64,000 nucleotides of DNA, from the NCBI GenBank assembly GCA_025358125.1, contig JANYKS010000099.1, positions 1 to 64,000 on the forward strand, written 5' to 3'. The DNA is from Actinomycetes bacterium. GTDB lineage: Bacteria > Actinomycetota > Acidimicrobiia > Acidimicrobiales > Ilumatobacteraceae. A program made the translations under genes and the position numbers. Under the pieces are notes generated by a model. That model searched no databases. It had not been told where the DNA came from and saw nothing but the letters and a program-made list of their open reading frames with translations. Below are positions 1 through 64,000 of the stretch, piece by piece; within the stretch, counting starts at the first letter, position 1, and every line of letters starts with the position of its first letter.

Positions 1-294
1 CAACGCCTTCGCAACCAGTGGCGCATCCTTGGCGATCAGCGCGCTGTGCTCGGCCGTTGCCTGACGAACCGTCGCGCCGACGCGGACGGAGCCGTTGACA
101 CGATCGATCGTGTTCAGCCCCTGCACAGTGTTGAGGTCGATCAGATGGGCGAACGACGCGAGGCGCAGCGACATCAGCGGCACAAGGCTCTGCCCGCCGG
201 CGAGCACCTTGGCATCGTCGCGATGCTCGGCCAGCAGGCCGACGGCTTCGCTCACATCCGTCGGTGCGTGGTAGCGGAACTTACTGGGTTTCAC
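1..294 (-). CDS. FAD-binding subunit of a molybdopterin dehydrogenase (CoxM-like), N-terminal part
   Basis: The first 98 codons of a minus-strand gene that leaves the window at base 1. The translation begins MKPSKFRYHAPTDVSEAV and contains LAGGQSLVPLM, the glycine-rich FAD-binding signature of the medium subunit of CO/xanthine-type dehydrogenases (CoxM/XdhB). It should pass electrons between the molybdenum subunit and FAD. The GTG start at 294 is preceded by a GAAAGG ribosome-binding site about 8-10 bases upstream, and no better start is visible. The partner subunits would lie outside the window. The family call is confident; the substrate cannot be told. Confidence 0.85.
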   Translation of the reverse strand, partial: MKPSKFRYHAPTDVSEAVGLLAEHRDDAKVLAGGQSLVPLMSLRLASFAHLIDLNTVQGLNTIDRVNGSVRVGATVRQATAEHSALIAKDAPLVAKAL

Positions 295-362
295 GGCCCT
301 GCCTTTCGGGATGGCAGCACGCCACCGGCCGCCCGATCAAATCGTAACCTATTTCCTCGGCG

Positions 363-1724
363 TCAGAGCGAGGGAAGATGGCGGGTCGCCAGCACGCCCA
401 TCGCCGGGCCGACGAGTTGGGTACGGCGCATGGCCTGGCCTGCGGCATAGGCGAGCAGATCGACGGCGGCGACCTTTCTCGCACGAACACCCTCCAGCAG
501 GTCGGCGGCGCCGTCTGCGACCGTGGTCGGACGGTGACCGAGGAGGGCTTCCAGATCGTCGAGTTCGGCGACGGTGTGGGTGCCGCGTGCGCGATCGACC
601 TCGCGGAGGTACTTCACGACGCGCGCCAAACCTTTCAGGAGCCGAGCGGCGTACGGATCGGTCAGGTCCGGCCCGATCCGGTTGCGCATCTGATGGAGTG
701 CCGCGTCGAACAGTCGTGTGTCGTCGGTGTCGGCCAGCCCGGCCAGCTCGACCGGGGGCAGACTCGTCCCCATCGCGGCGGCCAGGGCCTCGACCGTGAG
801 CCGACGGTGCAGTGTCCCGTAGATCAGGCGGTTGCCGTGCTCGGCATCAAGGTCGGCCTCGCCCCCCGTTCGTTCCGTTCCGAGTACGGCGATGCGGAGT
901 TCGGCGAACAGGGCGTGGTAGCGGATGCGGTCACGATTGGGTTCGACACCGGCCGCCTCGGCGTACCGGGCCAGGAATTGCTCGAAGTCGGGCACCGGTT
1001 CCTGGGCGTTGCGGGTGCCGACCCAGGCAAGGTCTTCCATCGGGTCGCCGAGGTGGGCGAGTTCGAAGTCGAGCAGGGCCGTCACGCGCTGCCCATCGTG
1101 GAGGAAGTTGCCCGGGCCGGTGTCACCCTGCACGAGCGACGGCCTGGTGTTGCCGGTGGCGGGCACGTGGTCGCGCAGCCAGATGAAGCACGCGGTCAGG
1201 GTCGGATCGGGCACGCCGGTTGCGTCGAGGCGCGACTCCCAGATGTCGAGCTCGCGTCGGACGGCGTTCTCGATGGTGGTCACCGGCCCGAGACCGGCCA
1301 GATCGAGGTCGGCCGGATCGGCTGCGTGGAGCCGGGCGAGCCATGGCGCGAAGTCATCGATGATCCGCGTTTGCACCGCTGGGTCGAGTCGGGCAAAGGC
1401 TGCGTCGCCGTCGACGCGCTCGAGCAGAACGGCCTCGAGTTCGGGGTGGACGCCCAATACGGCGGGGCTCGGCACCCCGGTCGAGTGCACGGCGCGATAA
1501 ATGTCGGCTTCACGGCGCAGCGTGTAGTGCTCGTGGACGCTCGGCGGTGCGCTGTCGGCCCGGAGGAACCAGCGCCGGCCCGCCTCGCCGTCGACATCCC
1601 ACGCCTCGTGGCGGCCACCGCCCGGCCGCCGTCTGAGGATGATGCCGGCGTCGCCGGTCAGCTCCGAGATCCAGTCCGTGAGCGCGAGCAGCCTGATGTC
1701 GGTCTCGGGCCTGGCGTTGGTCAT
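363..1724 (-). CDS. Phosphotransferase-family (APH/ACAD10-like kinase-fold) protein
   Basis: A 453-residue protein with an aminoglycoside-phosphotransferase fold. It shows the Brenner-type loop LVQGDTGPGNFL, with the usual H of HGD replaced by Q, followed by the metal-binding segment LLDFELAHLGDP. Such proteins are often encoded beside acyl-CoA dehydrogenases and resemble the kinase half of ACAD10, which suggests phosphorylation of a hydroxy-acyl substrate rather than an antibiotic. The C-terminal 150 residues after the kinase core are less typical. It is divergent from the enoyl-CoA hydratase at 1860. The family is fairly sure, the substrate unknown. Confidence 0.75.
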   Translation of the reverse strand: MTNARPETDIRLLALTDWISELTGDAGIILRRRPGGGRHEAWDVDGEAGRRWFLRADSAPPSVHEHYTLRREADIYRAVHSTGVPSPAVLGVHPELEAVLLERVDGDAAFARLDPAVQTRIIDDFAPWLARLHAADPADLDLAGLGPVTTIENAVRRELDIWESRLDATGVPDPTLTACFIWLRDHVPATGNTRPSLVQGDTGPGNFLHDGQRVTALLDFELAHLGDPMEDLAWVGTRNAQEPVPDFEQFLARYAEAAGVEPNRDRIRYHALFAELRIAVLGTERTGGEADLDAEHGNRLIYGTLHRRLTVEALAAAMGTSLPPVELAGLADTDDTRLFDAALHQMRNRIGPDLTDPYAARLLKGLARVVKYLREVDRARGTHTVAELDDLEALLGHRPTTVADGAADLLEGVRARKVAAVDLLAYAAGQAMRRTQLVGPAMGVLATRHLPSL

Positions 1725-1859
1725 CGAGTTGGCTTCCGCGCGTTGTCGAGGTTGACGTCCAGCATCACCAAAAGATTAACCTCTTTCCCGCAGGCGATCG
1801 GATCGAAAGGTCTGTCGACGCGAAGAGTTCGTGTGAACTCATGAGAAGGGGAGCAGAAC

Positions 1860-2636
1860 ATGGCGTACGAGACGATCGAGTTCGAGGTGGTCGACCACGT
1901 CGCCACGATCACGTTGAACCGGCCCGATCAGCTCAACTCGTTCACCGAGACGATGACCGAGGAGTTGGTCGAGGTGTGGGGCGTCGTCCGCGACACCGAC
2001 GACATCCACGTCGCCGTGCTGCGGGCGAACGGCGAGCGTGCGTTTTGCACCGGCATCGACATCAAGGCCGGCAAGTGGTGGGGTGACAAGAACATCTGGA
2101 ACCATCAGGATCCCGGCGTGTTCCTCGGTCCTCGCTCCAACATGGTGTGGAAACCGGTGGTTTGCGCGGTCCAGGGCATGTGTGCGGGCGGCGGCCAGTA
2201 CTTCGTGAACGAGTGCGACATCGTGATCTGCTCCGACAACGCAGTGTTCTTCGACCCCCACGCCAACGGCGGGATCGTGTCGGCGCTCGAGCCGATCGGC
2301 ATGCTGCACCGAGGTGTGCCGTTGGGCGACGTGTTGCGCTGGGCGTTGATGGGCACCGAGGAGCGGATCACCGCTCCAACAGCGCTGCGCCTCGGCCTCG
2401 TCAGCGAGGTCGTGCCGGTCGACGAACTGCGTGCCCGTGCGGCTGACATCGCCGCACAGATCGCCGAGCGCAACCCGGTCGCGATCCAAGGCACTGTCCG
2501 AGCGATCTGGGAAGCCACCGAGATGACGCCACACATGGCCAAGCAGAACGGATTGGCGTACACCCACATCGGTAACGAACCGGCCGCGGTTCGCGCCGGT
2601 CAGGAGCGCGTCAACCGCAAGCCGACGTTGCGCTGA
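1860..2636 (+). CDS. Enoyl-CoA hydratase/isomerase family protein
   Basis: A 258-residue crotonase-fold protein. The oxyanion-hole segments are visible as ERAFCTGIDIKAG near residue 60 and VQGMCAGGGQYF near residue 105. It should act on a CoA thioester, by hydration, isomerisation or a related reaction. The ATG at 1860 follows a clear AAGGGGAG ribosome-binding site. The stop is followed by a 12-bp direct repeat (GCTGAGGTCGGC, twice) and then the convergent dehydratase gene. Which crotonase reaction it catalyses cannot be decided from sequence alone. Confidence 0.85.
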   Translation: MAYETIEFEVVDHVATITLNRPDQLNSFTETMTEELVEVWGVVRDTDDIHVAVLRANGERAFCTGIDIKAGKWWGDKNIWNHQDPGVFLGPRSNMVWKPVVCAVQGMCAGGGQYFVNECDIVICSDNAVFFDPHANGGIVSALEPIGMLHRGVPLGDVLRWALMGTEERITAPTALRLGLVSEVVPVDELRARAADIAAQIAERNPVAIQGTVRAIWEATEMTPHMAKQNGLAYTHIGNEPAAVRAGQERVNRKPTLR

Positions 2637-2669
2637 GGTCGGCGCTGAGGTCGGCGCAGTTCACGCAGT

Positions 2670-3965
2670 TCAGATCGTCCCCGGCTTCAAGCGTTCGATC
2701 TCGTAGTCGAGCATGTCCTGAATCGATCTGACCGGGGGTTCGGGCAATTCGACGGGCCCGTGTTCCCGGCTGGGCAGCAAGACGACGGCCTTGGCGGGGC
2801 TGGTGACCGTGCCCCGCTGATTCGTGCAGCGCATCGCGATGTGGACTTCGCTGCGCACGCCATTGCGGCCCTCGCTCTGGACCTTGTCGACGACCTCACC
2901 GCTCAGCCAGGTGGTGTCTCCGATGAAGTTGAACCGCCGGTGCTGGCATTCCATCTTCCAGAGCCAGCCGTCGTCGCCGATCCAGTCGGTCGCGAGATGG
3001 CACAGCCACGTCTCGCGCAGGCCGCCATAGTCGTACGACGTGGGTAGGCCGAGCTCCTGAGCGCGCTCGGGTTCCCAGTGCAATCGCTGCACGGTGTCGG
3101 GGATGTTCAGGTTGTTCGGGGGGAACAGACCTGGCGCCTTCTTGCGGATCAGGTACGACAGCCGAAAGTTCCCAGGTGGCGTGAGCTGCATGCCCCATCC
3201 GAGGTGCCACACGATGATGTCGGTGGTACGCAACGGGCCCTTCACCTTCGGATCGATGACGTCGCCGATCTCGACGTCCTCGAAGTAGCGGGGCTCGGCG
3301 CCCCGGCGGGTCTCGGCCTCGTAAGCGGCGTCGATCTCGGCGAGCTGCTCGGCGGTGTACGGCTCGGGCTCGTCGCGTTCCTTCTTGCGTTCCTTGGACG
3401 TGTGGCGTTCCGCGTTGATCCAGGTGCCGCGCTGGATCGCGTGCAGTTCGCCGCGCTGATTGGCGAAGATGAAATCGTGCGTGACGTGGGCGGTGCGGCC
3501 TCCGAAGTCGCTGCGTTTGTCGACCACACCTACTTGGGAGCGCAGGCACTTCACGTTGTCGCCGAGGAACAGTGGACGCCACCACTCGAACTCCATGATC
3601 GCTTGGTAGGAGCCGAGCCCAGCGAACGGGTCGCCCTTCAGGATCGCCTTGTTCTCCGGGGGCACGGGTCGGGGCGACGCATCCTCGCCCATCGTGTAGA
3701 GGAACGTGGGCGGGTTGATCAGCCCACCCCAGCGGGTGCCCGTCGCGTATTCCTCGTCGCAGTAGAGCGGATTGTCGTCGCCGTAGCCGTTGGCGAAGTG
3801 GCGCAGGCCGTCGCGTGACACCTCGACGTTGTGTCGCGGCGTGACGAGCGGCTGCGGCACGCCGATGCGCATTCGAGAGCGTTCGAAGGCGTCGTCGGTG
3901 AGAATGCCGAATGTCGGATCGCTGACGTCGGTCATGTGTGGGACGCTGCGTAACGGCTCCGCCAC
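2670..3965 (-). CDS. FAS1/MaoC-type double-hotdog acyl-CoA dehydratase
   Basis: About 431 residues forming two hotdog domains of the MaoC-dehydratase/FAS1-like type. The N-terminal half contains HFANGYGDDNPLYCDEEYA and GGLINPPTFLYTMG, resembling the usual (A)xGDxNPLH hydratase signature. The C-terminal half starts around YFEDVEIGDVI. Proteins of this size are fused two-domain enoyl-CoA hydratases for bulky substrates. The GTG at 3965 is one possible start. ATG at 3935 (MTDVSDP) is equally plausible, since neither has a strong ribosome-binding site. It converges on the enoyl-CoA hydratase upstream. Confidence 0.75.
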   Translation of the reverse strand: MAEPLRSVPHMTDVSDPTFGILTDDAFERSRMRIGVPQPLVTPRHNVEVSRDGLRHFANGYGDDNPLYCDEEYATGTRWGGLINPPTFLYTMGEDASPRPVPPENKAILKGDPFAGLGSYQAIMEFEWWRPLFLGDNVKCLRSQVGVVDKRSDFGGRTAHVTHDFIFANQRGELHAIQRGTWINAERHTSKERKKERDEPEPYTAEQLAEIDAAYEAETRRGAEPRYFEDVEIGDVIDPKVKGPLRTTDIIVWHLGWGMQLTPPGNFRLSYLIRKKAPGLFPPNNLNIPDTVQRLHWEPERAQELGLPTSYDYGGLRETWLCHLATDWIGDDGWLWKMECQHRRFNFIGDTTWLSGEVVDKVQSEGRNGVRSEVHIAMRCTNQRGTVTSPAKAVVLLPSREHGPVELPEPPVRSIQDMLDYEIERLKPGTI

Positions 3966-4403
3966 AACGACCCGACCCCACTGACGTGTGCGAACATGAC
4001 CATTCTCGTTCTGTAAGGGATGACCATCGACCCCCAGATCCGGTCCGACCGCCAGCCAAGACGATTGACACCGGACAAGGCGAAGGCGACACCGTACACC
4101 GCAATCCTGACCCCGGCCACCGCACCGGTCAATGGGACTGAATCAGAGCCTCGATCAACCCGCGACGGTTGGTGGGACCCAGCACAGCTCCCCACGACCG
4201 CTGTTCGGTCAGCAGTTCAACTTCACCCCGGGCGGGAATCGTTACGGGCTGCCCCCATTTTACTCCCTGCACGCCTGGGCCCGGCCGGCGACCTGCTGAG
4301 TGCTCAGTTCGGCATCGTCGGTCAAGACGTGCACCGGTGATCCGCTGGCGGAGCCGGCGAGGAGACGAGCGGCGGCGTTCGTAGCTTCTGGCGCACGTCA
4401 GCG
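3966..4403. other. Intergenic stretch, no recognised gene
   Basis: No gene family is recognised here. On the minus strand, 4129-4260 reads as a protein-like tail (EVELLTEQRSWGAVLGPTN..GLIEALIQSH), which may be the end of a decayed gene because its upstream part is arginine-rich shadow sequence. The stretch separates the dehydratase from the HTH/nucleotidyltransferase cassette and probably marks the island boundary. Confidence 0.3.
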
Positions 4404-5159
4404 TCATTGGTCGAGGGTCAGTCGAGCCCAAGCTTCGCTGGCATCGGCTCGGGTGAGCGGGTCGAGCAGCACCCAGGGATGCTGTCGAGAGTCAGTCGGC
4501 AGTTGGATCTTGCGGAGGTAGCGGCGCTCCTTGATGTCGAGTTCGCCCGCGATCCGGCGGGGGTCGTCGATGAGGCCGCAGAGGAACGCGATATCGCTCT
4601 CGTGACGCTGCGCATCGCGGTTGTCAGCGACGGCTGCTCGGGCCTTCAAGACGATTGCTCCACGAAGATCCGGCAACACGACCGTGGCCTGCACGTCGCC
4701 GAGACGGACTCGGACTCCGTGCGCCCGGTCGAGCGCCCGCTGTCCACCGGCGATGCTGACGGGTCGGTGTCCGCGAAGGCGGGGCATGAGGTGACGGGGC
4801 AGGTGGTCTGGTACGAGCAGGTCAACCCGGATCCCGTTGCCCTCGAAACGTTGCAGGTACTTGCCGGCCAACGAAGGGCGGGGCGTGAGGTTGATCGACT
4901 CTGCGGCAGATGCGCAGTTCTCGAGGCTGGCCGTGCGGGCCAACAGGTTCGCGACGAGGTCGATGTCTTCGGACGTTCGCGGTGGAGTGCTGCCGCGGAT
5001 GTAGCCATGCAGTGCAACCATCTGGCCTCCGACGAGCACCCAGTCCTGCGGGTCGAGCCTGCCGGCGATCTGGAGTAGCGCTCTCCAGAGTTGCTTCTCG
5101 GCGACGACGTCGCGATCGAGATCGATGACATCGTCCGTGAGCCACGGCTGCTGTGTCAT
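4404..5159 (-). CDS. MNT/AbiEii-type nucleotidyltransferase, possible toxin of a two-gene cassette
   Basis: About 251 residues with a minimal nucleotidyltransferase core: GG at residues 44-45 in WVLVGGQMVALHG, then RTSEDIDLV around 61-69, where the DxD pair would bind metal. A basic helix region and ERRYLRKIQL follow. The fold is shared by AbiEii/MNT toxins, which nucleotidylate RNA or proteins. The ATG at 5159 overlaps the stop of the upstream HTH gene (TGATG), so the two are translationally coupled; a TTG one codon earlier is also open. The toxin role is inferred from fold and gene pairing. Confidence 0.65.
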   Translation of the reverse strand: MTQQPWLTDDVIDLDRDVVAEKQLWRALLQIAGRLDPQDWVLVGGQMVALHGYIRGSTPPRTSEDIDLVANLLARTASLENCASAAESINLTPRPSLAGKYLQRFEGNGIRVDLLVPDHLPRHLMPRLRGHRPVSIAGGQRALDRAHGVRVRLGDVQATVVLPDLRGAIVLKARAAVADNRDAQRHESDIAFLCGLIDDPRRIAGELDIKERRYLRKIQLPTDSRQHPWVLLDPLTRADASEAWARLTLDQ

Positions 5160-5875
5160 CAACGATGGCGATCCAGGAGCTGATCGAGGAGTTCGAGGCC
5201 GGCTCGTCGCGCTCTGGATTCTCCTGCTTCGAGGAGGTCCACGGCCACCGTTGCGGGTGGCATCGTCGTTCGTCCTTCGAGGAGTTGGGTCACAGCGTCG
5301 ATGCCCGCCAGCACGTGCACGATCAGGTTCCCGGCGGCGTCGGCACGTAACGCGAACTCATGGGCGAGTGTCTCGAGTTCGGGTGCTCCGGCGTAGACCT
5401 CGGCGGTGTCGGCCCGTGCCGTCAAGTCGACGTTGTAGTGGTCGAGTGCTGAGATTCCCGATGTGAGCACACCAGCGGTGCTGGCGATGTCGGCGAGGTA
5501 CGCAGCGCGGACCGCATAGCGCTGGGTGTGGGCGCGTCGGCGAGCGAGCCACGTCCAGTCAGCCGTTGGTCGGCGGTGGAGGTCAATCAGTCGTCCGCGT
5601 TCGCTGGACGACAGCCCGAGCGATTTCGACACCCGATCGATATCGGTTGTGCCGATGTCGCTGAGCAGCGCAGCCCAACTCATCCTCGACGAAAGCGGAC
5701 GTGTCGGTGCTGGGCCCCTTGCCCGATGACGGGCGACGGACTCGGGCTGGATCAGCAGGGTGCGACCTGCCCGTACGGCGTCGAGATCGCCTTGCCCGAC
5801 GAGGGCTCGAATCCGGCGCGCGGTCACCCCCAACTGTTCAGCAGCTTCGCGCGTCGACAGGAGATCCAACCTCAT
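5159..5875 (-). CDS. HTH DNA-binding protein paired with a nucleotidyltransferase (putative antitoxin/regulator)
   Basis: About 238 residues. Residues 5-50 (LLSTREAAEQLGVTARRIRALV..) form an excisionase/MerR-type helix-turn-helix. The remaining ~190 residues are helical and unfamiliar to me. It is first in a two-gene unit with the nucleotidyltransferase, coupled by TGATG. ATG at 5875 lies seven bases beyond a TATACT -10 box (5888-5883 on the minus strand), suggesting a leaderless transcript; GTG at 5881 is the alternative start. The classical AbiEi antitoxin is a different wHTH protein, so if this is a toxin-antitoxin system the antitoxin type is unusual. Confidence 0.6.
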   Translation of the reverse strand: MRLDLLSTREAAEQLGVTARRIRALVGQGDLDAVRAGRTLLIQPESVARHRARGPAPTRPLSSRMSWAALLSDIGTTDIDRVSKSLGLSSSERGRLIDLHRRPTADWTWLARRRAHTQRYAVRAAYLADIASTAGVLTSGISALDHYNVDLTARADTAEVYAGAPELETLAHEFALRADAAGNLIVHVLAGIDAVTQLLEGRTTMPPATVAVDLLEAGESRARRAGLELLDQLLDRHR

Positions 5876-5882
5876 GTCCACT

Positions 5883-5902
5883 AGTATACTGATAACGGTA
5901 TA
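5883..5902. promoter_or_regulatory. Inverted repeat TATAC-N8-GTATA over the cassette promoter
   Basis: Arms TATAC at 5885-5889 and GTATA at 5898-5902 flank the probable -10 element of the HTH gene. The position suits an autoregulatory operator for the HTH protein. The arms are only 5 bp, so this is tentative. Confidence 0.4.
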
Positions 5903-5916
5903 GAAGTGGAAGGACC

Positions 5917-6171
5917 ATGGTGGGCGAGCAGTTCGCCGACATCGCCAACGGCCGCCCCGTCCCGATCGAGGCGATGCGAGACGTCGATCTGTGGACCGGT
6001 TGAATTGCCGGAGGGCTGCCCCGTGCTGGCTGGCAACAGATGCTCGAAGACTGCGGGTTCGACAACGTCACCATCGGACCACCCGTCGACACATTCGGGG
6101 GCGCGACCGGTGAAACCAAAGCACGCTCGTTCGAGGTCTACGGCTACGCCTTCCTCGCCCGGCGCGTATGA
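5917..6171 (+). pseudogene. C-terminal fragment of an ArsM-like methyltransferase with an in-frame TGA
   Basis: One reading frame (84 codons plus the terminal stop) runs from ATG 5917 to TGA 6169, interrupted by a single TGA at 6001-6003. It reads ..AMRDVDLWTG-stop-IAGGLPRAGWQQMLEDCGF.. and ends FEVYGYAFLARRV. This matches the C-terminal part of arsenite S-adenosylmethyltransferase-like proteins, in which the residue before IAG is a conserved Cys. The SAM-binding N-terminal region is missing: an in-frame TAA at 5893 prevents upstream extension and the HTH gene occupies the space. It cannot be a working methyltransferase as it stands. The TGA may be a nonsense mutation or a relic selenocysteine codon. 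Confidence 0.65.
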
Positions 6172-6242
6172 CAGCGCAGTAGAGGGCGGACGCCCAATCC
6201 GATCGAACCAACACATCAACGCACAACCCGAAAGGACCACAC

Positions 6243-6500
6243 ATGGCTGCTGACGACAAAGCAGTAATCGGCCAAACCCACGGAACCGACGACCCCGAGG
6301 CCATCTCGGTCCCCGGAGCACCATCGATCGGCGCGCTCCACGCCGAATACATCGAACGAGGAGGACGCTTCTACGCCTGCCCGGTCTGCGTCAAATCTCG
6401 TGGCCTCGAGAGCGCCGAATGGGTACAAGGCGCCGAAGTCAAAGGAGCCCCATCGCTCTTCGAGTTCACGCAAGGCGGCGCGCTGACCTTCAACTACTGA
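6243..6500 (+). CDS. DsrE-family protein with an apparent internal deletion
   Basis: An 85-residue reading frame with a GAAAGGACC ribosome-binding site. It starts AVIGQTHGTDDPE and ends with a typical DsrE tail, GGRFYACPVCVKSRGL...GAEVKGAPSLFEF..GALTFNY. DsrE-family sulfur-relay proteins are usually around 115-125 residues. The roughly 35-40 residues normally found between the two parts, which complete the Rossmann-like sheet, are absent without loss of frame. It follows the methyltransferase fragment and is probably also a damaged gene. The family call is good; function is doubtful. Confidence 0.6.
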   Translation: MAADDKAVIGQTHGTDDPEAISVPGAPSIGALHAEYIERGGRFYACPVCVKSRGLESAEWVQGAEVKGAPSLFEFTQGGALTFNY

Positions 6501-6658
6501 TCTCCTCCTCTGCAGAGAGGACCACCTGACCATGACGAACGACGACCCGGTCCGCATTTTGGTCTCGTACTCGACTGCGCTGTTCCCGAACGCCTGGCCA
6601 ATTCTTGGTCCAAGGCGCTCGGCGGCTTGGAGAGCGGCGATGCAGGTAGAGGCGGTGT
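6501..6658 (+). other. Short broken reading frame after dsrE
   Basis: ATG at 6532 behind GAGAGGACC opens a reading frame beginning MTNDDPVRILVSYST, after which the sequence loses protein character and overlaps the 3' end of the convergent LLM gene. It looks like the 5' remnant of a third gene in the decayed cluster. No family recognised. Confidence 0.3.
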
Positions 6659-7675
6659 TCAGCGGGTTCGCAGGAGGTCAACGATGGCGCTCGAGTAGCC
6701 CTCCAGGCGACGGGGCGACACCATGAACGAAGGTGGCGAGTGGAAGCGGAGCTGGGGGAGGCGCTGACGGGCGGCGATCCGGTCGCGGGCCTCGGCGGCG
6801 GTGCCGTAGATCGCGATCGCATCCAGCATCTCGCGTGGCACGGCGTTGGCCATGCCGTCGATGTCGGTCTTGCGGAATGCGTCACGGATCTCGGCGACGG
6901 CAGCGTCCCAGCCGTGCAGCGAGGTGAGCGAGTCGTAGGTGCGGACCGTCACGTAGAACGCGATCATCAGCCGTGCGTCACGCTCGGCCCGGTCCCGGTC
7001 GTCGTCGTTCACGCACGTGATGACCCACCCCCAACGGCGGAGACGGTCGGGATCGCGGCCGACGGCGGCTGCACCCGCGGCGAGGTTCGGGTCGATCGTC
7101 TCCGCCCACCAGCGATCGGTGAACAGACCGTGGCCGATGATGCCGTCGGCTACGCGGCCGGCGACTCTCAGCATTCCCTGGTTGAACGCGCCGAGCACGA
7201 TCGGCACGTCGACAGGGCCCAACACCGGCGCCATGATGGCCGCGTCGAGTGGATAGAACTCGCCGTCGTGCTTCACCGGTTTCATGTTTTCGGCAATGAG
7301 GTACGAGCGAATGGCCCCGATCATGTCAGCCATGCGCGCGAGCGGCCGATCGGCTTGGGCGGCGAACCACTGCTCGTTCATGCGGCGGGTGCCTGAGCCG
7401 AGGCCGAGGAACACCCGGCCAAGCGCGAGCTTGTCGACGTGACGCACGGCGGAGGCGTGCACGAACGGCGAACGGGCGAACGCATAGGCGATGCCCGTGC
7501 CGACCTTCGCAGTCGTGGTGGACATGGCCATCTCGGCGAGTGAGACGTAGGCGTTGCGGTCGGCGAACTCGCCGGAACAAAACGCGTGTGCACCTGCCTG
7601 CTCGGCCTCATGGGCGATCCTGGCGCCCGGCCACGGCATCCCCCATCCCTGTTCGAGCGCGGCCACGATGGTCAT
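6659..7675 (-). CDS. LLM-class F420-dependent oxidoreductase
   Basis: 338 residues in the bacterial luciferase-like (LLM) TIM-barrel family. The features are HVDKLALGRVFLGLGSG, typical of the flavin/F420 site, and RVADGIIGHGLF. In actinobacteria such enzymes usually take hydride from F420H2. The start is ATG 7675, inside the overlapping 3' end of the upstream PPOX-like gene (ATGA overlap), so the two are cotranscribed. Reading further upstream gives arginine-rich shadow sequence and was rejected. Substrate unknown. Confidence 0.8.
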   Translation of the reverse strand: MTIVAALEQGWGMPWPGARIAHEAEQAGAHAFCSGEFADRNAYVSLAEMAMSTTTAKVGTGIAYAFARSPFVHASAVRHVDKLALGRVFLGLGSGTRRMNEQWFAAQADRPLARMADMIGAIRSYLIAENMKPVKHDGEFYPLDAAIMAPVLGPVDVPIVLGAFNQGMLRVAGRVADGIIGHGLFTDRWWAETIDPNLAAGAAAVGRDPDRLRRWGWVITCVNDDDRDRAERDARLMIAFYVTVRTYDSLTSLHGWDAAVAEIRDAFRKTDIDGMANAVPREMLDAIAIYGTAAEARDRIAARQRLPQLRFHSPPSFMVSPRRLEGYSSAIVDLLRTR

Positions 7676-8181
7676 CGGGTTGCTTGCGCGATCTTGGTGT
7701 TGTCCCAAGTGAGGACCCGGTCGTCGGGGGTGAACCGGACCCACCGCATGGTCGTCGCGTAGTGCAGCGCCGTGGCCGGCGGCATGTCGGTCGCGGGCGT
7801 ACGGAAGGCGTCGTACTTGCGAGCGGTCTCGGTCTCGACCCGGTCCAGCGTCTGCTGGTCGAGGTCGACGATCTCGGCGATGCCGGTGAAATGGACCGCT
7901 TTCAGCTCGACCCATGCCTCGCCCGACTCGACGAGGACCGACGCTCGCCTGTCACGGGCGAGTCGTCGCAGCTTCTTGCCACGCGTGTGGGTGTACATCG
8001 TGCGGTCGACGCATGCGAACCAGAGTGGAAGCGTGATCGGCATACCGTCGCGACGCAGCGTCGTCATGATCGCGGTGTGGGCGTCGGTGACGAATGACCA
8101 GATCTCGTCGTCGGTCAAGCGCAGCGAGGATCGTGAGGGCCGTGGTCCGGCTGGTTGCTGGGGGTCGTTGGTGGTCGTCAT
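7672..8181 (-). CDS. Pyridoxamine 5'-phosphate oxidase-like (PPOX/FDOR) flavin or F420 protein
   Basis: 169 residues with a split-beta-barrel pattern: AIMTTLRRDGMPITLPLWFA near residue 38, RGKKLRRLARDRRASVLVE, and FTGIAEIVD. Such proteins bind FMN or F420 and often reduce or oxidise small substrates. The ATG overlaps the stop of the acyl-CoA dehydrogenase upstream, and its own stop overlaps the LLM start, making a tight three-gene minus-strand operon (9428 to 6659). Confidence 0.75.
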   Translation of the reverse strand: MTTTNDPQQPAGPRPSRSSLRLTDDEIWSFVTDAHTAIMTTLRRDGMPITLPLWFACVDRTMYTHTRGKKLRRLARDRRASVLVESGEAWVELKAVHFTGIAEIVDLDQQTLDRVETETARKYDAFRTPATDMPPATALHYATTMRWVRFTPDDRVLTWDNTKIAQATR

Positions 8182-9428
8182 CAGGACCGACGGAGATCGC
8201 GAAATGCGATGTCGCCGTCGCTGCCCGCTTCGCGAGGCAGTCCGAGCGTTCGTTCGCCGATGATGTTGCGCTGAATTTCGTTGGTGCCGCCGCCGAGCGA
8301 CGGGACGAAGCTCGACAGGCCGGCGCGCTGAACCCTGCCGTGCTCACGGGCGTCGTCGCCGGCGAGCATTCCCTCGGCGCCGATCAACGACAGCGACAGG
8401 TCTCGCGACTCGTGCGCGAGCATCGCCAGATCGAGCTTCATCATCGAACCGTCGGGCACTGCCTTGGCGGTTCGTGCGCCGTCGCGGGCGCGTTGACCGT
8501 TGAGCCGGTACACCTCGCTGTGCACGTGGTAGCGCATCAGCCGGTCTCGGACACAAGGCTGGTCGGCCACGCCGAACTCTTGTGCGAGGGCGATCATCTT
8601 GCGCGCGTTGAGCAACAGTTCGAACCGTTTCGTCGGGTCGGCAACGGCCTTCCTCGACCGCTCGATCAGCTCGCCGACGGGGCGCTCGAGGTTGCCTTCG
8701 GCGCTGCCGGCCGCCACGGTGACGAGCCCCCGGCTCCGGCCCGCGGCCGCCGACGCGCGTTCGTTGGTGAGCGTCGTGCGGGCGACGTTCCATCCGTCGT
8801 GCAGTTCGCCGATGACGTCGGTGCGCTTGGCGCGCGCCTCGGTGATGAACACCTCGCAGAATTCGGCTGCGCCGTTCATCTGGACGAGCGGGCGTACCTC
8901 GACTCCGGGCTGGTGCATGTCGAGCATGATGAACGAGATGCCGCGATGCTTGGGCTGGTCGGGATCGGTGCGAGCGAGCAGCATCCCCCACTCACTGACG
9001 TCGGCTTTGGAATTCCACACCTTCTGACCAGTGATGACGAACTCGTCACCGTCGCGCTCGGCTTTGGTGGCGAGGCTGGCGAGATCGGATCCAGCGCCCG
9101 GCTCGCTGAACAACTGGCACCACTGGTGCTGTCCTCGACCCATCGGAGCGACGAAGCGCTGCCGCTGCTCGGGAGTGGCGTGCGCAATAAGTGTCGGGCC
9201 ACCCATGTTTGGGCCGTTACCGGCGGGCGGCCCGATGACTCCAGCGGCGGCGAGCGCGCTGGTGACGGTGCGGGAATCGGCGTTGCTCGCTTTGCTGCCT
9301 CCGAGGCCTTCCGGCCAGGTTGGGAACGCGAAGCCCGCGTCGAACAGCCGGCGCCACCACTCGGCCAGCGTGAGGTCGAGGCTCCAGTTCGCTTCCAGCC
9401 ACTCGGACACCGGTGTAGCTGTTCTCAC
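8181..9428 (-). CDS. Acyl-CoA dehydrogenase family protein
   Basis: About 415 residues with the standard ACAD layout: QLFSEPGAGSDLASL and GQKVWNSKADVSEW for FAD/substrate binding in the middle domain, and a C-terminal GGGTNEIQRNIIGERTLGLPRE. It would introduce an alpha,beta double bond into an acyl-CoA. The start is GTG 9428, chosen because GGAGGA lies eight bases upstream. It heads the operon with the PPOX and LLM genes and is divergent from the SDR at 9548. The intergenic TATATT stretch at 9466-9472 may hold the promoters. Confidence 0.85.
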   Translation of the reverse strand: MRTATPVSEWLEANWSLDLTLAEWWRRLFDAGFAFPTWPEGLGGSKASNADSRTVTSALAAAGVIGPPAGNGPNMGGPTLIAHATPEQRQRFVAPMGRGQHQWCQLFSEPGAGSDLASLATKAERDGDEFVITGQKVWNSKADVSEWGMLLARTDPDQPKHRGISFIMLDMHQPGVEVRPLVQMNGAAEFCEVFITEARAKRTDVIGELHDGWNVARTTLTNERASAAAGRSRGLVTVAAGSAEGNLERPVGELIERSRKAVADPTKRFELLLNARKMIALAQEFGVADQPCVRDRLMRYHVHSEVYRLNGQRARDGARTAKAVPDGSMMKLDLAMLAHESRDLSLSLIGAEGMLAGDDAREHGRVQRAGLSSFVPSLGGGTNEIQRNIIGERTLGLPREAGSDGDIAFRDLRRS

Positions 9429-9547
9429 TGGCGCTCCTCCGTTCGTTGGTCGAACAAATAGGTGAGTATATTCTCGGGTGGCGTGCAAGATCCATTCGGC
9501 GTGCCGGCACAACGTATGCGACGCGGGTACTGAGATGGGGGGAACGA

Positions 9548-10276
9548 ATGGGTGAGCTCGACGGCAAGACTGCGATCGTCACGGGGTCCACGCGCGGGAT
9601 CGGGCGCGCGATCGCCGAGAGGTTCGCCGGTGAGGGTGCCTCGGTCGTGGTCCACGGCCGTGACCCCGCCGTCTGCGCCGCGGTCGCTGCGACGCTGCCG
9701 AACGCGATCGGCCATGCGTGCGACATCGCTTTGCCTGGCGCGGCCGACGCACTCGTGACGGCGACGGTCGCCGCGTTCGGAGGACTGGACATCCTCGTGA
9801 ACAACGCCGGCGTGGCGTTCGACAACTTCATCACCTGGGTCAGCGACGAAAGGTGGGCCGCCACGTTGGCGACGAACCTGTCGGGACCGTTCGCAGCGCT
9901 GCGCGCCGCGACCCGGGTGATGAAGCACGGCGGAGGCGTGGTGCTGAACGTCATCTCGTGGGCGGGTGAGCGCGGCAACGTCGGCCAGGTGGCCTACTCG
10001 GCGTCCAAGGCTGGGCTGCAGGCCGTCACGTTGTCCGCTGCCAAGGAGCTGGGCAAGTTCGGAATCCGGGTGAATTCGCTGTCACCGGCTGTGCCCACCG
10101 ACATGACCCAGGTAATGACCGAAGGCCTGCAGCAGGCTGCCGCCAAACGCCGCCCGCTGAAAGTCGGCGGCAGTCCCGCTGACGTAGCCGAAGGTGCCCT
10201 GTTCTTGTGCTCGAACCGGTCACGTTTCGTCACCGGCGATATCTTGCACGTCGATGGTGGCCTCCATCTGAACTGA
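9548..10276 (+). CDS. Short-chain dehydrogenase/reductase
   Basis: 242 residues, classical SDR: TGSTRGIG at residues 12-19 for NAD(P), NNAG at 85-88, and catalytic S137, Y150 and K154. It ends ..VTGDILHVDGGLHLN as usual. It should oxidise a hydroxyl or reduce a keto group, perhaps the beta-hydroxyacyl step. The ATG at 9548 follows GGGGGGAACGA; upstream codons in frame are not protein-like. It stands alone before an acyl-CoA dehydrogenase pair. Confidence 0.85.
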   Translation: MGELDGKTAIVTGSTRGIGRAIAERFAGEGASVVVHGRDPAVCAAVAATLPNAIGHACDIALPGAADALVTATVAAFGGLDILVNNAGVAFDNFITWVSDERWAATLATNLSGPFAALRAATRVMKHGGGVVLNVISWAGERGNVGQVAYSASKAGLQAVTLSAAKELGKFGIRVNSLSPAVPTDMTQVMTEGLQQAAAKRRPLKVGGSPADVAEGALFLCSNRSRFVTGDILHVDGGLHLN

Positions 10277-10341
10277 TATTCGTCGCGCCGAACGGCCTCG
10301 CACCGACGGACTCGGCCGTAGATATGGGTTAATATTTTCAG

Positions 10342-11526
10342 GTGGATCTGGACTTCACGGTCGAGGAGCAGGAATTCCGAGACGAGGTCCGGACCTGGCT
10401 CTGCGAGCACGTGCCGACACAACCGCGGCCGCACGGCGACGACCCCGACAGTCGCGACTTCGATCTCGGCTGGCAGCGGGCCCAGTACGACGACGGCTGG
10501 GCGGGCATCTCGTGGCCCGCCGAATACGGGGGGCGAGGCTTGTCGACCCTTCAACAACTCATCTGGTACGAGGAGTACGCGCGGGCTGACGCACCATGGA
10601 TCGGGGCGTGTTTCGTCGGGATCAATCACGGTGGGCCGACCCTGATCGCGAGGGCCATCGACGCCCAGAAGACCTTCCACCTGCCGCGCATCCTGCGCGG
10701 GGATGTGGTGTGGTGCCAGGGTTTCTCCGAGCCCGAGGCCGGCTCCGATCTTGCGAACCTGAAGACACGTGCGGTCGTCGACGGCAACGAGCTCATCGTC
10801 ACCGGCCAGAAGATCTGGACCAGCTTTGCTCATCTGGCCGACTACCAGGAGCTACTGGTCCGCAGCGATCCCGAGTCATCACGACACATGGGCCTCACCT
10901 GGGTGATCTGTGACATGCACGCGCCTGGCATCACGGTGAGGCAGATCCCTACCCTCGATCGAGGGGCCGAGTTCTGCGAAGTCCTCTATGAAGAGGTGCG
11001 GATCCCGATCAGCAATGTCGTCGGCGACATCGGCGATGGCTGGAGCGTCGCGATGTCCACCCTGACGCTCGAGCGCGGAACCGGCTTCATGGCCGAGATC
11101 ATCCACACCAAGCAGATGATCGAAGCGCTGATCGACGAGGCGCGGCATCGAACCGCACCCGATGGCCGCAGGCCGCTGCTCGCCGACGACGATTATGCCC
11201 GTCGCCTCGGTGCGCTGAAGGCCGAGATCACGGTGCTGCGTTCGGCTGCATACCGGGCGATCTCGCGCAACCGCCGCACAGGCACGCCCGGTCCGGAAGG
11301 TTCGATGCTGCGGCTCGCCTACGGAGACCTGCTGCAGGCGCTGACTCGGTTGGCGATGGACGTGTTCGGCCACGATGCCCTCGCCTACATCGACCGTTTT
11401 CGCAACGGCGGTTGGACCGGCGCCTGGTTGCGATCGTTCGCCGCCGGCATGGGGGGCGGCACGTTCGAGATCCAACGCAACATCATCGGCGAACGAGTGC
11501 TCGGTTTGCCGAGAGACAGGAGTTGA
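10342..11526 (+). CDS. Acyl-CoA dehydrogenase, large partner of a probable heteromeric pair
   Basis: 394 residues from GTG 10342. It contains WCQGFSEPEAGSDLANLKT and TGQKIWTSFAHLADY, and the C-terminal FAD/CoA element MGGGTFEIQRNIIGERVLGLPRD. It is followed after four bases by a second, shorter acyl-CoA dehydrogenase. In steroid side-chain catabolism of mycobacteria such adjacent pairs form alpha2beta2 enzymes (ChsE4-E5 type). Heteromer formation here is inferred from gene order and length. The GTG follows an AT-rich stretch (TTAATATTTT) with no strong ribosome-binding site. Confidence 0.85.
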   Translation: MDLDFTVEEQEFRDEVRTWLCEHVPTQPRPHGDDPDSRDFDLGWQRAQYDDGWAGISWPAEYGGRGLSTLQQLIWYEEYARADAPWIGACFVGINHGGPTLIARAIDAQKTFHLPRILRGDVVWCQGFSEPEAGSDLANLKTRAVVDGNELIVTGQKIWTSFAHLADYQELLVRSDPESSRHMGLTWVICDMHAPGITVRQIPTLDRGAEFCEVLYEEVRIPISNVVGDIGDGWSVAMSTLTLERGTGFMAEIIHTKQMIEALIDEARHRTAPDGRRPLLADDDYARRLGALKAEITVLRSAAYRAISRNRRTGTPGPEGSMLRLAYGDLLQALTRLAMDVFGHDALAYIDRFRNGGWTGAWLRSFAAGMGGGTFEIQRNIIGERVLGLPRDRS

Positions 11527-11529
11527 GAT

Positions 11530-12546
11530 GTGGACCTGATGACGACCGGCGAACAGGACGAGATCGCCGGCACCGTCGCGTCGTTCCTCGCCAACCGTTT
11601 GCCCGTGGCCAGCGGCGGCACGACACAGGCGGTCTCGCCATTCGAGATCGACCCCGGCGTCTGGCAGGAATGCGCCGGGCTGGGCTGGCTCGCACTCGGT
11701 CTGTCCGAGGAGGCCGGCGGGGTCGGTTACGGCCTCGCCGAGGAGATCATGCTGTTTCGCGAACTCGGGCGCGGCGTGGCGCCTGGGCCGTTCCTGCCCG
11801 GTGTGCTCGGTGCTCACCTGGCGGCGGCGGCTGGCGACTTCGGCCTCGCAAGCGAGATCGCGTCGGGCGAGACGCGAGTAGCGCTCGGCTCGCCGATCGG
11901 CCTCGCATCGGTGGGCGACACGGTGACAGCCGAGTTGTCGGTGGTGCACACCGACGGGGCGACACTCGTCCTGGTGTGCGACGACACTGCCTCCGCGCTC
12001 GTTCCCGCCGGCGAGTGCGACATCGAACCGATCGATCCGGTGGACGGGTTCATCACGACCGGTCGTACACGCGTCGACGCTGTCGCGTCGGTTGCGTGGG
12101 CGGACAACGCGAAGGCTCAGATCTTCGAACACGGTCTCGTGCTGGCAGCGGCGAGCGCGGCGGGTGTGGCCGAGGCGGCTGTGGCCGTCGCCGTCGGATA
12201 CGCCGGCCTACGGGTGCAGTTCGGCAAGCCGATCGGGGTGAACCAAGCGATCAAACATTGGTGCGCCGACATGGCGGTACGTGCCGACGGCGCCTTCGCC
12301 CAGGTGTGCTATGCGGCGGTCGCCGTCCGCGATCGCCTGCCCGGGGCCGCCGTCGAGGCTGCGATCGCGAAGTACTTCGCCGACGAGGCCGCTCGGCTGA
12401 ACAGCGAGGGAGCGGTTCAGATCCACGGCGCGATGGGTTTCACGAGCCAGGCGACGCCGTATCGGTTCGTCTATCGCGCCCATCTGCTGGCGCGGTGCCT
12501 GGCGTCGCGCGCCGGCCTGCTCGATCGCGTCATCGGTGAACGGTGA
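11530..12546 (+). CDS. Acyl-CoA dehydrogenase, small partner
   Basis: 338 residues, shorter than a full ACAD and more divergent in the N-terminal half. Its C-terminal half is typical: RVQFGKPIGVNQAIKHW, SEGAVQIHGAMGFTSQATPYRF. GTG 11530 is preceded by CAGGAG, and the upstream stop is four bases away, so the two ACADs are probably co-translated and form a heteromer. The 3' end lies within a 7-bp tandem repeat. The partner with the catalytic base cannot be named with certainty. Confidence 0.8.
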   Translation: MDLMTTGEQDEIAGTVASFLANRLPVASGGTTQAVSPFEIDPGVWQECAGLGWLALGLSEEAGGVGYGLAEEIMLFRELGRGVAPGPFLPGVLGAHLAAAAGDFGLASEIASGETRVALGSPIGLASVGDTVTAELSVVHTDGATLVLVCDDTASALVPAGECDIEPIDPVDGFITTGRTRVDAVASVAWADNAKAQIFEHGLVLAAASAAGVAEAAVAVAVGYAGLRVQFGKPIGVNQAIKHWCADMAVRADGAFAQVCYAAVAVRDRLPGAAVEAAIAKYFADEAARLNSEGAVQIHGAMGFTSQATPYRFVYRAHLLARCLASRAGLLDRVIGER

Positions 12547-12561
12547 ACGGTGAACGGTGAA
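12534..12561. repeat. Four tandem copies of the heptamer CGGTGAA
   Basis: Four perfect 7-bp units cover the stop of the small acyl-CoA dehydrogenase (TGA 12544-12546) and the GTG start used for the HAD gene. Because seven is not a multiple of three, a gain or loss of one unit would shift which frame carries the stop and start. Confidence 0.85.
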
Positions 12562-12996
12562 CGGATCGGCTCGGACGCGGCAATGGTGTGGGTGTTCGAC
12601 GTCGACGGGACCCTGATCGGATCGATCCGCAGCGAGATGCTCCGTCGCGGCGCGGTCGAGTTGCTCGAGGCGTTGACCTCTCGTGGCGTGCGGTGCGTGT
12701 TGTGGAGCGCCGGCGGCGATGATTACGCCCGCCGGATGGCATTACAGCATGGCATCGAGCACCATTTCTCGGCGTTCTACGGCAAGGCTGATCGCGACCG
12801 CGATGCCCGCTACGTGGTCGATCACTTCGAGGTCGACCTCCGACCGCACATCTTCGTCGACGACTCGCCGATCGACCTGCCCGTCGGCGCCAACGTCATC
12901 GCCGTTCCCCAGTTCATCGGTAACAACAGTTCCGATGGTGCGCTGCTGGCCGTACTGGAGCGCCTCGATGCGCTTCTGATCGAGACTGCCCGATGA
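12550..12996 (+). CDS. Small HAD-superfamily hydrolase
   Basis: 148 residues with the HAD motif I FDVDGTL (D17 and D19 in the GTG-start numbering) and a motif IV-like IFVDDSPIDLP near residue 105. It would be a phosphatase of the small capless type. The start is uncertain: GTG 12550 lies inside the heptamer repeat, and ATG 12583 just before WVFDVDG is as good. Its stop overlaps the next gene's ATG (ATGA at 12993), so it sits within the ACAD-ACAD-HAD-ligase operon. Confidence 0.75.
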   Translation: MNGERIGSDAAMVWVFDVDGTLIGSIRSEMLRRGAVELLEALTSRGVRCVLWSAGGDDYARRMALQHGIEHHFSAFYGKADRDRDARYVVDHFEVDLRPHIFVDDSPIDLPVGANVIAVPQFIGNNSSDGALLAVLERLDALLIETAR

Positions 12997-14519
12997 GCGT
13001 CGACGACCCGTCGGCAAGATCGGCCGTCGCTCGGCGCCTGGGCGACTTGTACACCCGCTGGGCTCACGCGCAGGCGATCCAGTTCGCACAAGGCGATGGA
13101 CGTGAATGGTGGTCGTGGGGCGATCTCGGCGACGTGCACGCGGCTCTCGCGCGCGAGACGGCCGGACGTATCCTCGCCGACCACACGGCAATTGCGATCG
13201 TGTTGCGACAGCGTCCTGTGATGGCAGCGGCGGAGCTTGCCGCGCTCGCAATGGGCCGATCTGCATTGCTCATCACGCCACTGCAATCCGATCGTGATCT
13301 GGCCGCCGAGATTGCCGCACTGGCGCCCGCCGTGGTTGTCGCTCACGAGGCCGATTGGGAGCGCGACGGCGTGGTGACTGCGGCACAACGAGCCGGTGTG
13401 CTCGGTCTGCAGATCACCGACGTGGGTGTCGTCTCGGTGCGGGTCGCAGCCGACGTGCTCAACGCCGGGCCTGAACTCGACGCGGCAGTCACCGTGCTCA
13501 CGAGTGGTACCACGGGCCCCGCCAAACGCTTGCCCGTCGCTTGGGAGACGTTCATCCGCCTCGGCGGCGGCCCCGATGGTCGGGAGCCGAAGCCGGGTCG
13601 GGGTGCGGTGATCCTGTCGGTCCCGTTGGTCACCCTCGGTGGGCTGCTGTCGATGGCACGACTCGTCTTCGGCGGACGGCCGATGGCGATGATCGAACGA
13701 TTCGAGGTGCACGCATGGGCCGCACTCGTCAAAGAACACAAGCCGAAGGTCATGGGGGCCCCTCCGCCGGTGGTGAAGATGATCCTCGACGCCGGCATCT
13801 CAGCGGATCACTTCGAGGGCGTCACGGCCTACATGACGTCGTCGGCTCCGGTCGCCGCCGAAACCGCTGCCGAATTCGAGCGGCGCTACGGCATCCCGGT
13901 GCTGCTCGGCTATGGCGCGACCGAATTTCTCAACAGCGTCACCGGGTGGACCACCGAGTTGTGGGCCCGGTTCGGCGCCACCAAGCTCGGCAGCGTCGGC
14001 CGGGCGTATCCCGGTGTGACGCTGCAGGTGATCGACCCCGGCACGGGGCAGCAAGTCGGGGTCGGCGAGGAGGGCGTCCTGGAGGTCGACCCGCCGCAAC
14101 GAGCCGGTCACCTGCCGGACGGCTGGCTGCGTACCTCGGACAGGGCCTGCATCGACGAGGACGACTTCTTGTGGATCCTCGGCCGCACCGATGAGGTCAT
14201 CATCCGTGGTGGCTTCAAGATCGACCTGAACCAGGTCGAGGCAGCGTTGTGCGAGCATCCGCAGGTGACGGCGGCGTGCGCTGTTGGATTGCCCGACGCA
14301 CGGCTCGGTCAGGTCCCGGGCGCGGTCGTCACCGTTGCCGGAGACACCGCTGAGGGGACCGACCAGGCCCCGACCGCGGGCGATCTGATCACATGGGTGC
14401 GCGACCGTGTGCCGCCGTATGCCGTACCCACCGTGGTTCGCGTCGTCGAAGCGATCCCAACGACCAGCACGCTGAAAACCCACCGGGCCGAGGTGCAGCG
14501 ACTCCTCGACGGATCCTGA
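12993..14519 (+). CDS. AMP-dependent acyl-CoA synthetase/ligase
   Basis: 508 residues of the ANL superfamily. Visible motifs are TVLTSGTTGPAKRL (phosphate loop), GYGATEF, WLRTSDRACIDEDDFLWILGRTDEVIIRGGFK (hinge) and a terminal TSTLKTHR with the adenylation lysine near 495. It activates a carboxylic acid to its CoA ester. It is the last gene of the plus-strand operon starting at 10342, with which it overlaps by four bases, and ends ten bases from the convergent LLM gene. Confidence 0.85.
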   Translation: MSVDDPSARSAVARRLGDLYTRWAHAQAIQFAQGDGREWWSWGDLGDVHAALARETAGRILADHTAIAIVLRQRPVMAAAELAALAMGRSALLITPLQSDRDLAAEIAALAPAVVVAHEADWERDGVVTAAQRAGVLGLQITDVGVVSVRVAADVLNAGPELDAAVTVLTSGTTGPAKRLPVAWETFIRLGGGPDGREPKPGRGAVILSVPLVTLGGLLSMARLVFGGRPMAMIERFEVHAWAALVKEHKPKVMGAPPPVVKMILDAGISADHFEGVTAYMTSSAPVAAETAAEFERRYGIPVLLGYGATEFLNSVTGWTTELWARFGATKLGSVGRAYPGVTLQVIDPGTGQQVGVGEEGVLEVDPPQRAGHLPDGWLRTSDRACIDEDDFLWILGRTDEVIIRGGFKIDLNQVEAALCEHPQVTAACAVGLPDARLGQVPGAVVTVAGDTAEGTDQAPTAGDLITWVRDRVPPYAVPTVVRVVEAIPTTSTLKTHRAEVQRLLDGS

Positions 14520-14528
14520 GAGCCGCCG

Positions 14529-15695
14529 TCAGTGCCGGGCCCGATCTCGACGGTCGGCCAGGTACGACCGTTTCTCGGTTCCGTCGCCGAGAATCGGTGG
14601 TCGGTGACCACGTTGCCATTCGTGGGTGTGGCCTTCTCCGTCCACCTCGCGGACGAGGTCGATCATATGGGCGAGGGTGTCGAGCTTGTGGGCCGGGGTG
14701 CGACCCATTGGCTGGAGGCGCAGGGATGTGACGCCTGCCGCGCTGTACGCGCGGATGCGATCGCGCACCATCTCGTCGGTACCGATGAACGAGGTGCGCA
14801 GCGCCATCTCGTCGGGCACGGCGTCGACGGCCTCGTCGCGCCTGCCCGACAACCACAGGTCGCGTATCCGCTGCGCAGGCTGGGCGTAGCCGATTCGGGA
14901 GTAGGCGTCGTTGTAGAAGTTCATGGTCGGTGACCCCATCGCGCCGAGCTGGAACGCCAACGCCTTCTTGCGGCCGCGCATGGGGCGCTCGACGTCGTCG
15001 GTGAACGCAACCGGTCCGCCGGCGTCGATCTCGAACCCGGCGAGCGATCGCCCCGCCGCCTCAGCGCCTGCCCGGAGCTGTTCGATGTAGAATCGCGACG
15101 TCTCGGGCACGAAGCACGTACCGACCCAACCGTCGGCGGCCGCGCCGGCGTACTGCAGCGCCTTGGGGCCGAGTGTGGCAAGGTGAATCGGGATGGTCGG
15201 TCGCGGCGGTTGGCCGATCCGAAGCGCTTTGCCCTGCCCGTTCGGCAGCGGCAACTCGATCTGGTTGCCGTGGTACTCCACCTTTTCGCCCGCCATGGCC
15301 AAGCGGATCACGTCCACCGTCTCGCGCAATCGCTCCAGCGGGCGGGCGTATGGCTGGCCGTGCAGGCCCTCGACGATCTGCGGGCCGCTGGCGCCGAGGC
15401 CGAGCACGAAACGGCCGTTCGAGACGTGATCCAGCGTCATCGCGGTCATCGCGGTCATCGGTGCCGCACGAGCGGTGATCTGCAAGATGCCGGTCGCCAG
15501 GCGAATGTGCGAGGTGAGCGCGGCGAGGTAGGCGAGCGGCACGATCCCGTCGGTGCCCCATGCCTCGGCCGACCACACCGTATCGACGCCGAGCCGCTCG
15601 GCATCGACGACGTGCTGAGCGGTCTCGGAGAACCGGGGGGAGTCACTCCAGACGAAGTCGGCAAGGGTGATGGCGGTCTGCATGCGAGTCGTCAT
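14529..15695 (-). CDS. LLM-class oxidoreductase
   Basis: 388 residues in the luciferase-like family, with SNGRFVLGLGASGPQIVEGLHG near residue 100 and AADGWVGTCFVP. Probably F420-dependent. The sequence MTAMTAMT near residue 80 reflects a 9-bp tandem repeat. It lies 14 bases downstream of the enoyl-CoA hydratase at 15710 and is likely cotranscribed with it. The C-terminal ~30 residues (HEWQRGHRPP..) are polar and atypical, running to the convergent gene's end. Confidence 0.8.
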   Translation of the reverse strand: MTTRMQTAITLADFVWSDSPRFSETAQHVVDAERLGVDTVWSAEAWGTDGIVPLAYLAALTSHIRLATGILQITARAAPMTAMTAMTLDHVSNGRFVLGLGASGPQIVEGLHGQPYARPLERLRETVDVIRLAMAGEKVEYHGNQIELPLPNGQGKALRIGQPPRPTIPIHLATLGPKALQYAGAAADGWVGTCFVPETSRFYIEQLRAGAEAAGRSLAGFEIDAGGPVAFTDDVERPMRGRKKALAFQLGAMGSPTMNFYNDAYSRIGYAQPAQRIRDLWLSGRRDEAVDAVPDEMALRTSFIGTDEMVRDRIRAYSAAGVTSLRLQPMGRTPAHKLDTLAHMIDLVREVDGEGHTHEWQRGHRPPILGDGTEKRSYLADRRDRARH

Positions 15696-15709
15696 GCTCG
15701 GGTCTCGTT

Positions 15710-16498
15710 TCAGGTGCCGGTGAACTCGGGCGGCCGCTTTTCAACGAACGCGGTCATGCCCTCTTTGAAGTCGTTGCTGCGCAGGGTCAGTTCGACTGCC
15801 ATCGTCTCGGCATGCATGGCTTGGTCGAGGTCGAGCCGAGAGCTGTCGTGCAGCAGCCGCTTGGTGGCCGCGAGAGCTTGGGTCGGGCGCGCCGCCAATG
15901 CAATGGCGCGGCCGCGAGCCGTGGCGTCGAGGTCGTCGTTCGGGACGACTTCGGCGATGAGGCCCCACGCCAACGCCGTTGCCGCGTCGAGTTGCTCGCC
16001 CAGGTACAGGAATTGTTTGGCGCGGGTCAGGCCGATCAGGCGGGGGAGCAACCACGACCCACCGCTGTCGACGCTGAACCCGCGGTCGGTGAAGGGATCC
16101 TTGAAGCGGGCCCGGTCGCCGGCGATCACGAAGTCGGCGGCGAGCGCCAGGTGCAGTCCAGCGCCCATCGCCGCACCTTGCACCGCTGCGACCACGGGTA
16201 CCCGACAGTCGAACACCGAGCTGATCAGGCGGTGATGGCTGCGCGCGAGGTTGCGGACCATGTGCCCGTTGATCGGCTTGGCGCCCGACTTCACGCCGCG
16301 GATGTCGGCGCCGGTACAGAAGTTCTTGCCAGCCGCTCGAATCAACACCGCCCGAACATCGCCGTCGCCGTTCGAGACGCCGTCGAAAACATCGGCCATC
16401 TCGGCCGCGGCGTCGCGCGACAGGGCGTTGCCGACCTCATCATGGTCGATCGTGATCGTGACGACCGCGCCGTCGCGTTCGGTCGTGAACTCGCTCAT
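15710..16498 (-). CDS. Enoyl-CoA hydratase/isomerase family protein
   Basis: About 262 residues, crotonase fold: AAGKNFCTGADIRG near 60 and VQGAAMGAGLHLALAADFV near 105 form the oxyanion hole, and DRGFSVDSGGSW follows. ATG 16498 (MSEFTTERDG) is chosen over an upstream extension that is not protein-like. It is first of a two-gene unit with the LLM gene. The upstream region includes a 12-bp inverted repeat at 16560-16604. Confidence 0.85.
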   Translation of the reverse strand: MSEFTTERDGAVVTITIDHDEVGNALSRDAAAEMADVFDGVSNGDGDVRAVLIRAAGKNFCTGADIRGVKSGAKPINGHMVRNLARSHHRLISSVFDCRVPVVAAVQGAAMGAGLHLALAADFVIAGDRARFKDPFTDRGFSVDSGGSWLLPRLIGLTRAKQFLYLGEQLDAATALAWGLIAEVVPNDDLDATARGRAIALAARPTQALAATKRLLHDSSRLDLDQAMHAETMAVELTLRSNDFKEGMTAFVEKRPPEFTGT

Positions 16499-16559
16499 GG
16501 CACGAATATAGGTGACGAGACCGGTCATGCTTCGAGCGCGCAGGAAATGGAAATCTCGT

Positions 16560-16604
16560 TTGATGTAACGCCACGGCAACCCACCAGCCGCCGCGTTACA
16601 TCAA
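16560..16604. repeat. Perfect 12-bp inverted repeat TTGATGTAACGC ... GCGTTACATCAA
   Basis: Arms at 16560-16571 and 16593-16604 are exact reverse complements, separated by 21 bases. They lie between the end of the ligase gene and the start of the enoyl-CoA hydratase, 62 bases upstream of its ATG. It could be a two-site operator or an RNA hairpin; there is no U-tract to support a terminator. Confidence 0.6.
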
Positions 16605-16650
16605 GCGGAAATGCAATCCCGAGATCAGGTGCCGACGAGCAACGGAGCCG

Positions 16651-18217
16651 TCATCGGCCGCGCTGGGGGGCGGGCACCGACTCCTTGGGCCAGTATTTGT
16701 CGCGCAGTTGGCGTTTGAGCAGCTTGCCGGTCGGCAGGCGGGGTAGTTCGTCAACGAAGTCAACCGAGACCGGGCATTTGTAGTGGGCGAGACGCATCCG
16801 GCAGTGGTCGATGAGCTCTCGGGCGAGTTCGGGCCCTGCAGCGCCCGGATCGGTGGCGATCACCACCGCTTTGACCTCCTCGCCCAGATCGGCGTTCGGC
16901 ACACCGATCACCGCGACATCGCTGACCGCCGGATGCATCGTGAGCTCGTTCTCGACCTCTTGCGGATAGATGTTCACCCCTCCGGGAGATGATCATGTGC
17001 GAGGCCCGGTCGGTGAGGTACAGGTACCCGTCGTGGTCGACGTAACCGATATCGCCGAGCGAGCTCCAGCCCCGGTCGTTGTAGGCGTTCGACGTCTTCA
17101 CCGGATCGTTGTGATATTCGAACCGGAGGTCGGAGTCGAACCAGATCTGGCCGGCCTCACCGGTGGGGAGTTCCCTGCCGTCGTCATCGCAGATGTGGAG
17201 CGCGCCGAGAATCGCCACCCCGACGGATCCCGGGTGGGCGAGCCACTGTTCGGTTCCGATCGCGCAGAACCCGTTGCCCTCACTTCCGGCGTAGTACTCG
17301 TTGATGATCGGCCCCCACCAGTCGAGCATCTTGCGCTTCACCTCGATCGAACACGGCGCCGCCGCATGAACGACCATCTGCAGGCTCGACAAATCGTGCG
17401 CCGAGCGTTCGTCTTGGCCCAGCTTGAGCATCCGCACGAAATGGGTCGGCACGAACTGGGCGTGGGTGACCCGGTGCTGATCGATCAGTTCGAGGCAGCG
17501 CTTCGGGTCGAACTTCTCCATCAACACGACGGTGGCGCCGAGCCGTTGAGCAGCCGTCGACCAGCCGAGCGGCGCCGCGTGGTAGAGCGGCGCCGGGCAC
17601 AGGTACACGGTCGCGTGCGAGAAGCCGTACATCTGCTGGATCAGCGCGATCAGGTTGCCGCCGCCGGCACCGAAGGGTTGGGGCTGAATCACCGGTTTGA
17701 TTCCCTTGGGCCGGCCGGTGGTACCCGAGGAGTAGAACATGAAAGAGCCCTCGACCTCGTCGTCGAAGCGCTCGGCCGGGTACTTCGCGATTTCGTCCTC
17801 GTAGCTGTCGTACCCGTCGGTCGTGCCGTCCATCATCAGGCGGATGCCGACCTTGGCGAGGTGTGGCTCCAATTCGCCGGCGATGTCGGCCAGTGCCATG
17901 GATGTGAACAACGCTGTGGCGCCACAGTCCCGAACGATGTAGCCGGCCTCTTCGGCCTTGAGATGCCAGTTGATCGGCGTGGTGTACAGACCAGCGCGCT
18001 GCGCGCCCCAGAACACCTCGAAGTAGCGGGGGTGGTTCTCGAGCATCACCCCGATGTGGTCACCCGGCTGTAGACCCGCAGCCCGCAAGAGCCGTGCAAC
18101 TCGCTTGGATCGTTCGTCGAGTTCGCGATAGGTCACGGTGGCGCCGCTCTCGGCCATGATCACCGCAGGGCGCTCACCTCGGCTGTCGACGTGTGCCCCC
18201 GGCTCGAAGATCGTCAT
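16651..18217 (-). pseudogene. AMP-dependent acyl-CoA synthetase, frameshifted near its C-terminus
   Basis: From ATG 18217 (MTIFEPGAHVDSRGERPAV, behind GGGGGAACG) it reads as a full FadD-like ligase with FYSSGTTGRPKGIKP and a hinge LTDRASHMIIS, then loses frame. The next residues should be GGVNIYPQEVENEL, which appear in another frame ending at 16651 (TGKLLKRQLRDKYW). The cause is one extra G within GGG at 16984-16986. Without the C-terminal domain the adenylating lysine is lost. It may be a real mutation or an assembly error. A degenerate operator lies about 110 bases upstream. Confidence 0.8.
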
Positions 18218-18325
18218 CGTTCCCCCGGTACGGTCGGCTGGCTTCGGCCGATCCGATGCCAGGCTCCGTGTCAAACTACCTGATCGACCGAAAGGGCGGG
18301 CGAAGCGCCTTTCCAATGGGGTCTG

Positions 18326-18341
18326 TCGACGTCAGGGTCAA
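18326..18341. promoter_or_regulatory. Degenerate YTGAC-N6-GTCAR site
   Basis: TCGAC-GTCAGG-GTCAA, one mismatch from the palindrome repeated in 21.5-54.3 kb. It lies between the divergent ligase (18217) and phosphatase (18401) genes. Confidence 0.35.
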
Positions 18342-18400
18342 CTACGCTGGCCCATCGATATGAGCGCCATAGTGTGCAACGGATACCGAGCACCCGAGTC

Positions 18401-18907
18401 GTGAGTTCGATTCTGTTCCTCTGCACCGGCAATGCGGCACGATCAGTGATGGCCGGGGTGGCACTGGCGCACCGCCGACCAGACCTGAGCGTGGAGACGG
18501 CGGGCACCCTGACCGTCGACGGTATGCCGATCAGTTGGCGAACCCGCGCCGCGCTCGACGACGTGGGTTTGCCATGGCCCAAGCATGCGAGCAGGCAGGC
18601 TGGGCGGGCCGAACTGCATACGGCGGACTTGGTGGTGGCTCTTGCTCCCGAACATGTGCAGTGGGTCCGTCGAGAGCACCCCGGAGTGAGCGCGCGGACA
18701 GCGACGCTCATCCGCCTGACAACGGACCTGGCGCCGCCGACGGCGACGGCCCCACTCTCGCAACGGGTCGATGCCCTCGGGCTCGAGTCGGTCGACCTCG
18801 GTTCCTGGGAGGAGGTCGTCGATCCTGGTGGTGGCGAGGTGGAGACGTTCATCGAATGCGCGCGCATCGTCGTCGCGCTGGTCGACCGACTGGCTGAATT
18901 GTTATGA
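18401..18907 (+). CDS. Low-molecular-weight protein tyrosine phosphatase family protein
   Basis: 168 residues from GTG 18401. The phosphatase loop CTGNAARS is complete, with C8 and R14 of the CX5R signature, and a late VDPGGGE segment may supply the general-acid Asp. The family includes tyrosine phosphatases and arsenate reductases; the short loop sequence does not separate them. It stands alone between a divergent ligase and a convergent SnoaL-like gene. Confidence 0.75.
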   Translation: MSSILFLCTGNAARSVMAGVALAHRRPDLSVETAGTLTVDGMPISWRTRAALDDVGLPWPKHASRQAGRAELHTADLVVALAPEHVQWVRREHPGVSARTATLIRLTTDLAPPTATAPLSQRVDALGLESVDLGSWEEVVDPGGGEVETFIECARIVVALVDRLAELL

Positions 18908-18911
18908 CGGC

Positions 18912-19301
18912 TCAGGCTCTCAGCACGGCGGTCTGCTCCGAGTCGAGGTATTCCTCGACCCGGTTCACGAGTCCAAGGTCGTCGAGGGTCACGACCACGC
19001 ACGAGTGGACGCGCAGCGCGCCGCGTGGGGCAGTGCCCGTCATGATCGTCTGTGACACGAACCCGGTGGGTGTGGCGAGCAGGGCAACGTCGGTCCACGC
19101 GAGATCCGCCACAGTGCGGTGCAGCCAGGCAACGGTGCGCACGCTCTGGTCGGTCGTGACTTCGACCTCGTCGAAGTTGTGCCATGTCACCGCGCCCGGC
19201 GCGCACAGCGCACGGTACGCGTCGCCGTCGTTCGTGCGGCTCGCCGCTGCGAATCGGGCGGCGACTGCCAGCTTGTCGTCATCTGAAAGTGAAGTGGTCA
19301 T
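18912..19301 (-). CDS. SnoaL/NTF2-like protein
   Basis: 129 residues with the cone-shaped alpha+beta pattern of the NTF2/SnoaL family: an N-terminal helix DDKLAVAARFAAASRTNDGDAYRALCAPGAV, then WHNFDEVEV and a C-terminal strand RVEEYLDSEQ. Members are small isomerases, cyclases or binding proteins. It is divergent from the LLM gene at 19352. The role is unknown. Confidence 0.65.
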   Translation of the reverse strand: MTTSLSDDDKLAVAARFAAASRTNDGDAYRALCAPGAVTWHNFDEVEVTTDQSVRTVAWLHRTVADLAWTDVALLATPTGFVSQTIMTGTAPRGALRVHSCVVVTLDDLGLVNRVEEYLDSEQTAVLRA

Positions 19302-19351
19302 GAATGCTCAACGTGTCACATGGAAGGTCTGATGATGAAGTTGGCCGGATC

Positions 19352-20269
19352 ATGAAGTTCGCAGTTCAACACGGCATCGGTGATTCGCGATGGGTGCCCG
19401 ACATCATCACGCCACGCGAGGTCCGCCGGTTCGCGCAAACAGCGGAACGGGTCGGCTTCGATGCCATCGCGTTCACCGATCATCCGGCCCCGTCGAACCG
19501 GTGGGTGGAGTCCGGCGGTGAAGGCGCGGTCGATCTGTTCACGTCGCTCGGTTTCTGCGCAGCAGTCACCTCGACCGTTCGACTGATGACCTATGTGCTG
19601 CTGCCCACCTATCGCAATCCGTTCGTGACCGCACACCAGGTAGCAACGCTGGACCATCTGAGCGACGGACGAGTCATCGTAGGGATGGGTACGGGCTACC
19701 TGAAGTCCGAGTTCCACGCGCTCGGGGTCGACCCGGACAATCGTCGAGATCGGTTCGAGGAGGCGATGGTGATCGCCAAGCAGGTGTGGGCCGGCGACGA
19801 CGTCTTCCACGAAGGTCACGGGTTCTCCGCGCGCGGCGTACGGTCGGCGCCTTCGGCTCTGCAGCACCCGCATCCGCCGCTGTGGCTCCACGGCAACACC
19901 GATTGGGCGCTGAACTGGGTCGTTCGCAACGGTCAGGGCTGGATCGGGATGATCATCGACGAGCAGCGGATCAAGACCCTTCGCACCCGGGCGATACCGA
20001 CCGTCGATGCTTTCGCAGCACGGGTCGGCGACGTCCGGGTCGCCTGCGAGCGGCACGGTCGCGACCCCGCAACGATCGAGATCGTCAACACCGGCATCTG
20101 GCGGATGCTCGACATCCGGGCCGGTCTCGACGCCGAGCGGATGCGCGACGACGTCGGCCGGCTGGCGGAGGTCGGTGTCGACTGGATCGCGTTCAACATC
20201 TGCGGCAACGATCCCGATGCTTCGATCGAGACGGTCGAGTGGTTCGCGAGCGAGATCATCGCCCGCTGA
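19352..20269 (+). CDS. LLM-class F420-dependent oxidoreductase
   Basis: 305 residues from ATG 19352 (MKFAVQHGIGD). Family signatures are FDAIAFTDHPAPSNRW, LDHLSDGRVIVGMGTGYLKSEF and GVDWIAFNICG. It resembles F420-dependent reductases such as those grouped with glucose-6-phosphate dehydrogenase and LLM proteins of lipid clusters. Upstream in-frame codons back to 19304 are not conserved in style, so the shorter start is preferred. Confidence 0.8.
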   Translation: MKFAVQHGIGDSRWVPDIITPREVRRFAQTAERVGFDAIAFTDHPAPSNRWVESGGEGAVDLFTSLGFCAAVTSTVRLMTYVLLPTYRNPFVTAHQVATLDHLSDGRVIVGMGTGYLKSEFHALGVDPDNRRDRFEEAMVIAKQVWAGDDVFHEGHGFSARGVRSAPSALQHPHPPLWLHGNTDWALNWVVRNGQGWIGMIIDEQRIKTLRTRAIPTVDAFAARVGDVRVACERHGRDPATIEIVNTGIWRMLDIRAGLDAERMRDDVGRLAEVGVDWIAFNICGNDPDASIETVEWFASEIIAR

Positions 20270-20270
20270 C

Positions 20271-20286
20271 CGCCCGTTTTCGGGCG
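20271..20286. terminator. Hairpin between convergent genes
   Basis: CGCCCG-TTTT-CGGGCG is a perfect 6-bp stem with a 4-base loop, immediately after the LLM stop and 10 bases from the end of the convergent amidohydrolase. It could serve both strands. No long U-tract follows. Confidence 0.5.
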
Positions 20287-20296
20287 CGCTTCAGAG

Positions 20297-21508
20297 TCAG
20301 TAACCCGTCAGGGCCAGCTGATTGTCACGGAGCGCCTTGCGCATGTCGGCCTCGCCGAGTTCGACGAAATCGCCGATCCACTTGCGGGGCGACGACAAAC
20401 CCTCGGGATGCGGCCAGTCCGAGCCGAGCAAGATCCGGTCGGCGCCGTGGATGTCGCGCAGGCGGGTTATGTTGTCTTCGTAGAAGGGTGCGACCCAGAC
20501 ATGCTGGCGGAACGACTCGACCGGATCCTGGCCGAACAGTTGGGGGGTCTTGCCGTAGGCAACCTTGAGCCGACGGTGCAGCTCGGGCACCCAGGCGGCG
20601 CCGAGTTCCAACGTGGCGACCTTGAGCTTCGGGTGGCGGTCGAACAAACCGTGGCAGATCATCGCTGCCATCATGTCGAAGATCGGACGCTCGATGCCGA
20701 CGGACAGCACTTCGGTGAGCGGCGTGCTCTTCAGGCCGGTGTACTTCGTGGTTTCGCCCCAGTCGGCCAGGTATTTGGTGTACCCGGCGTCGCCGGCATG
20801 GATGGCGACCACCACGCCGGCCTCCGCGAGTTTGGCCCAGATGCGGTCGAATTTCGCATCGGCTGGCGAGGGCGGGCGTCCGTAGGGGTTGCCGACGGGG
20901 CCGGCGCGCATGATCACCATGCGAGTGCCGATCTCGAGCACACGGTCGACTTCTGCCTCGGCGGCCGCCGCGTCGATCAGGGAAATCATCGGACCGGTCA
21001 TGATTCGCCCGTCGCGGTCGTAGCCCCAGTCATCGTCGAGCCAACGGTTGTAGGCGGTGAAGATCGCCATCGCGGACTCGGGATCTTCCTGCAGCATCTC
21101 CTCGATCCCGAGCCCAAGGCTCGGGATCAACCAGGCGAGCTGCACGCGTTGTTCGTCGAGGCGGGCAATGCGGGCATCGCGATTCTGATATTCCGGCTGG
21201 ATCGGCTGCATCTGGACGATGTCGCGCAGCTCCTTGCCGGCGTGGTTCTCTGCCCGGAAGTACACCTCGAGCGATCCAGGAGCCCCGACAGGGTTGTAGG
21301 TCGGGTTGGGGACGACGGTCAGCTGCCTGCCGTGGATGAGCAGCGACACCCGGTTGTCGATCTGCATCCACTTGACGACGCTGTGGTAGCGCTTGTCGAG
21401 GTGGCGGGTCAGACAGTCCCGTGCCTCGTAGTAATGCTGATCAGCGTCGCACAGCGCGAAATCGACATCCGGCTCGGTGCTGGGCTGCGTTGTTTCGATG
21501 GTGGTCAC
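20297..21508 (-). CDS. Amidohydrolase-2 family protein
   Basis: 403 residues in the ACMSD/amidohydrolase-2 family: an N-terminal DADQHYYE in place of the usual DxHxH, AWLIPSLGLGIEEML, VVVAIHAGDAG (a metal-ligand His), and GADRILLGSDWPHPEGLSSP with the catalytic Asp. Such enzymes are metal-dependent decarboxylases, hydratases or hydrolases. GTG 21508 has GGAGG upstream. An exact palindrome lies 34 bases before the start, so it is a member of the inferred regulon. Confidence 0.8.
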   Translation of the reverse strand: MTTIETTQPSTEPDVDFALCDADQHYYEARDCLTRHLDKRYHSVVKWMQIDNRVSLLIHGRQLTVVPNPTYNPVGAPGSLEVYFRAENHAGKELRDIVQMQPIQPEYQNRDARIARLDEQRVQLAWLIPSLGLGIEEMLQEDPESAMAIFTAYNRWLDDDWGYDRDGRIMTGPMISLIDAAAAEAEVDRVLEIGTRMVIMRAGPVGNPYGRPPSPADAKFDRIWAKLAEAGVVVAIHAGDAGYTKYLADWGETTKYTGLKSTPLTEVLSVGIERPIFDMMAAMICHGLFDRHPKLKVATLELGAAWVPELHRRLKVAYGKTPQLFGQDPVESFRQHVWVAPFYEDNITRLRDIHGADRILLGSDWPHPEGLSSPRKWIGDFVELGEADMRKALRDNQLALTGY

Positions 21509-21542
21509 GGGCGGTCCTCCTGCATTCCACGAAATACACTAC

Positions 21543-21558
21543 TTGACGCTACCGTCAG
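21543..21558. promoter_or_regulatory. Operator-like palindrome TTGAC-GCTACC-GTCAG
   Basis: First exact TGAC-N6-GTCA site of the series, 34 bases upstream of the amidohydrolase start on the minus strand. Confidence 0.75.
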
Positions 21559-21599
21559 ATCCATGCGGTGTCGAACCTGCTTCCACCCATCCCCGACCC

Positions 21600-22346
21600 C
21601 TACGTACCGGGCGCTCGGCGCCCGATGAACACTTGCGCCGCCCGAGGGTAGGCGAGCCGGTCGGGCCGGAACAGGTCGTGGCCGGCCCCTGGGATCACGA
21701 CCACCTCCACGCTGGGGATGCGGTCGCGGTACTCCTGCACGGCCTCGGGAGCCAGGAGACATCCCGCCTCCGTGCCTGTCGCGACCAGGACGGGCAGCCC
21801 CGTGGCCGCGAGCTCACCGCACAGGTCGCGATGATTCGACAGCCGGAACAGCTCGGGTAGGACGTGAGCTGCGATCCGCTCCGACATCGGCCTGCCGCGG
21901 AATCGAGTCGACATCACCTGCTCGGCGACGGACGGTTCGAGAGCGTGCTCGCGAGCCCAGTAGTCGCCGATGGAAACGCTGGCCACACGCGACGGGTCTG
22001 CAAGAACGAGATCGAGGCCCCAGGTGGTACCGCGCGAGAACGTCATCAGGTGGAACCGGTCGAGGCCTTCCTCTTCGAGCACTGCTCGTAGGTCGCGAGC
22101 GTGGTCGGCGGATGTGTACCCGGTGGCCGGTGCCTCGCTGCCGCCGCGCCCGCGGACCTCGACCACCAGCAACCGACGGGGACCGAAGAACTGCAGCACG
22201 TCGATGTACTCGTCCGCGAAGTCCGTGAAGCCGGGTGACAAAAGGATCGGCAGCCCGCTGGGGTGTTCGGGCGAGTTGTCGAGATAACGGATTCGCACAC
22301 CACTGCGAACGGTGAACCGTTCGACCGTGGACGTCGTGTCGGGCAT
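21600..22346 (-). CDS. Alpha/beta hydrolase
   Basis: 248 residues, alpha/beta-hydrolase fold: ILLSPGFTDFADEY (oxyanion region), RGRGGSEAPATGY, the nucleophile elbow TFSRGTTW with the serine at about residue 104, and a late GAGHDLF with the catalytic His. It probably hydrolyses a ring, ester or thioester. It is the last gene of a four-gene minus-strand run (25390 to 21600) of VOC protein, aldo/keto reductase, acyl-CoA dehydrogenase and hydrolase. Confidence 0.8.
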   Translation of the reverse strand: MPDTTSTVERFTVRSGVRIRYLDNSPEHPSGLPILLSPGFTDFADEYIDVLQFFGPRRLLVVEVRGRGGSEAPATGYTSADHARDLRAVLEEEGLDRFHLMTFSRGTTWGLDLVLADPSRVASVSIGDYWAREHALEPSVAEQVMSTRFRGRPMSERIAAHVLPELFRLSNHRDLCGELAATGLPVLVATGTEAGCLLAPEAVQEYRDRIPSVEVVVIPGAGHDLFRPDRLAYPRAAQVFIGRRAPGT

Positions 22347-22380
22347 GGCTCAGCCGATCTCGGAGATCAACGTGGCGTCC

Positions 22381-23532
22381 TCAACGCGGTTCCCGGGGCA
22401 GCCCGAGGTTGCGTTCCCCGAGAATGTTCTTCATCACCTCGGTCGTGCCGCCGGCAATCGTCGAAGCGCGACTGGTCAGCAGCCGATGTGCAGCCTCAGA
22501 GGCAATGCCGGCGATTGCGTCCATGCCTGCGAGGTCGGCGCCGACCTCGGCGAACCGCTGCGACAACAGCGAGAAGGCCTGCTTGATGAGCGACGATGCC
22601 GTTCCTGCGGCCACGGGGTCGTTGATGTTCGCGAGCGCTCGCTCACCCATCCACTGCAGGATGCGGGCGCCCGCGTACACGTCGAGCACCCGGTGGCGCA
22701 GCGATGGCGACGCCCCGGCCACGGCGTCGGAATGGGCCATCTTCATGACATCGTCGACGAGCTTGCCCGCGATGCTGATCACGCCCGCCCGCTCGAATCC
22801 GAGCGTGGCCATGGTGACGCGCCAGCCCTCGTGGAGCGGGCCGAGCAGGGCGCCCGTGGTCACGAAGACGTCCTCGAAGAACAGCTCCGCGAACTCGGCC
22901 TCACCGTTGATCTGTCTGATCGGCCGGCGGGTCAGGCCGGGCGTGTCCATCGGCACGAGCAGGGCAGAGATGCCGGCATGCTTCGGGGCGTCGGGGTCGG
23001 TGCGGGCGAGCACCATGCAGTGGGTCGCGTTGAGACCGATCGAGGTCCACACCTTCTGGCCGTTGATGAGGAAACCGTCGCCGGTGATCTCACCCCGGGT
23101 CCGCAGCCCGGCCAGGTCGCTGCCGGCGTCGGGCTCGCTGAAGCCCTGACACCAGAACTCGTCACCGCTGAGGATCGCCGACAGGTGCACCTTCTGCTCG
23201 TCGGTGCCGAACGTGTTGATCGTTGGCCCCACGTTGTTGGTGCCGAACACCGCAACCCGCTGCGGTGCGTTCACCCTCGCGAACTCGGTGTCGCACGCCA
23301 GAGTGTCGACCACGCCGAGGCCGCGGCCGCCGATCTCGACCGGCCACTGGGGAGCGCCCCAGCCGGCCTTGCCGAGTTCGCGCTGGAAGTCGGCGAGCGC
23401 ATCCCACTCCTTGGTGGCGCCCCAGCGTTCGCGATGGCGCGACATGATGTCCTGCAGGACGGGGCGCAGCTCGGCGGCGTATCGGTTCGGCGGTGCGGGG
23501 TCGGCGTCGGTGGCGGTGGCGGTGATGGTCAT
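22381..23532 (-). CDS. Acyl-CoA dehydrogenase family protein
   Basis: 383 residues with the canonical ACAD middle domain FWCQGFSEPDAGSDLAGLRT and NGQKVWTSIGLNATHC, and a C-terminal ASTIAGGTTEVMKNILGERNLGLPR. It lies 27 bases downstream of the aldo/keto reductase and 34 upstream of the hydrolase, in the same operon. It would oxidise an acyl-CoA and pass electrons to ETF. The substrate is unknown. Confidence 0.85.
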   Translation of the reverse strand: MTITATATDADPAPPNRYAAELRPVLQDIMSRHRERWGATKEWDALADFQRELGKAGWGAPQWPVEIGGRGLGVVDTLACDTEFARVNAPQRVAVFGTNNVGPTINTFGTDEQKVHLSAILSGDEFWCQGFSEPDAGSDLAGLRTRGEITGDGFLINGQKVWTSIGLNATHCMVLARTDPDAPKHAGISALLVPMDTPGLTRRPIRQINGEAEFAELFFEDVFVTTGALLGPLHEGWRVTMATLGFERAGVISIAGKLVDDVMKMAHSDAVAGASPSLRHRVLDVYAGARILQWMGERALANINDPVAAGTASSLIKQAFSLLSQRFAEVGADLAGMDAIAGIASEAAHRLLTSRASTIAGGTTEVMKNILGERNLGLPREPR

Positions 23533-23559
23533 GGGGGAGTCCTCGTCGAAGATGTCGTG

Positions 23560-24441
23560 TCAGGTGCCTGCGGACTCGTCGATCCGGGCGATGTCGGATT
23601 CGTCGAGCGCGAGCCAGGCGGCGTCGATGTTCTCGTCTGCGTGGGGGGTCCTGGACGTACCCGGGATCGGGATCACGTTGGGGGAACGGTGGAGAAGCCA
23701 TTGCAGTGCGACCTGTTGGGCCAAGACGCCGTGCGCGGCTGCGATGTCGGACATCGTTGTGCCGACTCGCCGGTTCGTGAGCATGATCGGCGCCCACGGA
23801 AGGAACGCGATCCCCTGGTCGCGGCACGCGTCGATCACCGCGTCGCTGCCGCGATCACCCGCGTTGTAGCGGTTCTCGACCGACGCCACCGTGCAGAACT
23901 GCTGCGCGAACGCGAGCTGTTCGGCTGTGATGTTGGAGAGACCGATGTGGCGGACCTTGCCGGCCTGCTGCAATTGGACGAACGCGCCGATCGTGTCTTC
24001 GTAGGGGATCTGCGGATCGGGTGTGTGCACCTGATAGAGGTCGATCACGTCGACCCGCAGCCGGCGCAGGCTCTTGTCGCACTCCTCGCGGATGTGATCC
24101 GGATGACCGAACGGCGGCAAGGTGATGTGCCCCTTCAGGATCTTGGCCGGTTTGTATCCGGCCTTGGTCGTGATGACGAGGTCGCTCGGATAGGGGTGGA
24201 GTGCCTCAGCGATGATCTCCTCCGACTCGCCGTAGCCGTAGATGTTTGCGGTATCGACGAAGTTCACGCCGCGATCGACGACCCGGCGGATCAACCTGCG
24301 GGCCTCGTCGCGATCACGCACGTCCTCGCCGTTGCGCGCACCCGAGATTCGCATCGCACCGAAGCCGAGACGGCGAACCGCGAGATCGCCTCCGATGCTG
24401 AACGTGCCGACGGTGTCGTCGGTGAGGATCCTGTCGTTCAT
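23560..24441 (-). CDS. Aldo/keto reductase
   Basis: 293 residues, AKR TIM barrel with the full catalytic tetrad visible: D63 and Y68 in VDTANIYGYGES, K93 in TTKAG, H139 in LYQVHTPDP. The C-terminal IPIPGTSRTPHADEN binds NADPH. It reduces a carbonyl or oxidises an alcohol. Second gene in the four-gene unit headed by the VOC protein. Confidence 0.85.
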   Translation of the reverse strand: MNDRILTDDTVGTFSIGGDLAVRRLGFGAMRISGARNGEDVRDRDEARRLIRRVVDRGVNFVDTANIYGYGESEEIIAEALHPYPSDLVITTKAGYKPAKILKGHITLPPFGHPDHIREECDKSLRRLRVDVIDLYQVHTPDPQIPYEDTIGAFVQLQQAGKVRHIGLSNITAEQLAFAQQFCTVASVENRYNAGDRGSDAVIDACRDQGIAFLPWAPIMLTNRRVGTTMSDIAAAHGVLAQQVALQWLLHRSPNVIPIPGTSRTPHADENIDAAWLALDESDIARIDESAGT

Positions 24442-24463
24442 GGATCACCTGCTCTCTGGTGCG

Positions 24464-25390
24464 TCACCTGAAGGCTGAGCGGGGTCGCTGTACGAACTCG
24501 TACGGGATACCGTTCGGGTCACTGACGAAGGTGATCCACATGTCGGGCACGGGGGTCCCGCTGAGTTCGACCTCCATCGGGGGCCGGTCGAACGTGACGC
24601 CCGTGCCGGTGAGGTAGTCGAACGAGGCCCGGGTGTCGTCCACCCCGAGGGCCGCGCGGAAGATACCGGCATGGTACGGCTCGGCGTAGTGGCGGCCGTG
24701 CCCAGCGGGGCTGTTCCACTGGTAGAGGCGCAGTTCGAACGGCTCGTCGGGCAGGCCTAGGCGTGCGTACTCGCCGTCGACTTCGCCGGGCGCGCCGACG
24801 AACGCGCCGTCCGTCAGCGCATCGCGCTCGATGAGCTCGAAGCCGAGCATCTCGTAGAAGGGGAGCGAGTCGTCGAGGTTGCCCACCGTGATGCGCAGGT
24901 GGTGCATCTGGGTGGCGTCGGCGTCGAGCGCGGCGTCCTCGACCAATTCGAGGGTGACCTGGCGCGAGTCGAGCAGGGTGGCGTGGCGCTCGTCGTGCGG
25001 GGAGGCGCCGTCGGCCAAGGTGGTGCAGCCCATTCCTTTGAGCCGGGCGACCGCATCGTCAACGGACGGCACGGCGAAGCCGAGCGCCTTGATGCCGATC
25101 TCGAACGGATCGGTTGAGGGCGCGCCGACCGGTGCGGGGTCGATCCAGCCCTGCACTTCGATTGCCGGGCTGGTGCGCGGGCCGCGGCGGTCGTACACGA
25201 AGGAACCAACCGAGCGGACAGCGCGATCGATCCCGAGGATCGCCCCCGACGAATACTCGTCGGTGGTGCGCATGGTGTTCTTCATCTTCAAGCCGTCGAC
25301 GAAGAACGTGGACACCTCGCCGGCGTCGGCGCAGCAGTAGCAGATGTGGAGGAAGCGGCGCGCCGGCCGCTCGATGGAGAGTTCGTTCAT
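24464..25390 (-). CDS. Two-domain VOC (glyoxalase/dioxygenase) family protein
   Basis: 308 residues with two vicinal-oxygen-chelate modules. The first begins RFLHICYCCADAGEVSTFFVDGLKMK; the second begins MHHLRITVGNLDDSLPFYEMLGF near residue 165. VOC proteins of this size are dioxygenases, epimerases or lyases that bind a metal through His/Glu. ATG 25390 lies 15 bases below a degenerate operator and 56 below an exact one shared with the divergent hydratase. It heads the operon to 21600. Confidence 0.75.
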   Translation of the reverse strand: MNELSIERPARRFLHICYCCADAGEVSTFFVDGLKMKNTMRTTDEYSSGAILGIDRAVRSVGSFVYDRRGPRTSPAIEVQGWIDPAPVGAPSTDPFEIGIKALGFAVPSVDDAVARLKGMGCTTLADGASPHDERHATLLDSRQVTLELVEDAALDADATQMHHLRITVGNLDDSLPFYEMLGFELIERDALTDGAFVGAPGEVDGEYARLGLPDEPFELRLYQWNSPAGHGRHYAEPYHAGIFRAALGVDDTRASFDYLTGTGVTFDRPPMEVELSGTPVPDMWITFVSDPNGIPYEFVQRPRSAFR

Positions 25391-25405
25391 GCCGGGGAGT
25401 GTAAC

Positions 25406-25421
25406 TTGACGAATGTGTCGA
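25406..25421. promoter_or_regulatory. Degenerate operator TTGAC-GAATGT-GTCGA
   Basis: One mismatch from the consensus, 15 bases upstream of the VOC gene. Together with the exact site at 25447 it gives a pair with a 41-bp spacing in one divergent promoter region. Confidence 0.5.
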
Positions 25422-25446
25422 GTTCCGAATCAGCCGCGCGACATAC

Positions 25447-25462
25447 TTGACGCTACTGTCAG
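25447..25462. promoter_or_regulatory. Operator-like palindrome TTGAC-GCTACT-GTCAG
   Basis: Exact site 30 bases upstream of the enoyl-CoA hydratase start (25493), in the divergent region with the VOC operon. The spacer GCTACT differs by one base from that at 21543. Confidence 0.75.
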
Positions 25463-25492
25463 ATCAACACGCGAACCCCGGGAGTCCTCCTC

Positions 25493-26263
25493 ATGCCGTA
25501 TACGCCAACCGAACACCTGCTGGTCGAGCAGGACGGTCCGATCGTCACGCTCACCCTCAACAACCCCGACATGAGGAACGCCTTCCTCGACGACATGCAC
25601 GAGGCGATGCGTGAGATCTGGTGGGACCTCAGCGAGGACGACTCGGTCCGCGCCGTGATCCTCACCGGTGCCGGCAAGGCGTTTTCCGCAGGCGGCGACA
25701 TCCCGTCGTTCATCAAGAGCTACGAGGACAACGAATACCGTCGTAAGTCGTTGCGCGGCGCCCGCCGGCTGATGGAGGCTCAGGTGGAGTTCCCGAAGCC
25801 GGTCGTCGCCGCAGTGAACGGTGCAGCGGTCGGTCTCGGGTGCAATGTCGCGCTGTGCAGCGACATCGTGTTCATGGCCGAAAGTGCCTTCCTCGCCGAC
25901 ACCCACGTCAGCATCGGACTCGTGTGTGGTGACGGTGGCGCGGTCTTCTGGCCGTTGCTGATGGGACTGTTGAAGTGCAAGGAATACCTGCTCACCGGTG
26001 AGCGGATCCCGGCCGCCAAAGCGGTCGACCTCGGCCTTGCCAACCGGGTCGTTCCGGACGCCGAGTTGATGGATCAGGCCAAGGCGTTCGCAGAAAAGCT
26101 CGCCGCCCAACCGCATCAGGCGATCCAGGAAACCAAGCGGGCACTGAACCTGCACCTGCAACAGATGATCCTGCTCGCGGCCCCCTTCGCTCTGTCGGCC
26201 GAGTCCGAGTCCTTCACCACCGACGACATCAAGCGCACGATCGACAACTTCAAGAAGCAGTGA
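25493..26263 (+). CDS. Enoyl-CoA hydratase/isomerase family protein
   Basis: 256 residues, crotonase fold: TGAGKAFSAGGDIPSF near 62 and VNGAAVGLGCNVALCSDIVFMAE near 105, then HVSIGLVCGDGGAVFWPLL. ATG 25493 follows GGGAGTCCTCC. It is preceded by an exact operator and followed after about 20 bases by a cytochrome P450 fragment that was probably once cotranscribed. Confidence 0.85.
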   Translation: MPYTPTEHLLVEQDGPIVTLTLNNPDMRNAFLDDMHEAMREIWWDLSEDDSVRAVILTGAGKAFSAGGDIPSFIKSYEDNEYRRKSLRGARRLMEAQVEFPKPVVAAVNGAAVGLGCNVALCSDIVFMAESAFLADTHVSIGLVCGDGGAVFWPLLMGLLKCKEYLLTGERIPAAKAVDLGLANRVVPDAELMDQAKAFAEKLAAQPHQAIQETKRALNLHLQQMILLAAPFALSAESESFTTDDIKRTIDNFKKQ

Positions 26264-26282
26264 TTTCGTCACGACGCCGTCG

Positions 26283-26681
26283 GTGCCGTGTCATCCGATT
26301 GACCGCAGTTCAAGGGAGCTCTACCGCCGGGTCACGCGCGACACAGAGTTCCATGGCGAGCAGCTGTGCCAGGGCGACCGCGTGCTCATGATGTTCTGGG
26401 CGGCCAACCGTGATCCCCGGGCGTTCCGCGACCCAGAGACGATCGACATCCATCGCACGAACAACCGCCACATGGCGTTCGGCCTTGGGCCGCACCGATG
26501 CCTCGGGTCACACCACGCCAGGTTGATGTTCACCACGCTGCTGCGCGGCATCATCACTCGGATTCCCGACTTCGCCGTGCAGTGGGAAGGTGTCGAGCGG
26601 TTCGAGGATTGCGGCAGCGTCTACGCGGTCAGGCACCTGCCGGTCACGTTCACCCCAGGGAAACGCTTGCCCGACACTTGA
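26283..26681 (+). pseudogene. Cytochrome P450, C-terminal fragment
   Basis: Only the last third of a P450 remains. It reads ..RRVTRDTEFHGEQLCQGDRVLMMFWAANRDPRAFRDPETIDI and includes the complete heme loop AFGLGPHRCLG with the cysteine ligand at residue 73. The I-helix with its Thr and the ExxR helix are missing; a full enzyme is about 400 residues. No ribosome-binding site is convincing. It sits directly after a regulon hydratase, so it is probably a deletion remnant rather than a separate gene. Confidence 0.75.
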
Positions 26682-26691
26682 GCCGAACGTC

Positions 26692-27546
26692 TCAACCCTG
26701 GGGCCCGAGGACGAGGTCACCGATCCGGCCGAGCAGAAAACCTGCGGCCGGCGACGCGTTGGGATACGAGCGAGTGAGGCCGGAGGAGACGAAGCCGGCG
26801 TCGACGACGAGGGTGACACCGTTGATGTAGCTGGCGGCGTCGCTGCACAGGTACAGCAGCGGGTAGGCCTGGTCGTCGGGAGTTGCCGCCGCGACCCCGG
26901 CGTCGGCGCGATAGTCCCGCCCGAAGCCGAGCCATTGATCGGCGTGGGCGCGGGCCAACGGTGTATCCGTCGGCCCGGGCAGAATGGCGTTGATGCGGAT
27001 GCCCCGTTTGAGAAGCGGGAATGCCTGGCGCGCCACGTAGGCGTTCATGGCCTGCTTGCTCCATCGGTACGTCGCGGTGCCCGGGTGGGTGTCGATCCAT
27101 GCGGCGGCGGCGTCGAAGTCGGAAGTGTCCAGGTACTGGCACAGCTGCGGCAGCTCGGCTTCCCAGCCGAGGCCCGCCGTCGACGAGATCATCCCGATCG
27201 CAGATCCGCGTCGCAGACGGCCATCGGCAACGAGCCGCTCAAGGAGGTGGCGGTGGCCGATGAAGTTGATCTTCTCGATCCCACTCGTGCCGTCCGCCGC
27301 GCCGGCGCACGACAGCACGACGTCGTAGGGCGAGTCGCTTGCGTCGATCGCCGCATCGATGCTGGCCCGATCGCGTAGGTCGATCTTGATCGCGGTGGCA
27401 CCGGCGAGCGTGACGGGCGCCTGGTCCATGACCACCACGTCGGCACCCAGTTCCTGGGCGAGTGCTGCGGCCGCAGCGCCCATTCCCGTCGCTCCTCCGA
27501 CGACCAGTACGCGCTTGGCATCGAACCTGAACCTATCGATTCCCAT
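26692..27546 (-). CDS. SDR family oxidoreductase
   Basis: 284 residues resembling 3-alpha-hydroxysteroid-dehydrogenase-like SDRs: GGATGMG at 17-23 for the cofactor, SCAG at 79-82, S121/S122, and YRWSK with Y160 and K164. A long insertion before the Tyr (LPQLCQYLDTSDFDAAAAWI) is typical of that subgroup. No exact operator palindrome was seen upstream. It ends 11 bases from the convergent P450 fragment. Confidence 0.8.
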   Translation of the reverse strand: MGIDRFRFDAKRVLVVGGATGMGAAAAALAQELGADVVVMDQAPVTLAGATAIKIDLRDRASIDAAIDASDSPYDVVLSCAGAADGTSGIEKINFIGHRHLLERLVADGRLRRGSAIGMISSTAGLGWEAELPQLCQYLDTSDFDAAAAWIDTHPGTATYRWSKQAMNAYVARQAFPLLKRGIRINAILPGPTDTPLARAHADQWLGFGRDYRADAGVAAATPDDQAYPLLYLCSDAASYINGVTLVVDAGFVSSGLTRSYPNASPAAGFLLGRIGDLVLGPQG

Positions 27547-27639
27547 CGGAGCTCCATTCGTGTTCGTCGCGCGCGCTCGCCCGCGATGGTCCGCACACTA
27601 TGACGGGTGCGCCAGCGTGACCAACACCGAAGGGGCCGT

Positions 27640-28284
27640 TCAGCTCCACGCGGCGATGAGCTCGTCGGCGGTGACGATCGTGGAGATCATCGACAGCGAG
27701 TTCTCAAGCACCGCGTCGGCGTACCCCTTCGGCAGACCGACCACGCCGTCGCGCACCACGATCACCTGATAGCCAAGGTCGAGCGCGCTGAGCGCTGCAC
27801 CGATGATGCCGAGGTTGAGTGACACTCCCATCAGCACGATCGTGCGCACGCCGAGGTTGCGGACGACGGCGTCGAGTTCGGTGCCGGTGAAGGGTGTCAT
27901 GCCGTGCATCCGGGGGATCGTGATGTCGCCCGGCTGCACATCGAGTTCATCGACGAGGACCACGCCCGGCTGACCGATCTCTGTGGGGCTGTAGCCGACC
28001 TCGGCCCGCCGCTTGGCACCGATCGCGAAGATCCGGCAGTTGACCGCCTGACCGGCGCCGTCGGGCCGTTCCTCCATCGTGGCGTGGAGAACGCGCACGC
28101 CGTGTTCCCGAGCGGCCCGGCACACCCGTCCGGCAACATCGAGCATTCCCGATTCGCGAACCGCGATCGGCAGCGCCGGCAGGATCGCGTCGGCGCCGAC
28201 GATGCCCTTCTGGAGCTCCATCGTGACGATGGCCGTGTGCTCCGGCCGGACGAGTTGGCGAAGGCGTTCCGACGTACTTGACAT
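27640..28284 (-). CDS. Isochorismatase-fold (cysteine hydrolase-like) protein lacking the catalytic residues
   Basis: 214 residues with the isochorismatase fold (AIVTMELQKGIVG; GVSLNLGIIGAALSALDLGYQVIVVRDGV). The normal nucleophile position in TNxC is G159 here, the usual N-terminal Asp is E23, and the usual Lys region reads IPRMHGM. Ordinary hydrolase chemistry is therefore unlikely. ATG 28284 lies inside an exact operator palindrome, implying very short leader or leaderless expression; TTG 28323 is an alternative start. It is part of the inferred regulon. Confidence 0.7.
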   Translation of the reverse strand: MSSTSERLRQLVRPEHTAIVTMELQKGIVGADAILPALPIAVRESGMLDVAGRVCRAAREHGVRVLHATMEERPDGAGQAVNCRIFAIGAKRRAEVGYSPTEIGQPGVVLVDELDVQPGDITIPRMHGMTPFTGTELDAVVRNLGVRTIVLMGVSLNLGIIGAALSALDLGYQVIVVRDGVVGLPKGYADAVLENSLSMISTIVTADELIAAWS

Positions 28285-28293
28285 GATCGTCAA
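28278..28293. promoter_or_regulatory. Operator-like palindrome TTGAC-ATGATC-GTCAA
   Basis: Fully symmetric outer 5+5 half-sites. It contains the complement of the ATG start codon (28284-28282) of the isochorismatase-like gene. Confidence 0.7.
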
Positions 28294-28342
28294 AGGTACC
28301 AGCACGATCCCGTTCGGGCTCAAGATTCCTCTGGCCGCGGGA

Positions 28343-29179
28343 TCAAGCCGGCGTCGCCCGGCTCCGGCGAACTGTGGTGACCATCCGCGCCGGGTAGTGG
28401 CGCTCGCGTGGCTCGAGGCCGTAACGCGGCGGCAGCAGTTCGAGCGCTTCGTCGTCGATCACGTCGAATCCATGACGGTCGAGGGTGCCGTGGATGTCGG
28501 GCAGTCCGTCGCGCAGCGGCTCGCCGCCGTCGCGCAGACGCTTTGAGATGGCGCCGGTCGGCCGCTCGAAGTCGCCTCCCTTGAACCAGGCCATCTCGAC
28601 GTAGTCGGCCACCAGCTGTCCACCCGGAGACAGCAAGCGGGCAACCTGCTCGACGACGGATTCGGCGGTTGCGGCGTCGAGATAGTTGATGACTCCCTCA
28701 CACACCACGATCGTTGACCGCTCCCGGTCGAACCCGGCGCCGATCAGCGGGTCGACGAACCCGGCGGCGGCCAGATCGACCGGCACCGCGACACGGCGCA
28801 CCTTCGGCTCGACACCCGACAGTGCCTCGGCTTTCAGCGCCAACGTCGCCGGAAAGTCGACCTCGAAGAAATCGGCGTCGACGTCCATCCTGAACGCGCG
28901 GGCGTCGAACCCGGCGCCGAGCAGCAACACCTGGGGTCGTGGAGGGATCTGGCACGCGACGAATGCTCGTATCGCGTCGTCGATGTAGCGCGTGCGGAGG
29001 CGGATCACGTTCTGCAGCGGCTCGTCGGCGCGTGCCGCCGCGAGCGCGACATCGTCGACCACGAGGTGGGCGTACGGGTCGTCGATGAGCCGCTCGGGCT
29101 CGGGGAGCTCGGCGGCGAGCATCCGGCACGCGGCGACGAGAGCTGCGCTGCGGCTCGCTCGACGGGGTGTCTCGGTCAT
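28343..29179 (-). CDS. Class I SAM-dependent methyltransferase of the leucine carboxyl methyltransferase type
   Basis: 278 residues of the actinobacterial putative methyltransferase family (TIGR00027/LCM-like). It starts MTETPRRASRSAALVAACRMLAAE, and the SAM site is QVLLLGAGFDARAFRMD. Later landmarks are FFEVDFPATLALKAEAL and VVCEGVINYL. ATG 29179 is seven bases below an exact operator. These proteins are abundant in actinobacteria and their substrates are mostly unknown; a carboxyl or hydroxyl O-methylation is possible. Confidence 0.8.
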   Translation of the reverse strand: MTETPRRASRSAALVAACRMLAAELPEPERLIDDPYAHLVVDDVALAAARADEPLQNVIRLRTRYIDDAIRAFVACQIPPRPQVLLLGAGFDARAFRMDVDADFFEVDFPATLALKAEALSGVEPKVRRVAVPVDLAAAGFVDPLIGAGFDRERSTIVVCEGVINYLDAATAESVVEQVARLLSPGGQLVADYVEMAWFKGGDFERPTGAISKRLRDGGEPLRDGLPDIHGTLDRHGFDVIDDEALELLPPRYGLEPRERHYPARMVTTVRRSRATPA

Positions 29180-29186
29180 ACCCTGC

Positions 29187-29202
29187 TTGACGGTAGCGTC
29201 AA
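29187..29202. promoter_or_regulatory. Operator-like palindrome TTGAC-GGTAGC-GTCAA
   Basis: Symmetric site seven bases upstream of the methyltransferase ATG. Confidence 0.75.
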
Positions 29203-29276
29203 CTCCGAGATCTGCGGGTCTCGGGCCCATCGCTGCCCGGGTGTGTTCGTGTGTTCGTGTGGTCGCCGCCGGAAAT

Positions 29277-30047
29277 TCAGCGGAGGTAGTTGTAGCCGCC
29301 GTCGATCATGAGGGTGGTTCCGGTGATGTAACGGCCGTCGGGGCCGGCGAGGTACACCACGCCACGGCCGATATCGGCCTCGGCGTCGCCCCAATGACCG
29401 ATGGGGATCATCGCGGTTACCTCGTCGACTGCCCCACCGGTGGCGTCGTCGAACTCGGCCGCCCCCGGTGATTCCGCCAGCGGGCAGATGGAGTTGACGC
29501 GGATCCCGAACCGACCCCATTCCACGGCGGCCACCCGGGCAAGGGTGCGCACGGCCTCCTTCGTCATCGCGTAACCCGACATCGCCCCGTGCGGCATGAT
29601 CCCTGACCCCGACCCCATGTTGATCACGCACCCCTTCGCCTCGCGGAGGTACGCAAAGCACACTTGCATGAACCGAAAGCTGGCCATCGGGCCGGACTGC
29701 CACATCGTCTCCATCTCGGCGTCGGTCATCCTCCGGATCGATTGGAACACCTTGGTCTGCGCGTTGTTCACCAGCAGATCGAGGCGGCCCCATTCGGCCA
29801 CAGTGCGCTCGACGCTCGCCTCGATCTGGTCGCGGTGCTCGATGTCGCACTGCAGTGCGATTGCCTCACCGCCACGGCCACGGATCTCACCGGCCACCGC
29901 ATCGCACTTCGAGAACGTGCGGCCGAGCACGGCGACCTTGGCCCCTTCTGCGGAGATGGCAAGTGCCACCCCGCGGCCGACTCCCTGGCCGGCTCCGGTC
30001 ACGATGGCCACTTGACCGTCCAACACGCCGCCGTCTGTTCCACGCAT
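29277..30047 (-). CDS. SDR family oxidoreductase
   Basis: 256 residues: TGAGQGVG at 17-24, NNAQ at 94-97 (NNAG in most members), serines at 146/148, Y159 and K163 in the YAMTK box, and an ending GTTLMIDGGYNYLR. ATG 30047 lies ten bases from an exact operator. The region between it and the divergent hydrolase contains two operators. Likely a hydroxyacyl or alcohol dehydrogenase of the catabolic regulon. Confidence 0.85.
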   Translation of the reverse strand: MRGTDGGVLDGQVAIVTGAGQGVGRGVALAISAEGAKVAVLGRTFSKCDAVAGEIRGRGGEAIALQCDIEHRDQIEASVERTVAEWGRLDLLVNNAQTKVFQSIRRMTDAEMETMWQSGPMASFRFMQVCFAYLREAKGCVINMGSGSGIMPHGAMSGYAMTKEAVRTLARVAAVEWGRFGIRVNSICPLAESPGAAEFDDATGGAVDEVTAMIPIGHWGDAEADIGRGVVYLAGPDGRYITGTTLMIDGGYNYLR

Positions 30048-30057
30048 GCGGCGAATC

Positions 30058-30073
30058 TTGACAGATGCGTCAA
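30058..30073. promoter_or_regulatory. Operator-like palindrome TTGAC-AGATGC-GTCAA
   Basis: Symmetric site ten bases upstream of the SDR ATG (30047). Confidence 0.8.
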
Positions 30074-30115
30074 GCGTCTATCGGAGCGATCCGAAACGAA
30101 GCGCGGTTCCAAGAC

Positions 30116-30131
30116 TTGACGGATTCGTCAG
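30116..30131. promoter_or_regulatory. Operator-like palindrome TTGAC-GGATTC-GTCAG
   Basis: Second site of this divergent region, 31 bases upstream of the hydrolase start (30163) and 58 bases from the site at 30058. Confidence 0.8.
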
Positions 30132-30162
30132 GCGATGGCGTTCGGCGGATACGTTCTCATGT

Positions 30163-30969
30163 GTGGATCCCTCTGGCCTTCATGTCGTTCGCCATCACAT
30201 CGACGCGGCCGGCTCACCGGTCGTGCTGGTGCACGGCGCGCCCGACCGGAGCAAGAACTTCGCCCACGTCGTGCACCAGCTGCATGATCTTGCGCTCACG
30301 GTCTACGACCGTCGCGGCTACGGCAAGTCACTTGCTGCCGGCGATCTCGATGGCATGGTTCGGGGTGGGTTCGAAACCCATGCCGACGACCTGATCGAGT
30401 TGCTGGACGGCACACCGTCGGTGGTCGTCGGCCAAAGCGCCGGCGGAACCATCGCGATGCTCGCGGCGACCAAGGCACCCGAACTGTTCGAGGCCCTGGG
30501 GGTGTGGGAACCACCGATGGTTCCGTGGGATTGGTGGATGGGCGACGAGGCCTTGCAGCGCACCATTGCCTGGGCGTCGTACGCCGACCCGCACCAGCTC
30601 GGCGAGGAGTTCAACCGTTCCATCCTCGGGGACGATCGCTGGGAACGGTTGCGTGAGCGGACCAAAGAGCTGCTCCGCGCCGAAGGAGTAGCGTTCCGGG
30701 CCGACATGGCATGCCAGCGTGAGCCGTTCTTGGAACTCGACCACCTGAAGGTGCCATTCCTTGTCGGGTGCGGCACGGTCGCCCCGAGTCCTGAATTTCT
30801 CGACGCCCCTCGGCGCCTGGCCGAACGCACCGGCGCAGAGTTGTTCGTCGCCGACCACGCCGACCACTTCGCTCACACCAATCACCCAGAGGCGTGGGTC
30901 GAACTCGTCCGCAGGACGGTTGCCTTGGCGGACCGCAGCTCCGAGAACCCGATGAGTCGGGATCGATGA
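30163..30969 (+). CDS. Alpha/beta hydrolase
   Basis: 268 residues: VVLVHGAPDRSKNF with the oxyanion HG, YDRRGYGKSLAAG, nucleophile elbow VVGQSAGGTIA with its Ser, and a late ADHADHFAHTNHP with the catalytic His. The start is taken as GTG 30163 (VDPSGLHVVRHH), because the frame upstream crosses the operators. The stop TGA overlaps the ATG of the thioesterase frame (ATGA at 30966), so the two form an operon. Confidence 0.75.
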   Translation: MDPSGLHVVRHHIDAAGSPVVLVHGAPDRSKNFAHVVHQLHDLALTVYDRRGYGKSLAAGDLDGMVRGGFETHADDLIELLDGTPSVVVGQSAGGTIAMLAATKAPELFEALGVWEPPMVPWDWWMGDEALQRTIAWASYADPHQLGEEFNRSILGDDRWERLRERTKELLRAEGVAFRADMACQREPFLELDHLKVPFLVGCGTVAPSPEFLDAPRRLAERTGAELFVADHADHFAHTNHPEAWVELVRRTVALADRSSENPMSRDR

Positions 30970-31773
30970 TGTTTTCCTCGCCGTCCTTTCCGACGATCGC
31001 CGAATTGCTCGACCTCGAAGAAGCTCGACCGCGATCTGTATCGCGGCATCAACGAGGTGCCCGACAACGGTCAGCCGACATTGTTCGGGGGCCAGGTCGC
31101 GGCCCAGGCACTCAAGGCCGCCGGTCTCACCGTGCCCGACGATCGGTACCCACATTCGTTGCACGGATACTTCCTCCGGCCGGGTCAACGGGCTCGGCCG
31201 GTGATCTTCAAGGTCGAGCGAGACCGCGACGGCCGTTCGTTCTCGGCCAGACGAGTAAGCGCCGTGCAAGGCGGTGCTGTCATCTTCGACATGACCGCAT
31301 CGTTCCACGTCGGCGAACCGGGCGGTGAGTATTCTGTGCCCCTTCGCGACGGGTTGCCCACACCCGAGTCGTGCGGCGAGGAACCGTTCAACCACAACTT
31401 TCCCCGGGCCGAGGCGAGGGTCGTGCCGCCCACGACGCCCGACGCCGCTGGAAATCAGCTCAGCAGCACGCTGTGGCTCCGCATTCGCGAGCCGCTCGGC
31501 GACGACCGGCTGACCCACAGTTGCGCGCTGGCATACCTGTCGGACATCGGCACCGGCTTTTTGTCCATCGATGTGCCCGGCCTGCCCCGTGGCGGGCCGA
31601 GCCTGGATCATGCCGTGTGGTTCCGTACCCCGATCAGGGCCGACGAGTGGGTGCTCCAACATATGTGGCCGCTGATGGCCGCTGGAGCGCGTGGCCTCTA
31701 CGCCGGTTCGATGCACCAGCACGACGGCACCTTGGGCGCGATGATCACTCAGGAGTCGCTACTGCGACCGTAA
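30966..31773 (+). pseudogene. TesB-type acyl-CoA thioesterase, frameshifted near the N-terminus
   Basis: From ATG 30966 the frame reads MMFSSPSFPTIAELLDLE and then runs out of phase. The continuation KLDRDLYRGINEVPDNGQPTLFGGQVAAQ.. appears one base later. One extra base within GAAGAAG (31017-31023) explains it. The rest is a normal two-hotdog TesB enzyme ending MHQHDGTLGAMITQESLLRP. If the shift is real, translation from GTG 31057 would give a protein lacking the first strand. The gene converges on the ligase at 31774 with no spacer. Confidence 0.8.
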
Positions 31774-33375
31774 TCACGCGCCGGGTGGCGCTGGTGGCAC
31801 GACCTGGCCGCGCAGCACGTGTTTGAGCACCTTGCCCATCGGGTTTCGCGGGAGCGCGCCGACGATCACGATCCGCTCTGGTGTCTTGTGCTTGGCGAGT
31901 CCTGCGGCCTGACAGCGCTCGGCGAGGTCGTGCACCGTCAGCGAATCGTGACCAGCGGCCAGGACCACGACCGCGCACACGCGCTCTCCCGTTCGGGCGT
32001 CGGGCACGCCGATCACAGCGACATCGGCGATCGCCGGATGCTCGCTGAGTACGTTTTCGATCTCCTGCGCCGAAAGGTTCTCCGCATTGCGAATGATGAT
32101 GTCCTTCAACCGGCCGGTGATCCGCACGAATCCGTCGCGGTCGATGGTGCCGAGATCGCCGGTGCGGAAGTAACCCTCGGCGTCGAACGCCTCGTGGTCG
32201 AGCGAGGAGTCGACGTAGCCGGTGCAGCGCTGCGGTCCGCGAACGCAGAGCTCACCTTCCACGCCTGGAGGATTGACGTTCCCGTCGAAATCGACCGTCT
32301 TGGCGTCAGCACCTGGCGCCATCCGACCGACCGTACCGTCGAACTTCTCCGGCGGGTCGTCTGGACCAAGGCTGGTCGCGGCCGGGAACTCGGTCAGGCC
32401 CCACTGGTTGAAGATCGGTGTGCCGAACACTCGCAGGCATTCTGCGTTGAGTTCGGGAGTGATCGGCGCTCCGCCGGCCTGCAATTGGCGAAGCTTCGGG
32501 AACAATGGTTCGTCGCCGTGGCGATGCTGTGCCGCCAGGTATGCGTGAAAGAACGGAGTCGCCGAGCCGAGCAACGTGGCCCCGCGCTCGGCCATCAGCG
32601 CTGGCGACGTCGCCGGGTCGAACGTCTCGAGCAAGAGCAGTTGGGCGCCGACGCGCAAGTACGCCGTCAAGAGCATGATCCCGCCGATGTGGGTGATCGG
32701 GAACGGCACCGGAAAGAGGTCGTCGATCTCTAGCCCGATGTAGGCGATCTGGGCGTTCGACGAGGCCATCACCGACGAGTCGGTGTGCATCGCCCCCTTT
32801 GGCGTCGCCGTGGTGCCCGACGAGTAGAAGTACCAGCGGACCTCGCTTCCAGGATCGGTCGCGGGCGGAAGTCGTGATGGGTCGGCGCTGGGCAGCGACA
32901 GCCCGGTTCGTGCGGCCTGGTCGGGTTGGGCATCGTCGTTGGTGGCATGATCGCTGGTGGCGACGATCGTGCAATGACGATGACCGACCGATTCCTTCGC
33001 CATTTCGACGAAATCGAAGCCGCGGTACATGCCGGGCACGATGAGCCAGCTGCTGGCGACCTGCTCGGTGATCAGGCTCACCTCGGAGCGACGAAGGATC
33101 GGGAGAATGGGGTTCTGACGCACGCCGAGCCGACACAGCGCTGCCATCAACACGCATGCCTCGAGGTTGCTCGGCAACTGCCAGCTCACGACATGCTCCG
33201 GCCGGACACCGAGTTCGACGAGCCCGGCAGCGACTTCCTCGGCGAGCGTGCGGTACTGGCCGAAGGTGAGCACCCGACCCGACTCGTCGCTCAGGAACAG
33301 CCGTTCGGGCGTGAGTCGGGCGCGCCTGTCGATGAGGCGCCACCAACTCGTGTCGATCGCAACGACGTCGTTCAC
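31774..33375 (-). CDS. AMP-dependent acyl-CoA synthetase/ligase
   Basis: 533 residues, ANL family: FYSSGTTATPKGAMH near 195, QWGLTEFPAATSLG, YFRTGDLGTIDRDGFVRITGRLKDIIIRNAENLSAQEIENVL, and a C-terminal LPRNPMGKVLKHVL with the adenylating Lys near 516. GTG 33375 has AAGGGG upstream. An exact operator lies 31 bases from the start, shared with the divergent hotdog/CoA-transferase operon. It should activate the acid substrate of the regulon. Confidence 0.85.
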   Translation of the reverse strand: MNDVVAIDTSWWRLIDRRARLTPERLFLSDESGRVLTFGQYRTLAEEVAAGLVELGVRPEHVVSWQLPSNLEACVLMAALCRLGVRQNPILPILRRSEVSLITEQVASSWLIVPGMYRGFDFVEMAKESVGHRHCTIVATSDHATNDDAQPDQAARTGLSLPSADPSRLPPATDPGSEVRWYFYSSGTTATPKGAMHTDSSVMASSNAQIAYIGLEIDDLFPVPFPITHIGGIMLLTAYLRVGAQLLLLETFDPATSPALMAERGATLLGSATPFFHAYLAAQHRHGDEPLFPKLRQLQAGGAPITPELNAECLRVFGTPIFNQWGLTEFPAATSLGPDDPPEKFDGTVGRMAPGADAKTVDFDGNVNPPGVEGELCVRGPQRCTGYVDSSLDHEAFDAEGYFRTGDLGTIDRDGFVRITGRLKDIIIRNAENLSAQEIENVLSEHPAIADVAVIGVPDARTGERVCAVVVLAAGHDSLTVHDLAERCQAAGLAKHKTPERIVIVGALPRNPMGKVLKHVLRGQVVPPAPPGA

Positions 33376-33406
33376 TGTGTCCCCTTCGCGGTTCGGAGCG
33401 CCTCAG

Positions 33407-33422
33407 TTGACGATAATGTCAG
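33407..33422. promoter_or_regulatory. Operator-like palindrome TTGAC-GATAAT-GTCAG
   Basis: Lies between the divergent ligase (start 33375, 31 bases) and hotdog gene (start 33485, 62 bases). Confidence 0.75.
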
Positions 33423-33484
33423 ACCGGCTGGAAATGGGGTGAGTTGGGCTGCGACCCGGGCTCGCAAGATCAAAGGAGGGCATC

Positions 33485-34342
33485 GTGGGGAACGAAGCGT
33501 ACGGTGACATCAGGACGATGTCGCCAGAGGAGCATTGGCGGCATTTCGAGAAGTCGTGGGTCGCGTTGCAGAGTTACACGTACCTGGGCAAGGGTACGCC
33601 ATACCTCGACAGGGGTGTCGATCGTGAAACCATGCCGCTCCGCCATGACATGCGCAACAGCACCGGCGGCATCATGGCTGCGCCGCTGTGCATCGCTTCG
33701 CCCGAGCCGTGGTGGCGCGACGACGAATGTGTGCCGGCTCCCGTCACGATGTCGTACGACATCCTCGATCCTGCCCGTGACGTCACGCGCATCGAAGTCG
33801 TGCGCGAGGTGATCAGCATCGGGCGTCAGATGGGGTTCAGCCGCGCCCGCATCGTCGACGCCGACGACCACGATCGCGTGATCGCGATCTCTACCGGCAG
33901 CGGTGTGAGCTTGGGAGACGTGCCGCCCGGGTTCGAACCGGTGGACAACCCGGTCACCGAGCTGACCGATTCGCCCGACCTGCCGCCGTTGCGCGACGTC
34001 TTCGGTGTCGTGGCCGGCCCGGAGGGTGCTCTGCGCATCGAGCGTGTCACCCCAGCGCTGTCGTCACCCCACTCGGCGCTGCACCTCGGTCCGATCAACA
34101 TCGCGCTCGAGGCGGTCGCCATCGACGAACTGGAACGGTCGACGGGAACACGCGACTTCCAGGTGGAACACTGGACGGTGCTGATGGTGAAACCCGGCTA
34201 CATCGGCCCGTTCCGAGCGACCGCGACCGTGCTGGGAGCTGGCGGTGTGCGGGTCGGTGTCGAGGCGACGATGATCGACGAGGGAAACGGCGGCCGGACC
34301 ATTGCGACCGTGTCGGCATCGTTTCGGCGAGTCGGGGGCTGA
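33485..34342 (+). CDS. Hotdog-fold acyl-CoA thioesterase-like protein
   Basis: 285 residues that appear to hold two hotdog halves: an N-terminal GGIMAAPLCIASPEPWWRDD region with MSYDILDPARDVTRIEVVREVISIGRQMGFSRARIVD, and a C-terminal HLGPINIALEAVAIDELERSTG with WTVLMVKPGYIGPFRATATVLGAGG. This resembles PaaI-like thioesterases or duplicated MaoC proteins; the catalytic residues cannot be fixed by eye. It is followed after five bases by a CoA-transferase gene and belongs to an operator-headed operon. Confidence 0.65.
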   Translation: MGNEAYGDIRTMSPEEHWRHFEKSWVALQSYTYLGKGTPYLDRGVDRETMPLRHDMRNSTGGIMAAPLCIASPEPWWRDDECVPAPVTMSYDILDPARDVTRIEVVREVISIGRQMGFSRARIVDADDHDRVIAISTGSGVSLGDVPPGFEPVDNPVTELTDSPDLPPLRDVFGVVAGPEGALRIERVTPALSSPHSALHLGPINIALEAVAIDELERSTGTRDFQVEHWTVLMVKPGYIGPFRATATVLGAGGVRVGVEATMIDEGNGGRTIATVSASFRRVGG

Positions 34343-34347
34343 GCCCA

Positions 34348-36630
34348 ATGGAACATGTTGCAGCGCTCGACGGCATCCGCATCGTCGACCTCGGAGGCAG
34401 TGTCGCCTGCCTCGCCACCACGATGGTGCTGGCCGAGGCGGGGGCCGATGTCGTCATGGTCGAGCCACCTGGTGGTTCCGAGTTGCGGTCGAAACCGGGC
34501 TTTCGGACGTGGGGGCGTAGCAAGCGCAGCGTCGAAATCGATCTGATGTCCGATGACGGTCGGCGCCAGCTCGACCAGCTCCTCGCCAACGCCGACGTCG
34601 TGGTGCATTCCATCCGGCCGACCGACGCCCGTCCGCTCGGGCTCGACGAATCGGTGACCGTGCGCCACCCTCACCTCATCGTGTCGTCGATCCTCGGATG
34701 GCCCGCGAACCACCCAGAGGCCGACGCGCCGGTCGACGATCAGCTGACACTCGCTCGGCTCGGCGTGCTCGACGAACAGCTCGCGCGTCGCGACGGCCCG
34801 ATCTATGTTCGGTTTCCGCTCGGCACCTGGCCCGCTGCGTGGCTGGCGGCGATCGGCATCATGAGCCGGCTGGTCTCGCGGCACCGTACAGGTATCGCCG
34901 GGCCCGCTCACACCAGCCTCGCCCAGGGTGCTCTGATCCCGATGATGATGCACTGGTCGCGCGCCGAGACGCCATCGACGAACCTCGCGATCGGCATGCC
35001 GAAGGACAACATGAGAGCGTCACTGTTCGAGTGCCGCGACGGCCGGTGGATCCACATCATGCCGCCGCCACCCGACGACACCCCGCTGATGCGGGAGGTG
35101 TTCGACGAGATGGGTCCCGAATTGATCGCCGAATTGAACACCGGCGCTGCTGGACTTGGTTTTCCGGGGTGGACGAATTGGGGCGCGATCACCGAGGCGT
35201 TCACGCGCCGCACTGCCGACGAGTGGCTCCGCAACATGTGGGAGCACGACATCCCGGCCCAGGAGGCGGTTGCGTTGGGGGCGATCCTCGCCGACCAACA
35301 GGCACGGGCAAATCGGTACGTGATCGACCTCGACGACCCCGAGGCCGGCCGGATCACGGTGCCGGGTCTGCCGCTCACCCTCGATCCGCCGACCGAAGTG
35401 CGTTGGGCTGCACCCGCAGCGGGAGCGCACACGGCCGAGGTGCTCGCGTCCTGGTCGACGGCCACAACGGCCGGCCGGTCGAACTCGTCGTCGACATCGA
35501 GATCCGACCCGGCGCGGTTCCCACTCGAGGGACTCAAGGTCCTCGATTTCGGAAACTTCCTCGCCGGGCCGCTGGGGCCGATGCTGCTCGCCGACCTGGG
35601 CGCCGATGTGATCAAGGTCGAGGCGACCACCGGCGATCCGATGAGGTGGGCCGACTGGCCGTTCGCCGGTTGCCAGCGCGGCAAGCGGGCGATCGCACTC
35701 GACATCAAATCACCCGAGAGCCGACCGGCGCTCGAGGCGCTGTTGCGCTGGGCCGATGTGGTGCACCACAATCTCCGCCTGCCGGCCGCGCGACGACTCG
35801 GCCTCGATGCCGACTCGGTCCGGGCCGTGAACCCCGATGTCGTGTTCTGCCATGTCAGCTCGTATGGGCCTCGGGGTCCGCGCGCCGACTGGCCCGGCTA
35901 CGACCAGCTGTTCCAGGCCAGCTGCGGTTGGGAGACGATGGGCGCCGGCGAGGGCAATCCGCCGATGTGGCACCGTTTCGGTTTCATGGATCATCTGTGC
36001 GCGATGTCGTCGGTCGCTGCCACGTTGATGGCGTTGTACCGGCGCGACACGACCGGGCGCGCCACCGATGTGGCTGCGTCGTTGCTGGGCACCGGAGTCC
36101 TGACCAACAGCGAGACGTACCGACGGCCCGACGGCACGCTCGCCGATGTGCCCATGCTCGACGCCGACCAGACGATGATCGGCCCCGGCAAGCGGATCAT
36201 GGAACTCGCCGACGGATGGGTCGCGGTGTCGGCCACCACACCGGAACAGGTCGCGGCGCTGTTCGCAGCGATGGGCGGGACCGACAGCGAAGGCCTCCCG
36301 CGTGCGGTGAGCAACCGTTCGACAGGCGACGTCCTCGCGGCGCTCACCGAAGCAGGTGTACCGGCGGCAGCGGTCCGGCGCGGCCAGAAGGGCCCGTTCT
36401 TCGACGACCCCGATCATCGGGCAGCGGGTCTGATCGCGACGTATCGGCATGGCGAGTGGGGCCAGCTCGAACAGCCCGGCGCGATGTGGTGGTTCGGGGA
36501 CCAAGACGTCAAGCTCGACCGTGCACCCCCTCTGCTCGGCGAACACACCGTCGAGGTGCTCGCCGAGGTGGGGCTCGCCCAGGTCGAGATCGATCGTTTG
36601 CTCGCCATCGGCGCCGCAGCGGCCCGCTGA
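34348..36630 (+). CDS. Fused tandem CoA-transferase of family III (CaiB/BaiF-CaiB/BaiF)
   Basis: 760 residues made of two family III CoA-transferase domains. Domain one starts ALDGIRIVDLGGSVACLATTMVLAEAGADVV at residue 6. Domain two starts LEGLKVLDFGNFLAGPLGPMLLADLGADVIKVE near 392. The catalytic Asp is apparent only in domain two (D548 in FGFMDHLCAMSS); in domain one the same region reads FPLGTWPAAWLAAIGI without it. The linker near 370-390 is Ser/Thr-rich. Single-domain enzymes are about 400 residues and form interlocked dimers, so the fusion may be an obligate pseudo-heterodimer. Confidence 0.8.
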   Translation: MEHVAALDGIRIVDLGGSVACLATTMVLAEAGADVVMVEPPGGSELRSKPGFRTWGRSKRSVEIDLMSDDGRRQLDQLLANADVVVHSIRPTDARPLGLDESVTVRHPHLIVSSILGWPANHPEADAPVDDQLTLARLGVLDEQLARRDGPIYVRFPLGTWPAAWLAAIGIMSRLVSRHRTGIAGPAHTSLAQGALIPMMMHWSRAETPSTNLAIGMPKDNMRASLFECRDGRWIHIMPPPPDDTPLMREVFDEMGPELIAELNTGAAGLGFPGWTNWGAITEAFTRRTADEWLRNMWEHDIPAQEAVALGAILADQQARANRYVIDLDDPEAGRITVPGLPLTLDPPTEVRWAAPAAGAHTAEVLASWSTATTAGRSNSSSTSRSDPARFPLEGLKVLDFGNFLAGPLGPMLLADLGADVIKVEATTGDPMRWADWPFAGCQRGKRAIALDIKSPESRPALEALLRWADVVHHNLRLPAARRLGLDADSVRAVNPDVVFCHVSSYGPRGPRADWPGYDQLFQASCGWETMGAGEGNPPMWHRFGFMDHLCAMSSVAATLMALYRRDTTGRATDVAASLLGTGVLTNSETYRRPDGTLADVPMLDADQTMIGPGKRIMELADGWVAVSATTPEQVAALFAAMGGTDSEGLPRAVSNRSTGDVLAALTEAGVPAAAVRRGQKGPFFDDPDHRAAGLIATYRHGEWGQLEQPGAMWWFGDQDVKLDRAPPLLGEHTVEVLAEVGLAQVEIDRLLAIGAAAAR

Positions 36631-36675
36631 TCCGTTCTGGTCGAGATCCAGCAGGGGTCCCGACGATGGCAGCAT

Positions 36676-37842
36676 TCATGCCGGATCCTCGTCGCGGGTC
36701 GCCCGCAGCAGCGACCGATGTTGCGGAGCGGCGATGGCGATGAGTCGCCGCGCCCGTTCGTCGTCGTCGACGCCGCGTACATCGGCGATTCCGTGCTCGG
36801 TGACGACTACGTCGATGTCGGATCGCGCGGTGGACACCACGTCGACCGACGCCACGATCGTCGATGAGCCGTTGGCGGCGGTCGATCGCACCGCGATCAC
36901 GGAGAGCCCACCGACGGATCGCGACGATCCCACACAGAAATCGGCGTGACCGCCGATCGCGGCGATGACGCGATGACCGACGCGCTCGACGTTCACCGCT
37001 GCGTCGAGGCCGACCTGGAGTGCCGTGTTGCACCCGACCAGCCGGGGGATCGCGGACAAATGCGACAGGTCGTGGGTGACCGTCGACGAGCTGAGTCGGA
37101 GCATCCCGGCCGCCGCCAACGCCCGGATCGGCTCGCCGCCCCATGCGTATGCCGCGACGACCGGCTCGAGCAGCAGGCCGCGCTGGTGGAGTTCGGCCAT
37201 CGAGTCGGTGACCAGGCCCGACCAGATGCGGACCGGTCGACGCAACGCTCGGGCGATGCCCTCACCGATGCCGCCGGGTCCGAACTGCAGGGTCGGCTCG
37301 TCGGGCAACAGCGATGCCACGAGCGATCCGATTCGTAGATCGACCTCGTCGGCCGGACGCGAGGCCGCCGGGGCGCCAGCCGGTGCAGGGGGACGCGCCA
37401 CGGTGGCCACGATGTTGCCCTCGATTTCGGGCGCGCCGAGATCTACGCCGTTGTCGTCGACCTCGACGATAACGCGGCGAGCGGTACGGGCGAGCACGTC
37501 GGCCCATCCGACCCCCGCCATGAACGCCACGGTGGAGCCCCGGCGGACGCCGGTCACCACGGCGAGGTCGGGAGGGGCGGCCCGGATCAACGAGGGCACT
37601 GCGGAGAGCCGGGTGGACAGGGCGACGATGCGCAGCTCGTTCACCGCGCGCGACAGCGCGTAACCGGCGAGCACCGTGCGGGCCCGGAATGAAGGATGGT
37701 CGATCCAGGCATGGCGCTCGATCGTCCAGCCGAGGGTGATGACGCGATCTGCGTCGTCAGGGAGGCCTGCGACACGGAGCGCTTCGTCGGGGCTGGTGCG
37801 CGGCGCATCGGGCCCGTCGGCATACCAGATCGAGGTGGTCAC
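36676..37842 (-). CDS. Acetyl-CoA hydrolase/4-hydroxybutyrate CoA-transferase-like protein
   Basis: 388 residues from GTG 37842. The C-terminal half is the Cat1/AcH-CoA transferase domain: QFGPGGIGEGIARAL, GGHADFCVGSSRSVGGLSVIAV, VVTEHGIADVRGVDDDERARRLIAIAAPQHR. Family enzymes move CoA via a glutamyl-CoA ester. The N-terminal domain is shorter than in the usual ~430-residue enzyme. An AGGA sequence precedes the GTG. It lies between the CoA-transferase operon and the frameshifted amidohydrolase; no operator was seen directly upstream, so it may be cotranscribed with the latter. Confidence 0.7.
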   Translation of the reverse strand: MTTSIWYADGPDAPRTSPDEALRVAGLPDDADRVITLGWTIERHAWIDHPSFRARTVLAGYALSRAVNELRIVALSTRLSAVPSLIRAAPPDLAVVTGVRRGSTVAFMAGVGWADVLARTARRVIVEVDDNGVDLGAPEIEGNIVATVARPPAPAGAPAASRPADEVDLRIGSLVASLLPDEPTLQFGPGGIGEGIARALRRPVRIWSGLVTDSMAELHQRGLLLEPVVAAYAWGGEPIRALAAAGMLRLSSSTVTHDLSHLSAIPRLVGCNTALQVGLDAAVNVERVGHRVIAAIGGHADFCVGSSRSVGGLSVIAVRSTAANGSSTIVASVDVVSTARSDIDVVVTEHGIADVRGVDDDERARRLIAIAAPQHRSLLRATRDEDPA

Positions 37843-37942
37843 AAGCGTGCATCCTGGCGCGTCGGAAACCTCTGGACCGGGTTGTGCCGGGTCATCGCAC
37901 TGGGGTGCGGAGAATCGAGCCTGAGCAGTTCGATCGGTCGCG

Positions 37943-39105
37943 TCAGCGGCGCTGGAAGTCGTAGAGCTGGCGGGCGTTGAGTTCGACCATCTTGTGCACC
38001 TCGTCGTCGGGCACGTCCGCGAAGACCTCGATCGCGTGCTTGCGGCTGTTCGGCCACATCGAGTCGGAATGCGGATAGTCGATCTCGATCGTGATCCGGT
38101 CGACACCGATGAACTCTCGCGAGGCAACGCCGAACCGGTCGTCGATGAAACAGCCCCAGAAGTGCTTGTCGAACAGCTCGGACGGGCGCTGATCGAAGTC
38201 GATCTTTTGGTACCAGCGGTGACGCTCCCACGTGTAGTCGGTGCGCTCCTTGATGTAGGGAATCCAACCGATGCCGCCCTCGGCGAGCACGAACTTCAGG
38301 TCCGGGTGGCGCTGCAGCGCCCCGGAGAACATCAGATCGACCGTGGTCCACATCAGGTTGGTGGCGAACAGGGCGATCGCACGGCGAACGGTGCGTCGAC
38401 CACTGGCATGTTCTGGACGTCGGAGCCGACGAGACCGAACGAGGGCACGAACCCAGATGAGCCGAAGTGCAGCGAGACCGGCAAACCCGTCTCTTCACAC
38501 GCGTCCCAGAGGGGCTCCCAGTGATCGGAGTGGAACGACGGTAGCCCGAGCGGCACGGTCGCTTCAGGGAACGAGATCCCCTTCGCACCGGCAGCAGCGA
38601 TGCGACGCACCTCGGCTGCCGACTTCTCGGCGTCCCAGTACGGTACGAGACCGAGCGGGATGAAGCGGTCCGGGGCGTAACCGTGCCACTCCTCGAGGTT
38701 GAAGTCGTTCCACGCCTTGATGCAGAGCTCGGCCAGCTCCTTGTCCGCGGCTCGACCGAACGTGCCGCCGGCGAATCCAGGGAACGACGGGTAGCAGCAG
38801 GCGGCCTGGACACCGTCGACGTCCATGTCCTGGACCCGCGCTTTCGGGTCGTAGCAGCCGGGGATCATGTCGTCGTAGCGCACCGGCTCCATCCCGAAGT
38901 CCTTCGGCTCCTTGCCGGCCACGGCGTTGAGACCGATCTGGGGGTACGTCCTGCCCTCGTAGCGCCACATCTGATGGCCCTGGGCTTCGACGATCTGTGG
39001 GCAGACGTCGTGGTATTTCGACGGGAGGCGATCGAGCCACACCCGCGGGTGTTCGATGAGGTGGTCGTCGACCGAAACGATCTGCATGTGATCTTGAAGT
39101 GGCAT
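37943..39105 (-). pseudogene. Amidohydrolase-2 family protein, frameshifted in the middle
   Basis: ATG 39105 (MPLQDHMQIVSVDDHLIEHP, with the metal-binding DDHxxE start) reads well to ..NMPVVDAPFAV, then goes out of frame and stops. The other frame continues AIALFATNLMWTTVDLMFSGALQRHPDLKFVLAEGGIGWIP and ends at 37943 (ITIEIDYPHSDSMWP). One base is missing near 38380-38382. The stop of the first frame overlaps an ATG of the second (TGATG at 38351-38355), so coupled translation of two halves is formally possible. An exact operator lies 83 bases upstream. Confidence 0.8.
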
Positions 39106-39163
39106 CAGGACACGTCCTTTCGTGGAACGCGCGTCGAACATGGTTCAATGCGACGGATGAGAG

Positions 39164-39505
39164 ATGACGATGCCAGCACAGCATGAATCTGACAATGCTG
39201 TCAACACCAGCGACGCTCAGGCTTCTCGCCACGCCAAAGACGATGGCGCCGACGAGGTGGTCGTCGACCGCCCGGAGGACGACGATTACGACCTGCTGAC
39301 CTTCGGTGAGGCCGGCGCCCGGCTTGCCGAAGAGGTCGTCAAGCAGCGACGCCATGTGGATCAGTTGCGAGCCGACGGTGTCGGCGATGACCAGATCGTT
39401 GCGTCGGAGCAACGTCTGATTGCGTTACAACAGGCGCAGGAACGGAATCGCAAGCCCTCGCTCGACGAGCTGCGCGAGTCGGGGTTTTTCGGTCGGCGTG
39501 TCTGA
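39164..39505 (+). CDS. Small acidic conserved-type protein preceding a CoA ligase
   Basis: Up to 113 residues. The core EVVVDRPEDDDYDLLTFGEAGARLAEEV is followed by a helical KQRRHVDQLRADGVGDDQIVASEQRLIALQQAQERN and ends DELRESGFFGRRV. I have no named function for it; small proteins of this style accompany FadD-type ligases in actinobacteria. If it starts at ATG 39164 the operator at 39189 falls inside the coding region; GTG 39257 just before the core avoids this. It overlaps the ligase start by eight bases. Confidence 0.55.
   Translation: MTMPAQHESDNAVNTSDAQASRHAKDDGADEVVVDRPEDDDYDLLTFGEAGARLAEEVVKQRRHVDQLRADGVGDDQIVASEQRLIALQQAQERNRKPSLDELRESGFFGRRV
39189..39204. promoter_or_regulatory. Operator-like palindrome CTGAC-AATGCT-GTCAA
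   Basis: Lies between the divergent amidohydrolase (start 39105) and the small protein/ligase unit. It bears on which start the small protein uses. Confidence 0.7.
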
Positions 39506-41060
39506 ACGTTGCGCCCTGGCCCCGCTGACCGGTTCGTCACCAACGCTGGCAGACGCACTCCAGGCTGCGGCAGATCAGCACGGTGAACGCACCGCCTTCG
39601 TCGATGGTGAGGGCCAGGAACGACAACGGTTGAGCTTTGCAGAGTGGTACCGAAGCGCCGACGCGCTCGCTGCAGCCCTTGTCGAGAGGGGCGTGCGTCC
39701 GGGCGATGTCGTGGCGATCATGCTGGCGACGTCCATCGACTACGCCATTGCCTACGGGGCGATCGCCTTGGCGGGAGGTGTGGCAACCGGCCTCAACCCA
39801 CGTCTGGGCGAACGCGAGATCCGCTCGATCCTGGGTCGGGCCCAGCCGTCGGCGGTGATCCTCGACCCGGATCTCTTCACCATCATGGCTCACGGCGACG
39901 TTCCACACGCCGACATCGTGGTCGTGAATCGCTCCGAGCTCGCGGCGCTGTACGAGCGTTCGGGTCTCGGCGACCGTCGTCCCCGACGCGATCCGTCCGA
40001 CGCAGCCGTGATCATCTGGACCAGCGGCACCACGGGCATTCCCAAGGGTGCGTGGTTCGATCATCGGAACCTTCACGCCGCCGTTGCGAGCGCTGGTGTC
40101 ATGAGCAATCCGTACGACGTCAAGCTCGTTGGCACGCCCTTCGCGCACGCCGGCTTCATGGCAAAGATATGGGATCAGCTCGGTTGGGGCTCGACGATCG
40201 TCATCGCCCCCACGCCGTGGCGGGCTTGCGACATGTTGCGGCTCCTCGTCGACGAGCGGATCACCGTCGCCGGTGGAGTGCCCGCTCAGTGGGCCAAGCT
40301 TCTCGATCTGCCGGGCGCCGCCGCCGCCGACCTCTCGCACGTTCGACTCGGGTTGGTCGCGACGGCCCCTGCCGCTCCGGAGCTGATCGAGCGGGTCAGC
40401 TCGACGATCGGTTGCCCGCTCGTGGTTCGCTATGCGATGACCGAATCACCGAGCATCACCGGGACCGATCCCGACGACGACCCCATGGTGCAGTACCGCA
40501 CCGTCGGCCGGCCCCAAGCCGGGATGGAGATCGAACTCGTCGATGATGACGGGGCGCTCGTGCCACAGGGCGAGGTCGGCCGCGTTCGAATTCGCGGTGA
40601 GTGCGTGATGCGCGGCTACTGGGGCGATCGCGATCAGACTGCGGCGGTGCTCGCCGATGACGGCTGGCTCACCAGCTCGGACCTTGGTCTCTTCGACGAC
40701 TCCGGCAACCTCGTGCTCGTCGGGCGCGCCACCGACATGTACATCCGCGGCGGTTACAACGTGTACCCGCTCGAGGTCGAGAACGTGCTCGCCGAGCACC
40801 CAGGCATCGAGCAGGCCGCAGTGGTGGGTTCGCCGGCACCGGTGATCGGCGAGATCGGTGTTGCGTTCGTGGCGCCGACCGACCCGATGGATCCGCCGAC
40901 CCTGGCCGAAGTGCGGATGTGGGTCATCGATCGTTTGGCAGACTACAAGGCACCCGATCGGCTCGTGATCCTCGAGTCGCTGCCGTTGACGGCGATGATG
41001 AAGATCGACAAGGCAGAACTCGGCCGCCGAGCCGCAGCCACGACCGACGATCGTGCGTGA
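39498..41060 (+). CDS. AMP-dependent acyl-CoA synthetase/ligase
   Basis: 520 residues from GTG 39498 (MSERCALAPLTGSSP). Motifs: IIWTSGTTGIPKGAWFDH, VVRYAMTESPSITG, WLTSSDLGLFDDSGNLVLVGRATDMYIRGGYNVYPLEVENVL, and a terminal TAMMKIDKAELG with the candidate Lys. It overlaps the small upstream gene and is followed by a DUF35 protein, probably in one operator-controlled unit. Acid substrate unknown. Confidence 0.85.
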   Translation: MSERCALAPLTGSSPTLADALQAAADQHGERTAFVDGEGQERQRLSFAEWYRSADALAAALVERGVRPGDVVAIMLATSIDYAIAYGAIALAGGVATGLNPRLGEREIRSILGRAQPSAVILDPDLFTIMAHGDVPHADIVVVNRSELAALYERSGLGDRRPRRDPSDAAVIIWTSGTTGIPKGAWFDHRNLHAAVASAGVMSNPYDVKLVGTPFAHAGFMAKIWDQLGWGSTIVIAPTPWRACDMLRLLVDERITVAGGVPAQWAKLLDLPGAAAADLSHVRLGLVATAPAAPELIERVSSTIGCPLVVRYAMTESPSITGTDPDDDPMVQYRTVGRPQAGMEIELVDDDGALVPQGEVGRVRIRGECVMRGYWGDRDQTAAVLADDGWLTSSDLGLFDDSGNLVLVGRATDMYIRGGYNVYPLEVENVLAEHPGIEQAAVVGSPAPVIGEIGVAFVAPTDPMDPPTLAEVRMWVIDRLADYKAPDRLVILESLPLTAMMKIDKAELGRRAAATTDDRA

Positions 41061-41076
41061 TGCGCCGCGCTGAACG

Positions 41077-41109
41077 ACATGAGACCAGACATGAGACCAG
41101 ACATGAGAC
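41077..41109. repeat. Tandem 12-bp repeat ACATGAGACCAG (2.75 copies)
   Basis: Units at 41077-41088 and 41089-41100 are identical and a third, partial unit runs to 41109. The array fills the leader between the ligase stop and the ribosome-binding site (GAGGGG) of the DUF35 gene. Confidence 0.8.
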
Positions 41110-41131
41110 ACGACAAGCGAGGGGTTCAGTG

Positions 41132-41584
41132 ATGGAACACGGGCGTGAAGTGCCCACCGTCGAGGACGAAACCCGACCGTACTGGGAGGCCGCCAAGCAG
41201 GGCCGACTCCTGGTGAAGCGGTGCAATGCGTCCGGAAAGGTTCACCATTACCCCCGACCGTTCTGTCCCTCGTGCTGGAACGAGGACGTCGAGTGGCACG
41301 AGGCGAGCGGCCTCGGAACGGTCTACACATACTCGATCGTGTTCCGCAACGATTTGGCGCCGTTCAGCGAGTGGGGCGCGTACGTGCCGGCGGTGGTCGA
41401 GCTCGACGAGGGCCCGCGCATCATGACCAACATCGTCGACTGCAACCACGAGCAGTTGTCGGTCGGGATGCGGGTCGAGGTGGCGTTTCGGGACCTCACC
41501 GGTGAGTGGGCGGCTCCCGTGTTCCGCCCCGCGACCGCTTCCGGCGCTGGCGCTGGCGCTGCGGGAGAACGTGGGATATCGTGA
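41132..41584 (+). CDS. DUF35/OB-fold acyl-CoA-binding partner protein with an incomplete zinc ribbon
   Basis: 150 residues: an N-terminal helix PYWEAAKQGRLLVKRC, a rubredoxin-like ribbon, then an OB fold (TVYTYSIVFRNDLAPFSEWGAYVPAVVELDEGPRIMTNIV). Such proteins bind acyl-CoA and partner thiolases or hydratases. The ribbon reads C-N-A-S and later C-P-S-C, so one of the four usual Cys is Ser. ATG 41132 has GAGGGG upstream. No thiolase gene is adjacent; the nearest is at 44204, beside a second DUF35 gene. Confidence 0.75.
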   Translation: MEHGREVPTVEDETRPYWEAAKQGRLLVKRCNASGKVHHYPRPFCPSCWNEDVEWHEASGLGTVYTYSIVFRNDLAPFSEWGAYVPAVVELDEGPRIMTNIVDCNHEQLSVGMRVEVAFRDLTGEWAAPVFRPATASGAGAGAAGERGIS

Positions 41585-41585
41585 C

Positions 41586-41601
41586 TTGACGATTTCGTCA
41601 A
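41586..41601. promoter_or_regulatory. Operator-like palindrome TTGAC-GATTTC-GTCAA
   Basis: Symmetric site one base after the stop of the DUF35 gene and 28 bases upstream of the truncated amidohydrolase start. Confidence 0.8.
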
Positions 41602-41629
41602 CATTGGCTGCGTAGCGAGGGGATCCACC

Positions 41630-42355
41630 ATGAAGATCGAGGACATGATCATGGTCAGCATCGACGACCACGTGATCGAGCCGCCCGATGTGTTCGAGAA
41701 TCACATGCCCGACAAGTACAGGGATCAGGCGCCGAAATTCGTGAGCCTGCCTGGTGGCGCCGACCAATGGGTGTTCCAGGGCGAGGTCATGGGCACCGTC
41801 GGTCTCGGCGCGGTGGCATCGTGGCCGCGTGACGAGTGGAGCTTCGAGCCCGTCGGCCATGCCGAGATGCGCCCCGGTTGCTATGACTTCCACCAGCGGG
41901 TGCGCGACATGAACGCCAACGGTGTGCTGGCATCGCTGAACTTCCCGACGGCGGCCGGGTTCGCGGGTACGTGGCTCGCCGGCAAGCCGGACCGCGAGCT
42001 GTCGGCAATTGCGATCTCGGCCTACAACGACTGGCAGATCCACGAACTCGCCGGCTCGTACCCCGGTCGGTTCATCCCGATGGGCATCCTGCCGTTGTGG
42101 GACACCGACGCCTGCGTCATCGAACTCGAGCGCATTGCCGCCAATGGCTGCACCACCGTCAGTTTTCCGGAGACGCCGTATGCCAACGGGCTACCGAGCT
42201 TCTACCAGGACCACTGGGACCCCGTGCTCGAGGCTGCGCAACGCCTGCAGATCGTCCGGCGTATGGGCCGCCGGGCAAGACGTCAGTTCGGTAGCAGGAC
42301 GCGCTCGATGAACAGTGCCTGCGCTTCGATGATCTGGTCGTCGGTCGGCTCGTAG
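41630..42355 (+). pseudogene. Amidohydrolase-2 family protein, C-terminally truncated
   Basis: ATG 41630 gives MKIEDMIMVSIDDHVIEPPDVFENHMPDKYRD and recognisable amidohydrolase sequence to about 42240 (SFPETPYANGLPSFYQDHWDPVLEAAQRL). Beyond this the frame is arginine-rich shadow overlapping the 3' end of the opposite TetR gene. About half of a normal ~390-residue enzyme, including the C-terminal metal-ligand Asp region, is missing. Its operator and start are intact. It is closely similar in outline to the broken copy at 37943-39105. Confidence 0.75.
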
Positions 42356-43629
42356 TTGCTGCCGACGCCCTCGTTCGGGAAGTGCTCGAGCAGGCCGCTC
42401 AACAGCATGCCGGCGGCTCGGCGATGAAGCGGATACGGCCGCGACGGACCGAACGTGGCGGTGATCGCATGCCCCATGGCACGCACGACGTCGGCTGCTG
42501 GAGAGAGCAGCACCGGATCGACTGGCAAGCCTTCCGTCCAGGCCCGGGTGACCCCCAAATAGAGGCGCTGAGCTGCGAGGAAGCGCCGTAGCCATTCTCG
42601 AAGGCGGGCGCCATCTCGTGTGGCCACCACTGATTCGAACTCCTCGAACAGCGGGCACATCACCGAGCTGGCTTCGTGAGCGAGCGCAGCGATCAGCTCG
42701 AACTTGTCCGAGAAGTAACGGTAGAACGTGCCTCGAGCCAGCGCTGCCTCGGTGACGATCAGGTCGATGTTCGTCGCGTCGTAACCGTGCGCGGCGAACA
42801 CCCGCCCAGCCGCGTCGAGCAGTTGGCGGACGGTGTGCGCCGCCTGTGGGCTCACGTCCTCGAACGGCGTCGGATCGACGATCGAGTCGCGTGGAGGCAA
42901 CGTGGCCAACGGGCCGATGTCGGGCATCGGTGGACGCCCTGGGGATCGTTGGTCCCGCGAGGCAGCGGTCTTTGGGCCTGCGGCGAGCACGGCGGCCGGG
43001 GTGTTGGGAAACAGGAGCAGTTGGACTGCCGTTGCCAGGCTGTCGAGCAACTGGGTCTCGGTGAGACCGGGCCGGTACACATGCCGGATGTAGTGAAACC
43101 GACTCGTGACCGCCAAAACAAGAATCGATACGGGCGAGGTCTCGGTGCCGGCATACCCGGCCGCTTGCAGTGTCCGTCCGAAATGCTCGGTATGAAAATT
43201 GACGAACTGGGCGAGCTTGGGTCGCAAGGGCGCCCTGGGCGAGTTGACGTTGGCCCACTCGACGAACATCGCAGCGTATCGGTCGAACACCCACGACCAT
43301 TCGCCCAGCCACCAGTGCAGATTGTCGTATCCCTCTGCCGTCGGCCCGAGCCGGCCGAGCCGACGCGTGACACGCGACAGGGCGCCGCCCGACTCGTCCA
43401 TCAACTCGATGAAGATCGCGTCCTTGCTCTCGAAGTACTGGTACAGCGTCGCTCGCGATGTCTCTGCAACGGCGGTGATGTCTTCGACGGCGGTGGCGTG
43501 GAACCCCTTCTCGGTGAAGCACAGCAGCGCGGCGTCGATGATTTGCTGGCGGGTCTTGGCGCCACGGGTGCCGATGGTCGGACTGCCTGGGCCGTAGCTC
43601 GCGCGTCGTGTGAATGCTTGATCGCTCAA
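42283..43629 (-). CDS. Double-TetR-domain transcriptional regulator, candidate master regulator
   Basis: 448 residues containing two complete TetR-type helix-turn-helix domains. The first spans 23-72 (GAKTRQQIIDAALLCFTEKGF..TSRATLYQYFESKDAIF), the second about 264-312 (AAHTVRQLLDAAGRVFAAHGYDAT..ARGTFYRYFSDKFELI). Each is followed by a ligand-binding helical region. This is the architecture of mycobacterial Mce3R, a lipid-catabolism repressor. The TTG at 43629 is chosen because LSDQAFTRRASYGPG is the usual N-terminus style. One operator palindrome lies 83 bases upstream and twelve more exact ones flank neighbouring genes, suggesting autoregulation and local control. Confidence 0.8.
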   Translation of the reverse strand: MSDQAFTRRASYGPGSPTIGTRGAKTRQQIIDAALLCFTEKGFHATAVEDITAVAETSRATLYQYFESKDAIFIELMDESGGALSRVTRRLGRLGPTAEGYDNLHWWLGEWSWVFDRYAAMFVEWANVNSPRAPLRPKLAQFVNFHTEHFGRTLQAAGYAGTETSPVSILVLAVTSRFHYIRHVYRPGLTETQLLDSLATAVQLLLFPNTPAAVLAAGPKTAASRDQRSPGRPPMPDIGPLATLPPRDSIVDPTPFEDVSPQAAHTVRQLLDAAGRVFAAHGYDATNIDLIVTEAALARGTFYRYFSDKFELIAALAHEASSVMCPLFEEFESVVATRDGARLREWLRRFLAAQRLYLGVTRAWTEGLPVDPVLLSPAADVVRAMGHAITATFGPSRPYPLHRRAAGMLLSGLLEHFPNEGVGSNYEPTDDQIIEAQALFIERVLLPN

Positions 43630-43712
43630 TGGGTCCCCGTCGGTTCGTCGCGCTGCTGGTTTCCCGATCGAACGAGCATCCGAGCGTGGTCGCCGCGCGA
43701 ATCGGGATATTT

Positions 43713-43728
43713 CTGACTCTGGTGTCAG
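43713..43728. promoter_or_regulatory. Operator-like palindrome CTGAC-TCTGGT-GTCAG
   Basis: Lies between the divergent double-TetR gene (start 43629) and the DUF35/thiolase-like operon (start 43785). Suggests autoregulation of the regulator. Confidence 0.75.
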
Positions 43729-43784
43729 ACTAGGTCCTTGCCGGCCCGATCGAGTTGGTCGCATGCCGACGAGGAGACGACACG

Positions 43785-44204
43785 ATGAGTTTTCAGCCAC
43801 TCCCGGATGTCACGGACGACTCGGCCGCGTTCTGGCAGGGAGGCGTCGACGGCGTCCTGAGGATCCATCGCTGCCGGCAGTGCAGCACGTGGTTCCATCC
43901 GCCAACGCCGGTGTGCCCCGAATGCCTCTCGATGGATGTCGGTCCCGAGGCCACCTCCGGTCGAGCTACGGTGCAGGGCTTCAGCGTGAACATGCAGCCG
44001 TGGGCGCCCGATATGGAGGTGCCCTACGTGGTCGCGGTCGTCTCGGTCACCGATGCGCCCGGCGTTCAGCTCACGACCCGGCTCGTCGACGTGAGCCCCG
44101 ACGCAGTGACCGTCGGAATGCTCGTCGAGGTGATCTTCCAGCACGTTGACGACATCTACTTGCCGCTGTTCAGGCCCGTCATCGAACCATCGGAGGCCTC
44201 GTGA
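43785..44204 (+). CDS. DUF35/OB-fold partner of the thiolase-like aldolase
   Basis: 139 residues with a complete zinc ribbon (CRQC..CPEC) followed by an OB fold (ATVQGFSVNMQPWAPDMEVPYVVAVVSVTD). It shares a stop/start overlap (TGATG) with the thiolase-like gene, so a one-to-one complex is likely. In steroid catabolism DUF35 domains (ChsH2) hold the Ltp2 aldolase in place; the same arrangement is inferred here. ATG 43785 is preceded by GAGGAGA. Operator-controlled. Confidence 0.8.
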   Translation: MSFQPLPDVTDDSAAFWQGGVDGVLRIHRCRQCSTWFHPPTPVCPECLSMDVGPEATSGRATVQGFSVNMQPWAPDMEVPYVVAVVSVTDAPGVQLTTRLVDVSPDAVTVGMLVEVIFQHVDDIYLPLFRPVIEPSEAS

Positions 44205-45412
44205 TGAACACCAACAGGTACCTCGGTCAACGGATCGGAGAGCGCGATGCCGTCATCTCCGGGATCGGCCGCTCGGTCGTCGGTCGGAAACTGGGCCGGA
44301 CCGGTCTCTCATTGACGGTCGAGTCTGCGCTTCGTGCGATCGAGGACGCCGGGTTGTCACGCGACGACATCGACGGCCTGTCGACGTATCCGGGAATGAT
44401 GAATGCGTCGCCGGGCATGTCGCCCTGCGGCGTGACCGACGTCCAGGACGCCTTGCGCCTGAAACTCAACTGGTTCTCCGGAGGTGGCGAGACGCCGGCC
44501 CAGCTCGGCGCGGTGTTCAATGCCGTCGCCGCGGTGGCGGCGGGGCTCGCCAACCATGTGCTCGTGTTCCGTACGGTCACCGAGTCCAGCGCTCAAACCG
44601 CCCACCGTCGGGCGAGTGTCGTTGGCTCGGGTGGCGACCGGATCGGTGGCCCGATGCAGTGGATGGTGCCGTTCCACGCCGTGTCGGCCGCGAACTGGGT
44701 CGGCATCTATGCCCAGAGGTACATGCACGATTACGGCCTCAGCCGTGAGCAACTTGGTCAGATCCCGCTGAATCAGCGCCGTCATGCCGCCCGTTACGAC
44801 GAGGCGATCTTCCGGGAGCCGTTGTCGATGGACGACTACCTGGGCGCGCGCATGGTGTCATGGCCGCTCGGACTGTACGACTGCGACATTCCATGCGATG
44901 GCTCGTGCGCACTCGTCGTCTCCCGGGCCGACGCAGCACCGGATCTGAAACAGGTGGTGCGGATCGATGCGATTGGTTCCGCGCTCACCGGCCGCAACAG
45001 CTGGGACCAGCGCGCCGACCTCACCGAGACAGCCGCCCACGACTGCACCAAGATGATGTGGGCCCGGACCGACCTCACAATCGACGACGTCGACACCGTT
45101 CAGCTCTACGACGGCTTCTCGTTCCTCACGATCACGTGGCTCGAGGCGCTCGGGTTCTTCCCAAAGGGTGAGGCCGGCCCGTGGCTCGAGGCCGGCGAGA
45201 GTCGGATCGGCATCGGGGGCGAAGTGCCGCTCAACACCAACGGCGGTCAGTTGTCGGGTGGACGGCTCCACGGTTACGGCTACCTCTACGAGGCATGCGC
45301 GCAGCTTCGGGGTGACGCGACAGGACGCCAGGTGGAAGGTGCCGAGGTCGCTGTCGTCGGTGCCGGTGGCGGCCCACTCGGCGGTTGCATGATCCTGACC
45401 AAGGACCGGTAG
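44204..45412 (+). CDS. Thiolase-like protein of the Ltp2/SCP-x aldolase type
   Basis: 402 residues of the thiolase superfamily, but the nucleophilic Cys region reads WFSGGGETPAQLG and the usual GHP box reads SGGRLHGYGYLYEA, so normal thiolysis residues are absent. VQLYDGFSF and LHGYGYLYEA keep tyrosines like those used by Ltp2 retro-aldolases, which split beta-hydroxyacyl-CoAs. It is coupled to the DUF35 gene. GTG 44201 is an alternative start. It probably carries out the carbon-carbon cleavage of the local pathway; this is inferred from family and gene order. Confidence 0.75.
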   Translation: MNTNRYLGQRIGERDAVISGIGRSVVGRKLGRTGLSLTVESALRAIEDAGLSRDDIDGLSTYPGMMNASPGMSPCGVTDVQDALRLKLNWFSGGGETPAQLGAVFNAVAAVAAGLANHVLVFRTVTESSAQTAHRRASVVGSGGDRIGGPMQWMVPFHAVSAANWVGIYAQRYMHDYGLSREQLGQIPLNQRRHAARYDEAIFREPLSMDDYLGARMVSWPLGLYDCDIPCDGSCALVVSRADAAPDLKQVVRIDAIGSALTGRNSWDQRADLTETAAHDCTKMMWARTDLTIDDVDTVQLYDGFSFLTITWLEALGFFPKGEAGPWLEAGESRIGIGGEVPLNTNGGQLSGGRLHGYGYLYEACAQLRGDATGRQVEGAEVAVVGAGGGPLGGCMILTKDR

Positions 45413-45747
45413 TGCCGTGACCTGAAGGCCGCTCGACGACTGGCCCGACGGCGTCATCGAAGTCGAGCATCCGGGCAGCCGGGGACTCGTTGACGATGGA
45501 GCCGAAGAAGTCGTCATCGGGCCACCACTGGCACTCGGCGTCGGGATTGTGCTGATCAAATGGTCGTGGCGCCTGCTCGACACACGGATACTATTTTGAC
45601 AGCCGCCAGGTTTAGTCCCGAGGAGTAGCGGCAATAGAACAGGTGACGAGAGCCGGCGCCGGTAGCGAAGGGCGCATCATGCGCCGGGAAGGTGACGGGT
45701 GGGATGGCTGAGAACGACCCCAATGTGACCAGGTTGGAACAGAACCG
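45413..45747. other. Gap with a minus-strand coding-like fragment
   Basis: On the minus strand 45585-45420 reads a protein-like stretch (FDQHNPDAECQWWPDDDFFG..NESPAARMLDFDDAVGPVVE) without a start codon and with an in-frame TAG just upstream. I do not recognise the family. It appears to be an orphan fragment. The remainder up to 45747 contains no gene I can support, and presumably carries the promoter of the anti-sigma unit. Confidence 0.4.
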
Positions 45748-46008
45748 TTGAACGAACATCTCACCGACGTCGGCCGCGAGGTCGACCATTTGAAAGAGCC
45801 CGCGGCGCAAGCGGCCGCCGACGTCAAGGAAGCCGCAACCGATGCTGCCAAGCAGGTCGCGAGTTCCTCATCTGACGCAGCGCACGAGATCGCCGACCAG
45901 GCAAATTCTGCGGCCCAAACCGTCAAGCACCAGGGCTCAGGCAGCGAGGGTATGGGTATGGACGGAATCGTGTCTCGTCGTCCGAATCGTGGCGTCAACC
46001 GCAGATGA
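45748..46008 (+). CDS. Small amphipathic-helix protein (stress/phasin-like), function unknown
   Basis: 86 residues from TTG 45748. Residues 15-65 are a continuous Ala/Lys/Asp-rich amphipathic helix (AAQAAADVKEAATDAAKQV..SDAAHEIADQANSAAQ), as in LEA-like or CsbD-type stress proteins. No membrane segment. Its stop overlaps the ATG of the anti-sigma gene (ATGA at 46005), so the two are coupled. The low-complexity C-terminus is Gly/Arg-rich. Confidence 0.5.
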   Translation: MNEHLTDVGREVDHLKEPAAQAAADVKEAATDAAKQVASSSSDAAHEIADQANSAAQTVKHQGSGSEGMGMDGIVSRRPNRGVNRR

Positions 46009-46970
46009 GGACGGGCCCTGCCGCCGGCACACTCGGCAACTTTCACGAGGCTGCCTTCTACGGCAACGACGACGAGTTCCTCGCGATCGTCGTGCCCTTT
46101 GTTGTTGATGGTATTGACGCTCGCGAACCGACCATCGTCGCCTGCGATGACCACTACCGTCAGCTTCTCCATGACGCGGTCGGATCGGACGCTGTCCTCA
46201 ATATCCCTCGAAACGACTCTCACGGTCGTTCGGCGGCGACCCTTGCTTCGTATCAGCGCCTCGTTCGAGACCTCGTCGGCGACGGTGCACAGCAGATTCG
46301 CATCATCGGCGACATGGCGCATCCTGGAACAGGAGACCGATGGAACGACCAATGGGCCCAATTGGAAGCAGTGGTCAACGAAGTGTTCGGCACGTCACCG
46401 GTGTGGACGTTGTGCCCATACGACACCCGCACCACCGCTGAGACGGTTCTGGCCGAGGTGCTATCGACGCATCAGCACATCGCCACCGCCGACGGTCATC
46501 ATCTCCCGAACCCGGCTTTCCTCGACCCGCGTGTCTTTCTGCGCACCCGTGCCCGATATCAGCACCCAGACGACGGGGCGCCGAACTTCGAGATGCATGA
46601 CCCTTCACCGGCCCAAGCACGTCAAGCACTCGCCCGACTGTGCGAATTTTCTCCATTGACTGCGGATCGTCGACACGACTTGGTCATAGCAGTCAGCGAG
46701 ATCATCACCAACGCGGTCAAGCACGGATGCCCGCCGGTGCATCTGCGCGCCTGGCTACTCGACACGCACTGTGTGGTGAGAGTTACCGATCAAGGTTCAG
46801 GACCCGCTGATCCATTCGTCGGACTCGTGCCCGTCGACCACGCTGACGGCGAGGGTGGATTCGGCCTCTGGATCACCAACCAACTCTGTGAAGTCGACAC
46901 GCTTCACGACGATGATGGCTACACCGTTCGCCTCGCTGTCCCATACGGTGCCGACGTGGCCCACGCCTGA
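46005..46970 (+). CDS. MEDS-domain anti-sigma/anti-anti-sigma regulator with HATPase_c_2
   Basis: 321 residues. Residues 10-180 form a MEDS sensory domain (HEAAFYGNDDEFLAIVVPFVVDGI...). Residues 205-315 form an RsbW-like ATPase with N-box SEIITNAVKHG at 231-241 and G1 box TDQGSGP at 261-266, and no histidine-kinase H-box. Such proteins bind and may phosphorylate partner-switching proteins to control an alternative sigma factor. No sigma or STAS gene is adjacent. It is unrelated in style to the surrounding catabolic genes. Confidence 0.8.
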   Translation: MRTGPAAGTLGNFHEAAFYGNDDEFLAIVVPFVVDGIDAREPTIVACDDHYRQLLHDAVGSDAVLNIPRNDSHGRSAATLASYQRLVRDLVGDGAQQIRIIGDMAHPGTGDRWNDQWAQLEAVVNEVFGTSPVWTLCPYDTRTTAETVLAEVLSTHQHIATADGHHLPNPAFLDPRVFLRTRARYQHPDDGAPNFEMHDPSPAQARQALARLCEFSPLTADRRHDLVIAVSEIITNAVKHGCPPVHLRAWLLDTHCVVRVTDQGSGPADPFVGLVPVDHADGEGGFGLWITNQLCEVDTLHDDDGYTVRLAVPYGADVAHA

Positions 46971-47102
46971 AAGGAGCCGCCTTCGTCAGGGGCGAAGGCC
47001 GTGACTTGTTCAGCGGCTGATGTTCGTGTGCCTCACCTTGCCTGCGGACGGTGATCCAATGGTCGAGCCGGGCGATGATCCCATCCCTCGCAAGGGACCC
47101 GG

Positions 47103-47249
47103 TGCGTTCGAACGAGCAAGCAGCTCGCCGAAATCCGTGTCACCGGAGATGTTCACGCGATGCTCCTCCAGCGCGACGCCAAGAATTTCTTGATCCGACG
47201 CGGTTGCCATTCCGTGGTCCCGAACATGCTTGATCGTTCTGCACGCGCG
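47103..47249 (-). pseudogene. DUF5615/PIN-like toxin fragment
   Basis: About 49 codons reading ..TIKHVRDHGMATASDQEILGVALEEHRVNISGDTDFGELLARSNA, the core of the PIN-like DUF5615 family (normally DxEI..A..E.RV..TxDxDFG.LLA). An in-frame TAG lies just upstream and the sequence diverges after the last Ala. No partner antitoxin is seen. A relic of a toxin-antitoxin module. Confidence 0.6.
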
Positions 47250-47323
47250 CTATGTGCACATCACGTATTTCCAGAACCGTTCAAATCTACAGATCGGTGT
47301 AGCGGCCAGTTGCAAACCTGGGC

Positions 47324-47355
47324 GAGCGATTATCGATACGTATGGATAATCGCTC
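47324..47355. repeat. Palindromic element, copy A
   Basis: Perfect 11-bp arms GAGCGATTATC and GATAATCGCTC around a 10-base centre. A diverged copy (about 81 percent identical over 32 bp) lies at 48417-48448, on the other side of the DinB gene. Confidence 0.75.
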
Positions 47356-47480
47356 ACACAAACCACTCGGGCCGCTGGCTACGTCGGCGCATGTTGCCGG
47401 TCTGGATACCGGACGCAAGCGCGTTGACGAACACAGAACGATCGACGCCGGGCGCCAGATCGGGGCTGTCCGCTTGGCTG

Positions 47481-48020
47481 CTACTCGCCGGTGAGCCCGT
47501 CAACCGACTCCCGGATGAGGTCGGCGTGGCCGTTGTGCCGCGCGTACTCCTCGATCATGTGGACCAGGATCCATCGCAGGCTTGGTGCCTGACCGCCGGG
47601 CCAGGTGCGCCGGGCCAGCCGCTCCAGGCCGCCGTCGGCCAGTGCCTCCGCCACCAGGGAGCGGGAGCGGGCCACGGTCTCCTGCCAGAGCGTATAAAGC
47701 TGTTCGGGTGAGTTCTCGGCGGCCGAGTGCCATTCCCAGTCGGGGTCGGCCTTCCAGTCCACCGTGTCCCACGGGGGCTGCCGGTCTCGCCCGTGCAGCC
47801 ACCGGGAGAACCAGTCTTGCTCAACGTAGGCCAGGTGTTTGAGCAACCCGCCCAGGGTCATCGACGAGGCGCCGACGGTCGCCCTCAGGCCGACCGCGTC
47901 CAGTCCCGCGCACTTCCACGCCAGGGTCGCGCGCTGGTACTCCAGGAAGCCCACGAGGGTGGCGGTCTCGTCGGCCGCGAGGGGAGGTTCGGGACGACCC
48001 TGCTCGTCCAGGTAGGTCAT
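47481..48020 (-). CDS. DinB/mycothiol-dependent-transferase-like protein
   Basis: 179 residues from ATG 48020 (MTYLDEQGRPEPPLAADE). The four-helix DinB/DUF664 pattern is clear: TLVGFLEYQRATLAWKC, MTLGGLLKHLAYVEQDWF with the first His, and LRWILVHMIEEYARHNGHADLIRE with two more metal-ligand His. Members are metal-dependent mycothiol or bacillithiol S-transferases. The gene is flanked by two related palindromes and by decayed sequences, so it may have moved as a unit. The longer frame upstream is not protein-like. Confidence 0.8.
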   Translation of the reverse strand: MTYLDEQGRPEPPLAADETATLVGFLEYQRATLAWKCAGLDAVGLRATVGASSMTLGGLLKHLAYVEQDWFSRWLHGRDRQPPWDTVDWKADPDWEWHSAAENSPEQLYTLWQETVARSRSLVAEALADGGLERLARRTWPGGQAPSLRWILVHMIEEYARHNGHADLIRESVDGLTGE

Positions 48021-48150
48021 GGCTCCGTCGTTTCCACCCGCGCAGATTACCGGGTCAGTACGCCCGGCGTTGGCACCTCGTTCGACCCAGAACGAGTATT
48101 GCAGAGCGGCAGATAGGTGGCTTCGCCACGTCTGCCTGTCAGTGAGTCGA

Positions 48151-48195
48151 CATGACTTGGCGGTCGTGTCGCCGGGGATTGACGAAATACGGGCG
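48151..48195. repeat. ~45-bp direct repeat, copy 1
   Basis: Begins CATGACTTGGC and ends GAAATACGGGCG. It aligns with 48526-48571 with about six differences including one indel. Origin unknown. Confidence 0.7.
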
Positions 48196-48416
48196 CGGCT
48201 GCACGACCCCCGGGTACGTGAGCTTCTGCGTCGGGGTTGGGTCCGCTGCGGGCCGAATCTGCTCACCAGCATCTTCACCGTTTCGAGCCGTGTTTCACCC
48301 CGCGGCGAACGCAAACGGGTGCAGATCCACCACGATCCGCCGCTGAACTTGTCGTTGAACTCGCTCACCACCGGCGCCGGACTCCACTGACCACGCCGTC
48401 TGTTCCTGGTTCATGT

Positions 48417-48448
48417 GAGCGAATATCGATACGTCGAGATAATTCCTC
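48417..48448. repeat. Palindromic element, copy B
   Basis: Reads GAGCGAATATCGATACG and continues to CCTC; six of 32 positions differ from copy A at 47324-47355. The right arm has lost perfect pairing. Confidence 0.65.
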
Positions 48449-48525
48449 GCCGAAATCGGTGGAGCGTGGTCAGAGACCGATTGCTGATCCGGTGAACGTG
48501 ATCAACGACAGTTCACGGCGGTCAC

Positions 48526-48571
48526 CATGACTTGGCCGTCACTGTCACCGGGGGTTGATGAAATACGGGCG
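48526..48571. repeat. ~45-bp direct repeat, copy 2
   Basis: Second copy of the sequence at 48151-48195, ending 40 bases before the antitoxin gene. Confidence 0.7.
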
Positions 48572-48611
48572 GCGTGTTGCGTCGTGCTCAGGACGATAGC
48601 ATAATGCAAGC

Positions 48612-48842
48612 ATGCCGAACGTATTGGTGCGTGATCTCCCTGAGAATGTTCATGCCGGACTACAACGCCGGGCCGAGGCTGCAGGCCAGTCTCTCCAGCA
48701 GTTCCTCGCGATCGAACTGACTCGGCTCGCCACAGCGCCGACCATGAGCGACGTGCTCGCACGAATCGCCCGTCGCAAGGGAGGCCGTGTCGGTCTCGAC
48801 ACCGCTGTCCGCGACTTGGACGAAGAACGCAGCCGACGTTGA
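48612..48842 (+). CDS. FitA/VapB-type ribbon-helix-helix antitoxin
   Basis: 76 residues: MPNVLVRDLPENVHAGLQRRAEAAGQSLQQFLAIEL is the ribbon-helix-helix DNA-binding domain of FitA-like antitoxins, and the C-terminal RVGLDTAVRDLDEERSRR would wrap the toxin. It overlaps the toxin start (TTGA at 48839). As in other such pairs it likely represses its own operon. Confidence 0.85.
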   Translation: MPNVLVRDLPENVHAGLQRRAEAAGQSLQQFLAIELTRLATAPTMSDVLARIARRKGGRVGLDTAVRDLDEERSRR

Positions 48843-49237
48843 TCGTCATCGACGCATCGGTGTTGGCCAACGTGGTCGGCGACGACGGCCCGGCCGGTCG
48901 CGCTGCTCGCGCCCGCCTCCTCGACGCCGCCGAAGCATCGACGCCCGACCTGGCAGACGTCGAAACGGTGGCCGTTCTCCGCAAGCGATGGCTGGCCGGT
49001 GACCTCACCGATCGCCGGTTCAGGTCGGCCATCGACGACCTGCTTGCTCTTCCGTTGGCCCGTTTCCCGACCGGCCCGCTGATGATCCGGGCGTACGAAC
49101 TGAGATCCAATGTGACTGCCTACGACGCGAGCTACATCGCTCTCGCCGAGGGACTCGCGTGCACCCTGGTGACAGCCGACGCCCGACTGGCCCGCTCCCC
49201 TGGGACGAACTGCGCGATCGAGATCCTCGCAACCTGA
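48839..49237 (+). CDS. VapC-family PIN-domain RNase toxin
   Basis: 132 residues from TTG 48839. The acidic residues of the PIN active site are in place: D5 (MIVIDASV), E42 (ADVETVAVL), D96 (AYDASYIALAE) and D114 (VTADARL). It should cleave RNA when freed from the antitoxin. The gene is directly coupled to the RHH gene and intact in length. Confidence 0.88.
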   Translation: MIVIDASVLANVVGDDGPAGRAARARLLDAAEASTPDLADVETVAVLRKRWLAGDLTDRRFRSAIDDLLALPLARFPTGPLMIRAYELRSNVTAYDASYIALAEGLACTLVTADARLARSPGTNCAIEILAT

Positions 49238-49460
49238 TCTCGGCCTGCCGTCGATCGTCCGCACCGATCTGTAGATGTGTCACCGTCGAGTGCGGGTCGA
49301 GCTTTGGAGGGCAACCTGTAATCAACCCGACTGCCGCTACGCTGCGCAAGCGCTCCGATCGGCGCTCGTTGTTCTGCGTCGGGCGCCGGGTTGCGGCGGG
49401 AACGAGGATCAAGGCAATATGCGCTTCGTTCATTTCGGAACATGTCGAGTTGGAGGCAGC

Positions 49461-49751
49461 GTGGCCGCTTACGTGATTTATGAAGGTGAGGTGCTCGACC
49501 CAGAGCGCTACGAGGACTACAAGCCCAAAGCGGCCGCCAGCATCGTCGCGGCGGGCGGCAGATACCTCGTTCGAGGCGGCGAGGTCGAGGTGCTGGAAGG
49601 TGAAGCGCCCGCAGGCCGAACAGTGGTTCTTGAGTTTTCGACGATGCAAGCGGCTCGCGCCTGGTACAGGAGCGAGGAGTACAACGAAATCCGCAAGATT
49701 CGCGAAGGCGCTGCTCGCGTTCGGATGTACATCGTTGACGGTTTCGCTTGA
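49461..49751 (+). CDS. DUF1330 family protein
   Basis: 96 residues from GTG 49461: VAAYVIYEGEVLDPERYEDYKPKAAASI..AGGRYLVRGGEVEVLEGE, then VVLEFSTMQAARAWYRSEEYNEIRKIREGAARVRMYIVDG. This is the complete DUF1330 dimeric alpha/beta-barrel fold. Its biochemical role is not known. GGAGG lies four bases before GTG; ATG 49420 would add 14 atypical residues. Confidence 0.8.
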   Translation: MAAYVIYEGEVLDPERYEDYKPKAAASIVAAGGRYLVRGGEVEVLEGEAPAGRTVVLEFSTMQAARAWYRSEEYNEIRKIREGAARVRMYIVDGFA

Positions 49752-49813
49752 CCAACGACGGCACCGAATTTCCGTCCGGTGATCGAGGACGCGTTGGCCC
49801 CGATCGAGAAGGT

Positions 49814-51019
49814 TCAGCCGAGGGCGCCGGCTTCGCGGAGGGCGGCGATCTGGTCCCAATCCATTCCGGCCTCCATCAGGATCATCTCGGTGTCCTGGCC
49901 GAGTTCCGGCGCCGCACCCTGTGGCACGGTCGGTTCGTCATCGAACGACATCGGCGAGGCCACGATGCGGAACTCGATACCCTCGTTGTCAGTGAGCCAG
50001 GGGAGGTACCCGTTCGGCTCGATCTGGGGATGGCTGTGCACTTCCTTGACGTCGAGCACGGGTGCCCAAACGCCACTGAAATGCTCGAGGCGACGCCTCC
50101 ACTCGGCGAGATCGGCCGAACCGAAGATCTCGTCGAGGGTCCGGACGCACTCTTGCTTGTTCTGGAAACGCACCGCCGTGTTGCTGAAGCGCTCGTCGTC
50201 TTTCAGATCGGGGCGCTGCATGACCTCGCAGAGTTCGCCCCAGAACCGGTCGGCCTGGAGCAGCACGAGGTAGATCCAGCGGCCGTCGGCTGTCTTGTAC
50301 CAGTTCGTGAGCGGGTTTCCCGGGCTGGTTCGGTCAGGAATCGTCGGGGCCATGTACGGAGCGGACACGAGGTCGGGGCTCATCGACCACATGCCGACGT
50401 TCATCAGTGACACGTCGACGATCGAGGGCTCACCGGTCCGCTCGCGCTTGAACAGCGCCGTCGAGATCGCTCCGGCCAGGGTGTTGCCGCCTTGCAGGTC
50501 GTAGAACGCGGGTGGCTGGGGCGGAGGAGCGTCGTCACCGATGGAGTCGAGCAGGCGTTTGGCGAAGCCGGAGGTGGCCCAACCGGCGGCGAGGTCGTAG
50601 CCGCCGGTGTCCTTCATCGGACCCTTGCTGCCCCAGCCCGAGCCACGGGCGTAGATGATCTTCGGGTTCGCGGCACGCACGTCGTCGACGTCGAGGCGGA
50701 GTTTCTTGCGCACCTCCGGCAGGTAGCTGGTGAGGAAGACATCGCTGTCGGCCGCGAGCTTGAGCACGACGTCACGCCCCTCGGGCTTGGTGAGATCGAT
50801 CGTGATGCTGCGCTTACCACGGTTCGGCACCTCGTTGAACGGGTTGGGGCCGTTCTTGTCGAGGTTCAACATGTTCTTCAACGCACGCTGCGGGTCCCCG
50901 GTCGGCGGTTCGACCTTGATCACCTCGGCGCCGAGATCGGCCAGGATCGCTCCGGCGGCGGGCACGAAGGTCCACGCGGCGACCTCGAGAACTCGAACTC
51001 CTTCAAGCGGCTTCGACAC
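49814..51019 (-). CDS. Family III CoA-transferase (CaiB/BaiF)
   Basis: 401 residues from GTG 51019, which has GAGGGG five bases upstream. N-terminal LEGVRVLEVAAWTFVPAAGAILADLGAEVIKVEPP and the catalytic Asp region AFYDLQGGNTLAGAI (D174) are present. It would move CoA between carboxylates, a common way to activate or recycle the pathway acid. An exact operator lies 62 bases upstream. Divergent from an acyl-CoA dehydrogenase that also has an operator. Confidence 0.85.
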   Translation of the reverse strand: MSKPLEGVRVLEVAAWTFVPAAGAILADLGAEVIKVEPPTGDPQRALKNMLNLDKNGPNPFNEVPNRGKRSITIDLTKPEGRDVVLKLAADSDVFLTSYLPEVRKKLRLDVDDVRAANPKIIYARGSGWGSKGPMKDTGGYDLAAGWATSGFAKRLLDSIGDDAPPPQPPAFYDLQGGNTLAGAISTALFKRERTGEPSIVDVSLMNVGMWSMSPDLVSAPYMAPTIPDRTSPGNPLTNWYKTADGRWIYLVLLQADRFWGELCEVMQRPDLKDDERFSNTAVRFQNKQECVRTLDEIFGSADLAEWRRRLEHFSGVWAPVLDVKEVHSHPQIEPNGYLPWLTDNEGIEFRIVASPMSFDDEPTVPQGAAPELGQDTEMILMEAGMDWDQIAALREAGALG

Positions 51020-51081
51020 GGCATCCCCTCTATCAACGGTCGGTTTATCATTGGTCGGGCTGTGGGCGTTGGACCCGCATT

Positions 51082-51097
51082 CTGACATATGTGTCAG
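51082..51097. promoter_or_regulatory. Operator-like palindrome CTGAC-ATATGT-GTCAG
   Basis: Outer half-sites are fully symmetric. 62 bases upstream of the CoA-transferase GTG. Confidence 0.75.
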
Positions 51098-51269
51098 CTA
51101 CCGTCGGCATCCGGAAGCCTGCGCTGGCATCGCACCATCCGAGGAGAGCGCCGACCGTCTCCATGCCGAGCAGTATTTCGGGAATCACCGGCCCTTCAGT
51201 TCGGTGGTCACTCATGGTGATCCCCGCGGATGGTTCGTTGATGCGGTCCGGGTGCAGCAGTTCGATCAA

Positions 51270-51285
51270 TTGACACTATTGTCAG
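51270..51285. promoter_or_regulatory. Operator-like palindrome TTGAC-ACTATT-GTCAG
   Basis: 51 bases upstream of the acyl-CoA dehydrogenase ATG (51337), or 15 upstream of the alternative GTG (51301). Confidence 0.75.
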
Positions 51286-51336
51286 ACTCACGGTGCGAAA
51301 GTGTCGGATCGGCTCGAATTGAAGGTGAGTGACATC

Positions 51337-52635
51337 ATGGCGTGGGACTTCGAGACCGATCCCGAGTACCAGGAAATGCTCGACTGGGCCGATCAGTTCG
51401 TGCGTGACGAGGTCGAGCCGCTCGATCTCGTGCTCGGCAACCCGTACGACAAGAGCAACCCGCGGGTCATCGAATTGATCAAGCCGCTGCAGCAGATGGC
51501 GCGTGATCACGGGCTGTGGGCCTGTCACCTCGGCCCCGAGCTTGGTGGCCCGGGCTACGGTCAGGTGAAGCTCGCCCTGCTCAACGAGATCCTCGGCCGG
51601 TCCTACTGGGCGCCGACGATCTTCGGTTGCCAAGCGCCCGACTCGGGTAACGCCGAGATCCTGGCGCATTACGGCACTCAGGATCAAAAGACGAGATACC
51701 TGCAACCTTTGCTGAACGGCGAGATCTCGTCGTGTTACTCGATGACCGAACCCCACGCCGGCGCCGACCCGACGTTGTTCACCACCCGGGCCGAGCGAGA
51801 CGGTGACGAGTGGGTCATCAACGGCGAGAAATGGTTTTCGTCGAACGCCCGCTTCGCCGAGTTTCTCATCGTCATGGCCGTCACCAATCCCGACGTCAGC
51901 GCGTATCAGGGGATGTCGATGTTCATCGTGCCCGCCGACACGGCTGGTGTTGACATCATTCGCAACGTCGGCACCGGCACCGAGCCCGAGGAGCAGGGGT
52001 CGCACGCCTACATCCGGTACGAGAACGTGCGCGTGCCGGCGGACCACGTGCTTGGCGGCGAGGGACAGGCGTTCGCGATCGCTCAGACGCGCCTCGGCGG
52101 AGGCCGCATCCATCACGCGATGCGTACCATCGCGACGGTGCGGCAGGCCTTCGACTTGATGTGCGAGCGGGCACTGGCGCGTGAGACCCGCACCGGCCCG
52201 CTGGCGTCACTGCAGATGACGCAAGAGCGCATCGCCGACAGCTGGATCGAGATCGAGCAGTTCCGACTCCTCGTTTTGCGTACTGCGTGGCTGATCGACA
52301 AGCACAACGACTACAAGCGGGTCCGCAAGGACATCTCGGCGATCAAGGCCCTGATGCCGAAGGTGATGTACGACGTCGTCCAACGGTCGATGCACCTCCA
52401 CGGCTCGCTCGGTATCTCCAACGAGATGCCGTTCTCGCACTGGATGGTGTCGGCCGAGTCGCTCGCCCTTGCCGACGGCCCGACCGAGACCCACAAGATC
52501 GTCGTCGCCCGTCAGGTGCTGAAGGAGTATCACCCACATCCTGGCCTGTTCCCCAACGGCCACCTTCCGACGCGCCGTGAGGCTGCCCGTCGCAAGCTGG
52601 CAGTGTTCCTGGAGCACGAAGCAGCGCAGATGTGA
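51337..52635 (+). CDS. Acyl-CoA dehydrogenase family protein
   Basis: About 432 residues from ATG 51337 (MAWDFETDPEYQEMLDWADQFV); GTG 51301 would add twelve residues. CYSMTEPHAGADPTLFTT and NGEKWFSSNARFAEF are the FAD/substrate segments. The C-terminal ending is HLHGSLGISNEMPFSHWMVSAESLALADGPTETHKIVVARQVLK, typical of the ACAD11-like subgroup. It is operator-controlled and monocistronic, meeting the convergent hydratase at 52643. Confidence 0.85.
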   Translation: MAWDFETDPEYQEMLDWADQFVRDEVEPLDLVLGNPYDKSNPRVIELIKPLQQMARDHGLWACHLGPELGGPGYGQVKLALLNEILGRSYWAPTIFGCQAPDSGNAEILAHYGTQDQKTRYLQPLLNGEISSCYSMTEPHAGADPTLFTTRAERDGDEWVINGEKWFSSNARFAEFLIVMAVTNPDVSAYQGMSMFIVPADTAGVDIIRNVGTGTEPEEQGSHAYIRYENVRVPADHVLGGEGQAFAIAQTRLGGGRIHHAMRTIATVRQAFDLMCERALARETRTGPLASLQMTQERIADSWIEIEQFRLLVLRTAWLIDKHNDYKRVRKDISAIKALMPKVMYDVVQRSMHLHGSLGISNEMPFSHWMVSAESLALADGPTETHKIVVARQVLKEYHPHPGLFPNGHLPTRREAARRKLAVFLEHEAAQM

Positions 52636-52642
52636 CGCTCCT

Positions 52643-53425
52643 TCAGAGCGCGGCGCGGTCGCGGGCTTCGCCGGCGCTCTGCTCGTGGGCGCGAGTGACG
52701 ACGGCACTCATGTGCTCGCGCAGCGTGTCGCTGACGACGCCCGAAAATCCCGACTCGGTAGCGATCTCGTTGTGCCGTCGGCGGGCATCGTGAAGGGGGA
52801 GCGCGCCGGTCTCGTCCCAGTCGCGGCGCATGGTCGCAATCATCGTCGGGTCCTGCTCGGCGATCGCGCAGGCGAGGTCGAGCGCTGACGACAACAGATC
52901 GGCGTGTGGCACGACATGGTTGGCGAGACCGATCCGCCAGGCCGTGTCGGCGTCGACGAAGTTGCCGGTCATCGACATCTCCCGAGCCCTGGCCATGCCG
53001 ACCCGGCGGGGCAGGTCGATGAGGACTGGGCCGGGGTACACGCCGACGCGGACGTGGGTGTCGGCGAATCGGGCACGCTCGGAGGCGACGATGAAGTCGC
53101 AGGCGAGCGCGACCTCGAAGCCGCCAGTGACAGCAGGACCGTTGACGGCCGCGATCGTTGGCACCGCCGATGTGGCCACCGCCTTGACGAAGGGCGCGAG
53201 ATCGGCGAGCCGGTCGGTGCCAAGGTTGCGCAGGTCGAGCCCGGCGCAGAATGCCGGGTCGCTACCGGTGATCACGATGCAGCGGGCGTTCTGGCAGGCG
53301 ACCATGGCATCGACGAGAGCGGCGGCAAGCTCTACGTTGACGGCGTTGCGCGCCGCGGGGCGGTTGAGGGTGACAACGACGACGCCGTCGTCACGCCGCT
53401 CGACGAGCACCGTGGGTTCGCTCAC
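52643..53425 (-). CDS. Enoyl-CoA hydratase/isomerase family protein
   Basis: 260 residues from GTG 53425, whose GTGA overlaps the stop of the upstream SDR. ITGSDPAFCAGLDLRN and VNGPAVTGGFEVALACDFIVASE make the oxyanion hole; the region FADTHVRVGVYPGPVLIDLPRRVG follows. Cotranscribed with the SDR from an operator-headed promoter at 54254. Hydratase versus isomerase activity is undecided. Confidence 0.85.
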   Translation of the reverse strand: MSEPTVLVERRDDGVVVVTLNRPAARNAVNVELAAALVDAMVACQNARCIVITGSDPAFCAGLDLRNLGTDRLADLAPFVKAVATSAVPTIAAVNGPAVTGGFEVALACDFIVASERARFADTHVRVGVYPGPVLIDLPRRVGMARAREMSMTGNFVDADTAWRIGLANHVVPHADLLSSALDLACAIAEQDPTMIATMRRDWDETGALPLHDARRRHNEIATESGFSGVVSDTLREHMSAVVTRAHEQSAGEARDRAAL

Positions 53426-54195
53426 GAGATACCCCCATCGACCTGCAGGATCGCTCCTGTCGTCCAACTCGATGCGTCGCTTGCGAAGTACAGCGCGGCG
53501 CCGATCACCTCGTCGGGTTCCCCGGGGCGCTGCATCGCGTACGTCTGCTTGAGGCGGGCCCGGACTTCCACGAGATCCCAGGCGTCGCTGATGTCGGTGA
53601 GGAAGGGTCCGGCCTGGATGCAGTTGACCCGCACCTTCGGGCCGAATGCCTTCGAGAAACCGATCGTCATCGCGTTGAGGCCGGCCTTTGCGGCGGCGTA
53701 CGGGATGATGGTCGGCGTTGGCCGTATCGCCCCACCGCTGGACACGTTGATGATCGAGCCACCGTCGCCCTCAGCCATGCGCGCGCCGACGGTCGCCATC
53801 AGCCGGAACGGGCCCTTCAGGTTGACGTCGAACACCTTGTCGTACAGCGATTCGGAATGACCGGCGAGACTGTCGTACAGCGGTGACATGCCGGCGTTGT
53901 TGACCAGCACGTCGATCCGGCCGAACCGCTCGTATACGGCGTCGACCATCGCGTCGATCTGCTGCCAGTCACCGACGTGACAGGCGATCGGCATCGCTTG
54001 GCGGTCGGTGGTGCTCTCGATCTCGCTGGCCAGCGCAGTGCAGTTGTCGATCTTGCGGCTGGCGATGACGACGTGCGCGCCGACGCCGACAAAGGCCCGA
54101 ACCATCTCCTTGCCCAGGCCGCGTGAGCCACCGGTAACGACCGCGACCTTGTCGGTCAGCAGGAATCGGTCTCTCGGATCTGAAGTGTTTGGCAT
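53422..54195 (-). CDS. SDR family oxidoreductase
   Basis: 257 residues: TGGSRGLG at 21-28, NNAG at 99-102, S152/S153, Y166 and K170 in YAAAK, and an ending WTTGAILQVDGGIS. A classical NAD(P) alcohol/hydroxyacyl dehydrogenase. It lies 58 bases from an operator shared with the divergent Gfo/Idh-type gene and is coupled to the hydratase downstream. Confidence 0.85.
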   Translation of the reverse strand: MPNTSDPRDRFLLTDKVAVVTGGSRGLGKEMVRAFVGVGAHVVIASRKIDNCTALASEIESTTDRQAMPIACHVGDWQQIDAMVDAVYERFGRIDVLVNNAGMSPLYDSLAGHSESLYDKVFDVNLKGPFRLMATVGARMAEGDGGSIINVSSGGAIRPTPTIIPYAAAKAGLNAMTIGFSKAFGPKVRVNCIQAGPFLTDISDAWDLVEVRARLKQTYAMQRPGEPDEVIGAALYFASDASSWTTGAILQVDGGIS

Positions 54196-54253
54196 GTGGC
54201 CCTCCTGTCGTCCGGGGGGATGACGTCCGGATGACGTGTGGATCGTCGGGAAT

Positions 54254-54269
54254 CTGACGGATGTGTCAA
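54254..54269. promoter_or_regulatory. Operator-like palindrome CTGAC-GGATGT-GTCAA
   Basis: Last exact site of the series. Nine bases before the Gfo/Idh-type ATG (54279) and 58 from the divergent SDR. Confidence 0.75.
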
Positions 54270-54278
54270 CATTCTTCC

Positions 54279-55439
54279 ATGAGTGATTCGCAGCAGCCGA
54301 TTCGAGACGTGCCGATTCGAGACGTGCCGATTCGTGAGGTGCCGATTCGTGAGGTGCCGATTCGTGTCGGGCTGATCGGGGTGGGGTGGGGCTCGGTGGT
54401 GCAGACGCCGGCGTTCCGGATGGCGCCGCCGTTCGAGGTTGCGGCGCTCTGCTCGCGTCGTGAAGAGAGCGTCCGGGCGGCCGGACAGAATTTGGGCATC
54501 GACGACGTCAGCACCGATTGGCGAGCGTTCGTGCAGCGCGACGATCTCGACGTGATCTCGATCTGCACCCCGGTCGACCTGCACCACGAGCAGGCCATGG
54601 CGGCGATTGCTGCCGGCAAGCATGTGCTCGTCGAGAAGCCGGTGGGGCTCGACGCCCGCCAGACGGGTGAGATGCTGGCCGCAGCCGAACAGGCCGGCGT
54701 GGCGCACGCGGTCTGTTTCGAGGGCCGCTGGGAGCCGTCGCGGCTCAAGATCTGGGAGATGGTGCGTGCCGGCCATCTCGGTCAGCCCTACATGGCCATG
54801 GCCCGCAGCGGTGGCGACTTCTGGCACCCGACACGCGGGCTGCAATCGGAGTGGATGTACAAGCGGGATCAAGGTGGCGGCTACCTGATGGGCATGGGGT
54901 CGCACGACCTCGATTACGTGTGCGCGATGTTCGGCGAGCCCGAGGCAGTGTGTGCCGACGTACGGACAACGGTGACCGAGCGAGCGCGCCCCGATGGGTC
55001 CGTTGTCGACGTCGACGCCGACGACACGTCGCTGCTCCTCATGCGGATGCAGAACGGCATGATCGTCAGCGTCATCACGACCGCCGTCGCGTTCCAGCGC
55101 AACTTCCGGGCCTTCGAGGCGTATGGCAGCGAGGGTTCGTTGACCATGGACGGGCTGCTGATGGGAGGAGAGGCGGTCGAGGTGATCTCTGGCTCGATCA
55201 CCCAGGACCACGCTCTCGTCGTACCGAGCAGCGACCGCAAGCCGGCGAGCGGCATCGAACCGCCCAAGCGCCGTGCTGCGGGCGCGATCGTTTCGCTCGC
55301 TCTCATGTTGGAGGATTGGTTGCCGGCGTTGAGTGGACAACCGACGATCGCGCCGACGCTCGCCGACGGCCACCGGGTGGCCCGCATCGTCGACGCCGCC
55401 CGTCGGAGTTCCGATGGCGCCGGATGGGTCACGCTCTGA
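54279..55439 (+). CDS. Gfo/Idh/MocA-family oxidoreductase with an N-terminal pentapeptide repeat
   Basis: 386 residues. After MSDSQQ come five PIR(D/E)V-like units, then the Rossmann start VGLIGVGWGSVVQTPAF and EKPVGLDARQTGEML with the catalytic-type Lys-Pro. The second domain (GGDFWHPTRGLQSEWMYKRDQGGGYLMGMGSHDLDYV) carries the usual active-site Asp/His. It reduces or oxidises a sugar- or cyclitol-like alcohol. It is operator-controlled. The N-terminal array is unlike other members, which start within a few residues of the first strand. Confidence 0.8.
   Translation: MSDSQQPIRDVPIRDVPIREVPIREVPIRVGLIGVGWGSVVQTPAFRMAPPFEVAALCSRREESVRAAGQNLGIDDVSTDWRAFVQRDDLDVISICTPVDLHHEQAMAAIAAGKHVLVEKPVGLDARQTGEMLAAAEQAGVAHAVCFEGRWEPSRLKIWEMVRAGHLGQPYMAMARSGGDFWHPTRGLQSEWMYKRDQGGGYLMGMGSHDLDYVCAMFGEPEAVCADVRTTVTERARPDGSVVDVDADDTSLLLMRMQNGMIVSVITTAVAFQRNFRAFEAYGSEGSLTMDGLLMGGEAVEVISGSITQDHALVVPSSDRKPASGIEPPKRRAAGAIVSLALMLEDWLPALSGQPTIAPTLADGHRVARIVDAARRSSDGAGWVTL
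54297..54371. repeat. Five tandem 15-bp repeats within a coding region
   Basis: Units of CCGATTCGWGASGTG encode PIRDV, PIRDV, PIREV, PIREV and PIRVG. Units 1 and 2 are identical, as are 3 and 4. The last unit merges into the first beta strand of the Rossmann fold. Confidence 0.85.
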
Positions 55440-55480
55440 CGTCACCTCCGGTGGGCGGTGATTGGCTCGTCTCGGCGCGG

Positions 55481-56482
55481 TCAGGCGAGCGCGCGGGCGA
55501 GCGAAGCAGCCAAGACGGTCACGTCGCCGAGTGATCGCAGGAGATCGTTCAAGTGGGTGCAGGTGGAGGTGCCGCGTAGGTCGGCGCGCACGAAGTCGCG
55601 CACCGAGTCGGCTGGTTGTCCGACCAGCCGGCCTGCGCTCGCGGCGGCCACCGGGCACTCGACCCAGGGGAGTACGCGTGGCACTGCCGCGCACGAGGTG
55701 AACACGCCGGTCTCCGGGTCGACCGAACCGGTCAACACGTACTCGTGGAGAACCGTCTCGGCGCCATCGGGGTCGACATGGGTGTCGCGGAACATGGCCG
55801 CGACGCTCCACGCGTCGTCAGCGCAATGAACGTCGACCAGCCGGCGGCGGCGCATGGCTCCGACGGGAAGCGGGCCGATGTCATGCCATCCGAGAGGGTC
55901 GGTGCTGCGCTCGACGTCGATGCTGGGCGCGGGCGGGCCGACGGTCACAGGCACGCCCTGTCCGGCCTGCACCGACACCATCATCGATCCCTCGGATCGC
56001 CATCCCGAGCAGATGTCGGCCTTCATCCGCTGCGCCGCATCGTCAGCCGGGATGTCGCCGCGGTACAGGCGTGCATAGCCGGAGATCAGGGCAGCCACCG
56101 GAAGATCGTCGAGCAGAAGGGCCAACCCGTTGCCGGCGGCGGTGTCGTCGGGGAACGCAGCGTGCACGGCGTCGCGGAACCCCACACCGACGTGCCGCCC
56201 GATCAAGGCGTCGGTCGGGCCGGCAGCGGTACCGATGTGAAGCGTTGCCAACCGACCCGTGTCGTCCACGTGGGCGCGTACCGTCGCAATGTCGACGACC
56301 CGGGTTCCCGACGTCGACGTGACGAGGTCGCGAGCCGCACCGTCGAGGACGAGCTCGTGGCTGTGCATGTGCATGTCGATGTGGCTCGTGCGCCGGATCG
56401 AGCCCGGCCGTCGTGGGATCGAGTCTTTCGCGGGCAGCCCCATCGCGCTCGGTTGGCGCTCCGCTTTTGCCAGATCTGACAT
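55481..56482 (-). CDS. DUF2889 family protein
   Basis: About 333 residues from ATG 56482 (MSDLAKAERQPSAMGLPAKDS). The pattern SIRRTSHIDMHMHSHELVLDGAARDLVT, GVGFRDAVHAAFPDDTAAGNGLALLLDDLPVAALISGYA, and the terminal FVRADLRGTSTCTHLNDLLRSL match DUF2889, often found near acyl-CoA metabolism genes in actinobacteria. Activity unknown. The start overlaps a degenerate operator and is divergent from the ligase at 56504, 21 bases away. Confidence 0.75.
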   Translation of the reverse strand: MSDLAKAERQPSAMGLPAKDSIPRRPGSIRRTSHIDMHMHSHELVLDGAARDLVTSTSGTRVVDIATVRAHVDDTGRLATLHIGTAAGPTDALIGRHVGVGFRDAVHAAFPDDTAAGNGLALLLDDLPVAALISGYARLYRGDIPADDAAQRMKADICSGWRSEGSMMVSVQAGQGVPVTVGPPAPSIDVERSTDPLGWHDIGPLPVGAMRRRRLVDVHCADDAWSVAAMFRDTHVDPDGAETVLHEYVLTGSVDPETGVFTSCAAVPRVLPWVECPVAAASAGRLVGQPADSVRDFVRADLRGTSTCTHLNDLLRSLGDVTVLAASLARALA

Positions 56483-56491
56483 CATCGTTAA
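56476..56491. promoter_or_regulatory. Degenerate operator CTGAC-ATCATC-GTTAA
   Basis: One mismatch in the right half-site. It contains the ATG of the DUF2889 gene, as the exact site at 28278 contains that of the isochorismatase-like gene. Confidence 0.4.
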
Positions 56492-56503
56492 CAATAGAGG
56501 GTC

Positions 56504-58033
56504 ATGCATCTGTCGTCACTGGTGGAGATGGTCGAATCGGGGTTCGACGACCGAGTGATGCTCGGTGCTGCCGAGGATGCCGTGACCGGTGCCCAGTTCG
56601 GAGCGCTGGTTCGCGGCGGCGCATCCACCCTCGGCGGCTACCGGGCGCTCGTGTATGTGGGTGAGAACCATCCGCTCTTGCCCGTCGCTCTGTTCTCGGC
56701 CGCGTGGGCCGGCATCGCGTTCGTGCCGGTCAACTACCGACTCGAGGGTCACCAGCTCAACAGCCTGGTGGCCCGCCAACCCGGCGCGCTCGTGCTCGCG
56801 GATCCGGGAACCGCATCTCGGATCGCCGGCGAAGCACCCGTCATCGTCTTCGACGACTGGCTCGCATCGCTGCCCGCGGATCCGCCGGCGATCGATCCAC
56901 CGTCCGACGACGATGAGGTGGCGGTGATCCTCTACACCAGTGGCACGACGTCGGAACCGAAGTCGGTCCTGCTCCGGCATCGCCACCTCATGGCGTACCT
57001 GCTCGGTTCGGTGGAGTTCGGCGGTGCCGGTGAGGACGAAGCCGTGCTTGTCGCCGTGCCCCCATATCACGTCGCCGGCATTGCGAACATCTTGTCGAAC
57101 ACCTTCGCCGGTCGCCGGCTCGTGTACCTGCGCGCGTTCGATCCCAGGGTCTGGCTCGACACGGTGAAAAACGAAGGCGTCACCAACGCGATGGTCGTGC
57201 CAACGATGCTCTCCCGGATCGTCGCCGCCCTTGCGGGCGAACCCGCCGACGTGCCGACGCTGCGTTCGCTGTCGTATGGCGGGGCAAAGGTGTCCGAGCG
57301 GGTGCTGCTCGAGGCACTTCGCCTGTTCCCTCACGTCGGCTTCGTCAACGCGTATGGACTCACCGAGACAGCATCCACGATTGCGGTGCTCGGGCCCGAC
57401 GATCACCGCGCTGCCATCGAATCCGACGATTCAGCCGTCCGGCGGCGACTGTCGTCGGCCGGTCAGGTGCTCCCGATGGTCGAGATCGAGATCCGGGACG
57501 AAATCGACCAGCCCGTCCCGCCCGGGGAGCCGGGCATGATCTTCGTCCGCGGCGAGCAGATCTCCGGCGAGTATGCGAGCGGCAGCTTGCTCGAACCCGA
57601 CGGTTGGTTCTGCACCCGCGACCGAGGCCTGATCGACGTCGAAGGCTATCTGTTCATCGAGGGCCGCGCCGACGACACCATCATCCGCGGCGGCGAGAAC
57701 ATCGCTCCCGCCGAGATCGAAGAGATCCTGCTGGCCCATCCGAGTGTCGCCGAAGCGTGCGTCGTCGGCCTTCCAGACGACGAGTGGGGGCAGACGATTG
57801 CTGCCGTCGTGGTCCTGCGAGACGGCGCCTCGATCGGAGCCGATGAGCTGCAGGACGCGGTCCGTTCCGCACTTCGGGGGTCCAAGACCCCCGACACGAT
57901 CTTCTTTCGGGACGAACTTCCCCACACCGAGACCGGCAAGCTGTTGCGCCGTCTCGTGCTGCGCGAACTCACAGAATTCCAAGCAGCCAACGACCCGAAG
58001 ACGACATCCCAAGGAGAAGATTCATGTCGATGA
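56504..58033 (+). CDS. AMP-dependent acyl-CoA synthetase/ligase
   Basis: 509 residues, ANL family: VILYTSGTTSEPKSVLLRH, FVNAYGLTETASTIAVLG, WFCTRDRGLIDVEGYLFIEGRADDTIIRGGENIAPAEIEEILL, and a C-terminal HTETGKLLRRLV with the adenylating Lys. The Gly usual after the loop Lys (PKG) is Ser here. It overlaps the next small gene by ten bases. Confidence 0.85.
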   Translation: MHLSSLVEMVESGFDDRVMLGAAEDAVTGAQFGALVRGGASTLGGYRALVYVGENHPLLPVALFSAAWAGIAFVPVNYRLEGHQLNSLVARQPGALVLADPGTASRIAGEAPVIVFDDWLASLPADPPAIDPPSDDDEVAVILYTSGTTSEPKSVLLRHRHLMAYLLGSVEFGGAGEDEAVLVAVPPYHVAGIANILSNTFAGRRLVYLRAFDPRVWLDTVKNEGVTNAMVVPTMLSRIVAALAGEPADVPTLRSLSYGGAKVSERVLLEALRLFPHVGFVNAYGLTETASTIAVLGPDDHRAAIESDDSAVRRRLSSAGQVLPMVEIEIRDEIDQPVPPGEPGMIFVRGEQISGEYASGSLLEPDGWFCTRDRGLIDVEGYLFIEGRADDTIIRGGENIAPAEIEEILLAHPSVAEACVVGLPDDEWGQTIAAVVVLRDGASIGADELQDAVRSALRGSKTPDTIFFRDELPHTETGKLLRRLVLRELTEFQAANDPKTTSQGEDSCR

Positions 58034-58338
58034 CCCTGAAACCCGGCGCTCGCCTGTTCAGCGCCGTGTGTACGACCGAGATGATTGCCGTGAAGGCGCC
58101 CCCTGGCGAGGTCGACGTCACCATCGGGGGTGTGGCGCCGGTCGGCAGCGCGGCCGGGCGCGATGGCTCGGGTTCGGTTGCCGACGGCCACGGTGGCGGC
58201 GCGGCAATGGGCAAACGGTACGTAGACCAGGGCGAGACGATCGAGCTTCTCTGCACCAAGCCTGGCGATGGTCTGCCTGCACTCGACGGCCAGCTGCTGG
58301 CCTTGAAGGAAGCGAAGGCCCTTCCGTCCAGCGACTGA
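58024..58338 (+). CDS. Small protein associated with CoA ligase, function unknown
   Basis: 104 residues from ATG 58024 with AAGGAGAAG upstream. It reads MTLKPGARLFSAVCTTEMIAVKAPPGEVDVTIGGVAPV and, after a Gly/Ser-rich section, MGKRYVDQGETIELLCTKPGDGLPALDGQLLALKEAKALPSSD. Two Cys (about residues 16 and 77) occur in parallel contexts (AVCTTE, LLCTKP). I recognise it only as a protein that tends to follow FadD genes in actinobacteria; the function is unknown. It overlaps the ligase, so it is translated from the same mRNA. Confidence 0.6.
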   Translation: MSMTLKPGARLFSAVCTTEMIAVKAPPGEVDVTIGGVAPVGSAAGRDGSGSVADGHGGGAAMGKRYVDQGETIELLCTKPGDGLPALDGQLLALKEAKALPSSD

Positions 58339-58436
58339 CGGACAGCCCCTGGCACACCTCGACCGGAACACCCGCCGACCACTACGTCCACATCCCCACC
58401 GAACAGATTGACCGGGCATGACCGCACGTTCCTCGG

Positions 58437-59798
58437 TCACAGCGATCGCAGCACTTCGTCGGTATGGGTGCCGAGCGTTGCGGCACGACCTCGGAGCGGC
58501 CGCGAGCGCGGCGGCGCGGCAACGGCGTCGGGTGCAGGGGCGATGGCCGGATGGCGGCGGACTCCTGCGGCGAGATGCGCTGCAGTGCGGGCCAACGACA
58601 CCGCAATCAGACCTGTGATGCCCACATCGATCGCGGACAGCACAGCTGTTGCGGCCAGGAGTCCTGTCGCCGGGTCGGCGATCGCGTCGGCGCAGAACAC
58701 AGGTGCCGCTGTGTTCCCCGCTATCAGCCCGCCGGCAACGGCAGCGTCGTCACCGAACGCGACACGTCGTGCGTGTTCACCGGTACGCCCGTATCCGGTG
58801 ATCGACAACCACACGCCGCGCCAGCCGTCGTCTCGTAGGACGTCGAACGACACGCCGAGCGTCTCGAGTGCTCGTGGACGGCTGGCCTCGATGACCACGT
58901 CGGCGGTGAGGAGCAGTGCCCGCAACGTGCGCCGACCGTGTGGCGCCGTGAAATCGAGCGCCACGCTCTCGTGACCGGCGTGCAACAGATCGAAGAACTC
59001 TGGCGGACCGTATCGGGCGCCGTCAGGCCGCGAACAGCTTTCGATCTTGACCACACGCGCTCCTCCCGATCCGAGCAGTTGGGCGCACAATGGGCCCGCC
59101 CATAATGCTGAGAGATCAACAACGGTCAGTGAGTCGAGTCGTCGACGCCCCCGACGGTCACGCTCGATGGAACCAACTTCCACCAGGGCGCCTCGATCCG
59201 ACATTTCACCCAGATGGGCGCACGGCAGGCCAAGCAGCGAGGCCTGCTCGACAAGCGCCAAGGACCGCTGCCCGCGTACCGTTTCGGCAAGTGTCGACCA
59301 GACCGGTGCGCCAACCGGCACGGAGAAGTCGATGCCAAGAGACGTGCCGAGCCAGGCGTCGAGCAACTCCACGTCGGCCTCACGAACGAGCGACAAACCG
59401 AGCCACCCATCGCTTGCTTGGAGTAGTCGGCAACCCTGCCCACAACTCGCTGCACCCCGGCGGACGAGTCCCGCCAGCGCGGCGCGCTCACCCAGGAGCG
59501 CACCGCCATCCACGTTCACAGCGTCGCCGAGTTCGGCGGTCAGCTCGGCCACCCGTGCTGCCAGAGCGTCGAGCGCCAACGCCACCCGGGCCGGGCCGGC
59601 AAGCGGCGGGCCCGCAGCCATCCCGGTGAGCTGCATCGCCCCGCTCGCCGCCCAGCGCGCGAGCGCATGCCCCGCATCACCATCCATCGCGTCGGCGACG
59701 AGCTTGGCGATCGACGACGAACCGGACCACACCACCGCCGAATCGTAGGGTACCGATCGTCGTAAGCCCCGATCCCGACGTGGCCGAACACTGGCCAT
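58437..59798 (-). CDS. Family III CoA-transferase-like protein, unusual N-terminus
   Basis: About 453 residues. The second half is CaiB/BaiF-like: LTVVDLSALWAGPLCAQLLGSGGARVVKIESCSRPDGARYG, then FDLLHAGHESVALDFTAPHGRRTLRALLLTADVVIEASRPRALE and a probable active-site FCADAIADPATGLLAATAVL. The first ~200 residues are a separate domain (SSIAKLVADAMDGDAGHALARWAASGAMQL..). The start is uncertain; ATG 59798 begins with an arginine-rich stretch and GTG 59753 (VPYDSAVVW) is plausible. It faces the ligase/small-protein unit convergently. Confidence 0.65.
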   Translation of the reverse strand: MASVRPRRDRGLRRSVPYDSAVVWSGSSSIAKLVADAMDGDAGHALARWAASGAMQLTGMAAGPPLAGPARVALALDALAARVAELTAELGDAVNVDGGALLGERAALAGLVRRGAASCGQGCRLLQASDGWLGLSLVREADVELLDAWLGTSLGIDFSVPVGAPVWSTLAETVRGQRSLALVEQASLLGLPCAHLGEMSDRGALVEVGSIERDRRGRRRLDSLTVVDLSALWAGPLCAQLLGSGGARVVKIESCSRPDGARYGPPEFFDLLHAGHESVALDFTAPHGRRTLRALLLTADVVIEASRPRALETLGVSFDVLRDDGWRGVWLSITGYGRTGEHARRVAFGDDAAVAGGLIAGNTAAPVFCADAIADPATGLLAATAVLSAIDVGITGLIAVSLARTAAHLAAGVRRHPAIAPAPDAVAAPPRSRPLRGRAATLGTHTDEVLRSL

Positions 59799-59853
59799 CG
59801 CACGAGCGAGGACGACTCAAGCGTTCTCGTTGGGGGTGCACCGTCTTCGGGAG

Positions 59854-60660
59854 TCAGGGGCCGGCGAAGCTGGCCTCGAAGCCGGAGAGCAGGCGAGCGA
59901 GGTTGCGATCGAATCGGCGCGGGTCGCGAACGTGGCCGTGGATTCTCGACCACACGCCCTGCAGCCCCAAGTCGGCCACCATGCCACCGAGTGCCGGGTA
60001 GTCGTCGTCGTTGAGCAGTGCCTCGATGTAGCCGACCATCTCGATGTCGTCGCCGCTGTCCTTCAAGTTGTTGCGCTCGTGCAGACAGAAACCGAACACG
60101 TACTCGTCGACGGCGGTGATCAGATCGAGCTTGTCATCGAAGCTCGCTCCCGATGACTCCAGGGCCTGCCACGACTGGTCGAAATGGCGCATCGCATTCG
60201 GCCCGATCTTGGGGTCGTCGGTGATGTCAAGGATCCACGGATGACGACGCAGCGCATCGCGCGACCGGGTCGCGACCACCGTGATCGCCGGACGCCAGCC
60301 CCGTGGCAGGCGTTGGCGCCGCGGCAGTACCACCTCGCCCAAGAAGGCATCGACCACCACCGTGAGCAGTTCGTCCTTGGTACGCACATAGTGATAGAGC
60401 GTCATCGTTCCGGCGTCGAGTTCGGCAGCCAATCGGCGCATCGACACAGCATCGAAACCTTCGGCATCGGCGATACGAATGGCGGCAGCGGCAATGTCGT
60501 CGCGGCTGAACCGCGGTTTCCTGCTGCCGGCGGCGGTTCGTGTCCACACGTCGACCGTCTCGGGGTGAGTTGCCAGGCGGTCGAGGGCTGCAGCGTGCTT
60601 GATTGCTTTGGCTGCGAGGTTACAGGAGTGCTCCCGCCCCTTCCGATATTGACTTGCCAT
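59854..60660 (-). CDS. TetR/AcrR-family regulator of the adjacent ABC exporter
   Basis: 268 residues from ATG 60660. The HTH (SRDDIAAAAIRIADAEGFDAVSMRRLAAELDAGTMTLYHYVRTKDELL) lies near residues 50-98, followed by a TetR_C-type ligand domain. A basic N-terminal extension of ~45 residues is unusual. Divergent from the DrrA/DrrB genes; two CGTAC-N3-GTAC palindromes lie between, so it probably represses the exporter and itself. Confidence 0.8.
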   Translation of the reverse strand: MASQYRKGREHSCNLAAKAIKHAAALDRLATHPETVDVWTRTAAGSRKPRFSRDDIAAAAIRIADAEGFDAVSMRRLAAELDAGTMTLYHYVRTKDELLTVVVDAFLGEVVLPRRQRLPRGWRPAITVVATRSRDALRRHPWILDITDDPKIGPNAMRHFDQSWQALESSGASFDDKLDLITAVDEYVFGFCLHERNNLKDSGDDIEMVGYIEALLNDDDYPALGGMVADLGLQGVWSRIHGHVRDPRRFDRNLARLLSGFEASFAGP

Positions 60661-60662
60661 GC

Positions 60663-60675
60663 CGTACAGTGTACT
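60663..60675. promoter_or_regulatory. Operator copy 1, CGTAC-AGT-GTACT
   Basis: Three bases upstream of the TetR ATG and 25 bases from copy 2. The last base departs from symmetry. Confidence 0.65.
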
Positions 60676-60687
60676 GCTATCATTAGT

Positions 60688-60700
60688 CGTACTATGTACG
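60688..60700. promoter_or_regulatory. Operator copy 2, CGTAC-TAT-GTACG
   Basis: Perfect 5-3-5 palindrome that includes the ATG (60694-60696) of the ABC ATPase. A likely -10 (TATCAT, 60678-60683) is ten bases before the ATG, consistent with leaderless translation. Confidence 0.7.
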
Positions 60701-61677
60701 AACAGAATTCTGCTCAATCAAGGTCGGGCGGCGTCACTGCAACCGGGCTGGGAAAACGCTTCGGTGATCTGTGGGCGTTGCGCAACCTGAACCTTCACGT
60801 CGCGCCTGGCACCGTGCTTGGCCTGCTCGGCCACAACGGCGCGGGCAAGACCACGGCCATCCGCATCCTCACCACACTCAGCCAGCCAACCGAGGGCAGC
60901 GCAACCGTCGCCGGGTTCGACGTCGTTGGTCAGGCCACCACAGTGCGCGAGCGCATCGGTGTGGCCTCGCAGCAAGCGACCGTCGACGGGCTGATGACGG
61001 CCCGGCTCAACCTGGTGACCATTGGTCGCTTGCACGGCATGTCCAAGACTGCAGCCCGTCAACGAGGCGACGAACTCCTCGAACAACTCGATCTCACCGA
61101 CTTCGCCACGGCGCTGGTGAAGACCTATTCGGGCGGTATGCGTCGTCGACTCGATCTCGCCGCCAGTTTGATGGGCAACCCCGAGGTGCTGTTCCTCGAC
61201 GAGCCGACAACGGGCCTCGATCCGCGCAGCCGAGGCGATCTGTGGCAGATGCTGACCGACCTGGTGCGCGAAGGGACGACCGTCATCCTCACCACCCAGT
61301 ATCTCGAAGAGGCCGACCGCATGGCCGACGACATCATCGTGCTCGACCACGGCCAAACCGTCGCCCACGGGACGCCGGAGGAGTTGAAGGCCCGCATCGG
61401 GGATGATCGCATCGATGTCAAAGTCGCTTCTCCCTCCGAGCTCGCCGTCGCCGCCAGTGCGCTGGCCAGCTTTGTCAACGGCGAATCGACCCTCGATGAA
61501 GACCTACTGCTGGTCACCGCGCCGATCAAGAGTGGAGTGCGAATCATCGACGTGGTGCGAGCGCTCGACGAATCCGGTATCGAGGCCGTCGACATCGCCC
61601 GTCGCGAGGCGACCCTCGACGATGTATTTCTGACCCTCACCAGCCCGTCGCGGCCCCACCAGGAGATGCCGGCATGA
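60694..61677 (+). CDS. ABC transporter ATP-binding protein, DrrA-type
   Basis: 327 residues. Walker A GHNGAGKTTAIRIL near 47, Q-loop SQQATVDGLMTARLNL, signature YSGGMRRRLDLAASL, Walker B VLFLDEPTTGLDPRS and H-loop TTQYLEEADRMAD. The C-terminal ~90 residues are the DrrA-type extension. Drives export of a drug, lipid or pigment with the permease that overlaps it (ATGA at 61674). No ribosome-binding site: the ATG lies in the operator. Confidence 0.88.
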   Translation: MYEQNSAQSRSGGVTATGLGKRFGDLWALRNLNLHVAPGTVLGLLGHNGAGKTTAIRILTTLSQPTEGSATVAGFDVVGQATTVRERIGVASQQATVDGLMTARLNLVTIGRLHGMSKTAARQRGDELLEQLDLTDFATALVKTYSGGMRRRLDLAASLMGNPEVLFLDEPTTGLDPRSRGDLWQMLTDLVREGTTVILTTQYLEEADRMADDIIVLDHGQTVAHGTPEELKARIGDDRIDVKVASPSELAVAASALASFVNGESTLDEDLLLVTAPIKSGVRIIDVVRALDESGIEAVDIARREATLDDVFLTLTSPSRPHQEMPA

Positions 61678-62483
61678 GCACCACACCCCACAGCAACACG
61701 ATCCTGACCGACGCCACCATTTTCGCCCGCCGCAACCTCGAACACATCCGCCAAGTCCCCGAGAAGCTGACCAACGTCACCATCCAACCGTTGATGTTCG
61801 TGCTGCTGTTCGCCTACGTGTTCGGCGGTGCGATCAAGGTCGACGGCGCCGGCTACAAGGAGTATCTGATCGGCGGCATCCTCATCCAGACACTTGCGTT
61901 CGGGATGATGGGCCCGGCGATGTCGATCGCCACTGACATCCAAGAAGGTGTCATCGACCGGTTCCGATCACTGCCGTCGCGCCGGTCGGCGTACCTGCTC
62001 GGTCACTACCTGGCCGAGATGGTCGGATCGTTGCTGACCATCACGATCCTGCTCGGCACTGGGTTCATCGTCGGCTGGCGGAGCCATACCGGTTTCTTGC
62101 ATGTGGTCCAAGCCATGTTGCTCTTGCTGGCGTTCGCTTCGGCGATGATCTGGCTCGGCCTGTGGCTCGGCATCCTGGTCCGCTCACCGGACGCGGTGAT
62201 GGGCATCGGTTTCGTCATCGTCTTCCCGGTCACGTTTCTCTCAAACGCGTTCGTCCCGATCCAGTCGCTACCGAACATCCTCCAATGGGTGGCGTCGGTC
62301 AACCCGGTCAGCGTGCTGATCGCTGCGGTGCGCACACTTTTCGGCAACCCGGTCGCGCCGGTCACCAAACACACCTGGCCGCTGGATCACCCGGTGGCAG
62401 CAGCGTGGATCTACAGCATCGCTCTTGTCGCGCTCGGCTGGATCATCGCCCAACGCCGCTACAGAGCCCGCACCACAGACTGA
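61674..62483 (+). CDS. ABC-2 type permease, DrrB-type
   Basis: 269 residues with about six membrane segments (QPLMFVLLFAYVFGG; GSLLTITILLGTGFIVGW; AMLLLLAFASAMIWLGLWLGIL; FVIVFPVTFLSNAFV..; AWIYSIALVALGWIIA). The ABC-2 element VIDRFRSLPSRRSAYLLGHYLAEM is characteristic of DrrB. Forms the exporter with the overlapping ATPase in the inner membrane. Substrate unknown. Confidence 0.88.
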   Translation: MSTTPHSNTILTDATIFARRNLEHIRQVPEKLTNVTIQPLMFVLLFAYVFGGAIKVDGAGYKEYLIGGILIQTLAFGMMGPAMSIATDIQEGVIDRFRSLPSRRSAYLLGHYLAEMVGSLLTITILLGTGFIVGWRSHTGFLHVVQAMLLLLAFASAMIWLGLWLGILVRSPDAVMGIGFVIVFPVTFLSNAFVPIQSLPNILQWVASVNPVSVLIAAVRTLFGNPVAPVTKHTWPLDHPVAAAWIYSIALVALGWIIAQRRYRARTTD

Positions 62484-62599
62484 CCTGGACGGTGGCGACG
62501 CGGGCCTCGGCTACCGCGGTAGGCGGCGGCTCGCAGTGTCGGGCGAAACCACCGACATCTCCACATTCCGCTACGGTTCATCACGCCGGGGGTGCCTTC

Positions 62600-62628
62600 G
62601 GGTTGCAGTCCTCGAACAACCGCAACCC
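62600..62628. other. Stem-loop in the gap before the lipoprotein gene
   Basis: GGGTTGC (62600-62606) pairs with GCAACCC (62622-62628) across a 15-base loop. It lies in the 205-base gap after the permease; no U-tract follows, so it is a weak terminator or leader-structure candidate. Nothing else is supported in this gap. Confidence 0.35.
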
Positions 62629-62688
62629 TGATCGAAACGCTGGTACCAAACGCGGATCACCCTCTGCGCTTCTACGTTCGGAGCCACC

Positions 62689-64000
62689 ATGGGCCAATCA
62701 TCAAGCTTGTACCCGAAGACATCCGGGACGGGTCGGAAATCGCGCAGAACCTGGGTAGCTGTCGCACTCGTCCTGGCGGTGGCCTCGACCTCTTGCACCA
62801 GCAAACTCCGGCGCGACACGTCCGGCTCGTCGGTTCCCGTGTCCCCGGTGGCCGTCGACACGGTCGCCCCGCTCGCTCCCTCGACGACCCCGGCTCCGAC
62901 CAAGCCGGCTAACGATCGCCTGATCGCAGAGATCGTGAGCGACAAACTGACGCTCGAGCGCGCGACGCAGTTGTTCTCGCTGGAGGTTCAACCGCTGCCT
63001 GGTGTGACCGTGCCGAGCGGTGACGTCACCCCTGTGATGTCCGGCACGTACGCATATTCGCTTGCCGCCAGTTACTACGACCAGCTCACACCTGCGCAGC
63101 AAAAGGTGCTCGACGATCTGTTCGTGCAGGGCGATGACGTCGGCAACGTCCGGGGATTCGACACACCGCCGAAACTTCCCCCACTTCCGGAGGGGGCCAC
63201 GCACACGACCAGCGACACCTCTACGGTCACCAACCCCACGTTCCGCCAAACCTCGTTCACCAGAGCCGCCGCGCTGCCCGCCCCGGCGCTCGACGCCTAC
63301 TTCCGTCCAATGTACGAGTGGGCGAACGCGGCCATCAGCGCCATGACCGGTCGCCTGAGGATGGGCGACTTCGTACTCGTCTTCGGCCCCCTCACAGGCA
63401 CGGCATGGGCTGCCACGACCACTTACCGCACCGACGGCGAGCGGTACATCTCGATCGTTGAACAAGTCGACGTACACGCGTGCCACAGCCACATCGATCT
63501 GGCGAAGTTCACCAATCAGCCGGCCGAGGTGCAGCTGTCGGTCGTCACCCACGAGGTGTTCCACTGCTTCCAGCAGGACGCCACGGGGACCGCGCAGGAT
63601 GTCGTGAACGCGAATCCGTGGGTGCAGGAGGGTGAGGCGACCTGGGCGCAGATGGCCCTTGTGCCCCCAGCGTCCTTCACGGCCCTGCAGAATCATTGGA
63701 ACGAATACATCTCCGACCCGAAGACACACCTCTTCGGCCGCCGTTACGACGCGGCCGGATTCTTCGGTCATGTGGCCGACGTGGCGGGCGACGGATTCGT
63801 GTGGTCGACGTTGATCCCCGCGTTCCTGGCCGCCCCCAAGGGCGACGAGGCGGCCTTCGGCGTCGTCGTGGCCGGCGTCGAAGACAAAGTGCTCGACACG
63901 TGGGCGCCAAGCTACTTTCGGGCACACCAGGGCCAGTTCCTGTGGGACATGAAGGGTCCGGGCACGGTGAACATGCCGTCGCAATCCCCAACTCCCGAGG
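62689..64000 (+). CDS. Secreted HEXXH metallopeptidase-like lipoprotein, partial
   Basis: An open frame of 437 codons from ATG 62689 to the window edge. The N-terminus has a basic KSRR, a hydrophobic WVAVALVLAVASTSC and a Cys at residue 36, so it is probably an exported lipoprotein, although the S-T-S-C lipobox is weak. A Pro/Thr-rich linker follows. Residues 288-292 are HEVFH, a zinc-binding HEXXH, and E316 in EGEATW is placed as in gluzincins. YFRPMYEWANAAI and FVLVFGPLTG precede. Substrate unknown; the C-terminus is outside the window. Confidence 0.7.
   Translation, partial: MGQSSSLYPKTSGTGRKSRRTWVAVALVLAVASTSCTSKLRRDTSGSSVPVSPVAVDTVAPLAPSTTPAPTKPANDRLIAEIVSDKLTLERATQLFSLEVQPLPGVTVPSGDVTPVMSGTYAYSLAASYYDQLTPAQQKVLDDLFVQGDDVGNVRGFDTPPKLPPLPEGATHTTSDTSTVTNPTFRQTSFTRAAALPAPALDAYFRPMYEWANAAISAMTGRLRMGDFVLVFGPLTGTAWAATTTYRTDGERYISIVEQVDVHACHSHIDLAKFTNQPAEVQLSVVTHEVFHCFQQDATGTAQDVVNANPWVQEGEATWAQMALVPPASFTALQNHWNEYISDPKTHLFGRRYDAAGFFGHVADVAGDGFVWSTLIPAFLAAPKGDEAAFGVVVAGVEDKVLDTWAPSYFRAHQGQFLWDMKGPGTVNMPSQSPTPE

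Follow-up and report, generated by a model that had tools for sequence, protein, structure and literature searches.

The question raised by this locus is which regulator reads a palindrome, TGACN6GTCA, that recurs throughout the window (the whole 64,000-nucleotide stretch analysed here) in front of genes of apparently degradative function. A sequence-only reading had proposed, from its position, a protein carrying two TetR helix-turn-helix (HTH) domains as the autoregulated master regulator of this zone. The corresponding gene, called D hereafter, encodes 448 residues from a TTG start at 43629, a start supported by the fact that orthologues align from residue 1. The Pfam TetR_N model matches D twice, both times above its curated cut-off and with 102.3 bits for the whole protein, so that the two HTHs were recovered, their limits moving from residues 23-72 and 264-312 to those given in the table. 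Against the NCBIfam KstR model, D reached 45 bits for a cut-off of 280, and no NCBIfam equivalog attained its cut-off for D or for S, a single-HTH relative described below.

We counted 17 copies of TGACN6GTCA in the window while 1.35 were expected, and none of 100 shuffles reached 17. Pattern searches of the whole genome, with the reversed pattern as a control, gave 92 copies in 4.06 Mb versus 24 for the control, and the stricter form YTGACRN4YGTCAR gave 21 versus 1. A fuller form, YTGACN6GTCAR, has 13 copies in the window, located where genes start or between divergent genes and mostly 17-97 nt upstream of the starts. The motif string was absent from the literature that we searched. The neighbouring genes encode amidohydrolases, acyl-CoA dehydrogenases, enoyl-CoA hydratases, SDRs, AMP-ligases, CoA-transferases, a thioesterase and DUF35/thiolase proteins, i.e. 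a set suited to the degradation of CoA thioesters. By analogy, such a putative regulon recalls fat- or steroid-like degradation genes, and the ChsH2-type DUF35 and thiolase-like pair resembles steroid side-chain aldolases.

Table. Regulator gene, its HTH domains, motif copies and probable targets in the window
Feature	Position	Strand	Basis or remark
D, double TetR regulator	42283..43629	-	Pfam TetR_N twice; orthologue alignment; model pLDDT 85, pTM 0.84
D first HTH, recognition helix TSRATLYQYF	43402..43542	-	residues 30-76; TetR_N 58.7 bits; alignment
D second HTH, recognition helix LARGTFYRYF	42682..42822	-	residues 270-316; TetR_N 55.7 bits; conserved across homologues
Candidate operator TCTGACN6GTCAGA, perfect palindrome, of D and divergent DUF35/thiolase pair	43712..43729		before seven orthologues, one mismatched
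Divergent pair, probable targets: ChsH2-type DUF35 (43785-44204), thiolase-like (44201-45412)	43785..45412	+	Pfam; neighbour kept in orthologue loci
Motif before amidohydrolase 20297-21508	21543..21558		kept in G072, G150
Motif between glyoxalase-like gene 24464-25390 and enoyl-CoA hydratase 25493-26263	25447..25462		both orthologues keep copies
Motif at start of isochorismatase-like gene 27640-28323	28278..28293		22 nt before G149 orthologue
Motif at start of methyltransferase-like gene 28343-29230	29187..29202		pattern match
Motif between SDR 29277-30047 and alpha/beta hydrolase 30163-30969	30058..30073		pattern match
Second motif, SDR / alpha/beta hydrolase intergenic region	30116..30131		G150 also with two copies
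Motif between AMP-ligase 31774-33375 and gene 33485-34342	33407..33422		kept in G072, G149, G150
Motif before amidohydrolase 38353-39141	39189..39204		kept in G072, G150
Motif before amidohydrolase 41630-42355	41586..41601		orthologue distance 54 nt in G149, 26 nt in G150
Motif before CoA-transferase 49814-51019	51082..51097		also before orthologues in G072, G068
Motif before acyl-CoA dehydrogenase 51301-52635	51270..51285		also before G072 orthologue
Motif between SDR 53422-54195 and oxidoreductase 54279-55439	54254..54269		before oxidoreductase orthologue in G018, G079

One of these copies, whose 16-bp core covers 43713-43728, stands exactly 83 bases from the start codon of D, as had been claimed, and is common to this gene and the divergent DUF35/thiolase-like pair. 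A -10-like element (TAGTCT) overlaps it on the D strand, an arrangement that would fit repression. D had also been described as the only regulator of the motif-rich zone. This stands for about 21.5-54.3 kb of the window but not genome-wide, since contig C39, motif-rich as well, has a second TetR gene beside a motif copy. Within the window, the TetR gene at 59854-60660 was tried as regulator of the zone and rejected: it adjoins an ABC transporter, has no strong motif nearby, and the motif regions of the orthologue genomes showed no counterpart of it. This gene (TetR_C_1 type) is divergent from an ABC transporter pair, and the whole of 59854-62483 looks like a separate, motif-free efflux system.

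Several other features of the region were recorded. A one-mismatch copy of the motif, CTGACATCATCGTTAA, is present at 56476-56491 between the genes 55481-56509 and 56504-58033, and perfect copies occur at the same junction in G072. The C-terminal piece of a cytochrome P450 at 26283-26681 is apparently a gene remnant within the regulon. The amidohydrolase at 37943-39141 is encoded in two pieces by neighbouring genes (38353-39141 and 37943-38353), with the same split in G072 and G150. The amidohydrolase at 41630-42355 breaks off at about residue 209, at the point where it meets the 3' end of D, and its orthologues in G072, G149 and G150 are about 200 residues longer; candidate explanations are a rearrangement or an assembly join at about 42257.

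If D reads the motif, the two should be found together in related genomes, and this was the check proposed for the link. We searched for D in 149 relatives and counted YTGACRN4YGTCAR in the same genomes, again with the reversed pattern as a control. A full-length D orthologue was found in 5 of the 91 family genomes including the window's own (G000), the four others being 56-60% identical and belonging to genus g11 (three) and genus g20 (one). Hits and control hits in these five genomes were 21/1 (own), 26/7, 20/5, 38/2 and 21/8, for a mean of 4.5/3.0 in the remaining 86. Ranked by motif excess, the five D genomes thus occupy the first to fifth places of 91; genomes within a genus being non-independent, this rank statistic overstates the strength of the association, but three within-genus contrasts still agree with it. 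In g11, three D genomes contain 20-26 hits versus 1 each in three genomes without D; g20 shows 38 hits with D versus 2-3 without, and g1 shows 21 versus 3-10. Two further D genomes came from a separate scan, with 26/4 (G149) and 26/1 (G150). We also looked for the reverse case, a motif excess in family genomes devoid of D, and observed none of comparable strength, the mild ones being 9/0 in G023, 7/0 in G024 and 8/0 in G053. The link between D and the motif is therefore supported both across the family and inside three genera, and D is a likely repressor of the motif genes because related genomes without D are also without the sites.

The candidate operator of D is itself conserved. TAGTCTGACN6GTCAGA, with or without its first letters, precedes D in six genomes, and in a seventh one arm is mismatched. 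The palindrome forms a conserved block in an otherwise diverged intergenic region, which lends weight to the autoregulation proposed for D. The motif has also been kept in front of the probable targets: in G072, many orthologues of the window targets are 65-88% identical and still have the motif upstream in a rearranged gene order, and in G149 and G150 the target orthologues likewise keep motif copies despite the changed order. In G149, sites lie 22-57 nt before the orthologues of five window targets.

Co-occurrence, however, does not designate D alone. S, the second TetR mentioned above, has one HTH and is encoded at G000:C39:33881-34639 in another motif-rich stretch, with a motif at C39:33839-33852. 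It is flanked by a divergent enoyl-CoA hydratase and a thioesterase-like gene, an order that is kept in the orthologue genomes and broken in G149. Among the 149 relatives, S occurs in the same five genomes as D, at 59-69% identity, and its promoter carries the motif in all five, once with a mismatch. Because S co-occurs equally and has the motif in its own promoter, D is not the sole candidate; co-occurrence alone cannot choose between D and S, and we dropped it as a proof for D once S was found. Of the claim that D is the master regulator, the motif link and the autoregulation are thus retained, while the status of sole candidate is not.

Could S be the only reader, as an ordinary homodimer, with D as one of its targets, serving a different function or recognising sites of a different type, as Mce3R does? 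TetR homodimers usually bind symmetric palindromes, and, besides the distribution of S and its promoter motif, distant S homologues from Mycobacterium helveticum and Williamsia have two perfect motif copies each in their promoters, both genomes also containing D homologues. On the other hand, S was found neither in the G149 assembly nor at its usual place (this is one draft genome), where a GlcD-like gene takes the S position, and G149 still has D, 26 sites and sites before five conserved targets. The hydratase next to this place is 76% identical and keeps its motif, so the copy in the S promoter may belong to the divergent hydratase. In addition, no site was found before the S homologues of G047 and G094, which are devoid of D, and G047, whose S homologue is 51% identical, shows 1/3 hits. 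Finally, S sites are often imperfect in one arm while D sites are perfect in six of seven genomes. We thus regard S as the only reader as improbable. The absence of S from G149 tips the balance towards D as reader, S being a plausible co-reader.

D and S may also be related repressors that respond to different ligands and read one set of sites, which is a special case of D reading the motif. Their recognition helices are similar (SRATLYQYF and ARGTFYRYF in D, SRASFYTYF in S) and the motif is present in both promoters in all five genomes. In a phylogenetic tree, the two D domains and S form, with single D-like genes (M), a group distinct from six other TetRs encoded in the genome (94/89), M being closest to the second half of D (85/68), although the tree is biased towards that grouping because resemblance to D was the criterion by which the D-like genes had been selected. 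Against common reading, G149 indicates that S is dispensable for keeping the sites, and the D sites are of the TCTGAC/TCTGAC type while the S sites are CTTGAC with one weak arm, so that preferences may differ. Sharing of the sites by the two proteins is best described as possible rather than probable. That D reads the motif, be it alone or together with S, is likely from the comparative data. In the most likely scheme, D would be a probably autoregulated repressor of a large degradation regulon and S a co-regulated relative that may share its sites.

Regulators of other families, e.g. CRP, also use palindromes with such a size and spacing. A third regulator could therefore read the motif, D and S being targets only, and our inspection covered part of the genes in these genomes. 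Yet, in the regions examined, no regulator other than D and S was recognised at motif-rich loci, and motif copies surround D-like genes elsewhere in the order, which makes such a third regulator very unlikely.

How would D bind a symmetric site? The AlphaFold model of D (pLDDT 85, pTM 0.84) displays an all-helical TetR fold with a ligand domain and matches EthR and many other TetR structures. Its best counterpart is DNA-bound Mce3R (PDB 9b7y), with a Z score of 21.9 over 360 residues (rmsd 5.3 A), the next entry having a Z score of 14 for one domain; Mce3R is also the best sequence match of D in the PDB. In the model, the two D units would thus form an Mce3R-like single-chain pseudo-dimer, in agreement with the pseudo-dimer fold proposed earlier. 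Mce3R (Rv1963c, Mycobacterium tuberculosis) has, like D, two TetR units per chain; it is autoregulated and controls lipid or sterol-related genes, a likeness to the role proposed here for D. According to its authors, it was the first double TetR with a structure (PMC11667970), and it is the only other double TetR that our literature search returned. Its operator consists of two 25-bp sites that are not palindromic; a single chain places both HTHs on one operator, where they enter adjacent major grooves some 32 A from each other (PMC11667970).

The likeness of D to Mce3R therefore holds for the predicted fold, over the whole chain, but not for the operator. The two proteins share 17% identity, and the HTHs of Mce3R are unlike each other while the helices of D are alike and a perfect palindrome lies upstream of its gene. 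Two unlike HTHs would be expected to favour sites with mixed arms. Across 78 sites, we found no significant asymmetry between the arms (40 mixed among 68 versus 33 expected, P=0.09, with no single position significant), a result which fits alike helices and equally a homodimer. Moreover, Mce3R controls a few operons and D is linked to 20-38 sites per genome, and no mce genes were recognised near D in the window. D is an Mce3R-like double TetR by architecture; we did not file it as an Mce3R orthologue because the motif linked to it is palindromic without significant arm asymmetry. In other respects D resembles KstR and KstR2, TetR repressors with one palindromic motif and a large lipid or sterol regulon that includes their own gene (PMC1995591, PMC4482099), but these have one HTH per chain, act as homodimers and use other motifs. 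S and the M-type relatives, which group with the D domains and sit among motif copies, also differ from D by having one HTH per chain and are presumably homodimers.

As the helices of D are alike, one chain would be able to read a symmetric site whose arms are separated by about one turn. D would then be a repressor made of two fused TetR units, whose two similar HTHs each take one TGAC arm of YTGACRN4YGTCAR. From the one site overlapping the -10-like element, it would repress its own gene together with the divergent DUF35/thiolase pair, and from the scattered sites, mostly 17-97 nt before starts, the CoA-thioester degradation genes. A CoA thioester or another pathway intermediate would lift the repression. 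We give about an even chance to one chain per palindrome. Two chains could instead contribute one HTH each and leave their other HTHs for a second site, leading to DNA looping: Mce3R is homodimeric in solution and in the cryo-EM structure, with looping suggested (PMC11667970), and some intergenic regions contain paired sites (30058/30116, 51082/51270). Each Mce3R chain nevertheless fills one operator with both its HTHs, the D model matches the Mce3R chain over its whole length, and the operator of D is a single copy, so that the two-chain arrangement appears rather unlikely.

Outside the family, motif excess tracks D-like proteins among 58 genomes of other families of the order (Mann-Whitney P=7e-5), a further observation in favour of D over S. 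In these genomes, the loose form YTGACN6GTCAR is inflated by a frequent and different palindrome, TTGACCGN2CGGTCAA (e.g. in G127, G117, G099 and G100), which is probably the operator of another regulator; the R and Y inner positions were therefore required. The D-like loci have 22 copies versus 0-1 for the control in about 160 kb, some loci having been picked for high counts and several of the genes being single-HTH. More distant D homologues, 34-46% identical, are found in Frankia, Pseudonocardia, Mycobacterium, Nocardia, Rhodococcus, Streptomyces, Nocardioides and an Acidobacteriota contig. No such palindrome precedes the homologues of Mycobacterium, Nocardia, Rhodococcus and Pseudonocardia, and the motif is not in genome-wide excess in three genomes (mycobacterial, rhodococcal and nocardial) that contain D homologues. 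For the Frankia homologue, a copy with one mismatch lies across the start codon, a place at which coding constraint could account for it. Parafrankia soli, with a D homologue and no S, has only 1 loose copy in the 140 kb around D.

These data allow us to sketch an origin, tentatively and as a rather doubtful proposal when taken in full: the double TetR would have arisen by fusion within a sub-clade of single TetRs already reading TGACN6GTCA. With its units now covalently joined as a pseudo-dimer, it would still occupy the symmetric operator of its ancestors, at 20-38 sites per genome, and would share these sites with S, so that two repressors, possibly answering to two ligands, would switch a large degradation regulon. 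While the Mce3R operator is asymmetric, comparative genomics ties D, another double TetR, to a symmetric one, which suggests how a homodimeric repressor can be fused without change of site, and D, S and the single M-type relatives constitute a natural set for testing what is gained from fusion. The motif also provides a sequence rule by which a degradation regulon of 20-38 sites is predicted for uncultured Acidimicrobiia; it has relatives in Frankia and on the Acidobacteriota contig. In Frankia sp. QA3 (G152:C1:1842293-1842391), six motif-like copies follow one another at an exact 17-bp spacing and are more likely a tandem repeat than operators. The Acidobacteriota contig (G171:C51, JAGWSF010000109.1, 154668 bases), from a MAG, has 18 motif copies versus 0 for the control and encodes a double TetR together with two S homologues; candidate explanations are that the regulon was transferred horizontally or that the contig was misbinned.
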